64,000 bases of DNA from Cladocopium goreaui (taxonomy: Eukaryota > Sar > Dinophyceae > Suessiales > Symbiodiniaceae): NCBI GenBank assembly GCA_947184155.2, contig CAMXCT020001380.1:92501-156500 (forward strand), read 5' to 3'. Each line of letters opens with the position of its first letter. Positions within the stretch are counted from its first letter, which is position 1. Under the pieces are notes generated by a model that was not told the origin of the DNA, ran no database searches, and saw nothing but the letters and a program-made list of their open reading frames with translations. The position numbers and the translations under genes are program-made. Below, one piece after another: positions 1 to 64,000 of this stretch.

Positions 1-60
1 AGGTACCTACCATATATAAAGCCTATGTCAGCGCCAATAAATGGGGGTTTACATTCACAT
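1..60. repeat. Family D fragment at the window edge
   Basis: ACCATATATAAAGCCTATG matches the inner end of the family D copy at 30544-30689. It is cut by the window start. Confidence 0.5.
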
Positions 61-273
61 CCCCTATTTGTTGTTCCCCATGTTTTGAAGAAAATGCGCA
101 TCTCAGATCGTTCCGTCTTCGACGGCCGTGGAATGACGAGAAGTTCATCACCCATGAGCCCATGGATGATTTGAGATCTATGAGATCCATGAGAACCCAC
201 AGCTTTTGCATCTAAGCCCATCATTCCCATAGCTGCTATAAATATCAGTTGGTTTATAAACCCTATCGTTACT

Positions 274-416
274 GCAATGTGGGGCCCCATAATTCGCCCA
301 TAATTCAGCTCACAACTAGCTTGCCTATGGTTTGTAGTAGATATAACTATAGTTAGATGGGAGTTTAAATCATAACATACACCAACAAACATATCTGGGG
401 GCCCCGGGGGCCACAT
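274..416. repeat. Family E MITE, reverse orientation
   Basis: Starts CAATGTGGGGCCCC and ends GGGGGCCCCGGGGGCCACAT. The interior (TATAACTATAGTTAGATGGG) is the reverse complement of that at 29265-29385 and 30105-30246. Confidence 0.6.
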
Positions 417-721
417 TTTTGGTTCATAAACCCATTTTTTGGGGGAACTCTAGGATATATCTATCATACAGCCAACAGTTATTGGAGCTAATGAATCCTC
501 TCATTGAATCCTTTTTGTATAATATATATATATATAGCCACGGGCCCAGGACTTTCCAGTTAGTGTGGCTGAGTCGGCAGATCCCTGGGAGTAGTTTCAT
601 CCGGTTAGTTTGCCATGGAGTTTGGTCGTTCTGGTCCTCGAAGCGCCTGGCACCCTATTCCTGATGTTCTCTTGGGCGAAGACCGTGCATGCTTGAGTCT
701 GCCATGCTCCATCGCAATGAA

Positions 722-1130
722 GGTGCTTCACACGTTTGGCAACTGAACTTGTTTGTGCAAATTACTGTGTCCATGCCCGGAGTTGGCGATTGACATCTTT
801 GTGGACGGGCAGCGGTTGAGCAGACTACACCAACGCTATACCATGATGGTACCTCAAGTGTTTGATGGCTGGCTGTGCTTGTGCAAATTACTCTGCCCAT
901 GCCCGGGGCTGGCGATTGGCATCTTTGTCGGCTGGCAGCGGTTGAGCAGACTACTTCAACACTGCGCCATGATGGTACTTCAAGTGTTTGGTAGCTGGCC
1001 GTGCTTGTGAAAACTGTGTTGTCAATGCCTAGAGCTGGCTTTTCACATGCTTGGTGCTGAGCCGTGGCTGAGAAGACGTTTTTCAACCTGCTTATGTCGG
1101 TTCTTCAAATGCTTGGAAGCCAACGCCCTC
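722..1130. repeat. ~125-bp minisatellite, about three units
   Basis: The repeated core is CTTGTGCAAATTACTCTGCC, then a GGCGATTGGCATCTTTG block, GCAGCGGTTGAGCAGACTAC and a CAAGTGTTTG block. The third unit is more diverged. Confidence 0.75.
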
Positions 1131-1617
1131 AGTCTGTTGCCACTGCCTGGCCTTTGAGACAGAATTAGCGGCCTGAGACAAGTGGCTTGAGTCGGCCCTG
1201 CAAGCAGTGCTGATCCTTCACACTGCAGGTGCCAATTTCGTGAGGCGCCTGGGTCGCGCAGACTTGTGTTTTTTACCCAGGCAACGAGAGAAGTTTGTGC
1301 AGCATCGCTTTTCTCCTTTTTCTTAGTTCATGCTCCAACCCTGTTTTGCTTCAACCAAGTTGGCATCTAGACAAATGAAGTGCTGACTCCTGGTTAGTTA
1401 ATGGATTGGTGGGCATAGCTGACATATGCTTTGCCTCCCTGTTGGTCTGCAGCCTGCAGAAATACCACGGCCGCGGGTAGGTGCAAACTCACCTACCCCC
1501 TGTGATGTGTGTACAAAGCTGTCTGTTGGACCCTTTGTCTGTGTGATCAGCTCTGCTCACGCCGAGCTATCACTCTCGGGGACACGCCCGAATTGTCCGC
1601 GCTATAATATATATATA
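1131..1617. other. No gene or clear repeat seen
   Basis: Mixed-composition sequence with a short open frame at 1426-1626 that has no support beyond its length. Confidence 0.4.
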
Positions 1618-1732
1618 TCTGGGTAAATTATTATATTTCACTAACCTGAATTAAGGCCATGTGGGGATGATTCCTCTTATTAACCATGATTCCAGTGAGG
1701 TCGCAGTGAGGTCGTGATCAAATTTACCAAGA
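1618..1732. mobile_element. Family C MITE
   Basis: Imperfect terminal inverted repeats TCTGGGTAAATTAT and AAATTTACCAAGA. The inner blocks CCTGAATTAAGGCCATGTGG and a CAGTGAGGTCGCAGTGAGG block recur at 23103-23218. Confidence 0.7.
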
Positions 1733-1943
1733 TATGTATATATAATTATATATATATCCCTCTCTCTCTCTTTTATCTGATATGTGGCTCCTGGTTGTCT
1801 AGTATTGATTATCCAATAATGACTACTGTATATCTTTTTCTCAGTGAAATCCAGCAGCCAAAAAAAGATCCATCGCTGTGGCGTCCTAACCTCGCCGGCG
1901 TGCTGGAAGAAACTGCGAATGGCGTCCTCGGCGGCGGCACAGC

Positions 1944-2114
1944 TACCCTTTGGTAAACCAACAGATAGCTATGGAAATCACCATGTTATATAGGTAAACC
2001 AACTATAAATCACCAACAGTTCATCCATTTTCCATAGCTATGTTAGTTTGATAGGTAAATCATCGAACTAAAAAAAGAAAAGTTTCCTTTGCTATGTCAG
2101 TTTACTGGAGGGTA
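1944..2114. mobile_element. Family A MITE, degenerate or composite
   Basis: Begins TACCCTTTGGTAAACCAACA and ends TTTACTGGAGGGTA, with two internal family A-like halves. Longer than the usual 105-120 bp, so probably two overlapping copies. Confidence 0.6.
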
Positions 2115-2379
2115 AGGTTAAAATCCGCCCACACCGCTTTGGCGGTGAAGGCGTGCTTATTGGGGGGCAAAACAGCAACACTAAATGCTCAATGACATTT
2201 GTTAATATAGCAGTCGCTATATCAGCTTTAGCTGGGGGGGGGCCCAAAAACGATTTCGCACCGAGACCAGAATACGGTGGTGTTTTCGACATTTTTCGAG
2301 GATTTTTGGGTGTCTGAGCGCAAGAGGGTATTGAAATGGAATTTTGGGTCATTTTGGTAGCTTTCCGGCAATGGAAAAA

Positions 2380-2880
2380 CGGCCAAAAATGAAAAAAACA
2401 TTGTACATAGCAAGATTTTGCAGGGTTTTTGGATGCCAGAGCATTGAAAACACTGCAAAAACAAGTGTTTTGGACTGACGTTATAGCAAAAAACGTGTAA
2501 ATTACCGTATGCTTGACTGGAAACATTACAAAAACACTGTCAAAAGCAATGTTTTGGAAGGATTTACTGCCTTTATGGCAAAAAACGTGTAAATTACCGT
2601 CTGTTTGACTGGAAACATTGGAAAAACACTGTCAAAAACAATGTTTTGGAAGGATTTCTTTTATATATGTTGGAGTTGGCTACCGGCATTGGAACATGGA
2701 AAAATTGAAGAAAACACTGTAAATAGCGGTATTTTCAACGGTTGGGGAGATAAGGGAATTGGAAGCATTGTCGAACATGATGTTTTCGACCGGTTTTATG
2801 GCGACAAAAGTGTAAAGTACCGTGCTTTGAAGGAAACCATTGCAAAAACATGGAAACACATTCAAAGAACACGGGATTTG
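2380..2880. repeat. Degenerate ~97-bp minisatellite
   Basis: Units share AAAACACTGTCAAAA, a TGTTTTGGAAGGATTT block and AAACGTGTAAATTACCGT. Two central units (about 2483-2670) are close copies and the outer ones are worn. Confidence 0.65.
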
Positions 2881-2929
2881 GGGGACTATCTAGGCGTCGT
2901 TGTCTAGCTATTTGAAATTCCGCAGCTTG

Positions 2930-3290
2930 GAGAGCCTCCAAGGGAGGGAAAAGTGAAAATTCCATAGCTTGGGAAGCTGTCACGGCGGGGAAAAGTGAAA
3001 ATTCCCTTGGGAAGCTTGGGAAGCCCTAGCCACGGGGGGGAAAAGTGAAAATTCCCTAGCTTGGGGAGCCCCCACGGGGGGGAAAAGTGAAAATTCCCTG
3101 GTTGGGGAGCCCCCACGGGGGGGAAAAGTGAAAATTCCCTAGCTTGGGGAGCCCCCACGGGGGGGAAAAGTGAAAATTCCCTAGCTTGGGGAGCCCCCAC
3201 GGGGGGGAAAAGTAGCTTGGGGAGCCCCCACGGGGGGAAAAGTGAAAATTCTTAGCTTGGGGAGCCCCCACGGGGGAAAACCACCGTTAG
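2930..3290. repeat. ~45-bp minisatellite, about eight units
   Basis: The unit contains GGGGAAAAGTGAAAATTCCC, TAGCTTGGGGAGCCCCCACG and a G run. GGGGAGCCCCC is self-complementary. Open frames across it are by-products of the repeat. Confidence 0.85.
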
Positions 3291-3627
3291 CCCCTCTCAC
3301 GGACCGAAATAAACCTGCGGTGTGGGCGGCCACCCCACGCGAAGCGGGGTGAATATTATTCCATCCACATGGCGGAAAAATATGGAATAAATTAGGTACA
3401 TGGTCTTTATACGGCCGTTTTTTTGGTTTGTACATGTTGACCTCTTTAGGGTTTTAATCCTGGAATTCCAATATGACTTATAGTTCGTGAAATGTGCTGT
3501 TTTATCAGTAATTCCATGTTAATCCCTCTTCAGACAAACCCAAATAGCCCAGTCTGTAGGTTAAATATCCCGGCCTCTATCCCCCAGTGTGTTGTTGTTT
3601 GAATCCCCAAAGTTTCCATCACCCAAA

Positions 3628-3750
3628 TACCCTCTGGTAATGACTGTTACAGTTTGCTATTGAAAATGGCCCAGTCGAAATACAGTAGTTGATTTACCCA
3701 TCAAAAGCATGGTGATTTTCCACAGTTATGTGGCTGTTTACCAGAGGATA
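3628..3750. mobile_element. Family A MITE
   Basis: TACCCTCTGGTAATGACTG at one end and GTTTACCAGAGGATA at the other. Confidence 0.75.
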
Positions 3751-5900
3751 TACCTGGTTGTTTCGATATCCCATAGAGCCAAAGTCTCGTTGCCGAATCA
3801 CACGGGCGTTTGCTGGTGAAAAAATACCAGTCAAACACAGAAAAGGGATATCCCCACCTCAGGGTTTCAATACTAATTCATGGTCCAGCTGGAAGATTTG
3901 AAGGTACCCCCACCACTTGTCGGAAACCTCCATTAATATGTTTTTTTCTTTGTAATCCCATTATCATCCCATTCAATCACCCTTAACTCACCGTCAACTC
4001 ACCACTAACTCACCATTTTAAAGCGCCTCAGTGGTCCATATGGGGACGCCAGAGAAGAAGACGTCATCACCCGCGCGCCCTGCATGCAGGGCGCTGAAAG
4101 GGACAACGACAAGGTCAAGACTGGAAGGAAATGGATGTTTTTTTACATGCAAAAAAAACAAAAGTGGTTTTTAAACTGTAAGGAAATGAATTTTTGCCAG
4201 ACAACATCAGCAGGCTACAATTTTTGCGAGTGTACTTGAAATGTGTATAAAGGAATGTAAGATGGTTTTGCAAAAGGGATTTAAAAAAAAAAAATGCGTG
4301 GAAACATGTCGTATTCTCAATGTTTGTGCTGCATCAAAATGGCAGTTCGGCACATACTATCACATAGAAACATATCATCAAAATCATCAAAGTGGCAACA
4401 AGGTTGGAGCAACCGTGAACTCGTCATTGTAAAGTAACATAAAGTAACGATTGTTACTGCAACCGTTTTCGACCAGTATTAACCATGTAGCAACCACTAT
4501 TAACAAAAAATCATTAACCATTCATAACCACTATAGAGGTATATTATAGAATCATAAACCGTGTCGCTGACGATATTGCATCATAAGCCCTATGTTTTGT
4601 TGTTTGAATTCCCCATTGCACCAGCTGCTGGATATTGATCCCAAGATTTGATGGTTTTCCCCATCATCAATGAGTGATTCCTCCAACCATGTCACACTAT
4701 TGCAGATATCTATGTTTATTTATATATATATACAGTATATATATATATATGCAATTCCTCCAGCCCATGATGACACCGTTGCGGGTGAGCTCTCGTCCCG
4801 TCACCTCCAACCGCCTTGGAAAATCGCCCCGCCTTCACGACGCCTCGCCGTGACCTGCTTGGACTTCTTCTCGACCCGGGAGGAACTCACTGCCTCCACG
4901 GGAATAATGTCCTTTTAGGCTGCCATAAGTCGGGCTGCCATACCATGTACCATTGTACCATCCAGCTGAATCATGGTACAATTGTGGATGATCGGGATGG
5001 CAGAAGTGTACATTCTGAATGTACCATATCAATCCATATCACAATCATGTCCTTTTGTAAAACAAATAGAGGGGCCGGGAGCTGGTTAATCCCATCATCA
5101 TTTACCTATTGTTACAGGGGCTTGTGGAAAAAAACATCTATTAATCAACCAGGCCGGGAAAAGGACATCTATGGTTGAATTTTTGGTTATACTGTGACTG
5201 TAACCCACAAACATTGGAGATGTTGGCCACTAGAACTCTGGTTTTGACAAACTTTTGTGTTATACTGGGACAACTAGTCAGTGAATGAGGTTCTTTGGGA
5301 GTAATGTCAACCCCGGATGAGACTAAACCATGGTTTATTAATTGTGGGGGTACCCTCCAAATAGTCACAATATGATACAGAAATGGTACCCCCCCAATTT
5401 TTCACAGCCGCTTACGGGGTTTATTAATCCAGGGTTGACATTATTTAATAAGGGAACATTCAGGAACATGATGATAAAGTATGGGATTTGGGGGTAGTCC
5501 ATTTTCAGACAAACCCTCTTTTTGGAGTGAAACATGACGGATATTTTTGGCACAGATGTTCTGTCATTATATGATGAAGATATTTAATGGAAAAAATGTT
5601 TCTGCTTTATTGTTTTTCGTTGCATAAATACATCTAAATGTGCACATACATTAAATACATATCCTTGTTCATTCGTTCTGCAGCTGTTGAAGAGAATTCG
5701 TGCTGACATGCAAAATGAGAAAACTGTACAAGGACTCAAGCGCCATGCATGAATTTCGTTTCCTTATTCACCCGAATCCATTCAGTTCCTTTCCAGCAGC
5801 CACAAGAAGGTGAGTGACATGAGGGTGCGTGAATATCCTGCCAAGCTCGAGTACTAGTTTCAATTTGGGGTGACTTGGAGCTGAGACTGGCAGGGATATG
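3751..5900. other. No gene seen; short inverted and AT-rich repeats
   Basis: Contains a TA-rich patch at 4718-4755 and a small inverted repeat near 4940-4990 built of TACCATGTACCATTGTACCA and CATGGTACAATTG. Two divergent GGGGGTACCC-like halves lie near 5345-5395 (family F/G related), and TTTTCAGACAAACCC is at about 5502-5515. No exon is convincing. Confidence 0.45.
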
Positions 5901-5925
5901 TCTTTTCATATGAACCCAGGCAATG

Positions 5926-6400
5926 TCAATGGTAGCGTAGCATCAAGGGCCTGTCAAAAGTTACTTGAGAAAGTCCATAGTGTAGCATCAAGAACCTGTC
6001 AGAAGTTACTTGAGCAAGTCCATAGCATAGCATCAAGAGCGCGTCAGAAGTTACTTGAGAAAGTCTATAGCGTTGCATCATGAGCGCGTCAAAAGTTTCT
6101 TGAGAAAGTCTATAGCGTAGCATCAAGAGCGTGTCAAAAGTTACTTGAGAAAGTCTATAGCGTAGCATCAAGAGCGTGTCAGAAGTTACCTGAGAACGTC
6201 CATAGCGTAGCATCAAGAGCGTGTCGGAAGTAACTTGAGAAAGTCCATAGCGTAGCATCAAGAGCGTGTCAGAAGTTACCTGAGAATGTCCATGGCGTAG
6301 CATCAAGAGCGTGTCGGAAGTAACTTGAGAAAGTCCATAGCGTAGCATCAAGAGCGTGTCAGAAGTTACCTGAGAACGTCCATAGCGTAGCATCAAGAGC
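5926..6400. repeat. 45-bp minisatellite, about ten units
   Basis: The unit is CGTAGCATCAAGAGCGTGTC, then an AGAAGTTACCTGAGAA block and GTCCATAG. The period is exactly 15 codons, so the minus strand is open for 171 codons (repeat MLRYGLSQVTSDTLL). Probably a tandem repeat without coding role, though coding cannot be excluded. Confidence 0.85.
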
Positions 6401-6866
6401 ATGTTGAAGCGCAGGCGAAAGAACATTCTCAGCCCCTCCACCCCACCCCACCCTACTCCACTTGTGCAAAACGCAGCATCATATCAATTGCATCAACAAA
6501 CCACCGGGTCGAAATCTTGTCGCAAAAATCCACAAAATAGAAAACGTGCACGCCTACACATGCGGTTTTCGATCCACTGGCATAAATATTTATAGTTACA
6601 CTATTGTGAATATATATATATATACATGTCTAAATATGTGTGTATGTATATATATATATATACACATAGCACATAGTTTATATTCATGCATATAATTATT
6701 GATTTACATGCATGGTATCCTTGCATTTGCATGCATTTGGGGAGGTCACTATTTGAATTCGTAAATAACATGCCTGTATGCCTGCAAAAGGCATGCCAAC
6801 ATGCGTTCGTAGTATCAAGTAGTTCTATGTTGTTGGGTTGTTATCCTTGCATTTTGGTTATTTAAA

Positions 6867-6964
6867 CTGCCTGGTGGTTTCAAACCCTCTGAAAAATATT
6901 AGTCAGTTGGGGTTACTATTCCCAATATATGGAAAAATAAAAAACGTTCCAAACCACCAACCAG
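6867..6964. mobile_element. Family B MITE
   Basis: Ends CTGCCTGGTGGTTT and AAACCACCAACCAG, flanked on both sides by TAAA. Confidence 0.8.
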
Positions 6965-7092
6965 TAAAATCAAATTAAAATGTTCTCCGAGCAATGTGAT
7001 CTACCGTGATCTACCTTTGGTCGTCCAGAATTCGCGATGCCTAAAATGATTTCCCAATGTATGGATCTTTCGCCATTTCGCCTAAAACGCTG

Positions 7093-7282
7093 TACCCTCT
7101 GGTTATGACTAACAGTTTGCTATGGAAAATCACCATCTTTAAGTTCGGTAAATCAACTATATATAAATGGTCCCTTTTCTATAGCAAACTGTAACAAATG
7201 GCCCATGGAAATAGATGCTTTGCCGTTCTTAATAGCATGGTGGATCTTTCCATAGCAAACTGTTAGTCATAACCAGATGGTA
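7093..7282. mobile_element. Family A MITE, long composite
   Basis: Starts TACCCTCTGGTTATGACTAA and ends TTAGTCATAACCAGATGGTA. It is 190 bp with extra internal family A halves, as if one copy expanded or nested in another. Confidence 0.75.
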
Positions 7283-7305
7283 ATCACAAATGAATAACTG
7301 AATAA

Positions 7306-7421
7306 CTGCTTGGTGGTGCAATTTCACCATCTGGAAAAATGATGGAGTTCGTCAATGGGAAGGATGACATCCCATATATTTATTATGGAAAATAAAAGCC
7401 ATGTTTGAAACCACCAACTAG
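7306..7421. mobile_element. Family B MITE
   Basis: Starts CTGCTTGGTGGTGCAA and ends GAAACCACCAACTAG, flanked by ATAA on both sides. Confidence 0.8.
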
Positions 7422-7604
7422 ATAAATGTGAAATGATCCTAAATGATATTCAAACCACCAGAGAAACAGGTCAAAATACGACAAGTCTTTTTGACTTGGG
7501 AGGATACTGCAAATCACATAATTTCTTATTGCAGAACTCAATGAGCAGCGTTCAAAACCCTTTTTATCGGTCCTTGCTGATTGGTTGATTTGGAATCCCT
7601 AATC

Positions 7605-7745
7605 GATTGTGATGTTCCCCATTGATTAGTATAATCCCCGAACTAATCATCAATCATCATTTATCAGTTATATCCACTTATATTACTTATATTTAGATGG
7701 GTTTTTTACAACCCCTAGGAAAAATCACGAAAAACACATCAACAT
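7605..7745. repeat. Family I repeat, copy 1
   Basis: Shares ATAATCCCCGAACTAATCAT, the TATCAGTTATATCCACTTAT region and a GATGGGTTTTTTACAACCCC region with 59232-59362. Confidence 0.65.
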
Positions 7746-7961
7746 TCACCAAGCGGGGCTGGAAATTGCAGCAACTGATCAAATCATGGCCAATCAGCCA
7801 GATACCCTGCAGAAAAATAAATTCCTAGCTGGTGAACGTAGATAATCGCATTGATACCCTGCAAGACTAAAGGATTACTGGTTGGTGGTTTTAACCATCT
7901 TTAAAAATATTAGTCAATGGGAAGGATTATTCCATATATTGTGGAAAATAAAAAGTGTTGT

Positions 7962-8528
7962 CCGCAACCTTAACGTTCGCCCAGACTCAGGATTGTGACA
8001 TAACAGAACAATGTGTTGCTTGGGGAAATAACATCAACTTTATCTTCATGAGGGATCAAAATTGGCCACCCCCTATGAACAATACGTCGATTGGGATAAT
8101 AACATCAACTTTATCTTCTTGAGGGATTGAAATTTGCCACCCCCTATGACCAATATGTTGAATGGGGTAATAACATCAACTTTATCTTCATGAGGGATCA
8201 ACATTTGCCACCCCCTCTGAACAATACGTTCATTGGGATAATAACATCAACTTTATCTTCATGAGGGATTGAAATTTGCCACCCCCTATGACCAATATGT
8301 TGAATGGGGTAATAACATCAACTTTATCTTCATGAGGGATCAACATTCGCCACCCCCTCTGAACAATACGTTCATTGGGATAATAACATCAACTTTATCT
8401 TCATGAGGGAATAAAATTCACCACCCCCTATGACCAATATGTTGAATGAGGTAATAACATCAACTTTATCTTCATGAGGGATCAAAATCAGGAAGGCGGG
8501 ACATCAACTCCGGGCAAACGTCCAGGTT
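7962..8528. mobile_element. Nested element with 21-bp inverted ends and internal satellite
   Basis: The left end CCGCAACCTTAACGTTCGCCC matches the reverse complement of the right end (CTGCAACCTGGACGTTTGCCC) at all but four positions. AAAAGTGTT and AAAATGTTT beside the ends may be a worn 8-9-bp duplication. The middle is mostly a 71-bp tandem array. No coding capacity. Confidence 0.7.
8009..8487. repeat. 71-bp satellite with a 142-bp higher-order unit
   Basis: Units start at 8009, 8080, 8151, 8222, 8293, 8364 and 8435, exactly 71 bp apart. From 8080 two types alternate: one with CAATACGT and ATTGGGATAATAAC, the other with CAATATGTTGAATG. Each contains ACATCAACTTTATCTTCATG and a CCACCCCCT block. 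Confidence 0.9.
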
Positions 8529-8565
8529 GCAGCGAAAATGTTTGAAACCACCAACCAGATTAGTT

Positions 8566-8830
8566 TCTACCCATCTAAGATTGACCTAGGTAAACCAACA
8601 TAACTATGGTAAATCATCATTTTATAGCTGGCTAATTCAACAAACTTTCTATGGCCATTTTCAACAGCAAACTGTAAACGTTTACCAGAGGGCCCTCCAG
8701 CAAACTAACATAGCTATGGAAAATGACCCATTGATAGATCATTTACTAGTTATAGATGGTGATTTTCCATAGCTATGTTAATTTACCATCTTTAGTAGGT
8801 AAATCAACGAACTAGATGTGCAATTTTCAA
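8566..8830. repeat. Degenerate family A copies
   Basis: TAAACGTTTACCAGAGGG (8674-8692) followed by CAAACTAACATAGCTATGG and further internal family A pieces. At least two overlapping worn copies. Confidence 0.55.
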
Positions 8831-8966
8831 TAGCTATTGCAGCCACTGCTCCGTCCATTGCTTCACCTGCCTTCACTTCCCGTTTTTCAAGGCCCCGCAA
8901 CAAAATCTGCAGGTCCTCAAAACGCGATTTTCAGCGGAACACAAGCTGGGTCACGGTATAATAAGT

Positions 8967-9079
8967 TACCCTCTGGTTATGACTAACATAGCCATGGAAG
9001 CCATGGCCCATAGAAATAGGTGGTTTACCTATTAAAAATGGTGATTTTCCATGGCTATGTTAGTCATAACCAGAGGGTA
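8967..9079. mobile_element. Family A MITE
   Basis: Starts TACCCTCTGGTTATGACTAA and ends TTAGTCATAACCAGAGGGTA. The two ends are perfect inverted copies over about 20 bp. Confidence 0.85.
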
Positions 9080-9204
9080 TGTATTCTAAAAATACGGCCA
9101 GGCGCTGCGTGTTGCCCGGAAAGTTCACATGGCGTTTAAGCATTATCCTTCAACATGCTCAAACACCTGCGCAGGGCCAGTGTTTTGAGATTTCCCAGAC
9201 GACA

Positions 9205-9345
9205 AGCCCTAAACCCTAAATCCTAAACCCAAAAACCCTAAACCCTAAAACCCTAAACCTATATATCATATGACCTATATATCATATGTATACTTAAACC
9301 TTAATGACCTATATATCATATGTATATTTAAACCTTAATGGGGCC
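9205..9345. repeat. Interstitial telomere-like CCCTAAA tract and adjoining repeat
   Basis: CCCTAAACCCTAAATCCTAA and variants run to about 9258. A ~44-bp repeat containing GACCTATATATCATATGTAT follows, about two and a half times. TTTAGGG is the plant-type telomere repeat also found in dinoflagellates. Confidence 0.8.
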
Positions 9346-9360
9346 GTAGTTCCAAAATGA

Positions 9361-9520
9361 ATCGCCCTCAAGGGTTTAGGGTCCAAACCCTTGGTTTTAG
9401 CTGCTAAATCCATCATTCTGGAAGGGTTTAGGGTCCAAAACCTGCATTTTTCCAGGGTTTAGGGTCAAAACCCTTGGTTTTAGCTGCTAAATCCATGAGG
9501 TCAAAACCCTTGGTTTCAGC
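9361..9520. repeat. Short repeats with GGGTTTAGGGTC, opposite orientation
   Basis: GGGTTTAGGGTC occurs at about 9365, 9425 and 9457, alternating with CCCTTGGTTTTAGCTGCTAA. Telomere-like motifs therefore face both ways within 300 bp. Confidence 0.6.
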
Positions 9521-9529
9521 TGTCAACTC

Positions 9530-9965
9530 TAGCCAGGGGCCTCTTGGAGCCAGATTTTGAGACTTTGGAGACCTGCAATTGAAAGCGCCTTCTGGGATCA
9601 TTGGGAAACAGCCGTTTTGGGCCAAATCCTCGCTAGGAGCCTTTTGGAGCCAGATTTTGAGACTTTTGGTGGTCGGCAATGAAAGGTGCCTTCTGGGATC
9701 ATTGGGAAACAGCCGTTTTGGGGCACATCCTGGCTAGGAGCCTTTTGGAGCCAGATTTTGGGACTTTGGTGGCTTGGAGCCCTGCAATTGCACGTGCCTT
9801 CTGGGATCATCGGGAAACAGCCGTATTGGGCCAAATCCTGGCCAGGAGCCTTTTGGAGCCAGATTTTGGGCCTTTGGTGGCTTGCAAGCCGGCAATTAAA
9901 AGTGCCTTCTGGGATCACTAGGAAACAGCCGTTTCGGGCCAAATCCTGGCCGGGAGCCTTTTTGG
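9530..9965. repeat. ~107-bp minisatellite, about four units
   Basis: Each unit has GCCTTCTGGGATCATTGGGA, AACAGCCGTTTTGGGCC and GGAGCCTTTTGGAGCCAGAT. Open frames on both strands follow from the repeat. Confidence 0.85.
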
Positions 9966-12120
9966 GGCTGCCCTGAAGGGTTAGAAGCTTGTAAGAAAGG
10001 TGTTCCCTTCCAGGCTTTGTTGTTTGGGACTGGAAAAGTTGTGAGGCATGCAGCAACTGAATGAATGAAGGGGTGCATATCACACAATGGATAGGGTACC
10101 TTGGGCGGGTGGGATGTAAACGTGTAACCATATATACACCGCGGCTCTAAAGCCTACAACCCTACTGTAACCTTAAACCCTAAAACCTAAACCCTGAAAA
10201 CTTTGAATCCTACACCAGAAAACTCTGTGTATATGCAGTATTTTCTGCAATATCTCCTATCTTATTCAACAACACGACGTCTGGGCAACACGCGGCATCT
10301 GTGGGTAAAAAAATCCGGTGGGATATAAAAGGGGACATTTAATTCACAAATAGCTGATATATATGCTTTAAAAGGGAACAATGTTCCCAATGAAAGTTAA
10401 TGTCAATATGGATCTAGTAATAAGGGGATGCCATTCTTCCAGAAATCATGACTATTTTGGCTCCGCCCCTAATAAACCAGATGGTTGTCAATCCTGAATC
10501 CTGGCTTGACATTACTTGTCTGTTGATCCCTTGAAAGTGGATATCTATATATATATCAAATATACATACATAGTGTATATATATATCATCTATATATCTA
10601 TATATTATCTATCTATATATATATATGTGATATATGTATACATGTGATCTATATATATATGTGATATATGGTAAATCTATCTAAAGAATCTAAAGCCAAA
10701 AATCTAAAAAGCGAGCTTCGCTTTTGATACAAACCATCCAATGGAGGCAAACAGAAAATCCCACGTCATCCCATTGGGTTGCTCCCGTCATGGGATTCTC
10801 TGAAATCTTCTAAGAACATTTAGGGGGGAAAACCATGCCATTCGACATAATTCTGTTCATCAATAGTAATTAGTAAATAATCTTGATCAGTCCTATGGAA
10901 AACCATTTCTTCATCAGTTCATCATTCTGTTCTCTTGAAATCTCCACATTCGACAAATCCATGTTCAGAGATGACCGTTTCCCTTCAAACACCTCGGTGC
11001 TACGTGGTTTTTCCCATGCTCCCACCACAGGTATGAAGAACCCTCCTCTTCGGTACAGAAGCATCCAGTTTCTGATCTGTCATCTAAAAGTTCCAGGACG
11101 ACCACCTCCGAATACGCGCCACGGCATGGGATATCTTGCGATAGCATCGGATATGTCAAAAAAAAAAAAGTGTGTTCAAAAATTGGGGGAGGCAAATAGC
11201 TAAGATACAAAATTTGGAAGAGATAGGAATCCAAGATCCATGTTTGAAAATAATCTAGTGTCCAAATGAATCTGTTACTTAGTTTGGCTATTAGCATTAC
11301 ATAGTCCTAATCGATGTGTTTTCTGCCTTAAACCACACAACATATTCTAAACTTGTGTCACAAAACTAACAAAAGTAATCCGTCCCTCAGCCGTAATCCA
11401 ATTATCGCACTATATGAGAACATAGTCTAGAAATTCATCTATGTGAAAGAAACAGTTGAAGATGAATATCTAACTATTGGATCTTAGGGCTACTCCGTTT
11501 TCAGATAAACCTATTCTAAGGATCCCAAGTTGAAAGAATCCAAGAGATGTATATATGTACGTGTGGGGGATGGCTGATGGCTCAATCAACCGTCAAAAAA
11601 GGATGGTTTAATGTCCTAAACATCTCCAAACATGACGAGCTTGCGGGTCCATCGGGACCAATGATTATATCCATCGGCACTCTTGAGTTCTGATCCACTC
11701 GAAAAAAGATGGTTGTATAATGTTGTATATAATTCGTACCAATACATGAATGAATGGTGGTGAATGGTGGTGAATGGTGAATGATAATGGTGAATGATAG
11801 GTAAAAATCCTCCATCATCCGTATTGTGTACTGTATATGATTTCTGAGTAGCAAGACATCACAAACACCCTCCAGGTTCCAGAGCCCCAGCGAGATGTAT
11901 CCAGCTAGCCTTAGTGGAATAAACCCCAGCTAGCCTGATAAGAGGCTACTCAAACGGCAATTTTTCAGACTCCCTGGAGAAACCATTTCAGTGGAGCTGT
12001 TCATGATTGGTCTACAAGGAACATCGAAGCCATTTTTATGGTGGTTTCAACATGTTTCAACCTACCAAAAAATTGAGATCTCATGATCCCCAAGATTAAT
12101 GGAAAAGATCTATGGATTAT
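9966..12120. other. No gene seen
   Basis: Short telomere-like CCTTAAACCCTAAAACC lies near 10170. TA-rich microsatellites lie at about 10548-10672. A TTTTCAGATAAACC end (family G) lies near 11498, and GAATGGTGGTGAATGGTGG runs are at about 11750-11800. The rest is unique sequence with only chance ORFs. Confidence 0.45.
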
Positions 12121-12145
12121 TACCCTCTGGTAAACAGCCACATAC
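12121..12145. repeat. Family A end fragment
   Basis: TACCCTCTGGTAAACAGCCA with no partner end. Confidence 0.6.
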
Positions 12146-12636
12146 GAGCGAAGGGTTTAAGTCACATCAGTTGGGCAGAAGTCACATCAACCCCATGTAA
12201 CAGCGAGTTGGAAGAAAGTCACATCAACTGGGCAAAAGTCACATCAAAATCCCAATGGCACACCGGCTTTCAAGGAATGTTGTTATATCTCCAAAAATGA
12301 AGAAAACATTGCGCACACTCAGGTATTCACATATGTTTAAACTATGTTTTCAAAGGATATATTTAGGAATCACCATGGCACACGGCCTCCCAGATCTTTA
12401 ACTTTGTTTCCTAACAAACATAGATTTCCATGTAATAGCTATGGGCAACATCATCATATCAACAACGTTAAAATCTGAAAACCCAGTGGCACACCGCTGT
12501 CAACATCCGCTTCCACTTGAATGTTTCATAAGTTCTGCCTTCTGTAAACATTCCCTCTCTCTGCTGGCGTCTCCCGCCCGTATCTCCCGCCAGCGCCAAA
12601 CAAGGCGACCGAGACTGTAATTTTCTTTTTCGGCAA

Positions 12637-13060
12637 AATGTTTGCACCAGCAGCAGCAGCAGGAGGCAGCAGCAGCAGCAGCAGGAGGAGCAGCAGCAGG
12701 AGGAGGAGCAGCAGCACCACCAGGAGGCAGCAGCAGCAGCAGCAGGAGGCAGCAGCAGCAGCAGGAGGAAGCAGCAGCAGCAGGCGGAAGCAGCAGCAGC
12801 AGCAGGAGCAGCAGCAGCAGGAGGCAGCAGCAGGAGGCAGCAGCAGCAGCAGCAGGAGGCAGCAGCAGCAGCAGGCAGCAGCAGGAGGCAGCAGCAGCAG
12901 CAGCAGCAGCAGAAGCCGCAGCCGCAGCAGCAGCAGGAGGCAGCAGCAACAGCAGCAGGAGGCAGCAGCAACAGCTGCAGCAACAGCAGCAGCAACAGCA
13001 GCAGCAGGAGGCAGCAGCAAGGAGCAGCAAGCAAGCAGCAAGCAAGCAGAAAGCAAGCAG
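12637..13060. repeat. CAG/AGG trinucleotide-rich array
   Basis: About 420 bp of mixed CAG, AGG and GGA triplets with higher-order AGGAGGCAGCAG blocks. All six frames tend to stay open, so the long frames here (poly-Ser/Arg, poly-Ala, poly-Leu/Cys) are not evidence for genes. Confidence 0.9.
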
Positions 13061-13449
13061 AAAGCAGCAACCAGCGTTTGCCCCGTTGAAAGAATAATGA
13101 AATATAATATAAGTGTTATAAATCACCGCAATACAAAAATTGAACTTTTTCTAGGCGCACGGCCCCAAAACAATGAAATCGTCCAATTACTAAAAAATGT
13201 GGTGATGCCAAACTTGAACTTTTTCCAGGCGCACGGCCTCCCGATACAACTTCTACGAGCTGATACGACTTAACGCTAGGGCTAGTAGGGTCAAATAGAA
13301 TCATGTCAACAAAACATTGCGCACAGCGATGAAAAAGTGTTCGAATCAATAACCCATCAAATAAAGAACTATCAAAATCTATACGAAACATTGCGCGCAC
13401 GCAGGTGTGATACGACTTCAGGTCGATTGATACGACTTAAGCCTAGTGG

Positions 13450-13540
13450 TAGTAGCTATTGAAAATGGCCATAGAAATAGTGGAATTACCCATTAAAAAT
13501 GGTGATTTTCCATGGTTATGTTAACGTTTACCAGAGGGTA
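13450..13540. repeat. Family A MITE, left end lost
   Basis: Internal AGCTATTGAAAATGGCC through GTTTACCAGAGGGTA, without the left TACCCTCTGGT. Confidence 0.65.
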
Positions 13541-13574
13541 TTATTCCCAAAAAATGTTCCAAAGCACCAACCAG
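13541..13574. repeat. Family B right-end fragment
   Basis: TTATTCCCAAAAAATGTTCC, then AAAGCACCAACCAG. It lies directly against the family A remnant, so one element truncated the other. Confidence 0.6.
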
Positions 13575-13714
13575 ACAGGGAACATCTTCCATTTTTATGG
13601 GGCTCAAAATTGCCGCGAGCCCAAGATCCTTCCCACACGTCCCAGGCCTTTGGGATTCCTTTCGCTGGTGCTGCCTCGAAAAAACATCTGGTGCTAGCAA
13701 CCGGTAAATCATGG

Positions 13715-13835
13715 TACCCTCTGGTAATTTAACATAGCTATTGAAAATGGCCCATTTATAGTTGATTTATAGTCATTACTATACCTATTAAAGATGGTGA
13801 TTTTCAATAGCAAACTGTTAGTTTACCAGAGGGTA
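13715..13835. mobile_element. Family A MITE
   Basis: TACCCTCTGGTAATTTAACA at the left and GTTTACCAGAGGGTA at the right. Confidence 0.8.
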
Positions 13836-14700
13836 AATCAATACCTAGGCCACAGAATAAAGAGACCAGATGATTCCTGGAAAATGCAAATTTAACAAGC
13901 GAAATGATGCACAAATGGGATATACGAAACTTAGGACTCCCATGCTCTAGATCATACGAAGATTCAGAGATACAATCCCACGTTCACAGCTTTGGCAAAC
14001 TTCCACGAGCGCTTGGCGACCATTTCCCACTGTTTACTACAAATCTTTGCACAGAGCCAAGTTCATTTATGCATTGCCCGGTATAGTCGCTGTGGAAATG
14101 TTCATCCCATTTGCGGTGAGCGTTGTGAGGTCACTTTAATCCGACAAAGCCACGTTAACTACACCAGGATAAACTGCGCCGTACGGAATATTCTATGTTT
14201 CCATCAAAAAGGTTCAACAAAGTATCAACAAAAATCATCAAGTAACCCGTTTGTTTCTTCATTCATGGCTACAAATGGGTCTGAAAACTATGGTACCCCA
14301 AACCCCCATGGTCTAGCGCCAGATCCCCAAGATCACATTTCATAATCCTTCCTGGCTGTTCAGCGCAGCCAAGCAGCTCCTACTTCTTCGCAGAGTTTCA
14401 AATACTCCTGGCCGTGGAAACTCCACTCTACTGGCAGATTTCTTCAGCGGGAATCCCATGTCGCGGATGAGTTCACAGTCAACAGGACTGGCAGTAAACA
14501 TCATCAATGAAAATCGTGACCCAATAAGTATACGAATAAAAAGTAAGTATATGAGTTCTCAGTTGGCGGTCATTAAACATCATCAAATAAAGCAGTAAGG
14601 ATACGAAGCATCTAACTAAGGACTTGTCCACTTCTTGGTAAGCCACCCTCGACTGTGGGGGTATCATATAAGAAGGAGGACATCACCAAGCAAAATGTGG
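13836..14700. other. No gene confirmed
   Basis: Unique sequence with open plus-strand frames at 13904-14086 and 13992-14345. Neither has splice signals or recognisable motifs. Confidence 0.4.
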
Positions 14701-14716
14701 TCATTGGCCAACAAAA

Positions 14717-14768
14717 CTTTGCTTGGTGGTTGGGCCACTCATCTGAAAAAGGTGTTTCAAACCACCAG
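14717..14768. mobile_element. Family B MITE, 52-bp internally deleted form
   Basis: Left CTTTGCTTGGTGGTT, right TTTCAAACCACCAG, with AAAA on both sides. Most of the interior is missing. Confidence 0.6.
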
Positions 14769-14884
14769 AAAATCACCGTGCGTCGTGGCCGTGGGTCGTT
14801 AAATGGTTAATCAGACCTATAGAGACACCCTTTTATTTGTCATGCGCCAAGTGCGAGCTGGATTTGTTGTTGTGTATTCATATT

Positions 14885-15150
14885 ACCTATATATATACAT
14901 ATTGTGTATTATATATATATTGTGCAAAATATATATATATATATTAATTGTCTATGTATATATGTATATTGTATATGTATATATATATATATTGTTTATA
15001 TATATATATTGTATATGTATATAGTATATATATATATTGTATATATATATTGTATATATATATATTGTATATATATATTGTATATATATATATATTGTAT
15101 ATATATATATTGTATAATATATATATATATCTTATAAATATATGTTGATA
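14885..15150. repeat. TATATATTGTA microsatellite
   Basis: Alternating TA runs and TTGTATATG blocks. The open Ile/Tyr frames are artefacts. Confidence 0.9.
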
Positions 15151-15155
15151 TAACA

Positions 15156-15325
15156 TGTATGTATGTATGTATGTATGTATGTATGTATGTCTGTCTGTCT
15201 GCCTGCCTGCCTGCCTGCCTGTCTGTCTGTCTGCCTGCCTGCCTGCCTGCCTGTCTGTCTGTCTGTCTGCCTGTCTGGCATGCATGGATGGATGTATGTA
15301 CGTACGTACGTACGTATGTATGTAG
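15156..15325. repeat. Segmented tetranucleotide array
   Basis: Successive blocks of TGTA, TGTC, TGCC, TGTC, TGCC, TGTC, then GGAT/TGTA, ACGT and TGTA repeats, all in 4-bp phase. It looks like one array that mutated by block. Confidence 0.9.
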
Positions 15326-15607
15326 TCCGATCATCCACACTTGGGCGTCTGGTGCAAGAACATCCAATGCACTTAACTTATGATTGCAAACAAAATACAA
15401 TGTAGATATATGACTGAATAATTCCAGCTGCCACATGTGCTGAAATCCTTGAATTCGAGGTGCCTAAGTCTGGTGGTTCCTGCTTAAATCTCCAGTTTTA
15501 GAGGGTTGTCTCCCTTTTCTGCATTCGCTTCAAAAGGGATCAAAAATAAACGGCCATGCGGGCCCCGCATCTTGACAAAGTAGAAACTCATATGCGTAAA
15601 CGTCCTC

Positions 15608-16960
15608 CTAGAGTTCTGCAAGCTGATCTTGCACTGCAGAGCTGTTGCCACCCTGATCCCAGTGGCCCCATGTAACCACAGATCCATCTGCTAGGATCGC
15701 AGCAAATGCACCACCTGTGCCCTGGACCTGCTGCACATTCCTGAGCTGGTCTTGTACTGCAGAGCTGTTACCACCATAATCCGGGTTGCCCCACGTAACC
15801 ACAGATCCATCTGCTAGGATCGCAGCAAATGCACCACCTGTGCCCTGGACCTGCTGCACATTCCTGAGCTGATCTTGTACTGCAGAGCTGTTACCACCAT
15901 AATCCGGGTCGCCCCACGTAACCACAGATCCATCTGCTAGGATCGCAGCAAATGCGCCTTCTGTGCCCTGGACCTGCTGCACATTCCTGAGTTGATCTTG
16001 TATTGCAGAGCTGTTACCACCATAAGCCGGGTGGCCCCATGTAACCACAGATCCATCTGCTAGGATCGCAGCAAATGCGCCTTCTGTGCCCTGGACCTGC
16101 TGCACATTCCTGAGTTGATCTTGTATTGCAGAGCTGTTACCACCATAATCCGGGTTGCCCCATGTAACCACAGATCCATCTGCTAGGATCGCAGCAAATG
16201 CAACACCTGTGCCCTGGACCTGCTGCACATTCCTGAGCTGATCTTGTACTGCAGAGCTGTTACCACCATAATCCGGGTTGCCCCACGTAACCACAGATCC
16301 ATCTGCTAGGATCGCAGCAAATGCGCCTTCTGTGCCCTGGACATGCTGCACATTCCTGAGCTGATCTTGTACTGCAGAGCTGTTACCACCATAAGCCGGG
16401 TGGCCCCATGTAACCACAGATCCATCTGCTAGGATCGCAGCAAATGCAACACCTGTGCCCTGGACCTGCTGCACATTCCTGAGTTGGTCTTGTACTGCAG
16501 AGCTGTTGCCACCAAAATCCGGGAAGCCCCATGTAACCACAGATCCATCTGCTAGGATCGCAGCAAATGCAACACCTGTTCCCTGGACCTGTTGCACATT
16601 CCTGAGTTGATCTTGTACTGCAGAGCTGTTACCACCACAATCCGGGTTGCCCCATGTAACTATCCTGCTGCCACCACAGCACCACAGTGCAAAGGCACCG
16701 GAATGACGCATTTTCTCTTGTGTTGCTGCCATAGTTGCTTGTCGTGCAACAGCAGTGAGGCAGTCCTGGTTTTCAAGCTGTGCATCCGCCAGCGATTGAC
16801 AAGGGTCGCCCAGAATGCGCCCGTCCGCAGTGACAAGCCTCAGGAATCGTTGTTGAAAGGACTGCTGGGCTAAAATCTTCAAGTCCCCTACGTTGGAGAA
16901 CTGGGGAAGGGAAATGCTCTCACTGCGACCGCTTGCCGAAACTACAGTCACTTGGAACAT
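15608..16960 (-). CDS. Ubiquitin-like and RCC1-like tandem repeat protein, 450 aa
   Basis: Residues 1-75 have the pattern of a ubiquitin-like beta-grasp fold (FQVTVVSASGRS..., LVTADGRIL, LTAVARQ). From residue 103, eight complete 41-residue units follow, then a 20-residue part unit that ends the protein. Each unit reads roughly VVTWGxPxxGGNSS, AVQDQLRNVQQVQGT, then FAAILADGS. WG and the ADGSVV strand are hallmarks of RCC1 blades, although the classic RCC1 unit is nearer 50 residues. Proteins of this layout are numerous in dinoflagellates and are often auto-labelled HERC-type ligases, but no HECT domain is present. A role in protein binding is inference. The repeats are nearly identical at DNA level (123-bp period), implying recent expansion or conversion. 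No intron is visible. The ATG at 16960 is the first in frame and opens directly into the ubiquitin-like strand. Confidence 0.85.
   Translation of the reverse strand: MFQVTVVSASGRSESISLPQFSNVGDLKILAQQSFQQRFLRLVTADGRILGDPCQSLADAQLENQDCLTAVARQATMAATQEKMRHSGAFALWCCGGSRIVTWGNPDCGGNSSAVQDQLRNVQQVQGTGVAFAAILADGSVVTWGFPDFGGNSSAVQDQLRNVQQVQGTGVAFAAILADGSVVTWGHPAYGGNSSAVQDQLRNVQHVQGTEGAFAAILADGSVVTWGNPDYGGNSSAVQDQLRNVQQVQGTGVAFAAILADGSVVTWGNPDYGGNSSAIQDQLRNVQQVQGTEGAFAAILADGSVVTWGHPAYGGNSSAIQDQLRNVQQVQGTEGAFAAILADGSVVTWGDPDYGGNSSAVQDQLRNVQQVQGTGGAFAAILADGSVVTWGNPDYGGNSSAVQDQLRNVQQVQGTGGAFAAILADGSVVTWGHWDQGGNSSAVQDQLAEL
15671..16654 (-). repeat. 123-bp coding tandem repeat, eight full units
   Basis: Eight 41-codon units of the RCC1-like gene. 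Variation is mainly in the four residues after VVTWG (NPDC, FPDF, HPAY, NPDY, DPDY) and in AVQ/AIQ and TGV/TEG/TGG. Blocks of variants recur, which suggests duplication of more than one unit at a time. Confidence 0.85.
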
Positions 16961-17285
16961 TCATAGAAAACACGGAAGTTGCTCAACACAACAATGTGGA
17001 GCGCAAAAGGAATGTTGAGGCAAAATGGCTACGGTCTCCAAAACGACAGAAAACACTAGTCACTCTCGAAATCACAAGGCTGAACTTGCTCTTCTCACCG
17101 CATCATTTGTTTGCTTCACATCACCAATATCTTCAGTGATCAAGAGATTTAAACAAAATGCAAGCGATACCATTCAAAAATGCTGTACCGTTTAGTCGTT
17201 ATTTAAAAAAGTATAATATAAGCCTGTTTGTTTCTACAAGACACCACCAAAAGATGATCGTCAAATTTTATGGATCATAATCACC
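16961..17285. other. Region upstream of the RCC1-like gene
   Basis: No gene or recognisable promoter motif. Dinoflagellate genes commonly lack a TATA box and receive a spliced leader, so a missing motif is not informative. Confidence 0.4.
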
Positions 17286-17397
17286 TAGCCCCTGGTAAAC
17301 TGTTACATAACTATGGAAAATACCATGCTATTAATGGGAAAACTCACTATTTCTATGGCCATGGTCAATAGTTTTTTGTATAGTTTACCAGAGGGTA
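17286..17397. mobile_element. Family A MITE, worn left end
   Basis: Left TAGCCCCTGGTAAACTGTTA, right TAGTTTACCAGAGGGTA. Confidence 0.7.
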
Positions 17398-17859
17398 ACT
17401 GTTTCTACAAGATCATCACCAAAAGCTTGGGCACCTGTGACCATTCATCGTCACCGCCGTCGAAACCAACTAACTTGGCCAGTTCGCGCATCTCTCCCTG
17501 GCAAAGATTCTCCAGCTCAACAAATAGGAATAATCATGTTATGAGTATGCACAAATAAGTATTGAATATATATATATAATAGTGTTATTATATATTATAC
17601 TATGTTATAGACATATATACCTATTATATATACATATATACATATTGTATATATATATACATACGTATCCAGCTTCCAAATTTGTTTTGAATCGGCTATT
17701 GTCTTCATGTTTCGAGACATTCACCCTTTTGTTCGTCGTTTCACTGATGCATCGCTGCCTTGTTTAGAAGGTCATCTCCATCTTTGTCGATGACATCAAA
17801 AAGCCTTTCCTTCAACTCCTGCGGATAACTTTGTCGGTGTCGCCTTGATGTCATGGTCC

Positions 17860-18065
17860 ATCGTCATCATCATAATAATAATCATAGAAAACAATAGTTG
17901 TAACATGTTGTAACAATAGAAAAATGAATAATATCGATCATAATAATAGAAAAATCATAATAACAGTATCACCATCAATAATATCAATCATAATAATCAT
18001 AGGAAAAGTAAATACCAATAACAATAGTTGTAACAATACTAATAATGATGAAAATACTAAGAAAC
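17860..18065. repeat. AATAAT/ATCATAG-rich low-complexity DNA
   Basis: Irregular ATCATAATAATAATCATAG blocks interspersed with AACAATAGTTGTAACA. Confidence 0.7.
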
Positions 18066-18689
18066 ATTATCCACATCCGCCTTGATCATACCCCCATGTT
18101 GCTCAGGCAATCTCCCACTGTCCTCACGGCTTGGCAAAGTCTCAAGCCTGGGCACAGCGGCACAGCTCACCAAGAGATGGCAAGGGTTTGACCTACAGAA
18201 ACTGGGTTTTTTTTATGATTCAAATGATCTAAATGAATTAAGCAAAAAAAACTGGGATTCAAGTTTTGCTTTCCAAGAAAACATAACAAAATGTGGAACT
18301 AAAGCATCTAAACTATGTTGACAAATCGAGACGGGTCCGAATTAGTTAATTTAAGGGCCAAGGAATTGCATATTGACTGGTCATTTTTGCATCAAACCAT
18401 CCAACTAGGGTGTACAGGTATTCAATGGAAATGCTGTCCAAAACATATAGAACAACCCCAAAACTGAAGTTTGAACTGACACAACAGTTTGATTCATAAG
18501 CTAAGCAGTTGCCTTTTTACCCCCCCCTGGACCTCCTTTTTGTTCAATACCACGTTGGTTCTTCATGCGGATCAGCGAAGAAACACAGCAGGAATTCACG
18601 GTGGCCAATCCCACCGAAAAAAAGGCCCATCAAAGTCGTTGTGCGGAGGCTTTGTGAAACACAGCACAAGTATTGATGGGACATTAAAT

Positions 18690-18842
18690 ATAATATATAT
18701 TATACAATATAATATATATATATAATAATATATATATATATAATATATATATTATATATAATATATATATATAATATATATAATATATATAATATATAAT
18801 ATAATATATATATATATAATATATATAATATAATATATATAT
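18690..18842. repeat. TATAATATA-rich microsatellite
   Basis: Nearly pure A and T in TATAATATAT steps, a short relative of the array at 36932-37886. Confidence 0.9.
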
Positions 18843-18987
18843 ACCCCATCAGTCAAGGGTTGGAAGATGAGTTTCCACCAAAAATTGATCAGTTTCATGG
18901 TCAAACGAGGTTCATATGACCCTGATACTAATCAATCTTTGGTGGAAAGTAATCAATGTTGAGTAACCAAAACTCCAGTAATAAAAA

Positions 18988-19085
18988 CTGGTTGGTGGTT
19001 TTAACCATCTTGAAAAATATTAGTCAATGGGAAGGATTATCCCACATATTATGGAAAATAAAAAATGTTCCAAACCACCAACCAG
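18988..19085. mobile_element. Family B MITE, well preserved
   Basis: 98 bp with CTGGTTGGTGGTTT and AAACCACCAACCAG ends, flanked by AAAA. This copy is close to the family consensus. Confidence 0.85.
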
Positions 19086-20150
19086 AAAATCAGTTTACTG
19101 GATGCTTTATCAATTATCTCCAGGGATATCTCCATTCAATGAATCGGTCAGGGGAAAATCCAGCCATTTTTCCGGCGACGATTTTTCCCCAATCCATCAG
19201 CTGCCCAGTTCGTACTGAGGAAACGCACGAGCCCGTCATGACCTGCGACCGTGGCTCCAAGTTGGGAAAACTCAAATGTGGAGGCAGAAAGCCTGCATCA
19301 TATATCTATGAGTATACATATGGTATATTAGATATCTATGTATATCTGTATATCAGATCTATGGGTATATCTATGTATGTCTATATATCATATATATATA
19401 TATACACCCAGACGCTCCATGTGTGGTATATTTACCTACAAAACTGGGTGATGTTTGGGGTAAATGTTGATCAATGTTCAATACATGTAGCATCTCGGAT
19501 ACTGCATGTGTGTATATATAGCATAATTCACTGGATTGGTTTAAGGGAAAATCTACAGGAAACCATGGTTTTTACCATCAAATATAGGGCTTTCCTGTAA
19601 ATTTTCCCATCATCCAATTCTATGAATAATACTCATTTTGGTCTTCTGCTAGCTGTAAGTCTGTAAGTCGGTAAGAACCCCAGCGAGGTGTCCCAGTTGA
19701 ACCCGGTGATCGGTACTCTGGTTGCAAAATATGCAGTACTGTTTTATCAATGCCCCTGAAATGTGGTAAGCGCAACCATAAACCCCATTTTCTTCAAGTG
19801 CATAACTGCATAACACTTCCCGTAAAGTGAAATGAGGTATCGATAGGTATAGTGTATTCTTGGGTTCACAACATTCTGCAGCTTAGTTTATACAGCACCT
19901 TGCCAAAGATTCTCGAAAAGATCTGGTGGCCACTGGAGGGTCAGTTGCATTGTACACTACCTCTCATTCATCGACCGCTCTCCTTCGATTCCCATTTTCT
20001 GCCTCCAACTATTTTTACAAACCCTGTTGGTCATATATCCTCATCCACTCACCATTGCGCTTGGTGTTCTACCCCAATTGAAGTACCAGCGACCTGTACA
20101 TATACTACCCAGCAAAAACCATAGTATTGTCATCTTTATCAGGGCTTTGT
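19086..20150. other. No gene seen
   Basis: Includes TA-rich microsatellite at 19300-19420. An open frame (18956-19600) crosses the family B copy and the microsatellite and is not credible. Confidence 0.45.
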
Positions 20151-20250
20151 AAATGTCCTAATGTTTCACATCACCCAAATAAAAAGGGGATATAATCTCC
20201 AACAGATACTTGTTTTAGTGATGTTCAAAATCCCCAACATGGGACATTTA
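20151..20250. mobile_element. Family H MITE
   Basis: GTAAATGTCC at the left and GGGACATTTAC at the right, with inner CACATCACCCAA and GTGATGTTCAAA. Same family as the insertion in the retrotransposon. Confidence 0.7.
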
Positions 20251-20387
20251 CCAAACCCTGTTTTTTTGAGTTGAAAAGTACGAGTATGGCCTCTTGTGAC
20301 ATTCGGATATAGATCAAAAACCGACTCTGAAGCTGGATGATGCTGGATGTTCATCCACAAAGAAATGGGTGTGTCTGAAAAGGCTGG

Positions 20388-20494
20388 TACCCTCTGGTTA
20401 TGTCAAAATAGCTATTAAAAATTGCCATAGAAATAGTTGATTTTCCCATGAAAAATGGTGATTTTCCATAGTTATGTTAGTTTACCAGAGGGTA
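20388..20494. mobile_element. Family A MITE
   Basis: TACCCTCTGGTTATGTCAAA at the left and TTAGTTTACCAGAGGGTA at the right. Confidence 0.85.
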
Positions 20495-23102
20495 TACAAT
20501 CGGAAAAATAATGAGTTTTTTCCGATGGATTTAGGGGTACACATGGGTAATGTGGTAAAAAACAATCATAAACCATCCCCCAAATCGCAACCATTCCCAA
20601 ATGGATGGTTTATCCTTATTGTTTTAACAGTTTTAACATGTTTTAACCATATTACACTATTTTCAGACAAACCCACATGGATTAAAAAAAACGTTTACAG
20701 CAACCCATCCCCCGGAAACGTCCCCCTGTCACTGGGCAACCCCTCCACAGGTCGTCAGGTGCGACTCACTCCGACTCACCGCGGAAAACCCGTTCCCCCG
20801 AAAAAAGCGACACGCTCGGGCGGCGCGGGCATGGAGGTCTTTGGGGGTATCGTCCAGAAAATTGAAGGAAGCCTGGAGATTTCATCAAAAAGCTGGGATT
20901 TTTCAACAAAAAGGACATGGAAGTTCAAGCAAAAAGACCATCAGAGAGCTTTGTGTCAACATAAAAAAGCGGGATATCCATGGATATCCGGGATATGAGA
21001 CAGGTGACCCATAAAAAACCACAGTGGAATGAAGTAGGAAAGCCTTTTTGGAAAACGCTTTCCTAATCATCCCACAGAGTGTTCACAACTGGGGGGTTCC
21101 ATAGTCATGGGGGTACCCCAATAATCCCAATAGCTGGATGGTTTAGAATGGAAGATCCATGAAAGAAAATAATAACAATTTGGGGGACCCCCATTTCAGA
21201 AAACCTACACTTGAACAAGGAGTGAAAACTCACACACCCTGTCACACCCTAATGCATTCCGTGAAACCCTGATACGTTGCGGTTCGTGTGCCCCAGACAT
21301 TTGGAGGAACTCTGCATTCAAAAATATCCAAAAAAACTGGTAGCTATTGCGAATTCCGAATCGACTAGTTCAGGAGATATACGAAATTGGATCGTTTCTG
21401 AATCGCTTCCTGCATCTTTGATGCCTCCAAAATCTCCAGTCCTTCCAACATCGTGCCTTTTCATTGGTGGTATGTTCAATTCGATGATTATTCCACTTCG
21501 TAAATTGCTCAGTTACTATGCTGCCCTTTCAAACCCATTGATACTGGACATGTTCGGCCATGAGTTGATTTTCTCCATGGAGTATCGTGGGCTTGGCCAG
21601 GCATGAGCTTTGACGTTGTCCATATTTTTCTATGGGCCAGTAACACCGAAAAAAGTGGGCTTATAGCCTCATTCACCTGGTAGATAATCCTGTAGTGATC
21701 GAGGTATTTAGCAGTGCTCAAATGCTTGGCTGAGAGGGCTGAACAAATTCTGGATGATAGTAGTCCCGATAAACCAAGCAGTACAACCCCCTCAAAAAGT
21801 ACCTCATCAACCATGATTTCGGTGACCCTTCAATTGAAAAAAAGGGGTCCATCATCCATTCATCCATCGTGAAATACCCTCCGGTAGCTCGCCTAATCTC
21901 TGGATGGCACCAATCAGGACTGAGCCTGGAAAACCCCCACCAGAACTGATCATTGGGGAAAATGATGATTCACCAGTGGATTGATGATTCACCAGTGGAT
22001 AGAAGAGGGGGCCACTAGATTTTCAGAGAAAACCTAGGGTATTTAAGAATAAAAAGCGTCAAACATTGGGAAGTAGCCTCTAGATATGGTTGAAATTCCC
22101 TCATGAAACAAATAGATGCAAGCAGGCACCGTTCAGATATTCTGAGAGATGGGTATGGGTCTAGGTGACCGCGAACGCATTGGTCATGTTCAGTTTCAAG
22201 TGTGTTTTCTGGGTGGTGAATCCAATTATGATTCATGTCCAATTGCGTGTCCCATTAGAACGACTGGAAAAAAATATCCGCATCAGATACCTTTCTGCAA
22301 TCGATCAATTCTGTTACGAACTAAGTAACGACTTCCTCGAACCGACGGAAATCGTTGATTGCCATGGGGAGTTCCTAGAGGGGAGCCACAAAACGATGGC
22401 CGGGTATGGTACGAAAATGGGGAGTACGATCCTGGAGCCAAATTTGGATCAAGGCCCTCAAGATCTTTACCCCCTGACACGGGAGCCTGATGGATTTTCT
22501 TGAAGGTTTTTCTTTAATGTTTTCTAGTGAGTTTCAATATAGACTCACATAGGTCATCACCAAATTCCGACTTTTTGGAAGGTTCTTATATTTAGACCTA
22601 CTGTTGATGGTTGCGAAATCCTGCACCACCAAACGGATGGTTGAAACCCTATAAATAATGGGATAAACCATCTATCAACTGGTTGGGGGCCCAAAGTACC
22701 AGCTAACCATTGCTGTACCCTCTTGCAAGAAAACATAGAAATGGAAAATCCCCCAGTTCAAGGATTTTCCCAGCAACTTCCATTTTTTGGTGGTTTCCAT
22801 GAAACCCTTCATTTCTTATTAAATTTCCCATAATTCCCCAGCTATAAACTGCAATTTTTCATGGGAATTGACCAGCCATGTTACCATGTTACCATGACAC
22901 CGCAACGCGGGTAACGCATGCTGATGCTTCCAAAGCTCGGATGGTACACTTCGAGAGGATGCCGCTTTTCTGGCCACAAAACGGTCCATTGGTGGGTCAA
23001 AAATCAATGGATTGGTGGGAAAATATGGGAAAAATGATGGTGGAACATATGGAATAACTATGGAAATGTCATGAAAATATGAAAATATGGAAGATCCATT
23101 GG
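20495..23102. other. Gene-poor stretch with weak exon candidates
   Basis: TTTTCAGACAAACCC (family G end) lies near 20660. Family F-like halves with GGGGGTACCCC and GGGGGACCCCC lie at about 21090-21215. Open frames at 21277-21606 and 22257-22503 (plus strand, the latter after CCCATTAG) have ordinary protein composition but no confirmed splice partners. I leave them as possibilities only. Confidence 0.35.
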
Positions 23103-23218
23103 TCTGGGGCAAATTATACTCATTCACCAACCTGAAATGTTGGACCATATTGGGATAATTCCCCTTACTAAGCATTATTCCAATGAGGTCGCAGTGAGGT
23201 CGTTATAATTCACCCAGA
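23103..23218. mobile_element. Family C MITE
   Basis: Ends TCTGGGGCAAATTATAC and TATAATTCACCCAGA. Inner ACCAACCTGAAAT and GAGGTCGCAGTGAGGTCGTT match the copy at 1618. Confidence 0.75.
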
Positions 23219-23599
23219 TTGATTGAAAAGGGACAAGTAACGCTAGGAACGGGGGTCAAGGTGCCAACCACCAGGCCATCTGGCACCATGTCTGGGATAG
23301 CAACAGCAAAGCCACGGTCAAGTTGCTAGTCCCCATGAAAAAAAACGGATAAATACAGAAAAATGATCACAATAGAAACATATATGAATATATATATATA
23401 CAGTATATATGAATCATATTTCGGAATAGAAACATACAGTAGATCTTTCATATTTCAAAAAAGAAAAGAAATGGTTGGAAAGGTGTCGCAATCGCCATCG
23501 GTCCCGGGTCCTGCAAGTAGACCATGTGGGAGGCACTCGCCACCGTCGCCTTCACCACTTGCTGGGCCTCGATGTTTGGATGGCGAAATCATCGAACTT

Positions 23600-23638
23600 G
23601 GTTGATTTTCCATAGCTACGTGAGTTTACTGGAGGGTA
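23600..23638. repeat. Family A right-end fragment
   Basis: GATTTTCCATAGCTACGTGA followed by GTTTACTGGAGGGTA. Confidence 0.6.
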
Positions 23639-24310
23639 ACTATCCCAAACTTGCCGGGACTTTGGTGAATTCGGATGATGGATCTCCAGATCCGTGGTAT
23701 CCGTCAAATCTGTTTGGAACAATGATGAGGACGACCAGTGAATGGAACGGGGTACCCATATCTCAGACACACTTATTTATGTGTCCATTGTTATATCCAC
23801 TATCATTTAAGTACATCATATAGTCTATGTGTATATATACATGTTGTATACCTATAGTTTTGTGTAGTGAAGTATGTGTATATATATATACATGGCTAAA
23901 TTGATTTATACCAGTCGAAATAGTACATTCCCTATATAAACATATGTATCTATTGCAGTACATATAGTATCAATGGATGTGTTCAGAACCTCCAATTAGA
24001 ACGTCTCTCCACTTGGTGGATGTTATAGACGGTAGTAGAAACCACCTGGAAATCTTAGACGAATTACCAGATTCAACAGTTTTGAGTAGCCATGATCAAC
24101 CAATCATTGAACAATTTATCAACCATTACCATTATTGTCTATAGATCAACTATTACATCCCCATTATATCCCATTCTACCACCATTCTTGATGCTTCATT
24201 CACCATTCTACTAGATTGTTGTATGTCCATCAGAAACTCCCTGTGAGATTCCTATTGTTGTTAATTCATAACGGTTAATAATCGTCTCATGATATCCCTA
24301 TAAATCTCCA
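23639..24310. other. No gene seen
   Basis: Unique sequence with TA-rich patches near 23830-23950. Confidence 0.4.
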
Positions 24311-24430
24311 TACCCTCTGGTTATGTCAAAATAGCTATTGAAAATGGCCCAGTCGAAATAGTGACTTTTCCCATTAATAGCATGGCGATGCATGGTGATT
24401 TCCATAGCTATGTTAGTTTACCAGAGGGTA
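24311..24430. mobile_element. Family A MITE
   Basis: TACCCTCTGGTTATGTCAAA at the left and TTAGTTTACCAGAGGGTA at the right. Confidence 0.85.
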
Positions 24431-25210
24431 TATATCTCCATAATATCCCTATGGTCCCATGACATCCGCGTGTTGCTTGACCTCTGCCTGTCTGCCGCCA
24501 AGCTACCACCGCTCTGACTTCCTTTCGACCCGAGGCCTGCAAGCCGCTCGGCTTTTTGTGGTCGTTTTGGGTCAGGACGGGGCGGAGTTCACCAGCAATA
24601 CGGATATTTACATGGATACGTCACCAAAAACATGATGAAAGAACCTTCCCGCAGTTAGAATAATCCATGTTTATAACCTCAGGATTTAAACCAAAATATT
24701 CGAAGTGCCAACCTGGTATTATATATGTTGGTGACGGAATGAGGAATTTGCCCTTCAAAGGATTGGCTCCAAAAGTCTAAAACCAAGTGTTTTACAGGGA
24801 TGTAATGGGATATACGCAGAGATATAACATTACATAACCGATGATGTGAGACTAGGGCTTGAACAAGAATAGGGGATACCTCGTGCGTGCATCCCCGTTC
24901 TATGTATATAATATATATATATATATTATGTATATATATATAAATTATATATATATATAATTATATATATATATACATGTGGCCATTTTAACATTTTAGC
25001 TGGAAAAATGATGTCAACCATGAGCAACTTGGGGATACCCTATTTTCAGACAATGTGACAAACCCACATCCTCTTGCGACGATCAATCTATACACAAAAA
25101 CGGTGGTGCTAGGTGCGGTGCATTCCCAAGACGGATCTCCCTCGAACACATTTCGTATCCGGCGGGATATTGGTGAAAAATGTCGGACTTCCAGTCAACA
25201 ATCCAATTAG
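24431..25210. other. No gene seen
   Basis: Contains a TA-rich microsatellite at 24905-24978 and a family G-like end (TTTTCAGAC...GACAAACCC) near 25042. Confidence 0.4.
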
Positions 25211-25320
25211 TACCCTCTGGTAATTTAGCAGTTTGCTATTGAAAATTGCCATAGAAATAGCTGATTTTCCCATTAAAAATGGTGATGTTCCATAGTTATG
25301 TGGTTGTTTACCAGAGGGTA
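25211..25320. mobile_element. Family A MITE
   Basis: TACCCTCTGGTAATTTAGCA at the left and GTTTACCAGAGGGTA at the right. Confidence 0.85.
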
Positions 25321-25360
25321 ATTGAAACCTCGAGCATAGAAAAATATCTGACGATGATTT

Positions 25361-25472
25361 CTGGTTGGTGGTGCAATTTCACCATCTTGAAAAATGATGG
25401 AGTGAGTAACAGTTGGGATGATGAAATTCTCAATGGAAATTCATAAAAATCATGTTCCAAAGCACCAACCAG
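25361..25472. mobile_element. Family B MITE
   Basis: Ends CTGGTTGGTGGTGCAA and AAAGCACCAACCAG, flanked by ATTT on both sides. Confidence 0.85.
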
Positions 25473-25997
25473 ATTTGGTGATGTGTTGCATTTAACGTCA
25501 GACTTCAAAGAATGGAGTAGGCTCTGAGCAGCGCATCTCCAATTTAGGCATGATTCCCTTGTTTTCCATCACTGTCCCCCACCACTCGTCCAACATAGGT
25601 AGGTGAACATTCGAGAACTCCAGCTGGGTTCAATGCTTACGTCATGGGCGTGGGTCATGCCATGGGGTAATCAAAACATGTGGCTCTGCTGGCCCTAAAG
25701 TCACAACCCATTCCCATATTTATGCATGTTGATTGTGGATAATCGCCTTTTTTTGCCACCATGATTGGGTAAATATATACATAGATATACATAGTCATAC
25801 CTAGTTACTTAGTCTTGCGTGCTACCAGTAATTGGGTCTAACATCATCAAGCTCTGAACTCGTCTCTTGATCATCTGTGTCTCCGCCTTGCATACTGATC
25901 TGGGTACACCCTGAGTCAAAAGCTGATGCTGGTGGATATTGGTTCCCCCAGTATCCCCCAGTATGGTAAGTTTCCTGGGGAAAATCCATTCACCAGC

Positions 25998-26110
25998 TAC
26001 CCTCTGGTAAACTAACATAGCTGTAGAAAATAATTATGCTATTGATGGGTAAATCAACTATTTCTATGGGCCATTTTTAATAGCAAACTGTAACAAATTA
26101 CCAGAGGGTA
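25998..26110. mobile_element. Family A MITE
   Basis: TACCCTCTGGTAAACTAACA at the left and AAATTACCAGAGGGTA at the right. Confidence 0.85.
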
Positions 26111-26204
26111 TGTCCCACTATATCCTCATTTTCAGATTAGTTGAACCATACTATTTAAACATTTTGTATCCATTCACCAGCTATATAGCTAGTGTCATGT
26201 TGAG

Positions 26205-26316
26205 TACCCTCTGGTAATTTGTTACAGTTTGCTATTGAAAATTGCCATAGAAATAGTTGATTTGCCCATAAAAAAAGGTGATTTTCCACAGTTATGTGGC
26301 TGTTTACCAGAGGGTA
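26205..26316. mobile_element. Family A MITE
   Basis: TACCCTCTGGTAATTTGTTA at the left and GTTTACCAGAGGGTA at the right. Only 94 bp from the previous copy. Confidence 0.85.
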
Positions 26317-26485
26317 AGTTTCGAGGTTTTGACCCCCTTTGAATCCCGTGATGGCTGGGGCATGCTGGGGATCTCTTCACCCCAACGCCTCGCTGACCAC
26401 GGTCTGACAGGCAGACTCCATGATGCACTTCGTCATCCTCGGCACGGATGTTTGGAATCACAGATGGCAATGGTAAAATCATAAA

Positions 26486-26575
26486 CTGGTTGGTGGTTTC
26501 AACCCCTCTGAAAAATATGAAAATCAATGGGAAGGATTGGAAAATAAAAAATGTTTGAAACCGACCACCAACCAG
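26486..26575. mobile_element. Family B MITE
   Basis: Ends CTGGTTGGTGGTTTCAACC and CCACCAACCAG, flanked by TAAA on both sides. Confidence 0.85.
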
Positions 26576-26677
26576 TAAAATACGAGTTTACAAAAGTAAA
26601 ACGAAATTATTGTTTAAACCAAGTTGGTTTTTGTTCCCCACCTGCCAGGTGAGGGTTGTTAGATTTTATCAGAGCTG

Positions 26678-26750
26678 CTCTCCTCCTCCTCCTCCGCCTC
26701 CTCCGCCTCCTCTGCCTCCTTCGCCTCCTCACCCGCCGCCTCCTCCTCGC
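26678..26750. repeat. CCTCCG/CCTCCT trinucleotide run
   Basis: Imperfect CCTCCTCCTCCGCCTCCTCC sequence leading into the 48-bp array. Confidence 0.8.
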
Positions 26751-26940
26751 AGTCCAGATCCCAGTGGGCACAGCCGGACCTCCACCGCGAGCTCCAGATC
26801 CCAGTGAGCACTGCCGGACCTCAACCGCGAGTTGCAGATCGCAGTGGGCACTGCCGGACCTCAACCGCGACTTCCAGGTCGCAGTGGGCACTGCCGGACC
26901 TCAACCGCGATCGCAGTGGGCACTGCCGGACCTCAACGGG
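26751..26940. repeat. 48-bp minisatellite, about four units
   Basis: Unit contains GATCGCAGTGGGCACTGCCG, then GACCTCAACCGCGA. The last unit is shortened. Confidence 0.85.
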
Positions 26941-27380
26941 AAGAATGTCAGAAAAGATGTCAGATAGAATGTCAGAAGATATGCCAGACAGAATGTCAGA
27001 AGATATGCCAGAAAGAATATCAGAAGATATGCCAGAAGATATACCAGATAGAATGCCAGAAGATATGCCAGATAGAATGCGAGAAGGTATGCCAAATAGA
27101 ATGCCAGATAAGATATCAGATAGACTGCCACAAGATATGCCAGATAGAATCCCAGAAGATTTCCCAGATAATATGCCAGAAGATGATATGCCAGAAGATA
27201 TGCCAGATAGAATGCCAGAAGATATGCCAGAACATCTGCCAGAAGATATGCCAGATAGAATGCCAGAAGACATGCCAGAAGATATACCAGAATATATGCC
27301 AGAAGATATGCCAGATAGAATGCCAGATCGAATGTCAGAAGATATGTCAGATAGAATGCCAGAAGATTTGCCAGTAACAA
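26941..27380. repeat. 12-bp minisatellite (ATGCCAGAxGATx type), about 36 units
   Basis: Two 12-mers alternate loosely, GATAGAATGCCA and GAAGATATGCCA. The 4-codon period keeps several frames open. The plus strand reads a Met-Pro-Glu-Asp/Met-Pro-Asp-Arg repeat for 205 codons including the preceding array. No start context or flanking coding sequence supports a gene. Confidence 0.85.
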
Positions 27381-28970
27381 ATCGACAAATGTCATGGTGG
27401 GGATCACTCGAAGTAAAGTAATTTACCTTTTGTCAATCTGAGGTTAAATTACAGTATACGAGTTTATAAAAGCAAAACCAAACTTAGGAATAAGTTTAGC
27501 TATGTTTGATTATGATTGCAACCAAACTTAAGATGATATGAAGCAACCAATCCGAAAATTGGAATGTAGGTGATGGTAGGTGATGGTCAAAAACCGCTTA
27601 CCTTTCTGTTCCCCCCCCGAATAGCTCTGATCCCTTCCCATGTCATGGGCAATGCGACACGTGTAGCCTTTACCGTAACGCCTAGCCCAAAAGGAACGGC
27701 TAACATATATAATCTTACTTACTTGGCCCTTGAAATTGAAAGACAGTCTTTGTGTACCAGGATATGACACATTCCTCTATAAAACCTTGATGAAGGATAT
27801 AAAGTCTTTCGCGGGCCTTAGGATCCTTAGGGTTTTCTCAGAAGTTGGTTCATAGGGATTCGCATAATAACTTAAAATGATCCTCAGTAGACCATATATG
27901 TACTGTATAATATATATATATGTTTACATATACATTGTTATTATTATCACTATCATTATATATTGATATACAATTTACAGAAAGTGCTGAACCAGATTGA
28001 GAGCATTTTTTGGAACCATTCCCCTTTCCTATCTTCTGTGTTGAGGTCGGCCTGGATACGTTGGCCATGAATCTTTACCCAGCGATACACTACATCTCAG
28101 TTCGTCAGTGCTCAAGAAGCCATGTATAATACACTGCAATACAGTATATAATATAATCCCTGTGGGAATTTGCCTGCTCACATGGATCCCCTTTTTTCTT
28201 TTGTCTAAAGAATCACTACCTAGGATGCCTGAGGGTCTGATACCCTCTCAAACTCATGACCCAGGTAACCAACTACAAGAAACACAAAAAAAATACAAAT
28301 ACAAAAGCAATTCTCCAAAGAAGTGCGGGTCCGTGTTAGCCACGTGGATGCCAACAAAACATTTGAAACTTGTTGTCCATCTTGTAGTTTGTTTAACTCA
28401 TCTGTGATACAAGCGATGGCCGGCGCACAACAGCAATTTTTGCAGATTTCCAAAATTCAAAAAGCATGTCTATTGCCCCTCAAAATGCCCTCTCTTAAAA
28501 ATCATGATCCAGGATGCCCGTACCAAAAAAAGTGGAGTCCGGGTTAGCCATGTGGCAAAAACCACTTTTCTACCCAAAAACCATCATTAGGGACAACCCG
28601 GGTTGTCTGATTAGATGAATTTCCCAGCAAATATATATATATATATTATTTACAATAATATATATATATATGTGTAAATGTATACTCAGCATAACCCAAA
28701 CATAGCGCATTACATAACCCATATAAAACCCATAACCCATTCATAGCCCATATCAAAACCAGAGAAGTGGGGTGGTGAACCCATGGTCACCACCGGCCGC
28801 CGGATGCACAGTTTCCAGCCGCGATCTGGCGGAGCTTTACGGATCTGGGATCCCCGACCCTCGTGCAGCCTTCTGGCCTGAGGCATGCGCCTTGTTATCA
28901 CCTACTCACAACACTACGTGTGTGTATATATATATGTGTATATCCACATATTGAATACATCTACATATAT
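27381..28970. other. No gene seen; one local duplication
   Basis: A ~70-bp stretch is duplicated at about 28250-28350 and 28495-28555 (CATGACCCAGG/CATGATCCAGG, then CGGGTTAGCCATGTGG-like). TA runs lie at 27905-27925 and 28628-28672. Confidence 0.45.
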
Positions 28971-28971
28971 A

Positions 28972-29070
28972 TATAGATAGATAGATAGAGATAGAGATAG
29001 AGATAGAGATAGAGATAGAGATAGAGATAGAAATAGAGATAGAGATAGAGATAGAGATATAGATACAGAT
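28972..29070. repeat. GATAGA hexanucleotide array
   Basis: About 15 units of ATAGAG/GATAGA, starting as a GATA tetranucleotide run. Confidence 0.95.
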
Positions 29071-29264
29071 AAATATCATATATCATGTATCATGTATCAT
29101 GTATAGTTTCTACTGGCTCATGAACATGAACCCCATATTGGGATCTCTTGCAATGGTTGGTATAGTCCCTAGCAGCAATCCAAGTCCATCCCGTAACATG
29201 GGAAAGAACGTGAGCGGTGTTCGTATACATGTCATCCCCAGATGGAAAAGTCAATCCTGGTTGG

Positions 29265-29385
29265 GGGCCCCCAAACGTTATAAGTTGGTTTATAAGCCCC
29301 ATCTAACTATGGTTATAACTACCATAAACCATAGTGAAATTGTAGTTATGTTCACCAACTGAACGCTATCTTGGGGGCCTCACAT
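29265..29385. mobile_element. Family E MITE
   Basis: GGGGGCCCCCAAACG at the left and TTGGGGGCCTCACATTGTA at the right. The interior TAACTACCATAAACC and GTTCACCAACTGAACGC matches 30105-30246. Confidence 0.7.
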
Positions 29386-29561
29386 TGTACTAATTTGATG
29401 GTGATGACTACTTTTCCATCGGGGATGGCTATAGTCTCCATCGAAGTCCGTTGTGTTCATGATAGACTGTGTAAAGATCTCATGGATGTTTCATGTTTTT
29501 CCCCATGGATTTCATGGACGAAAATCAAACTTGTTCCATCCAAAAAAAAACAACCAGTAGA

Positions 29562-29677
29562 TACCCTCTGGTTAAACAGCCACAGGACTATGGAAAATCA
29601 TCATGTTATTCATGTTTTAATGAGTAAATCAACGAGTTCGACTGGGCCATGTTCCAGCTATGTAACAGTCCCAGAGG
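29562..29677. mobile_element. Family A MITE, worn right end
   Basis: TACCCTCTGGTTAAACAGCC at the left and TAACAGTCCCAGAGG at the right. Confidence 0.65.
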
Positions 29678-30104
29678 CTTTCATCCCTGATCCCTCCGAG
29701 GCATCGGACAGACTCCCAGTTGGATCGATTCTTCTCCCAGGTAGCGACATCTGGGGCTCTCCAGCACTGGGCGCGGCAGAAAAAAAAAGCGAACCGGTTG
29801 AACCCTTGCGAACCCATGGGGTGATCCTAAATCCCATAGAAGTAGATGAGATAATGGGAATATAAGATAACATAAGTATACATGGATAAGTACTAGTAAT
29901 CCCAATCAAATCTTAAATGGATTTAAATGGAGTGATGCCCTTATTATGGGAATATACAAGGGATAGATAATCGGAAATATGAGGTTGATGACTCGCTATG
30001 ATATAACTCGATCAACAACCCAATATATGACCCGTGCCCATGTCCTTCACCCAAGACAAGCCTCGCAATGTCGTTGCGAAAAAAAAAAAACTCACAATAG
30101 TTCA
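29678..30104. other. No gene confirmed
   Basis: Overlapping open frames on both strands at 29629-29909, none with splice support. Confidence 0.35.
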
Positions 30105-30246
30105 TACAATGTGGGCCCTCCTAGTTGTAAGTTGGTTTATAACCCCATCTAACTATGGTTATAACTACCATCACTACCATAAACCCTAGTGAAATTGTAG
30201 TTATGTTCACCAACTGAACGCTATCGACTGGGGGCCCCACATTGTA
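30105..30246. mobile_element. Family E MITE
   Basis: Terminal repeats TACAATGTGGGCCCTCCTAG and CTGGGGGCCCCACATTGTA are inverted copies. Inner sequence nearly equals the copy at 29265. Confidence 0.8.
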
Positions 30247-30364
30247 GACTTGGAATACACCCAATGATCCCCGAAAATGGCCCATCATTTCCGACCGGTC
30301 TTTTTGAGCGTGTCACCATTCAGCCAGGCAGAAACCTCTCAGATTACCAGCTTTCAGTGGAAGA

Positions 30365-30475
30365 AAAATATGGGGGGTTCCATAAATGTGGGTATCCCGA
30401 AATGGTTGGTTTATAAGGGCAAATCCATCAATGGATGATTTAGGGGTACCCCCATGACTTAGGAAACCTCCATAT
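30365..30475. repeat. Family F repeat
   Basis: GGGGGGTTCCATAAATGTGG at the left, and GATGATTTAGGGGTACCCCC with ATGACTTAGGAAACCTCC at the right. Related copies are near 21090, 32465, 38870 and 44325. Confidence 0.6.
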
Positions 30476-30543
30476 CTGCTCTTTCCACTTGCCTTGCTCT
30501 CATCCGACCTTTTCCGAGAAGCCAGGATTTCGCAACAAGTCAA

Positions 30544-30689
30544 TGGCCATTCCAGGATCCTAAATTGGAGGTATCTACCATATATAAAGCCTATTTTTCA
30601 GGCCTAAATTTCAGGGAATATCCCCACAAAATATGGCCAAAAATATGGTACTAACGTACCTCCAATTTAGGATCCTGGAATTCCCATTG
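30544..30689. mobile_element. Family D MITE, long perfect inverted ends
   Basis: ATTCCAGGATCCTAAATTGG plus AGGTA at the left is perfectly inverted at the right (TACCTCCAATTTAGGATCCT plus GGAAT). AACAAGTCAA occurs at both flanks (30534-30543 and 30690-30699), a target-duplication candidate, though part of it could belong to the inverted repeat. Confidence 0.8.
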
Positions 30690-30699
30690 AACAAGTCAA

Positions 30700-31956
30700 G
30701 TTTGATTGCCAGCAGGTACCCTGAAAGATCCCACTCCACATCCCACACAACACCCCAGACTACTGGGGCGACCGGAGCGGACCACGTGTTTGCTGGCTTT
30801 CCAAGCCTCAAATTACCATCGGCCGGTCAGCCTTCAGGAAAATCATGTCCGAAAATGCTGGATTTATAAAGCTTTAAATTATTAGCATCATTGTTACTGC
30901 TACGATTATTAGTATCATTCAGGTTTTGTGGGAAATAACTATTCAAATTGTTATTACGATTGTTTCTATTACTACTGGCGTTGTTCAATATTGTTCTCGT
31001 CATCATTTATATATATATATGTATCTATCTATATATATATATGCATGCTGGCTATTTTTTAAATTACCAGAGGAAACCATCCGGTCATCTAACCTTTGGC
31101 CCGACAATGACCCACGGGGAAATAGATGATTTATATAGATGGGATTCCATTTTGGCATGCTAGGGGGTCACACTACACAGTGAAACCAAACACCCTATTT
31201 TAAGCCATACACAAATCACAAAGACACTAAAGTTAACGTAATGGTCATCCCAACATTGTCCTTGTTTTACATCCCAACATCTTTTTTGATAAAGGGCGGA
31301 TACGAAAACGGATTGAATCGATGATTTTGGTGTGCCGCCAACCGTTGGACAACACTTCGGGTGAACCTTCAAACGACCCAAACGACTGGAGACGTTGGGT
31401 AATTACCCCCAATGAACTGAGCAACGATGCTGGGCTGATTCGCTGATCCGATCTTGAAAGTCCTTCGGTCCTTCCTGGTTCATCAATTGAGCCTTTCAAA
31501 ATACCCCCGATTTCCCATCTCAATTAAACCAGCTAGTATGATCCCTTACGAAGCAAAGATGGTACGAGTATTTTTCATAGCTCAATTGGGATGTCAGGGT
31601 CCATTGGACGGCCATCCCTCCCAACATTGGACGAAACCGAGGGCTGGGCAGATTTGTCCACCTAGCTGAGCAGGGCCATACGGGGTCATACGAGGATATT
31701 TTTTCAAATGGGACTTTGCGTGGGGAACATGATGGTGAACCATAGTAAACCATTGATTTAAGAGGTGTACCCTATCAGACAAACCCATATCTCAATGACT
31801 TTCGCATCTGAAGTCTTCTCTTGAACATCCTCAAACAGCACAATGTGACTGGTGATTGGTCAATGCTGAGGCCCTGAAAGCCAAGACCGGATGACAGATC
31901 TAGGTGAAATATTGATCCCCTGCTGAAAGTGTATATAAGTTTTAGTCTTAGTGGGA
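30700..31956. other. No gene confirmed
   Basis: TA-rich patches at 31010-31045 and a truncated family G end near 31770. Open frames at 31245-31523 and 31454-31669 overlap on opposite strands. Confidence 0.4.
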
Positions 31957-32064
31957 TACCCTCTGGTAAACTAACATAGTAATAGCCATTGAAATGGCCA
32001 TTTATGGTTGATTTACCTGGTAAAAATGTGATTGTCCCTAGTTATGTTAGTTTACAAGAGGATA
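31957..32064. mobile_element. Family A MITE
   Basis: TACCCTCTGGTAAACTAACA at the left and TTAGTTTACAAGAGGATA at the right. Confidence 0.75.
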
Positions 32065-32464
32065 AATTGGAAACCCATCTAATCTAGTGAATCTAGTCCA
32101 TAAGCAAAAGAAATAAACAAAGGGTGTGGTGTTTGTTCCACCCTTCCCGGAAATGATCTCAAACCCAGGCGAAGAGTTTGACAACTATGGCACCCTATTG
32201 GATTTCTGCGTCTTTTGGGGTGCCCCATTTGGGAAAGCCATTGTGATCGCAGTCCCCTGGATGTTCGCCTGCTTTTGGGTCAGCACGCGGCCTGACCGAG
32301 GATGGGAATCGCGAGGAATGGAATCGGAGGAATCGGAAAACCTCCAATACCAGGGGATGATATTTGGAATATAAAATATTAATATATGATGGTTGAATAT
32401 TTTCTATAAATGCTATAATATATATATATATGATGATTGTAAATATAGTAATATAAGTGAATAT

Positions 32465-32570
32465 GAAGGTTTCCTCAAATAGGGGCACCCCTAAATCATC
32501 CATTGATAGGTGGATGTTCCCTTAAAAACCCATCATTTTTGGATACCCCCATTTATGGAAACAACCATAT
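32465..32570. repeat. Family F repeat
   Basis: GGTTTCCTCAAATAGGGGCA with CCCCTAAATCATCCATTG, then GGATACCCCCATTTATGGAA. Confidence 0.6.
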
Positions 32571-32959
32571 TGGAGAATATAAGATGTTTGTACTGGATGT
32601 CTTGTATGATGATTGAATATATTGTAGAATATACCACTACAATATCGGAAAAAATGATTGGGAATAAATTTGATGCACTATCTCCTAGCTTTGCGAAATA
32701 CTTACGTTCCTGATTCCCAGGAAACCAAACCCCATATAAAATATGCAACGTCACACGCAATCCAGAGGGGTCAGTGCCCCTCCTGTGCTATAGTAACTAC
32801 TATAGTAATAATCATCAGGGCGGAACCTCATCCCGAAGGGATAATTGGGTCTTAACTCAAATGTCCCTTGCAACTCTCCTACGGACAGCTAAGTCTAGAC
32901 TAGTGATCTGGGTGAACAACAGTATTTCACGAGCACCATTCATGATGAGGCTGGGAGGT
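32571..32959. other. No gene seen
   Basis: Unique sequence with only chance ORFs. Confidence 0.35.
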
Positions 32960-33195
32960 CGATATATATATATATATAATTATTCTTTATTATCATTTTT
33001 TTATTTACATATGTATATATATATATATTTATTTATTACAATATATTATATATATACAATTTATATATATATATCACATACTGAATATAATCTATCAAAA
33101 AATAATGTAAAACAAATATAATTTATATTAATATTAATATGATATACCAAATATATGATATATAATTAATAATAAAAACAAAAAATATAATAATA

Positions 33196-33226
<31 letters not shown>

Positions 33227-33640
33227 TTTATTTATTTATTATTTAAAACAAAAATATACAAAAAAAATATAAATAACAAATATCACATATAATATAAAGC
33301 CATATTTTATATGTTATGTATATACATATATATATATATTATCTATATACTGTATATATTTACTAAATATATATTATTGTTTATGTTTATAAATATATAT
33401 ATATAGTTATCATATAGTTATTATATATATTATATATATTTATTTATTATATATATGTATGGTGTTTATATATGATATTAAATTAAATATTACTTGTTTA
33501 TTTGTGCCATGTCAATTTTATATATTGCATTAAACATTATATAAATCATATTAAATATTATATATACTAAATACTATATATAATATGACATAAAGCATAT
33601 TTTATATCTTATATCGTATTATATATATATTACATAATGG
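32960..33640. repeat. AT-rich low-complexity block
   Basis: About 680 bp with almost no G or C, in TATATA, TTTATT and AATATT blocks without one period. Confidence 0.85.
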
Positions 33641-34439
33641 CTGACCTTTCGGCCCTGCGCTGCTTCTCTTTCACGATCACCGTGCCAAGGCCTTGTTGAT
33701 TGAGCCTCAGACCGTGCCTTCAAACGCGTCCACCTGCACACGGAGTAGTAATAAAAAGCGCTATTGAAAAAATTGAGCGCCAGGACATGTGAAACACTGC
33801 AACGGCAATCTCGAACGCGAAAAAGCAGCGGCGCGGGGTCTGCAAACCGAGTCTTGCGACAATGAAGGAATAGGCCTCAAAGGGTGGCGGCAACGAAAGC
33901 TGTAATGGCTGCAATGATAAAACATATCACATTCAACTACAATAAGAGCCAAGAGAAAGCAAGGTGCTTTGCTTCAAAAAAACAAGCATATTGAGATATG
34001 TGCGCACTTTTTCCTTCTGGGAATCAAATCAATATCTACTTGAGCTCCCCTTCACATTCGAACGTGATCTTGCAATATGGCACCTGGCCCCGTGGACCCG
34101 GTCATGCATTGATACGAGCTCAGAACGGCGGGCCATGGCACAAAGGGGGGCAATGAGCGGCGAGTGCCTCGATGACCAGCTGAGGCCACTGCTCTTCCTG
34201 TCGGAGTTCTTCTTTGAAGCCACTTGCCATGTTTGCAGCGCTGCAAACTCAAAAGCAATATTGCGTTGTTGAGCCGACGCTGCGCCGTGCAAACCACATT
34301 TTGGTTTGTGTGTGTGTGTTTTTTTATGCGCCAGATCGATGACCGTTTTTGCTTATAGAGCACCGGCGCGGATGTGAGCGCAGCAGCATTGCATATCACA
34401 AAAACACACTTGAATGAAAGAAAGGTGCAATGCATGGTG

Positions 34440-34800
34440 CAATATGCAATGTTTTTTTGGTTCTCTTGCTTTTGCTCTCATTAGCTGCGCCAGGGCTCGG
34501 GCTCTTGGGCTGTGTGTCATCCAGCAAGCAGAACCAGAAGGTTGTGGCATAGTGCATAGCGGCTTCCCACGACCTCTTGGATCGGAATGCATGCGGGTCC
34601 GGCAACACGTTTTCTACAACGTCTCGTCCAAGGAAGTCATATTTGAACTTGGTGGACAAGCGTGCTTGGTACCGCTTCAGGTAGCGGAGGAATATCCGAA
34701 GGACCAGGTCAGCACTGGCCAACCGGCTCAGTTCTTCCTCTTGTTGCAATTCTGCACCCATGTTTATTTGCACTGCTTCGCGCGGCAAAAGAAGGAACCG
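34440..34800 (-). CDS. Candidate internal exon, unknown protein
   Basis: On the minus strand TTTATCTTGCAG ends at 34801, a good acceptor. An open, charged and helical-looking frame follows (RFLLLPREAVQINMGAEL, LSRLASADLVLRIFLRYL, YDFLGRDVVENVLPDP, then a Lys/Ser-rich tail). No clear donor was found. A second acceptor (GAGTTTGCAG, near 34240) precedes another open stretch to about 34050, so further exons may lie downstream. It could belong to the gene at 35156-36319 or be separate. Confidence 0.4.
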
Positions 34801-35155
34801 CTGCAAGATAAATATTGCACGTGTTGAGCCAGCCACACACAAAGCTTGAGCACAGGCAGCAAATGCAAAGCTTGGCCGATACCATGCACTCTTTGCTCAC
34901 TCAGTATCTTTTTGATGACACAGCAGCACTGAAACACATTTCCTTTTCAAACTTTTCTCTTGCGCATATGCGCATTGATGGGGGAGTTCACGTGCACTAG
35001 TGTAAGGGCTTGTTCTGTGCTTTAACAAGCCGCAGCTGCTGTGATTTTGCTAATCCCCCGCCAAGAAAGCTTTGTGAACAATTGAGCATATTATATAATT
35101 AAAAATGCTATATACAGTATACAGCCTTGTGTCAGCGATCGACTTCTTACTACAT

Positions 35156-36319
35156 TCAATCGATGGACACCACGGGCGTGACAACCGCAGGAGCAGCAAA
35201 TGCAGCAGGCGCGCTAGGAGCGGCTGTGGTAGGAACAGCTGCGCTCTGTGTCTCACCTTCCATGACCGATGGCTGCTGCAATAGCCACAATGCCATGGGA
35301 TCATCGCTTGCAGCACCGTTGACAAAGAAGACCGGCAGCCCCATGAGTACAGAATTGCACACGCTGTTCTGCAGCTGAATTTGCCAAACTAATTTCCACA
35401 TAGCGGACGTAGTCGCGCTTGTCGGTGTTGCTGGTAGGCAACAATGTACCGGGCACGCGAAGGTTTTCAATGCGCTCTTTGAAGTGAAAGATACCCCCAA
35501 ATAAGGTGAGTTGATAGGTGGCAGACCCCGCGCCATCACTTCCTTCCACTCTTTGATCACTTTCCTTTGGATCCAATTGTGTAACGACGTGATGACGTCC
35601 TTTGGGTGGCAAAGCTGCAAATGGCTTGGGCATAACAATGCTTTCGTCCGTCAATTCTTGCCAGGGGGCAGGCAATGCAGCTGCTGCTTGGGGAAACATC
35701 ACGCGTGCAGCCAGCTCGGGTATACTGGTAATATAGCCCTTCCTGACCTTGCAGTCCAAGATGTAATGGATGAAGTTCAGTGCAGCATCGGCGCCACCAG
35801 CGCCGCTATAAATGGCAAGCTGCCAGTCATTGAGCCCCACACCGTCCGGGTCGCGATCACCGCTTTTGGCTGGGCTACCTATGATCAGCCGCAGCTGTTG
35901 CACTTCCTCCAGATCTTTCAAGCTTCGCACCCGAACGTCGGGGTATTCGCACAGGGCTTCAGCGGCAACGGTCAAAATCTGATACGCAAAGACCCGCTGG
36001 TTGTTGCCCGCAAATTGCACTTGCCACAAAGGGGTATCTGCCACAGCTCCTGCACAACAAAGTCACTATAGACGCATGGCCGCTGTAACAACAAAAGTGT
36101 TAGTTAGCATTAGTTACAGCCCCCAGAAGATGCTACTTTGTTGTGAACAGCGCAAGAGAACACAGCAGGGGCCAGCTGTCCTTTGAAGACCCATGCAGCA
36201 TTTCCCCACCGGCGGACACAAGCAACCAAGGGTCCACTTTCCTGTTGATCGTCCATGCGAGCGGCTTTCTTGGCAGGCCCCTGTGCTCTTAGGCTGGCAG
36301 CCAAGTTGATCTGCGGCAT
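35156..36319 (-). CDS. Putative split gene of unknown function
   Basis: A minus-strand ATG at 36319 opens a protein-like frame (MPQINLAASLRAQGPAKK, later VACVRRWGNAAWVFKGQLAP) to about 36137, where GTAGCA is a possible donor. A second protein-like frame runs from about 36050, after a TTGTTGTGCAG acceptor, to the 35.3-35.4 kb region (VADTPLWQVQFAGNNQ, later LNDWQLAIYSGAGGADAALN). It either ends at 35301 or shifts frame near 35369-35399 into an Ala/Pro-rich tail (LMGLPVFFVNGAASDDPMA) ending at 35156. Joining exon 1 to exon 2 with those exact splice sites does not give a clean phase, so the boundaries are unsure. Local base composition is more GC-rich than the flanks. No family is recognised. 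Confidence 0.4.
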
Positions 36320-36931
36320 GGCTAAGATAACTTTGTGAACAACGGCAACAGCGGGCGCACACACACACACACTGCCTGTTTTGCTTAAGCCCACCGGAAG
36401 ATATCACACTGTGCAGATTGCAACTTGAGGTGAATGTGGCAAGCTATACGGTTCCGCTATAGAGGCATGATGGTTATCGTTACCACCACATAGACATAAA
36501 CCACATTAATTGCGGTGGTGTTCGAAGAGTTCGCAGTGGGTCATGCAAGTTGCTTCTACACAGGCAGCCGCTGTTGTTCTTCACTGCTACTTTGATAAGT
36601 TCAGCAAGCAACAGTCAAGGAAGCGAACGCTCAACACTTGATAATAAGCAGCTGTTTTGCATGTTCTAGGGATGTGTTGAATTTGTTGCATACGATTGCC
36701 GCATGTCATGTATGTAAGATAATTTCTCTATCATGCGCCAGACACCTGCCCAGACGAAAAAGCAGCAAAGCGTCAAAGTGCGAATTGACAATTCTGTCCG
36801 GTGTTTCATACTTCCGTACTATGAAGCAAAACATAAACAGTACCTTGGCGTTATCTTTTGCGGTGGGTTCCGACAACAGTGAAGAAGCGACTGCCGCGCC
36901 TCCGCTAATACCACGGCACCAATACTATACT

Positions 36932-37886
36932 ATATTATATTATATTATAATATAATATAACATAATATAATATAATATAGTATAATATAATATAATAGAT
37001 AATATAATATAATATGACATAATATAATAAGATAATATAATAATATATAATATAATATCATATCATATAATATAATATCATATAATATAAGATAATATAA
37101 TATAATATATAGAATATAATATAATTAATAATAGAATATAATAAAATATAATATAATAAAATACAATATAATATAATATAATATGATATAATATAATATG
37201 ATATGATATAATATAATACAATAGAATATAATAGTATATAATATAATATAATATAATATATTAGAATATAATATAATATATCATAATGTAATATAATATA
37301 TCATAATGTAATATAATATACGGTAATATAATATAATATAATATATAATATAATATATAATATAATATATAATGTAATATATAATATAATATATAATAAA
37401 ATATATAATATAATATATAATATAATATATAATATTATATATAATATAATATATAATATAATATATACTATAATATATAATATAATATATAATATAAGAT
37501 ATAATATAATATAAAATATAATATGTAGTAAAATATATAATATAATATGTAATATAATATATAATATAATATATAATATAATATAATATATAATGTAATA
37601 TAATATAATGTAATATAATATAATATAATGGTAGTATATATAATATATAATATAATATATTATATTATATATTATATAATATATTATATAATATATTATA
37701 TAATATAATATAATAAATATAAGATAATAGAATATAATATAATATAATATAATATAATTGTAGTATATATAATATATATATATAATATAATATATATATA
37801 ATATATATAATATATATAATATATATAATATATATAATATATATATATAATATATATAATATATATAATATAATATATATATATAC
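36932..37886. repeat. TATAATATAA satellite, about 950 bp
   Basis: Nearly pure A/T with TATAA and TATAATATA steps. The minus strand is open for 205 codons of Ile/Leu/Tyr, which is an artefact of period and composition. Confidence 0.92.
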
Positions 37887-38259
37887 GTTGTCCGTGATTT
37901 CCCGCAGGAATTCATCATTTCTTCATACAGACGTGTGTTTCACTAACTTTGGTAGGCCGCCCTGCCTGGAGCGGGAGGCCTTCCTCCTGAGGACTGGGGG
38001 GTATGACTTAGGAAACCTTGCAAAATACGTTTATATTAACGTTGATGTGATCAACAAAGAATGATGAAATTCGTATCAGTGTATCATGGGTATATACTTT
38101 GTTGAATGTCTCATTTGTTGTAACATCAATATATGTGGTATGTGCCTCTACTTTCTGATGCTTTCCATGTTGACCCAGGTGCTGCAACTTCTAAGCTGCA
38201 ACTTCTCCAGAAAACGTCTTCGGAACCCAGAAAAACTGATCCAGTGCAGCCTTACCCAG
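37887..38259. other. No gene seen
   Basis: Short unique segment. GACTTAGGAAACC (family F end) lies near 38007. Confidence 0.4.
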
Positions 38260-38369
38260 TACCCTCTGGTAAACTAACATAACTATGGAAAAACACAATT
38301 TTCAATGGGTAAATCCACTATTTCTATGGCCATTTTCAATAGCTTTTTGTTAGTCATAACCAGAGGGTA
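38260..38369. mobile_element. Family A MITE
   Basis: TACCCTCTGGTAAACTAACA at the left and TTAGTCATAACCAGAGGGTA at the right, so the two ends are of different subtypes. Confidence 0.85.
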
Positions 38370-39058
38370 CATGGGAGAAGCCCTTTTTTGGGGGATGCAA
38401 CGTCTTCGCCAGGTTGCTGGGATGATGATCCCCCAGGTACTTTTTTCGGTAATGGATAAATGGAGCACCAGTGGAACGTGACCGGCCAGAGCGAAACGGG
38501 ATCTGGGGACGCAAAGATCCCAATGTTGGACTCCCTTCATTGAAACAGGTTCCGAAACGTGTTCCAAAATCCCAAGATGTCCTCTAGAAACATGATCCAA
38601 AAAATGATGTGTTTGCCATTCCAAATATAGAAATATCAGGACCTGTGCTCCCAATTTCAGACAATCTTAGCCCATCAGATGTGAATCTGTTCATAAACGT
38701 CACAACGAGGGATGTAGAGCAAACCATAGGAGGGTCGAAGAGTGTGTGAAAACCAATCTTTTTTCCCGTCCCAAAGTCTTTGCAAGTTTCTTCACTGGGA
38801 CTGGGTAATTGATGCCATTCATGGCCTTTTGTCTGCAAATTCGGAAGATTTCCATACTGAAATGGTCCAATTTTAGATGATTTGGGGGTACCCCCATGAC
38901 TTAGGAAACAACCAATTTCTATGACAATAAAGCGGTTGTAGAGAGATTCATGGAGAAACTCATGGCTATCATCATCCATGAAGTGCAGGAAGAATTTTCT
39001 GATCGTCTTACTGACAACTAACAGCTAAATCAAAATAGGAAAGGAGAAAAAGACTGGT
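38370..39058. other. No gene confirmed
   Basis: A family F half (GGGGGTACCCCCATGACTTA) lies at about 38880-38912. Minus-strand frames at 38283-38654 and 38584-38979 overlap repeats. Confidence 0.35.
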
Positions 39059-39172
39059 TACCCTCTGGTAATTTGTTACATAGCTATTGAAAATGGCCCA
39101 GTCGAAATAGTGAGTTTTCCCATTAATAGCATGGTGGATCTTTCCATAGCTATGTTAGTTTACCAGAGGGTA
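39059..39172. mobile_element. Family A MITE
   Basis: TACCCTCTGGTAATTTGTTA at the left and TTAGTTTACCAGAGGGTA at the right. Confidence 0.85.
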
Positions 39173-39595
39173 GTCAACTTATATGCTTCTGGGTCAAAAG
39201 CTTGGTACCCGATTGGTATGCTAGCCCTAAGTCATAGCTCGTTGGATGTAGATTCCTCCCAAAATTGTTGGTCAGATTCTCACAAAAAAAAAAACTTCTT
39301 GGTGATGAAATCCCTATCTTTATTGCTACATCATGATGATGTTTATCAATGTTCTCATTATTGACATGATCATTGGACTTACATGGCTATGTCACATTGA
39401 GTAACCCCCCCAACACGTTGGCCAAATTGAGAAGGAACGATCAACCAGTGGATTGATTCAAGGGTGCTCTATTTTCAGACACCACCAAATTACCATAGTG
39501 TCAATGAACTATGTCCCATTTACATCCCATTCTTGGTTCAATTTGTTTCTTGGTTCTCGCAATAAAATATCATAAAATATCCCCATTGTAACTAC
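39173..39595. other. No gene seen
   Basis: Contains a TTTTCAGACACC end related to family G near 39469. Confidence 0.4.
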
Positions 39596-39705
39596 TACCC
39601 TCTGGTAAACATACAAAAAGCTGTGGAAAATCACCATGTTTCATAGATAAATCAACTATTTCTATGGCCATTTTCTATTGTTTTTTGTATGTTTACCAGA
39701 GGCTA
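39596..39705. mobile_element. Family A MITE
   Basis: TACCCTCTGGTAAACATACA at the left and TATGTTTACCAGAGGCTA at the right. Confidence 0.8.
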
Positions 39706-39902
39706 CGTGTTCTCCATGTAACTCGCTCTCAGGCTTTCCCATCTCCTGCCGGCTTCGGCTGGTCCGGTGGATGGGGTTGAAGCGGCTCCTCAGCGTCGTG
39801 AAAATGTGGAGCTTTCCGACCACCAGTCATGGGGGCTAAAATGGGGGCTAAATGACCCCCAAATCATATCAGACTCTCTGGGGTGGGAAATGATTCATGA
39901 AA

Positions 39903-40014
39903 TAGCCTCTGGTAATTTGTTACATAGCTATTGAAAATGGCTCATTATAACAGTTGATTTATCTATTCCAAGTGGTGATTTTCCACAGCTTTTTGATATG
40001 TTTACCAAAGGGTA
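39903..40014. mobile_element. Family A MITE, first of a joined pair
   Basis: TAGCCTCTGGTAATTTGTTA at the left and TATGTTTACCAAAGGGTA at the right. Its last TA is also the first TA of the next copy. Confidence 0.8.
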
Positions 40015-40118
40015 CCCTCTGGTAAACTAACATAACTATGGAAAATCACAATCTTTAATGGGAAAATCCACCATAAATGGTCATTTTCAATAGCTACGTT
40101 AAATTACCAGGCCGGGTA
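40013..40118. mobile_element. Family A MITE, second of a joined pair
   Basis: TACCCTCTGGTAAACTAACA at the left and a worn AAATTACCAGGCCGGGTA at the right. Confidence 0.75.
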
Positions 40119-40257
40119 AACCATCCATTCCCCCCATTTTTCCCGGACCCCCACCTCGCTGCGTACGTGGCGAGGAGTGGAGGCTTGGATCTCTCGCAGT
40201 TGCTGAAGCATGAACCTGAAAAAACAGGGGACGGAGATCAGGGGATCAATGGGATGA

Positions 40258-40505
40258 TATTTATCTCAATAATAACAATAACAATAACAACAATTGTAAT
40301 AATAAATAGGATAATAATGATAATAATGATAATAATGGGATCATCAATTGTAATAATACAACATTAATTAATTGTAATAGTAATAATAATAATAATGGGA
40401 TCATTAATAAATATTAATTGGATATAATAAGATCTAATATCTTAATAATAATAATGATAATAATGGGATCATTAATACTGGTAATATTAATATTCGTATA
40501 TAATC
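40258..40505. repeat. AATAATGAT low-complexity array
   Basis: Repeated AATAATAATGATAATAATGG and GGATCATTAAT blocks. Confidence 0.8.
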
Positions 40506-42088
40506 AATAGGTGTTTCGCAGCAGGCTGGCTCAGCCAAGGAGGTCAATGCAATTTAAGTCCAGTACTTTAGAGCTAGTGCCGTTCCAACTCTTACAATTT
40601 AAGCCCAAGAATTGGGGGAATCCAACTCGATCCTTGATCAAACTATCCGAAAATGTGGGATTATCTGATTCAGAATCTGTATATTTGGACTCCAACTTCA
40701 TATTTGATGGCCAAAAAGTCTCTAAATCGTAGAGACCATGCATCTGTTTAAGTTGGTTACAGAAACATATACATATATAGTAGAATATCCCCATAAAAAT
40801 GAAACAAGAGTTTACGACCCAAAACACTGGAAAGTGGTTGGCCCAACAATAATGTGGAAACAAAACTTAATATTGTCGATCAAACTTGTGTAAATTCAAT
40901 CAAACGTGTCAACTCTTCAATCAAAATTATGTCAACTAAGTTTCCAACTGTTCAATCAAACTTACGTCGCCCCCTCTCTCTGCTTTCGAGGCACTTGTAG
41001 GGATCCTCAGGTGCTTCCCTTAAGACTTCCTGCAAGGTCAGAAAAAGTGTGAACTTGTTGAAACATGTTGAAACATGCTGGATTTCCCCACAAGTTAGGG
41101 TTGCTAATGCGGACTTATCTTGAGGGTCTTTGAGGTAGGCTGCAGGATGTTGCAGGAAATTCTTGGTGAATTATCGCCATGTGTGGACCCCCAACCATTG
41201 GTTTTTTTCGGCCATGGCTATGGCTCATATCCTCCATCCCCAAAACTCGGATGATTGGAAGATTATGATAAAGATCATTGGTACTACAGGATGATAAACC
41301 ATTAACATCCATTAACCATTAAGAACTATGGTATCATGACCATTAAGAGGACGGTCATCAACCTCGTCCTCTTTTTCCATTTGGGGACGCTCCTGGATGA
41401 GACTCTGAATGCGCTGCTGCACTTTATGCTCCTCCAAATATGTCTGGATGCACCTCAGCGGACAAAATTTTGGTCCTTCACAATACGCGGACGGTTTGTG
41501 TCTGAGTTGACACTGGTCGTTTTTGGAGATCCAAAAAAAAACATGTGTTTTGTGTTTCTTCTAAAATTCTGGTGATATTCTACTATATAAATCTGTTGAA
41601 TACTCATAGTGGCTTTTTCATGTTCATCTGCATGAGACGATCCCTGCAATGGTATTCCAACAACACAGAAAGAAATCCAAGATTGTTCAACATGCCATTA
41701 AAGAACATTGTTCAACATGTCTGTTCTACATTTTTTAACAAAAAAATGATCTACCATTTGCGCTGATTATTCGTCCTTGTTTCTGTGGAAAATGAAAATT
41801 TGCGTACTAGAAATGGCCATGAATCACCATAATTATTTGTTGGTTCATATCCCCGTATTCTTGATGTTTTAATCAATTCAGGTTAATTTAGATGGTTGGA
41901 TACCCATTTTCTCGTTGCTTCTCCCCACATGTTCCATGTGTTTTCCTTGATACAATCATCAACTTCACTTCTGGGATGCGTCCCAGTAAGTGGGTAACAA
42001 CCCAACTCAGAGCCAGTCATATATGAAATATCCGATGTGTGTATATATACATATATATATGTATGTATAGAGATATATATATATATAT
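40506..42088. other. No gene confirmed
   Basis: Unique sequence. Short frames at 40531-40863 (minus) and 41336-41766 (plus) lack splice support. TA-rich microsatellite at 42020-42088. Confidence 0.35.
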
Positions 42089-42150
42089 TACCCTCTGGGA
42101 ATCAAAAATTGTAGGAAAAATCACCATTAAACCGAGGAATTCCCAGCTAT
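42089..42150. repeat. Family A left-end fragment
   Basis: TACCCTCTGGGAATCAAAAA, then a worn interior with AAAATCACCATTAAACC. No intact right end. Confidence 0.5.
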
Positions 42151-43009
42151 GTGTTTTTGTTTGTCACCGGATTTCGGAATGTAGGAAAATTCCGCCAATT
42201 TTACAACTTGACTGGGGATGGTGAATTCCCGACATTCACTGGGGATGCTGAGCTTCCAAACTGTCCATCTTTCTCCTCGCGAAATTCGTAGCTGTTTTGT
42301 CCACTGACCAGCCAAAACTTACGTTTCGTGTGGAGAATTCGTACTTTAGACATCTTTAGACCACAGAATTCCCGCTGGTAATCTGGTAAAACACGGCTTG
42401 CTGGAAAATCCCACCATTTATAGATGGTTTTCCCGAGCTATTTTCCACCATTTCTAGAGGATGTTCCAGCTAGCCAAGCTATGCTGGTTCAGCACAGGTG
42501 TATCAACCACAAATATCGGGGGCATGCAGTAGCTCATGTCCTACTGTAAGGAAAATTGTGCGGGCAACCATGGCTTTCACCCCAATACACTGGGTTCCTG
42601 TAGTTTTTCCCTTGCTGTAAACCAATGCTTGCATTTGAACAGTGTGATCAGCCCCGACATAGCATTCCGCATTCCAAGTTTTACGTTGCTACCACAATAC
42701 CAGACTGCACAAATATCACAGGCAGACTTGCGCCATTTACTCTTTAGGACATGCAACGCAGCGTACCTGAATGCGATACAGGGCTTGGTCCTCTGCTGTC
42801 ATGTTACAATAACGCTATTGCAACTCGATAACTACAACTGGAAATCTGGCAACCACAACTGCAAGGATGCAGCATAACCACTAGTAATATCAACCGCGAC
42901 AACAAAAAAAACTGGTTGCTGAATCAGGGGATCACCTCACTTATTCACAGCCGGATCAAGATTCATCCGCAGTTGACCACTGGCATCAAGCGATATTTCA
43001 GGTACCGAT
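42151..43009. other. No gene confirmed
   Basis: Mostly unique sequence. An open plus-strand frame at 42536-42877 has 113 codons with no recognised motif. Confidence 0.35.
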
Positions 43010-43097
43010 TTATTGGAGGTACCATATATAAGGCCCATGTAAGGGCGATGTAAGGGGATATGCCCCCACAGTCTAGCTTTATATACAGTACCTCCAT
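43010..43097. mobile_element. Family D MITE, short form
   Basis: TTGGAGGTACCATATATAAG at the left and TTTATATACAGTACCTCCA at the right. Confidence 0.7.
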
Positions 43098-44078
43098 TCT
43101 GTCCTAAAGTTCCCACGTCGCCACAAATGGACTGATCAGTTTTGAGTATCAGCAGTTATAAAAACAATTCTTGGATCCATGACTTAAGTGACTTGAGGAC
43201 TTGAGCCATACCTGTCGAATTACCCCAGTAAACTGAGGATATATTCCAAATATGTAATATCTACAATTCAAATCATTCCAGTAACATCCGGACGTGAGGC
43301 CCTTGTAATCTATCCAAATTAGTGGATATTATGAGATGTATGATATAATCATCAAATGGAGATACTGCTTTATTCATGGACATCTTCACAGTTGATATCT
43401 ATTTCTTAGCCGTCCCACATCCCCAGCAATGAATGGGGATCAACATCACCTTTACCAACCCTCGCTCGGTAATCAAACCTGGCTCGCTGGCCAATCCTCC
43501 AGCAATCTCGAGGATTGTCCAGTCATGTTTGATTGATTCGAAGGGGTGTCAAATCATCACCTGAAAGGCCCACAACCCAATAATTATATATAATTATGAC
43601 CAACGTCCATGATTATGTTTAATTATATATGGTCTATAATTTTCCGTACTTATGAGGTCCATAATATATTGGTATGTGGGTAAAACACTAATAAACCACC
43701 CCATGTTTGATGGTTTCAGTCCCACCCATCAAAACGGTGATTATGGGGATGGTTGATTATTGTTTTCGCCACATTCTAGTAAGGTCGGATTCACCCAACC
43801 ATTGTAGAACCAACGAACCAACGTTTTTTCCGACGTCCCGATGCTTGCTACGCAGCTCCTCATGCGAGCCATCTCGTCGGATTTCAAGGCGCACCTCACC
43901 GGCATTTTTCAGGGGGGTGGATCCCTTCATCCGTGGGAAACTCCAAGAAAAATCGCACCTCACCATGGGGAGAAATCCTGTATATATTTAAGAGCTTTAT
44001 AGCTGGGATTTTCGGATTTTCTCCGACCAAAATCGAGATTCATCTAGCAAAAAAAAATCGAACTCAATGGTGGAGTTC
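43098..44078. other. No gene confirmed
   Basis: Unique sequence. The open frame at 43707-43991 (plus) overlaps one of similar quality on the other strand. Confidence 0.35.
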
Positions 44079-44196
44079 TACCCTCTGGTGAAATGACATT
44101 CACAGGGCTAGCCATGGTTTTTCGATGGCCCTAATCGAAATAGATGGACATTTACCTATGAAAATAGCATGGTGGATCTTTCCATGGCGGTCATCC
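44079..44196. mobile_element. Family A MITE, right end lost
   Basis: TACCCTCTGGTGAAATGACA at the left. The interior runs to ATGGTGGATCTTTCCATGGC and then breaks off. Confidence 0.6.
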
Positions 44197-44321
44197 CCAA
44201 CAGGGGACGACCCGATCCAATTTTCATGGAGAAAATAATTCAGCCCAACAAGGACTGATGACCATCCCGGACATGGGAGAAACCATGAGAAATATATGAG
44301 AAATATATGTATATATATATA

Positions 44322-44445
44322 TGAGGATTTCCATAAATGGAGCTACCCCTTTATCGCTCGCTGGATGGTTTATATCGTAGTGGAAAATCCCAATCTTTTT
44401 AATGGATGATAACTAGGGGTACCCCTATTTTAGGAAACCTCCATA
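44322..44445. repeat. Family F repeat
   Basis: GGATTTCCATAAATGGAGCT at the left, and AGGGGTACCCCTATTTTAGG followed by AAACCTCC at the right. Confidence 0.6.
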
Positions 44446-44491
44446 TATACATAACGTTGTAAGGTATCAAATGTGTGCATGCATCTGTATG

Positions 44492-44580
44492 TCTGGAGAA
44501 ATTTTGGTAATCTACCAACCTGAAATTAATGCCATTTGACATTTGGGGATGATTCCCCTTACTAACCACCATTCCAGTGA
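44492..44580. repeat. Family C fragment
   Basis: TCTGGAGAAATTTTGG, CTACCAACCTGAAATTAATG and CCAGTGACCAT. The GAGGTCGCAGTGAGGTC block is missing. Confidence 0.6.
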
Positions 44581-44607
44581 CCATATGTGTGTGTGTGTAT
44601 ATGTATA

Positions 44608-44720
44608 TACCCTCTGGTTATGACTAACATAGCCATGGAAAATCACCATTTATAATGGGTAAAGCATCTATAAATGGGCCATCTATACCATGGCAAACTG
44701 TTAGTCATAACCAGAGGGTA
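44608..44720. mobile_element. Family A MITE, well preserved
   Basis: TACCCTCTGGTTATGACTAA and TTAGTCATAACCAGAGGGTA are perfect inverted ends. It sits in a TATATA run, so the TA duplication cannot be dated. Confidence 0.85.
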
Positions 44721-44908
44721 TATATAGTAATGACTCCCTGGATAAGTAACAGATAGACTCTTCATACAACAAGTCTGGATGTTGTAAATCCAACAATAAA
44801 CTCTCCCCAAGATTCACCAATCGGGCAGGAAAATGGCCACGCCCCCCCAATTGGGACAGTGTGGGAGAATGGAAAATGACCTCAAAATGGTTGGAGATTG
44901 GGATGGTT

Positions 44909-45019
44909 TACCCTCTGGTAATTTCTTACATAGCTATTGAAAATGGCCCATAGAAATGGTTGATTTACCTATTAAAAAAGGTGTTTTTCCATAGTTATGT
45001 GGCTGTTTACCAGAGGTTA
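44909..45019. mobile_element. Family A MITE
   Basis: TACCCTCTGGTAATTTCTTA at the left and GTTTACCAGAGGTTA at the right. Confidence 0.8.
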
Positions 45020-46018
45020 TCCACTAACATCCCTGTTTTTCTTGATTAAACCTCCAACTAATCATCAATGAAAAATCCCATTAAACACTATTAAACCTAC
45101 TGCTTATTATTGGGTTTACCACAATAGTGCCTGGACCGAACTCCAATCGAAAAAAAGCTTCCGACCTGCGTTGCCGTCCCGTCCGGTCTTCGAACAGGTA
45201 TGGTGCATTTGGTCTGGCGCCGGGTTTCTCGGGACGAATGTGCCCAGTTGCCATATGAATAATATGGTTTTGTCTAAACATAGGGTACCCCATTCCATTG
45301 ATTTTCGACTTCATCTGAAATCCTATGATTTGGGTTTGTTTGAAAATGAGGTGGCCCGAAATCCACAGGTTCATCATATTTTCCCTATGGAAATTGACAT
45401 CACTTGGGGGAAAAAAGGCAATGTGTTGAACCATCTAGGTTCCACACCACCAACCCTTGGATTCGGCCTAAAGGTGCCTAAAGTAAGCCGTGCAAATGTC
45501 AATTTTAGGGATGCAAACAAATCTTGAACCACCCATTCTTGCATTTCTGGTGTCGATCTCCTTGTCGACTCACTTCTATCCTCAGGGATTCTCCACCAGC
45601 TTTGACCAGTTGTTTTTTTCGCCATGGCTCGACATGGACTACCAACAAAGCTGCGGAAAAACTGGTGGAAATTAAAGCCATCCATTTTTGGGAGGCCCAT
45701 CATTTAGAGCCATCCGGATATATCCGGATTTTTGCTGCTCATATCATATGGCTTGTGTGAAAAGTGGCAAGCCCCAAAACCCCAAGCTGGAGAAAGAAAC
45801 AAAAAACCATCAAAAAATTGCCATAAATTCGTGGTATCCAGCCCGCTTTGAGACAAACCAAAAAAAAACATATTGCTCCCACTGTATCCAAGCAAGTATC
45901 ACAATGTTTACGAGATCATTTCATCCATTTCAGCCCCATTGATCTATGGCAATGCTCCGCTGCCCAAATGGTGAAATCCCTGATCCATTGAAAACCTGCC
46001 GGCGTTCTCGAACGGGAA
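45020..46018. other. No gene confirmed
   Basis: A family G pair of ends (GGTTTTGTCTAAACATAGGG and GGGTTTGTTTGAAAATGAGG) brackets about 45260-45352. Minus-strand frames at 45081-45434 and 45374-45703 have fair composition but no clear splice sites. Confidence 0.35.
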
Positions 46019-46024
46019 TCCATA
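46019..46024. other. Target-site duplication TCCATA, left copy
   Basis: TCCATA directly outside the 3' LTR matches TCCATA at 59226-59231 outside the 5' LTR. The next base, G, also matches but probably belongs to the LTR edge. Confidence 0.7.
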
Positions 46025-46373
46025 GTCAAACAGGGGGACAAACCAGGCACCCACAAAAAGGAGAGAACCCGATCCGACAAACCCTGCATGAAATGCAACA
46101 GCAAGCACACTTTTGTGCACTTGAGCCATGAGCATCAAACAGCGGGAGTTAAGGACCTACCCGGTAGTTGTTGGGAAGGTTAACTACGACCCTGGGATAA
46201 ACTCTAGGCTATCTACATACCTAACGCTTCTAGGTATGAGGTGCTACTACTGTACACAAGGTATTCGGAGTAACTACTTAGGATGTTATGGAATCATAGC
46301 TACGGCATGCCAATACTAGACCTACTACCTATGCTATACATAGTGGGGGCTCGGGGGTCGATATATTTCAACT
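46025..46373 (-). repeat. 3' LTR of the retrotransposon
   Basis: Partner of the repeat at 58877-59225, equal in length (349 bp) and almost identical. Its inner edge abuts a purine tract on the coding strand and its outer edge abuts TCCATA, as expected for a 3' LTR. Confidence 0.92.
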
Positions 46374-46386
46374 CCCCCCTCGCCTG
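46374..46386 (-). other. Polypurine tract before the 3' LTR
   Basis: On the coding strand the sequence reads GGCGAGGGGGG immediately before the 3' LTR. This is the expected primer for plus-strand DNA synthesis in LTR elements. Confidence 0.7.
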
Positions 46387-46428
46387 TTCCACACGCACTG
46401 CGCATTGGCAGTAACCTACGCAACTACT

Positions 46429-46455
46429 GTCGCGCGAACGGGTGTCCGCAGCGAC
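46429..46455 (-). repeat. Bulged hairpin a, abutting the pol stop codon
   Basis: Outer stem GTCGC/GCGAC, lone A, inner stem GCG/CGC with a 10-nt loop. The C that always follows GCGAC is here part of the TAG stop of pol (46456-46458). Confidence 0.65.
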
Positions 46456-47844
46456 CTAGGCGTTGGCTTTAAGGTCTAAGGGGAGGTCAGTACGTATTCC
46501 TAAAAGGATTAGTGCTGCTGCCCATTTGTGTGGAGGCAATGCCTTGGTGAATATGTCTGCCGCCTGGTCATCGGTGTGGGTGTACTCTATCTCAGCAGAG
46601 TCATCTCTGAAGACTTCGGACAGGCAAGACAAATTAACTTTGTGTGTTCTAGTTATATGGCGAAGCTTGGGACTATATCCTTTCTTCACAACTAGGATTG
46701 TTGCTTGATTATCTTCGTGGACCTTAAGGGTTACGGAGCGTGCAAGCAACAGCTCCCATAACTGTAAGGCAGGCAAGCCTTCTTGATAAAGCGAATGGGC
46801 TAAACTAACAACCTCGCTTTCCGTGGTCGATCTAGAAGTGGATGTTTGGCGCTTGCTAATCCATGCAAGTGGGAAGAAGGAACTAGGGCCAGTCAAAACC
46901 AAAAAGCCACCGGAGGTTGAGCGTGCAGTTGATCTGTCGCCGGCGAAGTCGGCATCGACAAACAGTCTGAGCTCTAGGTCTTCAGGCTTGTCCTGAATGG
47001 TACCTACTAACCTGTAGTGTGGTGTTGAGGCTATGTACTGGATTAATCTTAAGACCTTCTTATCATCCCCCCTGGACCACGACTGGACCTTTGTGGCCGG
47101 ATCATTGATAGGCTTGATGATGTCGGGACGTGCAAGTCTACCTAACCAAAGGGCTTTCATCAAAATCTTACATGCATTTGGAGCTAGTTCCCCTTTAGTT
47201 TCATCATCCTCAATGGTGATGGATCCCTCAGGTGGAAATGGCGTGGCGGCATGCTTGAGTTTGGTGATACCGGTTATTGATTTATACAAATCTACGGTCT
47301 GCTGAGCGTAGTCTGCCATATCAAAAACCATGCCATCTTGGGCTTGGAAGGCTGCACATTTTTCATGACCTTCGGTCTTGGATAGTGGTGTAACAACATG
47401 GTTGCGTCCAAGAATCCTATAGATGGGCTCTGGGGGTTCGATGTCTACCACAGAAGTTAACTTACTCCAGAATGCATCATGCTGGTCGGCGGGGCCAGCA
47501 AGAGTTAAATCGTCTACATAAGTTGACAGAAGTAACTTTGTATCTGGGAAGTAAAAGTTTCCTGGGTATTCTTGAACTTCCTGTCCACCAAGGTTCTTGA
47601 TGATGACTTTCAAGTGTTGTTCCCACAGGCCTTCGGCATCAGGATGACCGTATAAGGCTTTAATTAAGAGGACTACGGGCTTAACAAACTGTTGTTTCCA
47701 ATACTTAGGGCGGAGCTCCGGGGGAAGCTCAATCCAGGTTTTGTATTTGGAAGATAACAGTGCTTGGACGTAAGCTTTGACTGCATCTGCAGCCGTCGCG
47801 CGGTTACCCGGCAGCGACCCATACGCCAGGCAGGCGTTTAGCCC
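46456..47844 (-). CDS. Reverse transcriptase and RNase H, -1 frame continuation of pol
   Basis: Translation in the -1 frame is open without a stop from about 47844 to the TAG at 46456-46458. It picks up exactly where the upstream polyprotein breaks. Numbered from the in-frame Met at 47613, the polymerase motif YVDD is at residues 32-35. The RNase H domain has DADFAGD (220-226), Glu265 in STTESE and Asp301 in HEDNQAT. The copia tail motif ADIFTKAL is at 352-359. About 77 codons precede that Met and contain further RT sequence (LNACLAYGSLPG, LIKALYGHPDAEGLW), so the Met is not the true start. The enzyme copies element RNA to DNA. Either one G was lost from a G run at 47842-47844, or the protein is made by -1 ribosomal frameshifting. 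The sequence there is not a classical slippery heptamer, so mutation (or sequencing error) is my first reading. Confidence 0.88.
   Translation of the reverse strand, partial: GLNACLAYGSLPGNRATAADAVKAYVQALLSSKYKTWIELPPELRPKYWKQQFVKPVVLLIKALYGHPDAEGLWEQHLKVIIKNLGGQEVQEYPGNFYFPDTKLLLSTYVDDLTLAGPADQHDAFWSKLTSVVDIEPPEPIYRILGRNHVVTPLSKTEGHEKCAAFQAQDGMVFDMADYAQQTVDLYKSITGITKLKHAATPFPPEGSITIEDDETKGELAPNACKILMKALWLGRLARPDIIKPINDPATKVQSWSRGDDKKVLRLIQYIASTPHYRLVGTIQDKPEDLELRLFVDADFAGDRSTARSTSGGFLVLTGPSSFFPLAWISKRQTSTSRSTTESEVVSLAHSLYQEGLPALQLWELLLARSVTLKVHEDNQATILVVKKGYSPKLRHITRTHKVNLSCLSEVFRDDSAEIEYTHTDDQAADIFTKALPPHKWAAALILLGIRTDLPLDLKANA
47795..47818 (-). repeat. Bulged hairpin b, just downstream of the pol frame break
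   Basis: Outer stem GTCGC/GCGAC with lone A. The inner arms GCGG and CCGGC pair with one extra bulge. It starts 20 nt beyond the TAA that ends the upstream polyprotein frame. Confidence 0.65.
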
Positions 47845-50800
47845 TTGGACGGAGTGGGATTTGCGCCGAGTTCTTGGTAAACCGCGGCTGCACCATGTTC
47901 GTCCTTTGCGCAGTCTCCTCTGTACACAATGCGCCCCTTCATTTTGTGAAGGTGGTCTGCAAGCTCGTAGAATTTAATGGACGCGATGGTCATGAGCTGA
48001 CCAAAGTGTACTGACACACCCGAAGCCTTAGCTTCTTTGCGTACATCTTCCTTCTCGCGGACCGAGCCAAGATCCCAAGTACCAGCCTTAACCAAACCAT
48101 CGGCTTCGGCGCGGATTGCCTCTAGGGCCTTGGGATTGGACAGCATCTCTGCACGGGATAAGAGCTTAGTGACCATTGCTTTGATCTCAGGCGTTGGCGC
48201 CTTTGGGTCTTCCAGGTGGAAGGCTTGGGCGATCAATTGTTCATGGTCAAGAAGTTCTGTAACCAACCTATTAGCAGTGGGGTCTGATTCAACAGCTAGG
48301 GCTAAATCTTCAAAACCAGCTAATGGGGATACATGCTTAAGGTGCTGCTCAATTTCCCTATGGGGTTGAGGCTCGCTAGTTGCCGGTCGGCAAGGCATAG
48401 CAGGAACGGACTGCTGGGCACATTTTGAGGGATACAAAGCTTGCGCAATTAGATTAGTCATTTGGGGCGGATACATTGCGGAGCGAGTGGTCTCAGCTCC
48501 CTCACATCTGGAATGAGGTTGCTGGCAACGACACCGCATATCTTGAAACGCCTCTACAATTCGGGGAGAAGTGGTCTTGAGCTTCCATGGCTTTTTGATG
48601 GGATAACCATTTCTGTCGGTTAAACCTACGGTACACCCTTCAAAATCAACGGTCATAAACTGGGGATGCTTCCCAAAGAATGCTACAACGTCGGGCCTTT
48701 TCCAGCCAGAGCAAGGTCTTGGCCACTCAAACGTTACAGTACCACCATGATTGAGAACCCTTTCAGCGCGTTTGGAAAAACTCTTAAACAACCGTTTGGA
48801 CTCTTTGACCTGGTGGGCAAGCTTCCTAATGAATGCGGCACCACCCCTCTTCCTATTGATGTACTGCCAAGGGGATCCGGATGTGCAAGGGATAGAGGCC
48901 CACATATGTGGAGGTGCAACCTTAGCGGCTTCATCTATCTGATAGTCTAGTTGCTCACATTGTGACTCATCTCCCAGGTCTATCCTATCCTTACAAAGTC
49001 TAACATGATTAATGCCATATTCTTGGTGAGTAAAACCCATCTGGGAGTCCTCAGAACAAGCAAATTCAAACATGGTTGACTTGGCATTGGGTCTGGAAGC
49101 TTTCTTGGCAGCTTTCCGGCTCCTACGATTATCGCGGTTAGTTGGCTTACCTACAGCGGGGCAACCAAAAACAGGCAGCGACTTTTGACATAGGTCGGAA
49201 CATCGATTGGCAACTTGGGGAAGAATAGCTACACCAGAAACGGAAACAGCAGGCTCGGCTGGAGCGCTGGGTTCGGACGACCCTGGTACCTCACCTCTTA
49301 TGAGAGTTTCCTCAAAGAGCGCTCTGTCCTCAGCGGAGAGGTGCGATGGTATGGGGTCAGGGTCAGGCAGGTCCTCACCCTGGAAGATGATGCCATGTGC
49401 TTCATCATCCCTGTCTTCTGCTTCCGTCTCACTTGTGGGTGGTGGAGCTTTCTTTTCTTTTTCGGCATCTTTTTCTTTTTCAACCAACATTGAGAAGCGG
49501 GCTCTGCACTCATCAGTGTGCACGCGTGAATGGCCAGTGCAGCCTTTGCAACCAGGGGTCTCTTTCCATTTAAGGATGCGGTCTACGGTTATATAAACAG
49601 AACGACTTTTGAGACCTGGTGTAGAGGGTGAGGCTATTCCGCCCTCCTTGGGGAAGGGCACATCCTTTAAGGCATATTCAGGCAACTTAAGATCATCTGG
49701 GTTATCCCCCCTGACGAGAGCTTGGTGGCGTGAAAAACCTACTGGAAAAACAGGATCACCTTCAGGGACAAAGATTTCTGCTTCTGGAACATCAACGGCT
49801 GAATTCCCACCTCTAGTGCGATACTCTTGGTAATCTAACACCCTTAAGATATTTCTATATCGGAAACCGGGATCAATCCTCCAACCCAAAAATAGACCAG
49901 GTGACATGTTGGGCTCCAAAGTCCTTTTGGTGGGTGACTTCCTACGGTAATACACTAACTGACCAAAGCATAACCTCATGCCATCAAACTTATTCCTAGT
50001 AAGCGACTCCCATTGGGTTTTGTCGGGGTCAGCTATTGAAGGCTTGTCGAATGACATTGAAAGGCAAGCATATGGATAGCTATATGTGTGATACTCATAG
50101 GGAAGGCCAGATTGGAGGTGAATAGTGCGGCAACATTCTTTCTCCTCTCGAACATCTCTCTCGAGGATGGCATTGTGGGGCCATCTGTTCGGCAACGAGG
50201 TTTCTGGAACCATGCCTACGGCATGTGCCGCCTGCTCAAGCTCGCCTGCTTCGTCCATTTTGATGAACGTTCGGGTGGTGAGCTCTGATCCACGCAATCC
50301 TAAGAAATGCCTAAAGTTGCGAGCATGCGCGTCAGCAGTACGTTTAGACAATGGGTATGCAACACGCGCACCAGAGTACGCATCGCGGATGACATGATGC
50401 GACCTTATTCCCCCTATACCTACACCCAAGTGTTCGGACCCTTTAGCTAAGATAACATCATCAGTAGCAAGCTGTTCCAGCGGCTGCTTTGGGGGATCAA
50501 CAAAATCATCGGCTTTGCCATCTTTGACATGTGAAACCCTCATGGCGGTATCTTTTGCTATATGGCACAAAGGACAGTAGGGATTTTTGGGAAAATGGGT
50601 GCGCAAATGTTCAGGGCTAGTGGCTTGCTGCTTTAGAACTTCATCCTTAGGCGGCTCACCATCACCTAGCTCTACCAAAAGCTTATCATCCATTGGGTGT
50701 TTAGGCTCCGACGCGCTAGGGGGCCCAGCAGCGTCCTCAACAGGCTCGGGATCTAGAATTTCATCTAATTCTGAAGGACTAGGAAGGTCACTACCACCAA

Positions 50801-53800
50801 AGCTAGGGGCATAGCCAGGGTCATTAGGATCTTCTTCATCATCAGCGGGAGCATCAGTTTCCACAGGTGGAGCTGGCACGGCAGTTGAGACAGGAGCAAG
50901 GTGCTCGCTGGGCACAAAATGACGTGGGGTCAACTCTTCATCATACTGGGGAACATATTCAACTACCCTAGATGCACAGATTCTAGCGTTCCGGGGAACT
51001 TTCATCCTACACCTGTTGATATTTTCTGGAGCTATCAAGTAGGGGACATTCTCTCTAGGATCCCAGACAAACATGTAACCCTTATCTATGACAGTCTTAC
51101 CAATGCTTTGTGCGGGAGGACATTCTTTAAGGACATAGACCTCTTCACCTTCAAGAATCTTACTTCCATTAAAGGCTAGTGACTCTTGGCCAGGCTGGCT
51201 GCCACCTCCGGTAGCAAAAGCAACAGGATTGGGTGATTGCTGCAAGTGCTCCTTCATGGCTGGTGTGAGGGCTTGGCGTCCGATCAAGTGTCTACCTGCG
51301 GCCGTGTCCCAAAGCCAGGGGATGGATTTGGAGGCCTTCATTGGCATGGCATTGATGGGGTCAGGATTATTAGTCGCGCCATCGGCAGCGACCTCTGGGA
51401 TTATGACAGTTGCCATACTAGCAGCAGCTTTGGCAGGGGCTTTACCGCTTTTACCAAGTGCTCTAGGAGGAGGTCCCTTATACTTGTTGGTGTCTGAGTG
51501 GAGGAACGCGCACGACTTAGCTTTGCATGCATTGTACGCATAGAACATGCAAGGGGTTTTGGCCTTTTCGGAAGCGCTCATGTTTGCTACTTTCTTGGCT
51601 TCTTCCCCACGCGGGGTCGTGTTGCCCTTTCGGTTGGGCGGAGGCGGCTTTGGACCGGATGGCTTGGCCTTGGGCTTCGCTTTCGGGGCAGGAGCTGCCT
51701 TCACGTCCTCCTTTTTAGGGGTTTTCTTTGGTTGAGGATTACCCCCCCCTGAACCCTGGTTCTTAGGCGTGGCCTTAGCTTTGGGATTAGGGGTTGGTGC
51801 AGGGGCACCAGCGATTTTGTCATCGGGGGTTTGTTGCGTGCCAGCATAGCCAGCAGCAGGCTTCAACTTCAGCTGCTTATCAAACTCGGCGCGATTACGC
51901 TTCTGCTGATCAAGTTGGATGGCAAGTTCAACCTTAGACCATAACCAGTCAGTGGTGCGACGATGGCTATCTAGTCGGGCTTCCCTAGCTTTAACAACTT
52001 TTGGGGCGATCACGGCATTGCGCTCTAGTTCGTCGATGAGATGGTTAAACAGCGCCTGTTGTCGCGGTAAATCCTCTAAGGGGATGGTAGACATCACGTA
52101 AATATACTTATCCCTAAAGGCCTCTAAGTCAGCTACCGTGTTACCAGCGACCCTAAGGGATAATAGATTCCGCTCGCCAAGCATGCCAATGCGGTCACGC
52201 TCCAATTGGAAATGTTTGAATATTTTACGCAACATCGCGCGCCCGCAAGGCATTGCACCACTAGCGCGCTCTGCTTCTACCATTTGCTGAAAAACAAGAC
52301 CAAACCTACCGCGCTTACAGGTCTTTATGAGCCTAGAAGCGATCTCTCGATCGGTGCGGGGGTACCTAGGATCGGCTTGAAGAACAGCTTCATCAGTGGT
52401 TAGGCACTCTTGGGCCCATTGGTAAACTTCATTACCGGGGGTCTTTTGGAGTTTGCCTATTGACATCAACACCTGATTGATATATCCACGGGCTTGACCT
52501 GCGTTCTCTGGTGGATTCGGAAAAACCATGTCAACTAAGGATTTTATCCTAATGGTATCTTCTTCATCATCCGCGTAGTTAACAGCAGGTGGCTGTGGGG
52601 CTAAATAGGGTTGGTTCATGGTAAGATGCGGGCATTCGATCTCTTCATGGAGGTCACCACAAATCCTACATTCGGTAAGGACTAATGGGGCACGCACTGA
52701 GTGGAACTCACCAGAATCCGAGGAGGACTCTGAGCTACCTGAATCAACCGATCTATTAGCAGAACCAATATGGTGAAAAGATGTGGTATTGTCAACAACT
52801 AAACCCTGTTGCGCCAACGGAAGTGGCGGCAACCCTGGCGGCAACACCTGCTGCGGTGGAGGTGCACGACCTATGGACCCAAAACGAGAGTTTGCACAGG
52901 GAGTGCCCGCAGCACTAGCATTGGTTGGACCTAAGCCCGGTGCGCTAGCAGCAGCGCCCTTTGGGGGCGTGCACGGAGGTGCTATCGGCAGGGGTGCAGG
53001 GGCAGTAAGCTGCTGAGATTGTTGTTGTTGCATCTGTTGAAGTTGCTGCTGTTGCGATTGCAATGCATTGGTCAATCTATTCACTTCAGCTAAAAGTTGA
53101 TGGACTAAAGCTGATTCTGTTGGATTCGAAGCACTTGCAACATTAGCGCTAGGTACCATGGCATTTGCTGGCATGGACAAGTTGGCAACTGCCAACTCCG
53201 CAGGTTGGGGGTTCGCCATAACAGTCACGGGTGTGGCACCCGGAGGGTGAAAAGACTGAGGCATGGTCGGAACAACATTTGGTGCTACTTCATGGGATGA
53301 TTGGCCAACAGAAACCCTGGGGGTGGCCCAAGTAGTTGCCTCTACAACCATTGGATTTGCAACCTCTTGCAGGGGAACTGGAGTATTTTGTGGGGAACCA
53401 AAAGGCCTAGCACGAACATCTGGTGTTTGAGCTGGAGCTGGAACATAACCCTCAAATAGATTGAAGTTTTCCATAGTTTGCTCATCTTCAGGAATTACCC
53501 TTTGACCTACATTTTCTCGGGGAAGATCCGCAAGATAGTCCATGAGGGCAGAACCTGAAATGGGGGAAACTGGAACTGGGGATGCTACAGCCAAGTTGTT
53601 TTGGCGTCTGGCTTCTGCCAGCTGTTGCTCAAGGAGAGCAATCCTAGTATCCCTTTCAGTTATTTCAACTTCCCGAGTGGCCAATTGTTGGTTACCCAAA
53701 TTGATTTGTTGTTGAAGTGGTCTAACATTAGATTCCACAAATTGTTGGGCTTCCCGTTGCAAAACCGCTTGACTCTCTAAGACTTCCTGCTGAGCCTGCT

Positions 53801-54386
53801 GCCTAGCCCCAAAAACAAATTGTTGGGCTTGTTGGGTGAGGTTATGCTCAAACAACTCCGAACCCCTGTCCCTCTCAGCCAGAGCGGCGTGAGCTTCCTC
53901 CTGGTTGTGCAGGATGGCTCGTGCTGCGGCGTCGCGCATTTCTGCAGCGACCTGACCAAAGTCGGATTGCTGCTGTGCGATGACTTGTCTAGCTTGGAAG
54001 GCTTCTAATTGGGATTGGATGGCAACATTACTAGCATGGTCTGCGATAGTGGCGGCATGGTGCGCTTGGGTCACAGCAGCACCCGCAAGGAAAGTGGCTT
54101 GGGTTGCACTAAGGTCTACAGGATTATCTTCATCAGGACTATTGCTTGGGTTTGGACCATGGGGACCCCTTTGCCTAAATCTATTTTGTTGAGATGCTTC
54201 CACACTAGTATCAGATGACTCATCAACACGCATGGCATCCCTAGTTGAAGGCAACTGGATTCTTCGTGGAACCAGGGAGGTAACAACCGCCGGGACCCTT
54301 GTTGCATTTGGATTAGAAGTTTCAGGACTACTCCTTGACCTACTGTTAGATGAACTAGGATCAGAAGGGGGAGAAATGCCTGACAT
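47838..54386 (-). CDS. Gag-protease-integrase polyprotein with accessory domains (2,182 codons)
   Basis: Residues 100-260 are a Gln/Ala-rich coiled-coil-like region. A knuckle CRICGDLHEEIEC lies at 573-585 (CX2CX3HX4C, one residue short of the usual gag knuckle). Residues 600-850 look like a capsid-type helical region, followed by a Lys/Pro-rich linker. A CCCH-type finger uses Cys946, Cys954, Cys959 and His963. The aspartic protease motif is WLWDTAAG with Asp1027, in place of the usual DSG. The integrase zinc region lies near 1260-1274 (His...CPLC), and the core has Asp1308/1309, Asp1378 and Glu1409 or Glu1414. A Cys/His cluster is at 1613-1627. A domain of unknown role follows at about 1772-1965. 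Reverse transcriptase begins near 2094. The frame then stops at TAA (47838-47840) just after RT has begun, and RT continues in the -1 frame. The protein would build particles, mature itself and insert cDNA. Confidence 0.9.
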   Translation of the reverse strand: MSGISPPSDPSSSNSRSRSSPETSNPNATRVPAVVTSLVPRRIQLPSTRDAMRVDESSDTSVEASQQNRFRQRGPHGPNPSNSPDEDNPVDLSATQATFLAGAAVTQAHHAATIADHASNVAIQSQLEAFQARQVIAQQQSDFGQVAAEMRDAAARAILHNQEEAHAALAERDRGSELFEHNLTQQAQQFVFGARQQAQQEVLESQAVLQREAQQFVESNVRPLQQQINLGNQQLATREVEITERDTRIALLEQQLAEARRQNNLAVASPVPVSPISGSALMDYLADLPRENVGQRVIPEDEQTMENFNLFEGYVPAPAQTPDVRARPFGSPQNTPVPLQEVANPMVVEATTWATPRVSVGQSSHEVAPNVVPTMPQSFHPPGATPVTVMANPQPAELAVANLSMPANAMVPSANVASASNPTESALVHQLLAEVNRLTNALQSQQQQLQQMQQQQSQQLTAPAPLPIAPPCTPPKGAAASAPGLGPTNASAAGTPCANSRFGSIGRAPPPQQVLPPGLPPLPLAQQGLVVDNTTSFHHIGSANRSVDSGSSESSSDSGEFHSVRAPLVLTECRICGDLHEEIECPHLTMNQPYLAPQPPAVNYADDEEDTIRIKSLVDMVFPNPPENAGQARGYINQVLMSIGKLQKTPGNEVYQWAQECLTTDEAVLQADPRYPRTDREIASRLIKTCKRGRFGLVFQQMVEAERASGAMPCGRAMLRKIFKHFQLERDRIGMLGERNLLSLRVAGNTVADLEAFRDKYIYVMSTIPLEDLPRQQALFNHLIDELERNAVIAPKVVKAREARLDSHRRTTDWLWSKVELAIQLDQQKRNRAEFDKQLKLKPAAGYAGTQQTPDDKIAGAPAPTPNPKAKATPKNQGSGGGNPQPKKTPKKEDVKAAPAPKAKPKAKPSGPKPPPPNRKGNTTPRGEEAKKVANMSASEKAKTPCMFYAYNACKAKSCAFLHSDTNKYKGPPPRALGKSGKAPAKAAASMATVIIPEVAADGATNNPDPINAMPMKASKSIPWLWDTAAGRHLIGRQALTPAMKEHLQQSPNPVAFATGGGSQPGQESLAFNGSKILEGEEVYVLKECPPAQSIGKTVIDKGYMFVWDPRENVPYLIAPENINRCRMKVPRNARICASRVVEYVPQYDEELTPRHFVPSEHLAPVSTAVPAPPVETDAPADDEEDPNDPGYAPSFGGSDLPSPSELDEILDPEPVEDAAGPPSASEPKHPMDDKLLVELGDGEPPKDEVLKQQATSPEHLRTHFPKNPYCPLCHIAKDTAMRVSHVKDGKADDFVDPPKQPLEQLATDDVILAKGSEHLGVGIGGIRSHHVIRDAYSGARVAYPLSKRTADAHARNFRHFLGLRGSELTTRTFIKMDEAGELEQAAHAVGMVPETSLPNRWPHNAILERDVREEKECCRTIHLQSGLPYEYHTYSYPYACLSMSFDKPSIADPDKTQWESLTRNKFDGMRLCFGQLVYYRRKSPTKRTLEPNMSPGLFLGWRIDPGFRYRNILRVLDYQEYRTRGGNSAVDVPEAEIFVPEGDPVFPVGFSRHQALVRGDNPDDLKLPEYALKDVPFPKEGGIASPSTPGLKSRSVYITVDRILKWKETPGCKGCTGHSRVHTDECRARFSMLVEKEKDAEKEKKAPPPTSETEAEDRDDEAHGIIFQGEDLPDPDPIPSHLSAEDRALFEETLIRGEVPGSSEPSAPAEPAVSVSGVAILPQVANRCSDLCQKSLPVFGCPAVGKPTNRDNRRSRKAAKKASRPNAKSTMFEFACSEDSQMGFTHQEYGINHVRLCKDRIDLGDESQCEQLDYQIDEAAKVAPPHMWASIPCTSGSPWQYINRKRGGAAFIRKLAHQVKESKRLFKSFSKRAERVLNHGGTVTFEWPRPCSGWKRPDVVAFFGKHPQFMTVDFEGCTVGLTDRNGYPIKKPWKLKTTSPRIVEAFQDMRCRCQQPHSRCEGAETTRSAMYPPQMTNLIAQALYPSKCAQQSVPAMPCRPATSEPQPHREIEQHLKHVSPLAGFEDLALAVESDPTANRLVTELLDHEQLIAQAFHLEDPKAPTPEIKAMVTKLLSRAEMLSNPKALEAIRAEADGLVKAGTWDLGSVREKEDVRKEAKASGVSVHFGQLMTIASIKFYELADHLHKMKGRIVYRGDCAKDEHGAAAVYQELGANPTPSKG
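51373..51392 (-). repeat. Bulged hairpin c
   Basis: Outer stem GTCGC/GCGAC, inner stem GCC/GGC, loop ATC, lone A before GCGAC. Lies between the CCCH finger and the protease. Confidence 0.8.
53931..53951 (-). repeat. Bulged hairpin d
   Basis: Outer stem GTCGC/GCGAC, inner stem GCA/TGC, loop TTTC, lone A before GCGAC. Within gag. Confidence 0.8.
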
Positions 54387-54797
54387 CTTGACCCAAACTC
54401 GGCTGAACTTTTGCGCTCAACTGCAACGATGTGATCCAACGCGAGCTTTGCTCAGCGTCCCAAGCAAAAGTGTGCAGTGATGGGACAAAAGACCAATGCA
54501 GCACAATACTACCTCAACCAACAAAGTCTTCGCAAGTTGGATATTAAGATAATAAAGTGCAATTGAAATTAATTCAAGTTGTGTTGAAGTTCGGATGCAA
54601 TACGGCTTCGCTAGCGGTAATGACCCTAGCTCTGACCACAAAACAACACTGAACTAAAAACAAAAGGCAAAAGGCAATTGGACAATGGACACTTGGCAAA
54701 CGACAAGGACAGACCGACGAACGTAGCGAGCAAGCTCAGCTACCTCGGCGTTGAAAGCCTATCGGATGCTGTAGAACCGCTGGACTTGTGCCAGGGT
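54387..54797. other. Spacer between ORF1 and gag-pol of the retrotransposon
   Basis: These 411 bp have stops in the gag frame and no convincing ORF. They could hold a splice acceptor or internal entry signal for gag-pol, but I see no decisive motif. Confidence 0.5.
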
Positions 54798-56420
54798 CTA
54801 CCAAAGTGACTTATCGTCCTGGCCCCCAAAGTTGGGGTAAAATTGATTGGTCCTAAGAGGAACTGGGCGGCGAGATTCCAGGATCTGGCTGACCCCTTCA
54901 AGACGTAACCAGTCCTCTACCTCTGCAATCCAGCAGAGTTCCCTGTCAGAACGCCCCTCTGATCGGATGGTTTTAATGCCGAGTTGCCTGCACTCGTTCA
55001 GGATGTCAGAACGGTCGTCGATGAGACAATGTGCCTGAAGAGCGGAGATGATAGAGGATTTGCCCTGCCTACCGCAAGGATAGCGTGCCAGGTGCACTTC
55101 TCTAAACGGCAAACCTTCTGCAATCAGTTGGCTAATCACGTGCTCAGCACCGGCCTTGGTGCTGTCAATCTTAGATTGGCCGGCGTATGAGACAATGTGG
55201 AACTCAATTTGATTACCAGCAATCCTAGTCAATGACCGAAGCTTATCAACTAAATGGGAAGACAATTCACCTACGGGGTTGAGAGCCTGGTCAATGGTAT
55301 CGTGCCAGTCGATACAAACAACTACGTTGGATGTATTAACGTGGACTACCTTAGAGACTAAGTTGGGTTGGTGCTGGTAATGTCGCGGCACAGAGCCAGC
55401 GACCCCCTCTGGCCGATCTGGTGTTGGGTCAGGTAAAGGCCGCCCACGGACGTGGGGTGCAAGGCCAGAACCTGAGCTTTGCTCTTGATGCGGCTGCTGC
55501 TGTCCTTCGGGATCAAGTGGAGGAGGATCTCGGGACGGTTGACCAGCAGGTCTTGGCCCCCCAATTCCTGGCGGAGGAGGTTTTACAGGCTTAAGACTAG
55601 CTGGATTAGGGGGAACAGGCCTATTAGGTCTTGGGGGAATTACCACAGGTGCAGCGGGTGCAGCAGGTGCCACAGGTGCAGCAGGTGTCGCAGGCGCAAT
55701 TGACACAGGTGGATGTTTCCAAGGCAGATTCTTCTTTTTCTCTGGAGCTGGTGGCAACGGTTCTGGCCTTTGGGGCGTGTCGGGGACAGCAGCCCCCTTT
55801 GCACGGATTGGCACAGGAACGGAACTAGCTCTTTTGCGAGACTTAGATGAAATCTTATTTGAAATTGGTACTTCCCTTCCCCTTGTTCTGGCAGCAACTG
55901 CGGGCGCAGTTTCGGCTGAGGGTGCTCTTGATCTGGATCGCGCAACGGGAGAGCCGGCTGGCTCTGATGCAGTCTCTGTCGCGACACGGGCTGTGTCAGC
56001 GACCCCAGTTCCAGCACTTTGCAAAGACTGCCTCCAGGGAGGATAAGCTGAACTACTAGAACTGCTTAATGGGGGAACAGTCAAAGATGGTACTGTTGGG
56101 GCTGCAGGTGTTGTTGGTGCAGCAGAAACTGGATCTTTTCTGGGCTGTGCCGGCTTATCACGTTGGATTCTGGAGGTTCTTATGTTAGGACGCTGTCTCT
56201 TTGGTGGAGACTCAATTGGACGGGCAGGGGTGCGCTCAGCGAAGCCAGCGTCGAACGGTTCTTGCTGGCCGACAAATGCCTGACCTGATGAAACAAACCT
56301 GGCGGTTCGAGTCTCAGCAGTTTCAGAGCCCTCAGATTCGGTACCGGGGTTATTGGTGTCAAGATTATAAACACTATTGGGGTCTAAGTTACTTGAACAT
56401 GGGTCATTAAATGTCCCCAT
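54798..56420 (-). CDS. Retrotransposon ORF1, C-terminal part (540 codons) with HAD-like domain
   Basis: The first ~360 residues are Pro/Ala/Ser-rich and probably disordered. Residues about 366-495 show the order of HAD-superfamily phosphohydrolase motifs. VVVCIDWHDT ends a hydrophobic strand with Asp371, and His373 sits where the second Asp is usual. HIVSYAG supplies Ser411 (motif II), Lys454 in GRQGKSS could be motif III, and HCLIDDRSDIL supplies Asp468-Asp469 followed by a Gly-Ile strand (motif IV). HAD enzymes use the first Asp as nucleophile. Replacement of the second Asp by His may mean altered or lost phosphatase activity. The apparent ATG at 56418-56420 lies in MITE sequence, so this is the downstream half of the interrupted ORF1 rather than an independent gene. 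I know of no standard copia protein with such a domain. The HAD assignment rests on motif reading only. Confidence 0.7.
   Translation of the reverse strand: MGTFNDPCSSNLDPNSVYNLDTNNPGTESEGSETAETRTARFVSSGQAFVGQQEPFDAGFAERTPARPIESPPKRQRPNIRTSRIQRDKPAQPRKDPVSAAPTTPAAPTVPSLTVPPLSSSSSSAYPPWRQSLQSAGTGVADTARVATETASEPAGSPVARSRSRAPSAETAPAVAARTRGREVPISNKISSKSRKRASSVPVPIRAKGAAVPDTPQRPEPLPPAPEKKKNLPWKHPPVSIAPATPAAPVAPAAPAAPVVIPPRPNRPVPPNPASLKPVKPPPPGIGGPRPAGQPSRDPPPLDPEGQQQPHQEQSSGSGLAPHVRGRPLPDPTPDRPEGVAGSVPRHYQHQPNLVSKVVHVNTSNVVVCIDWHDTIDQALNPVGELSSHLVDKLRSLTRIAGNQIEFHIVSYAGQSKIDSTKAGAEHVISQLIAEGLPFREVHLARYPCGRQGKSSIISALQAHCLIDDRSDILNECRQLGIKTIRSEGRSDRELCWIAEVEDWLRLEGVSQILESRRPVPLRTNQFYPNFGGQDDKSLW
55382..55403 (-). 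repeat. Bulged hairpin e
   Basis: Outer stem GTCGC/GCGAC, inner stem GGC/GCC, loop ACAGA, lone A before GCGAC. The inner stem is reversed relative to hairpins c and h. Confidence 0.8.
55978..56003 (-). repeat. Bulged hairpin f
   Basis: Outer stem GTCGC/GCGAC, inner stem GACAC/GTGTC, loop GGGCT, lone A before GCGAC. Its stem equals that of hairpin i but the loop differs. Confidence 0.8.
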
Positions 56421-56503
56421 TGAACATCACCCAACCATTAGGTATATGGTCTATAATGGCTACTATAAGGTGATGTCCAATATACCCAAAATGGGACAGT
56501 TAC
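56408..56503. mobile_element. Family H MITE inserted in ORF1
   Basis: The ends are inverted copies: TAAATGTCCCC followed by TTGAACATCACC on one side, and GGTGATGTCCAA with ATGGGACAGTTA on the other. The same ends occur at 20151-20250 and around 61574-61670. The frames before and after it are in the same phase on the minus strand. The MITE supplies a TAG stop at 56463 and an artificial ATG at 56420. It therefore inserted after the element's ORF1 was formed. Confidence 0.75.
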
Positions 56504-58805
56504 CAACCCCTGTTGAACCAAGAACAGTCCGATGGGATCTAAGTGCAGGATCACGCCACAACGAGTCGGGAAGCTCGTGTGGGTTGACCCCAAGCTCTGG
56601 TGCCACGGCGTGAGGCACAATGAACGGCAAAGTCTGCGGCGCGTACGCGATCGGAGGATCAGCGACCCTAGCCCAGGTGCCAGCGGAGTCAATTCTAATT
56701 TCGGGGTAACCGTGCACTTGAGGTCTTAAAGCAAGAGGTCTCCTAGAAACACCGGTTATGGTTCGGGCTCTATAAAGTTCTTGATTAAGTTCAATGCGTT
56801 CACGGGTTTCCCTTGGGACTAGATTGACAGGCAATGGCGGATTGGACCTAGTTCTTTTAGGCCTACGACGGCGCGTGGAAACCTCACGGCCGTGCTCTGT
56901 TGGTGTAAAGTCAGGGAATTCGGGTTCAGCTTCGGCCTCAACCTCAACTTCAACCACTTCGTCCTCCTCCAAAACTTCCTCTTCCTCTTCCTCCTCCACC
57001 CACTGCTCCTCTTCAGGCGGTGGATCGTTGGGATCCTCCGGAGCAGCCTCTTCTCGCGCCTCTGCTGTCTGGGGATCGCGCGCAGCGAGCTCCTGTGCAG
57101 TTGGCGGCGGATGAGATGGTGGTGGTGGTAAAGGTGGTTGTTTATGAACGGGCGGACTAGGGGGAATGTTATTAGGTGGAGGTGGCAAACCTTGAATTCT
57201 ATCTGCAAGGGTTGTGGCACTAGAATCAGGAGCTTTAGGCCTAGCCTTAGCTGGTGGCTTAGCAGGGCTAGCAACTGGGACTGGTGCTACGTCGCGCCCA
57301 AAGGCAGCGACCCCTTGAGAATCTGACTTTGGGGCTTGTGGGACCGGATGGACAGAGACAGTAACCCTTGGACGCGGTGGCACTGCTGGCTCAGGTGGCC
57401 TTCTCAAAGAAGGTTGCCAGTTCGGCGGTGGGTGCCCAGGCTCTTTGGGTCCTTGCTGGACCGGAGTCGGATCTGTGCCTCCACTTGCCGCGCCAGCAAC
57501 GGGTGTTGCGGCAGCAGGCCTTACCACTTTTGGACGGGGTTGCTGCTGTGGGCCTACGTATCTATAATACCTATCCCACTCTTCTGGGCGCGGGTGCTCT
57601 GCCCCTAAGATGCGTTGATTGATGATCCTTTTAGGGGGTAGTTCACCAGAGTTTATCACTTGTTCACCGTGTGAAATACCTCTGCGCCTGTCCAAACCGT
57701 AGATGTGAGCCCACTCTTTGTAAGGGATGAGGATCTGGTAGGCCAAAGCTAAACACTGTGATGTTGGGAACTCCTCAACAAGTCTTGAATGAAGAGCTAT
57801 CAACCAGCGAGTGCTTTCGTCGGCGTATTCGTAAGAAATCTTTCTTAACCAAAAGCCACCTACGATATCCCCTCCGGAGTTATGGTAAACCCAATTTTGG
57901 TATGCCTCGAAGTCGTTCCACCAAGCTCGCTTTGCTTCTTGCCACCTGGTTGTGGTACCACCCCTGCTGGATCGAACCCTTGGTCGATGGGCTGTTGATG
58001 AACTAGCGGGGGAATGTCCTACTTGGATAGGATCGGCACCTGGGTCAACAAGATTAGGGCTAGTTGGTGGTGGGACTATTTGATCGGGGCAACTAGTGTT
58101 GGCTTCTGTCGCGACACCGGATGTGTCAGCGACCGCAGGCTCAGGCACGGATGCAGATGGTTCGGATGCAACGGATGCTTCTCCTACTGGACCCGCCTCG
58201 TCACCTAAACCCAAAAGATCAGCAGATTCGACCTGTTGTTGTTCTTCTTCAGCTGGATCTGCAAAATCTGTTGTGTCAATCTCGCAGTCGGCCTGTTCCA
58301 GAAGAGTTGAAGAATCTTGTTGAGGATCTACTTCTTCCTCTTTTGCTCGATCAATGTCCGTGAAAGCAGCTTCCGCTGGGTTACCCAAATCAGAAGGTGG
58401 TTCCAAAAATGACTGATCTTGAAGTGAAGTGTCAACCCCAGTTTCTTCCGTCGCGACGGGATCGTCAGCGACCTCCTCTGGCAAGCCAATTGCTGAAATT
58501 ACCGCACTGATGCTCTCGGCCTCGTGGATCTCCTCCTTAACCTCTACCAGTGATCTTTGTGGATCTGCAGAGTCTGTCACAATGGAGTCGACACCAGAAG
58601 GCACGGGCGCTTGTACCTCAGACAGATCGGCCCAGCTTTGAGATGTCTCAGCTACTGGTTCAGCAGGCCACGGAGGGGACACCTCAACGCTTTCTGCTTC
58701 CTCAGCTGCCTCGACTCCCTCGGCTGGAGTTACCGTCGCGCTGGAATCAGCAGCGACCTGTTCCGAACTGCCTGGGGGCATGCAACAAAGAACAGTGAAG
58801 TGCAA
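56463..58805 (-). CDS. Retrotransposon ORF1, N-terminal part (780 codons), cut short by a MITE
   Basis: The reading frame opens about 70 bp after the 5' LTR, so it is the first protein of the element. Residues 1-280 are acidic and rich in Glu, Ala, Ser and Pro, probably disordered. Residues about 284-417 form the only globular-looking stretch, with many aromatic residues (AKRAWWNDFEAYQNW, the WLIALHSRLVEEF region, then EWDRYYRYVGPQ). I do not recognise this domain. The remainder is Pro-rich and Glu-rich, with a long Glu run near residues 640-660. The last ~14 codons and the stop come from the MITE at 56408-56503, so the natural protein did not end here. The next frame downstream (54798-56420) is in the same phase, so the two were most likely one ORF of roughly 1,300 codons. 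Function is unknown. Its place before gag is unusual for copia elements. Confidence 0.75.
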   Translation of the reverse strand: MHFTVLCCMPPGSSEQVAADSSATVTPAEGVEAAEEAESVEVSPPWPAEPVAETSQSWADLSEVQAPVPSGVDSIVTDSADPQRSLVEVKEEIHEAESISAVISAIGLPEEVADDPVATEETGVDTSLQDQSFLEPPSDLGNPAEAAFTDIDRAKEEEVDPQQDSSTLLEQADCEIDTTDFADPAEEEQQQVESADLLGLGDEAGPVGEASVASEPSASVPEPAVADTSGVATEANTSCPDQIVPPPTSPNLVDPGADPIQVGHSPASSSTAHRPRVRSSRGGTTTRWQEAKRAWWNDFEAYQNWVYHNSGGDIVGGFWLRKISYEYADESTRWLIALHSRLVEEFPTSQCLALAYQILIPYKEWAHIYGLDRRRGISHGEQVINSGELPPKRIINQRILGAEHPRPEEWDRYYRYVGPQQQPRPKVVRPAAATPVAGAASGGTDPTPVQQGPKEPGHPPPNWQPSLRRPPEPAVPPRPRVTVSVHPVPQAPKSDSQGVAAFGRDVAPVPVASPAKPPAKARPKAPDSSATTLADRIQGLPPPPNNIPPSPPVHKQPPLPPPPSHPPPTAQELAARDPQTAEAREEAAPEDPNDPPPEEEQWVEEEEEEEVLEEDEVVEVEVEAEAEPEFPDFTPTEHGREVSTRRRRPKRTRSNPPLPVNLVPRETRERIELNQELYRARTITGVSRRPLALRPQVHGYPEIRIDSAGTWARVADPPIAYAPQTLPFIVPHAVAPELGVNPHELPDSLWRDPALRSHRTVLGSTGVGNCPILGILDITL
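56644..56666 (-). repeat. Bulged hairpin g (worn outer stem)
   Basis: The left outer arm is TACGC instead of GTCGC. The inner stem GATC/GATC, loop GGAG, lone A and right arm GCGACC are all kept, so it is probably a mutated family member. Confidence 0.55.
57291..57311 (-). repeat. Bulged hairpin h
   Basis: Outer stem GTCGC/GCGAC, inner stem GCC/GGC, loop CAAA, lone A before GCGAC. Within ORF1. Confidence 0.8.
58108..58133 (-). repeat. Bulged hairpin i
   Basis: Outer stem GTCGC/GCGAC, inner stem GACAC/GTGTC, loop CGGAT, lone A before GCGAC. Within ORF1. Confidence 0.8.
58450..58472 (-). repeat. Bulged hairpin j
   Basis: Outer stem GTCGC/GCGAC, inner stem GACG/CGTC, loop GGAT, lone A before GCGAC. 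Within ORF1. Confidence 0.8.
58735..58757 (-). repeat. Bulged hairpin k
   Basis: Plus-strand outer stem GTCGC/GCGAC, inner stem GCTG/CAGC, loop GAAT, and a lone A before GCGAC. Lies near the start of ORF1. Confidence 0.8.
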
Positions 58806-58865
58806 AAAGAAGTTAGGGCCTAAGGCAAGTTTTACCGGATCAGGTTCCCCAACAAAAGCCTTACG

Positions 58866-58876
58866 GCTGATAACCA
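58866..58876 (-). other. Primer-binding site (tRNA complement)
   Basis: Minus-strand TGGTTATCAGC begins directly after the 5' LTR. It starts with TGG, the complement of a tRNA CCA end. It resembles the TGGTATCAGAGC site that many copia elements use with initiator methionine tRNA, but with an extra T, so the tRNA identity is not settled. Confidence 0.65.
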
Positions 58877-59225
58877 GTCAAACAGGGGGACAAACCAGGC
58901 ACCCACAAAAAGGAGAGAACCCGATCCGACAAACCCTGCATGAAATGCAACAGCAAGCACACTTTTGTGCACTTGAGCCATGAGCATCAAACAGCGGGAG
59001 TTAAGGACCTACCCGGTAGTTGTTGGGAAGGCTAACTACGACCCTGGGATAAACTCTAGGCTATCTACATACCTAACGCTTCTAGGTATGAGGTGCTACT
59101 ACTGTACACAAGGTATTCGGAGTAACTACTTAGGATGTTATGGAATCATAGCTACGGCATGCCAATACTAGACCTACTACCTATGCTATACATAGTGGGG
59201 GCTCAGGGGTCGATATATTTCAACT
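58877..59225 (-). repeat. 5' LTR of the retrotransposon
   Basis: This 349-bp direct repeat matches 46025-46373 except at about two positions (a C/T near 59033 and an A/G near 59205). On the minus strand it starts AGTTGAAATATATCG and ends CCCTGTTTGAC. It lacks the usual TG...CA ends in strict form, although TGAAATATA lies three bases in. Promoter and polyadenylation signals would be expected here but none stands out. Confidence 0.92.
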
Positions 59226-59231
59226 TCCATA
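59226..59231. other. Target-site duplication TCCATA, right copy
   Basis: Partner of 46019-46024. The unrelated sequence beyond each copy supports a true insertion boundary. Confidence 0.7.
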
Positions 59232-59362
59232 GAGGTTAATCCCCGAACTCATCAACCAACCATCATTCATCGCTTGGTTATCTGCTTATATCTACTTACA
59301 TCCCCATATTTTGATGGGGTTTTTTAACCCCCTAGAAAAATCTAGAAAAACCATCATTAACC
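59232..59362. repeat. Family I repeat, copy 2
   Basis: GAGGTTAATCCCCGAACTCA, then TATCTGCTTATATCTACTTA and a GATGGGGTTTTTTAACCCCC region, matching 7605-7745. The retrotransposon sits right at its edge. Confidence 0.65.
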
Positions 59363-59421
59363 ACTATTATTGGTATATAATCCCATTATAAAGATGATTA
59401 TCCCATATATATATAAATATA

Positions 59422-59531
59422 TACCCTCTGGTAAATTAACATAGACCCTGGCAGTTGTCGGGGTTGGAAGACTAGTTTCCATTAAAAATTGGCTATTTTC
59501 AGGGTCCAACTGTTTATTTAAAAAGAGGGTA
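59422..59531. mobile_element. Family A MITE, worn right end
   Basis: TACCCTCTGGTAAATTAACA at the left and AAAAAGAGGGTA at the right. Confidence 0.7.
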
Positions 59532-59535
59532 ACTA

Positions 59536-59641
59536 TACCCTCTGGTAATTTAACATAGCTATTGAAAATTGCCATTTATAGTGGATTTTCACATTGATAA
59601 TGGTGATTTTCCATAGCTATGTGGCTGTTTACCAGAGGGTA
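59536..59641. mobile_element. Family A MITE
   Basis: TACCCTCTGGTAATTTAACA at the left and GTTTACCAGAGGGTA at the right. GAGGGTAACTATA occurs on both sides. Confidence 0.85.
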
Positions 59642-61573
59642 ACTATAATCATCAACCAATCATGCAGCCGATCTCAGCCACTGAGCCACTCCTGATCTCA
59701 GCGATCCCAGGAATCCAAGCCTCCACCTTTCCATCCTCGGGTAACAGCTGACTGGCCAACTGTTGGAACACCGACACCTGGCGATGCTGGCAAGGGCGCC
59801 ACAAAATCATAGCACCTTGATATGTTTAAAAAATCTCGGAAAGGTCCATCGAAAATTATCCATCTAACATGTTAAAACCATGTAAAGGCCCATGTTAAAG
59901 TGCATTCGATCAGAAATCCGAGCGTACCTTCCAGTAATCAGTTCCATGGCTAGCTCTGGAAAACTGCCGAACTTGATATCAGTATATATATATATGTAAA
60001 TATTGGAAATTCATCCAGCTAAATGGGGAACTGTCCAGCTAGCAGCTAGCATAGCTAGCCATGTTCGATTACAAGAGGGTAACATGGAACAGAACCATTC
60101 AATTGGAAATTGATACGAAAATCATATGCCAGAACCCATTTTTGTTTTAACCCTTTTGGGTTCCATGTCACATCAAAAGGCTGGTGCACCAGGTTTTTCA
60201 CCGTTTTCAACACAGGGACTTACATGTTCTAATCATCAAAATTTGGTATACGACTAGATATGCGGATGGGTCAATACCTACGATTCCGAATTGGGTACAG
60301 TATATGACCATTCATCATACACCAAAAATCTTCGGTTGTGATGATATGTTTTTTTCTGGGGATAGCTCCAGTAAATGGAGGTTTCTTATGGGGAATCCCC
60401 ACTCGTCACCGTGGCTGTTTCAATACCAAACAGGTCGACTGGATGATAGGGCCAAGAAACAAAACCACACGGGCCTTGCAATGGCACGGGGGATTCAGTC
60501 CAAAATTGTTCTACCTTAAAAATACCATACGTGTATATTCTTAGTGCGTAATAACATGCAGTAACTATGGATATACAAGTGCACATTTCATGAGATTTAA
60601 CCCACAACCATCAAAAGAAATCGTGGAAACCCGGCCACGTCATCGGCTGCGAACTCACAGCAATGGCTTTCTGTCGTGTGGGCGTCGAATGGCTGCGAAA
60701 CCATATGATTTTTGTACAAACGTAAGTTGCTTGGACAAGCACCCAATAAGGTTATCCGATAAACATCGATAAACCAGCTATTTTGTTGGTCGGCGAAGCT
60801 ACCTGAATGAGAGCCAGTTTAGAAAGTTTAGAGGAAGCTCGTCATTTGAGTCATTGAGTCATTTTTTGATCTGGTAGATTTATATTCTCAGGATTATTCT
60901 GGTCATAATATATCCCCCACATTGCTGAACATTCTATTATAAACATCATATATAAACATCATATATAAACATCAAAATAGGTGGCAAATGGATGTTAATC
61001 CCCTAATAAACTGTATCTATAGGTATTGATCCATAGTCATTTTTTGATCAACCCCAACAAAATTCTCAGGATTCTTCTGGTTCATCCAAGCAGTTCTGTC
61101 ATCTAACCTGCTGCAGTTCGTCGGTTGTCCCCCGCCGCTGGGTCGCGACCCGGGGCTGGGCGTCCAACCCACTGCAGGGTCGAGAGAGGCTTCGACCACG
61201 GAGATACCCGTGGTGTCATGTGAAATCAAAATCATAGACGTCTAGAAACAGTGTCCTATATTGATATGCATAGATATATATATATATTGATATATATTGA
61301 TATGCATATATATATATATATAGTGTTAGACAATCACTAGAAGATCTTAAAGAAATAAAAGTCGGCCGCGCACGATTGATCATTTTTTTCGCGCAATGCC
61401 CACCTTCTGCCCCTATCCTCAGAAGGGAACAATATTCAATGGGATGATGATTATTTTTTTGACGCTGCTGCCACCGTCTTAGTGGGACAGGGCGAAAGCC
61501 GGGCATTTGCCGTATATATATATATACACATACATATCTATTTATATGTGTATGTATATATATATATATCATT
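59642..61573. other. No gene seen
   Basis: A family A right-end scrap (GATTACAAGAGGGTA) lies at about 60067-60081. TA-rich microsatellites lie at 61268-61322 and 61512-61570. The rest is unique sequence with chance ORFs. Confidence 0.4.
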
Positions 61574-61670
61574 CATACATGTCACTTGATATCACCCAAA
61601 CCAGATTGGGATCAAGTTCATGAAAGACCAAACGGTTATATTCAAAGTCTCGAAATGGAACACTTACCAA
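61574..61670. repeat. Family H copy, worn
   Basis: ACATGTCACTTGATATCACC at the left, and TATTCAAAGTCTCGAAATGG with AACACTTACC at the right. Confidence 0.5.
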
Positions 61671-62285
61671 GCCCTTTCTTATCAGGGATAGAAACACATC
61701 CCATGAAATACTGGTTGGTTCATAGGTATTCCCATTGTCTGTTACAACAATTCCTGTTGAACCAGGGGGTATAACCAATGGCTCAGAAAAACCCACTTGA
61801 TGCTTTTCTGATGCGAACCCCCGTAATGGAACATTCGGAATCTGGGGTTTATTATCGTAATGGAAAGGTAGAAAGTCAAAGCCACCAGGAACAAAAGTGT
61901 ACATTATCTATCTGCAGTACAGTCTACATTGTTGTATCAGTCGATAGACGCATGTAAATGAGATTGTTTCATCCTAGAAATAACCAATGCCAAAGAGATC
62001 GCTTCGTTCCGATGTCAATGTTCGGCCTCATTCAAGGAAATACCTTGTTGGGAATCAGGATTTCATTCCGTGGGCCTTGTCAAAGAGGCCTTCGGAATTT
62101 CCAAATCTTCAACTACACCACCTAAGTTTAACACTTTGAAGTTAAGGGGGAAATATGTCAGGGCCTTTTTTCTGTTGGTCTATTCAATTCACGACACACC
62201 CGGCAAGTTTAGAGGAATCCAAGATGGGTCAATTCCCTGGGGCCCTGCTGAATGGATGTTCATCTCCCCCTACATGATATCATAT

Positions 62286-62424
62286 CTGCTTGGTGGTTTC
62301 AACCTACCCCTCTGAAAAATGATGGAGTGAGTTCGTCAGTTGGGATGGTTATTCCATTCCCAACTGTTTCTGGAAAGTCATTCAAAATTCCATATATTCC
62401 ATGGTTCCAGTCACCACCAACCAG
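62286..62424. mobile_element. Family B MITE, long form
   Basis: CTGCTTGGTGGTTTCAACC at the left and TCACCACCAACCAG at the right. The flanks share ATGATATCATA (62274-62284 and 62425-62435), which is a palindrome. The usual 4-bp duplication is not exact here. Confidence 0.75.
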
Positions 62425-62512
62425 ATGATATCATAGGCTTTGACCCAACCCCATGAGAAAACCATCGGATTGCTAGACATTGACCTGACACTGCTAGACC
62501 CACCCCAGGTCC

Positions 62513-62720
62513 CAGTAGATTATTCGATGAAACGATTGAGTTTCAGAAACGTCTTAAGTTGGGTCCCAGCGTAGCGAAGCCTTTCAAGAGAGTGAACATG
62601 TTTGAAATGTCTCTTGATCCTTCAGGAATCATGCAACATTGGCACAATCAACGCGTGAAACAAATTCTGAAAAGCGCTGTCAAGCTAGAAAGAACCAAAG
62701 CAGGAGCCAACTGCACACCC
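62513..62720 (+). CDS. Candidate exon, unknown protein
   Basis: An open plus-strand frame after CCCAGTAG encodes a charged stretch (LFDETIEFQKRLKLGPSV, KPFKRVNMFEMSLDPSG, then VKQILKSAVKLERTKAGA). It sits outside the recognised repeats. No convincing donor is seen and no family is recognised. The minus strand is less protein-like here. Confidence 0.25.
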
Positions 62721-62892
62721 AACCCTCATCTGCAAAATGATCACAGTCGCCAAACCCAACCTCTACCTGGTTCCTTCCATTCGGACGCTTGACAACACAA
62801 AGACAGTGAGCTCCGGGGACACTGAGCCCAACTGGAGCGCTCCGTCTCAAAATTAAGAAATCGAGAAATGGGTCACAAATGATCCAAATGGG

Positions 62893-63402
62893 TCATGCCA
62901 CTTTGCGAAGCGAGATAGGCCTGGCTTTTTTGTTGCGCCAGTGGTATCGCTTAACAAGAAAGTAGTTCAGCGGAACAAAAAAAATGATTTTGTTCTTGGT
63001 CAAGAGATGTGATGATGTACTGCAAGCATTTTGGAAACGTGAATATGGGTGTGTCCAAAGATTTTGAATGCCCCAAAGCCAGCCATTTTTCAACGAATCA
63101 TGCTGGAGCCATTGTCCCTCAACCTGAAAAATATATTCCATGAGCAGCTCGTTTTTTCACTGTTAGCACTAGATTTCCCTTGAATTAGGAATCATTCATC
63201 ACCTAAAACATGTTGTCATTTGAGGACACACCTACACATTCACCATCACATTCACCATCATTTCGAGCAACTCGTGACGTCGTTGAAACCACTTCCCCAG
63301 TGCCTCCAGCGCTGCCAGCAGCCCATCTTCAACCTTATCCTGCAGAAATCTCTCCCAATGATTTGCCAATGGCTCGCTGGAGAAATCCAACCCAACTGAT
63401 AT
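62893..63402 (-). CDS. Last two exons of a putative gene, unknown family
   Basis: Exon 63402-63256 starts after a CCACCTACAG acceptor and encodes 49 codons with strong protein character (FSSEPLANHWERFLQDK, VEDGLLAALEALGKWFQRR). It ends at GTGAATG, a good donor. The 132-bp intron 63255-63124 ends in ATATATTTTTCAG. Exon 63123-62893 continues in phase 0 (VEGQWLQHDSLKNGWLW, later FVPLNYFLVKRYHWRNKK) to a TGA. The shared phase and consensus sites at both ends argue for a real intron. Upstream exons should lie above 63405 but I could not place them. No domain is recognised. Confidence 0.45.
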
Positions 63403-63704
63403 CTGTAGGTGGTACTTGGACATACTTAGTCACCTGGCGCTTTTGTGGATGTGGGGATTTCGTTGGCTAAACTGTCGAAGTCTATAAGAATGCAAAAAAA
63501 AAGGTTGAGCTTTTGGCCGTTTCTTGCTAAGATCCCCGAACCAGAAAATCATGGATCATAATTTTCAGTATTGCAGTAAACCATGAAAACTCATTGCACC
63601 CAATGTTCATGTGGAAAACGGCTGGACCAGTTCCACCGGTCCAGAAGATTTGGATGGCGAAATCTCCCCAAAGAGGATTGAAGCAGATACATAATTCTAG
63701 ATTA

Positions 63705-63818
63705 TTTGTGCCAGTTCGCCATGGAAAGATCCACCATGCTATTAAGTTCGGTAAACCATCTATTTCGATTAGGGCCATGGCTTAACCATGGCGAACTGTA
63801 ACAAAAAACCAGAGGGTA
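63705..63818. mobile_element. Family A MITE, left end lost
   Basis: CCAGTTCGCCATGGAAAGAT through GAACTGTAACAAAAAACCAG, then AGGGTA. Confidence 0.65.
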
Positions 63819-63879
63819 TCCCATTAAATCACCAGGAAAATCCCATTAAATCACCATTTTCCCATCATTTTCCAACCAT

Positions 63880-63915
63880 TTTCAATAGCTATGTAACAGT
63901 CATAACCAGATGGTA
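63880..63915. repeat. Family A right-end fragment
   Basis: CAATAGCTATGTAACAGTCA, then TAACCAGATGGTA. Confidence 0.6.
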
Positions 63916-64000
63916 CCAGGATGGCACCACTCACCAGTGGCACCACGGCCTTATTGGTTCCGCAGCTCATCTGTTCGGAGCCATCTCTGTGTCGTAGTCT

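Follow-up and report, generated by a model that had tools for sequence, protein, structure and literature searches.

Introduction

Dispersed packaging signals of single-stranded RNA viruses consist of many degenerate stem-loops built on one plan, which are found in coding as well as non-coding RNA and in which structure is kept over sequence. Proof of such signals in viral RNA is difficult, since the structures overlap with coding sequence. In lentiviral TAR, a single hairpin at the 5' end of the RNA, recognition centres on a U bulge flanked by stems rich in G-C. Mobile hairpins found in genes, among them the mitochondrial byp elements, are inserts; palindromic repeats insert in some bacteria, and double-hairpin elements in some mitochondria.

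We analysed a 64,000-nucleotide stretch of Cladocopium goreaui DNA (the window; contig CAMXCT020001380.1, positions 92,501 to 156,500), in which small bulged hairpins recur along an LTR retrotransposon. Like the viral packaging signals, these are repeated stem-loops of one plan, restricted to the genomic RNA strand (45 sense, 0 antisense) and conserved in structure over sequence; unlike them, their constant part is a bulged U with the adjacent pairs and not the loop, their carrier is an LTR retrotransposon, and binding by a coat protein is putative. With TAR they share the U bulge between G-C rich stems and the free loop, but the window element holds 13 internal U-bulge copies (in a core scan without the LTRs themselves). 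They resemble byp elements as small hairpins within open frames, and differ in that the hairpins at testable sites came about by substitution and that the open frames run through them. Among Copia elements, the GalEa elements of fungi have a Conserved Hairpin Site, one imperfect hairpin with an A/A mismatch that lies just after the 5' LTR and replaces the primer binding site (PMC5445492). Both cases are conserved imperfect hairpins of Copia elements, whereas the window hairpins are dispersed, have another core, and begin with a first copy 119 nt inside the LTR boundary.

The carrier element

The hairpins are carried by a Copia-type LTR retrotransposon on the minus strand of the window (46024..59228), which is set by paired direct LTRs of 353 bp each (5' LTR at 58876..59228 and 3' LTR at 46024..46376, 99.15% identical by blastn). 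Four open frames were mapped on the same strand: ORF1 (56463..58805, 780 aa), which has no match in Pfam; ORF2 (54798..56420, 540 aa), with a C-terminal domain of predicted HAD-phosphatase-like fold; a gag-pol frame (47838..54386, 2182 aa); and a reverse transcriptase (RT) frame (46456..47973, 505 aa), which in the window copy is in another frame than the upstream gag-pol. The RT frame matches RVT_2 weakly (E 2.8e-4, at 21 bits against a cut-off of 31.6) and has 447 relatives among proteins (E up to 1e-5), with TY5A of Symbiodinium natans among the 120 listed; because many of the relatives aligning over this frame carry PF07727, we treat it as a divergent RVT_2 member. The Gag knuckle is non-canonical (CX2CX3HX4C with acidic residues) in family 1, that of the window element, and in family 3, as opposed to the canonical CX2CX4HX4C in three of four other Copia elements of the same genome, a contrast that covers few elements. 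Neither the family 2 pieces nor one outgroup element yielded a knuckle.

Structure and positions of the hairpins

In the transcript, the motif has a lower stem of 5 bp, preceded by an unpaired purine, and an upper stem of 3-6 bp that starts from a G-C pair, the two being separated by a bulged U. The two innermost pairs of the lower stem are G-C and C-G in nearly every case, and the loop is free and mostly 3-5 nt long. The purine is G in families 1 and 2 and mostly A in family 3. The first-pass annotation had described a bulged A within a fixed outer stem; since the element is on the minus strand, the bulge is instead a U on the 5' side of the hairpin, and the outer arms vary and covary too (for instance GUAGC/GCUAC, GGAGC/GCUCC and GACGC/GCGUC, with GAUGC/GCAUC and AUUGC/GCAAU in family 2). 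Outer arms are mostly GTCGC in families 1 and 2, and GGGGC, GGTGC and others in family 3. The bulge is a base other than U in three of the 39 tabulated hairpins (two A, one C); outside these 39, a C-bulge match at 52808-52833 counts among the core matches given below and is not claimed as a hairpin.

All positions below are on the minus strand, from the 5' end of the transcript. ORF1 contains GUCGC-U-GCUG..CAGC-GCGAC at 58735..58757 (with GACG..CGUC and GAG..CUC in siblings), followed by three hairpins also listed earlier, GUCGC-U-GACG..CGUC-GCGAC at 58450..58472, GUCGC-U-GACAC..GUGUC-GCGAC at 58108..58133 and GUCGC-U-GCC..GGC-GCGAC at 57291..57311, and by a worn copy with a partly paired outer stem at 56644..56666. 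ORF2 contains GUCGC-U-GACAC..GUGUC-GCGAC at 55978..56003, another of the previously listed copies, and GUCGC-U-GGC..GCC-GCGAC at 55382..55403, which has GGUA..UACC in two siblings. Two non-coding hairpins follow, GUAGC-U-GAGC..GCUC-GCUAC at 54723..54743 and GACGC-U-GAGC..GCUC-GCGUU at 54438..54459, both with GUGC..GCAC in family 2. Within gag-pol lie GUCGC-U-GCA..UGC-GCGAC at 53931..53951 (GCU..AGC in family 2), a near-hairpin GGCGC-U-GCU..AGC-GCACC at 52939..52958, which has one outer mismatch and pairs completely at the corresponding site of families 2 and 3, GUCGC-U-GCC..GGC-GCGAC at 51373..51392, degenerate in the single aligned family 2 copy, GACGC-U-GCUGGG..CCUAGC-GCGUC at 50710..50735, and GGAGC-U-GAG..CUC-GCUCC at 48480..48500. 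The last two are a hairpin inside the RT coding sequence at 47795..47818 and one at 46429..46455, located directly after the pol stop, as noted before, where families 1, 2 and 3 all have a hairpin with differing letters.

All ten copies of the first-pass annotation were thus recovered, its additional worn copy being the one at 56644-56666. Copies absent from that list are 48480-48500 and 54723-54743, found by an unconstrained scan, and 50710-50735 and 54438-54459, found by looser scans. Copies are irregularly spaced, roughly 280 to 2200 nt apart, and are densest in ORF1-ORF2.

The copy at 47795, whose pairing had been called partial, has an extra bulge in the upper stem and is weak as a fold: with short flanks, the lowest-energy fold is another structure (z -1.24). 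Six other true hairpins were folded; five adopted the proposed structure (z -1.9 to -2.8), and the sixth contains it within a larger fold (z -0.86). Rfam covariance models gave no match at E up to 1 in 46000-59300.

Abundance and strand asymmetry

An unconstrained scan, which asked for an outer stem of 5 bp, a one-base bulge and at least 3 bp of inner stem, returned ten matches on the plus strand of the element, all with a bulged A and all followed by the C that had been said always to follow, and two with other bulges on its other strand, whereas 30 mononucleotide shuffles of the element sequence gave 1.17 matches on average; over the whole window it returned 100 and 79 matches, nearly all in AT-rich repeats. 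Allowing at most one G.U pair gave sense/antisense counts of 16/3, 16/2, 7/1 and 3/0.

The core motif, defined on families 1 and 2, separates the strands completely. It matched the window element 14 times in sense (13 with U) and never in antisense, and the 46,019 + 4,768 bases (50.8 kb) outside the element, the ~51 kb in which none had been noticed before, gave no core match on either strand. Sense/antisense counts were 11/0 in each of two family 2 pieces (L025 and L024) and 3/0 and 6/0 in family 3 (L029 and L031), so that this diverged family with other outer arms contributes nine hairpins, on the sense strand only. Together the five element pieces, two of which are copies of one family, have 45 core matches in sense and none in antisense. 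A looser scan of the window element (at most two G.U pairs, any letters) gave 24 sense and 21 antisense matches, with the core present in 14 and 0 of these; loose totals being alike on both strands, the separation lies in the core only.

A shuffled-codon null had been proposed as a check. The window element has 11 coding core matches, against a mean of 0.42 and a maximum of 3 in 1000 synonymous-codon shuffles, and further coding counts, each compared with 1000 such shuffles, were 9 against 0.38, 2 against 0.025 and 6 against 0.17.

Covariation at homologous sites

At the site after pol (46429-46455), 11 of 11 pairs are kept in seven distinct sequences out of ten copies (three rows identical to others were left out, and a seventh, innermost pair, which is A.C in two sequences, was counted as loop), with two-sided changes at four pairs. 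Pairing, two-sided changes and covariation score were each reached by 0 of 500 shuffles, while the number of pair types was reached by 484 of 500; every counted non-Watson-Crick pair is G.U in the transcript. At 54438 the covariation score was reached by 37 of 500 shuffles, which is weak taken alone.

Over 13 sites, 24 distinct changed pairs comprise eight two-sided Watson-Crick changes, seven to G.U, two one-sided to A-U, two A.C and five other; five of these 24 (three of the "other" class, one A.C and one two-sided) are contributed by family 3 at 48480, a site at which it has no hairpin. Whole elements show 13 G.U against 3 A.C pairs, together with 7 A/G and 7 C/C or T/T mismatched pairs, so that G.U is not the sole class above A.C. 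The end-of-pol hairpin has different letters in each of its three families, and at 58735 complementary arms are exchanged for others among copies (GCTG/CAGC, GACG/CGTC, GAG/CTC). In 12 comparisons with flanks less than 80% identical, which are not independent (seven come from one site and three from another), identity was 93.5% in stems, 69.4% in loops and 72.7% in flanks. This comparison covers 13 of 17 sites (leaving out 56644, 52939, 52808-52833 and 47795), without gapped rows and two family 2 rows of other length at 54723, and with rows longer than the window hairpin trimmed to its length.

The covarying inner stem of the first-pass annotation is therefore borne out by compensatory changes and transcript-strand G.U pairs at homologous sites, and the selection on structure that it suggested by the agreement of core counts, codon shuffles, covariation and stem identity. 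That the RNA structure of the hairpins is under selection is well supported, and we hold it with high confidence; selection acts on the transcript strand, whether or not the hairpin lies in coding sequence.

Distribution among families and elements

The same genome contains at least three diverged families with hairpins, one of them with dozens of near-identical copies, and the core is shared at both common and differing positions across families. Family 2 carries four of its hairpins in tandem units 141-147 bp apart. An exact-pattern search of the genome found 610 + 497 places, compared with 84 and 97 for controls. Among the 100 of these that were listed, 87 are clustered over 14 contigs, of which 11 align with the element clade and three (C3, C20 and C118) are judged by hairpins with family 2 letters, and the other 13 are scattered singles whose inner arms pair over 1 bp in 12 cases and 2 bp in one. 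As sampled, confinement to the element clade holds. The core has no match on either strand of four further Copia elements from this genome, which total 33.9 kb. A covariance model (R2) gave 25 matches. The 19 from the window all fall within the element and on the minus strand, although 13 of the 19 are rows of R2 itself and hence circular; its other six matches are loci chosen by the exact pattern (L001-L006), and it found no match in family 3 (L029-L032).

Origin of the hairpins and alternative explanations

Family 3 has no hairpin at 47795 or 48480, and its alignment runs ungapped across both sites; these hairpins therefore arose by substitution and not by insertion. RT spacing around 47795 is identical in all 63 relatives showing both anchors (of 120 proteins); in RT, family 3 also has a hairpin that is missing from family 1, the two aligning there with no more than small gaps; at 51373, the family 2 sequence is degenerate and short gaps (6 bases) adjoin the site. 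At testable sites, hairpins are thus gained or lost through base substitution, the insertion test concerning 47795 and 48480, as flanks do not align at most ORF1-ORF2 sites. Miniature palindromic DNA parasites inserting into the element, as the first-pass annotation had considered, would account for one plan in many copies within one element and for the tandem hairpins of family 2, but the empty homologues at 47795 and 48480 show no gap across the hairpin, arms at 58735 have been replaced by other complementary arms, and 87 of the 100 listed exact-pattern places belong to the element clade while the other 13 are unpaired; six-base hairpin flanks show no obvious target-site duplication. We regard such parasites as most improbable. 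A copying mechanism, in which one arm templates the other during reverse transcription, would produce two-sided changes and keep pairing without function or selection; it would not, however, keep the bulged U, the surrounding GC pairs and the 5-bp length, or the strand asymmetry of the core, nor produce in family 3 hairpins that share this core but lie elsewhere, and it appears very improbable. Chance, or low-complexity coding repeats, might be suspected from similar peptides encoded by several hairpins (VADT..VAT, GAAxSA) and from loose generic hairpins about equally common in antisense, but shuffles that keep protein and codon usage lose the hairpins, 3' arms are read in all frames, and non-coding copies covary, which leaves this explanation practically negligible.

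The hairpins had been placed in more than one reading frame, which is mostly wrong: across three families, 33 of the 35 hairpins in coding sequence have their first base at codon position 1. This phase and the hairpin immediately after the pol stop would favour translation control, with hairpins that would slow ribosomes or shift them at defined positions, such as those between domains, and translation or RNA-stability roles fit the uneven spacing and the ORF1-ORF2 density equally well. The phase bias, however, fits coding composition, because GCTG outside hairpins has the same phase in 148 of 172 places; a ribosome bypass or frame-linked function considered from this bias was dropped after that control. 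Hairpins are also present in untranslated stretches, their lengths are free modulo 3 (19/14/6 of 39), and the protein reads straight through 47795 with the usual RT spacing, so that translation control seems quite unlikely. Splicing, or processing of the bulge-helix-bulge type, was considered as well and set aside. The same structural and covariation evidence, non-coding copies at 54438, 54723 and 46429 included, would also suit a host protein that reads the motif for export, localisation, stability or masking of the element transcript. An element-encoded reader is easier to reconcile with an outer-arm preference that differs between element families within one genome, and the 50.8 kb of neighbouring DNA hold no core match; a host reader is on balance unlikely.

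Proposed role

The sense-only core counts, codon shuffles and covariation support the earlier proposal of an RNA signal belonging to the element. The hairpins would represent one RNA motif repeated along the genomic or messenger RNA of a Copia clade, and our tentative, though leading, interpretation is a dispersed recognition motif of this clade that most likely serves as a Gag or packaging mark. A reader protein, most likely the element's own Gag or else another element product, would recognise the bulged U and the surrounding GC pairs, with the outer arms as the family-specific part of recognition; the many copies may provide high-avidity binding, by which the element RNA would be picked out and condensed in its particles. 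More speculatively, and rather unlikely as it stands, this Copia clade may have swapped the usual zinc-knuckle RNA recognition of Gag for a dispersed bar-code of bulged-U hairpins, whose outer arms (GTCGC versus GGNGC type) differ by family, each selecting its own RNA.

With at least three families that have hairpins at shared and differing positions, and with gain or loss by substitution at testable sites, selection for structure becomes directly measurable. If the reader is Gag, these elements would clearly exemplify a retrotransposon with a dispersed packaging code, whose specificity could be tested through the outer arms that differ between families.

Copia element and related families

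The bulged hairpins lie in a Copia-type LTR retrotransposon at window positions 46024-59228 (minus strand), which has 353-bp LTRs that are 99.15% identical. On the minus strand it carries ORF1 (58805-56463), ORF2 (56420-54798) and then gag-pol (54386-47838), which the reverse transcriptase (RT; 47973-46456) carries on in a different frame. The pol of this copy is broken in frame at 47838-47973 (minus strand); sibling copies with open frames occur elsewhere. The genome search covered 1.166 Gb in 6202 contigs. With 85 of 5201 candidate places scored, it returned 76 RT copies besides that of the window at 95-99% identity, about two dozen of them in open frames of about 2650 aa, which indicates that this family (family 1) is young. 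Among the protein relatives listed, the only one named to organism was from Symbiodinium natans, which points to a dinoflagellate as the probable host.

Families 1-3 share a conserved C-terminal domain of ORF2 (window 54801-55331, minus strand), which lies upstream of gag and bears the motifs DWHDT and DDR.D. A Pfam search gave no match to it, and its structural model (pLDDT 83.8) resembles HAD-superfamily phosphatases at moderate scores (TM 0.55 with the HisB N-terminal domain, 0.44 with MDP-1 and T4 Pnkp phosphatase), some other Rossmann-like folds also being among the matches. Copia elements do not usually carry a domain of this kind before gag. The gag of families 1 and 3 has a non-canonical CX2CX3HX4C knuckle with acidic residues, while a canonical CCHC knuckle was found in three of the four other Copia elements compared, a small sample.

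Hairpin structure and conservation of the core

The ten hairpins and one worn copy of the first-pass annotation were all found in the window element, and in transcript sense they take the form G-GUCGC-U-G...C-GCGAC. Their outer stem, described there as fixed, in fact varies: an unconstrained scan (5-bp stem, one-base bulge, inner stem) revealed two hairpins with other outer arms, and a further two came up once G.U pairs were allowed. The unconstrained scan gave ten matches on one strand of the element, all sharing one bulge base and one following base, and two on the opposite strand with other bulge bases, against a mean of 1.17 in the shuffled element. Long AT-rich runs at window 18710-18840 and 37635-37880 fill generic hairpin scans.

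The common core was defined as NNNGC-N-G..C-GCNNN, fully paired with at most two G.U. The family 3 element C1464 (RT 84% identical), chosen once families 1 and 2 had revealed the core, contains nine core hairpins, all in sense and eight with a bulged U; the outer arms are GGGGC, GGTGC, GAGGC and TGTGC, the upper stems open with GC, and the flank GGNR is present in 9/9. Contig C1569, with seven core hairpins in the part fetched, is 96% identical to C1464 across 11.4 kb, and both thus represent one family. Over 39 hairpins of families 1-3 the bulge base is U in 36, A in two and C in one; all 39 have G-C as both fourth outer and first inner pair, as follows from the construction of the scan. The base 5' of the stem is G in 29/30 hairpins of families 1 and 2, and the bases before and after the stem form a Watson-Crick pair in 0/30 of these and 1/9 in family 3, which limits the lower stem to 5 bp. 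Hairpin length modulo 3 is 2, 0 and 1 in 19, 14 and 6 cases, respectively. Folded alone, five of seven true hairpin pieces adopted the proposed structure and one kept the hairpin inside a larger fold; that at 47795 preferred another structure.

Confinement, strand and reading frame

The window element had 14 core matches in sense and none in antisense; the counts were 11/0 in each of two pieces from family 2, and 3/0 and 6/0 in family 3 pieces. The proposed confinement to the retrotransposon held in the DNA sampled, with no core match on either strand in the 46,019 and 4,768 bases outside the window element, nor on either strand of four Copia elements from other lineages of the genome (33.9 kb). 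Outside the element, the window also holds a 450-aa open frame with RCC1 repeats (15611-16960, minus strand). The 7.377-Mb contig G000:C1, which may be a bacterial chromosome within the assembly, showed six scattered pattern matches, none of them paired.

The coding core matches also exceed a codon null: in 1000 synonymous-codon shuffles that left the proteins unchanged, the window element, with 11 observed, gave a mean of 0.42 and a maximum of 3. The other counts were 9, 2 and 6 against means of 0.38, 0.025 and 0.17 (maxima 3, 2 and 2), the family 3 piece with two matches being within its null when taken alone. When the core was not required and as many as two G.U were allowed, hairpins were alike on the two strands of the window element (24 sense, 21 antisense); with at most one G.U, the counts were 16/3 in family 1, 16/2 in family 2, and 7/1 and 3/0 in family 3 pieces.

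The use of more than one reading frame applies to 2/35 coding hairpins, the remaining 33 starting at codon position 1. Since GCTG outside hairpins has the same phase in 148/172 cases, most of this bias follows coding composition.

Selection on pairing

The site that follows the pol stop is represented in families 1 and 2 by seven distinct sequences, which retain all 11 pairs, with GUCGC/GCGAC in family 1 versus AUUGC/GCAAU in family 2 and both-sided change at four pairs. None of 500 shuffles equalled the observed pairing, two-sided changes or covariation score, and 484 reached the number of pair types; these counts are not probabilities, the sequences being related. Sliding the partners by 1-3 columns lowered pairing to 17-44%. 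The corresponding place in family 3 has a hairpin of other letters, which encloses the stop codon and has A as its bulge base. The four sequences of the 54438 site vary between G-C, G.U and A-U in the first outer pair and between A-U and U-A in one inner pair; taken alone this site is weak, 37/500 shuffles reaching its covariation score. In family 2, L025 has four tandem units of 141-147 bp at 2375-2828 that hold one hairpin each, with pairs that covary across units; pair 5 is C-G, U.G or U-A.

Over 13 sites, the 24 distinct pair changes comprise eight two-sided Watson-Crick, seven G.U, two one-sided A-U, two A.C and five other changes, five of the 24 stemming from a single homologue that lacks the hairpin. 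In the 12 comparisons whose flanks were less than 80% identical, ten of them from two sites, identity was 93.5% in stems (216 positions), 69.4% in loops (49) and 72.7% in flanks. These contrasts, with the two-sided changes and the shuffles, bear out the suggested selection on structure. The excess of G.U over A.C in transcript sense (7 versus 2 at the 13 sites; 13 versus 3 in a separate count, other mismatch classes ranging from 0 to 7) points to the transcript strand as the selected one.

Origin and possible function

A parasitic palindrome spreading inside the element had also been suggested, with clean borders between sibling copies as the check. At 47795 and 48480, family 3 lacks the hairpin in an alignment ungapped across both sites, and all 63 relatives showing both anchors, among 120 proteins, have the same protein spacing around 47795. 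Conversely, at about 47358 in RT a hairpin is present in family 3 and absent from family 1, the alignment as a whole having small gaps only. At these places hairpins were thus gained or lost by substitution; most ORF1-ORF2 sites have flanks too diverged for this comparison.

Among known systems, the hairpins invite comparison with dispersed packaging signals, TAR and byp elements. Rfam covariance models gave no match to the hairpins. The fungal GalEa Conserved Hairpin Site (PMC5445492) consists of one hairpin next to the LTR, in contrast to the many dispersed ones here.

Because the bulge, its neighbouring pairs and the lower-stem length are constant and the loop is free, some protein probably reads the hairpins. 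Gag, acting in the packaging of the element RNA, is tentatively the likeliest candidate among several, as copies occur throughout the internal RNA in coding and non-coding parts, the core is confined to the RNA strand, and the outer arms are family-specific; the altered knuckle of families 1 and 3 also bears on this reading, within the small sample compared. A host protein may be the reader instead, with lower probability, and a role in translation is less probable again. Selection acts here on one RNA motif in many copies, which the genome, in the part sampled, carries in a single Copia clade; the Gag of that clade may use the motif to package its RNA.
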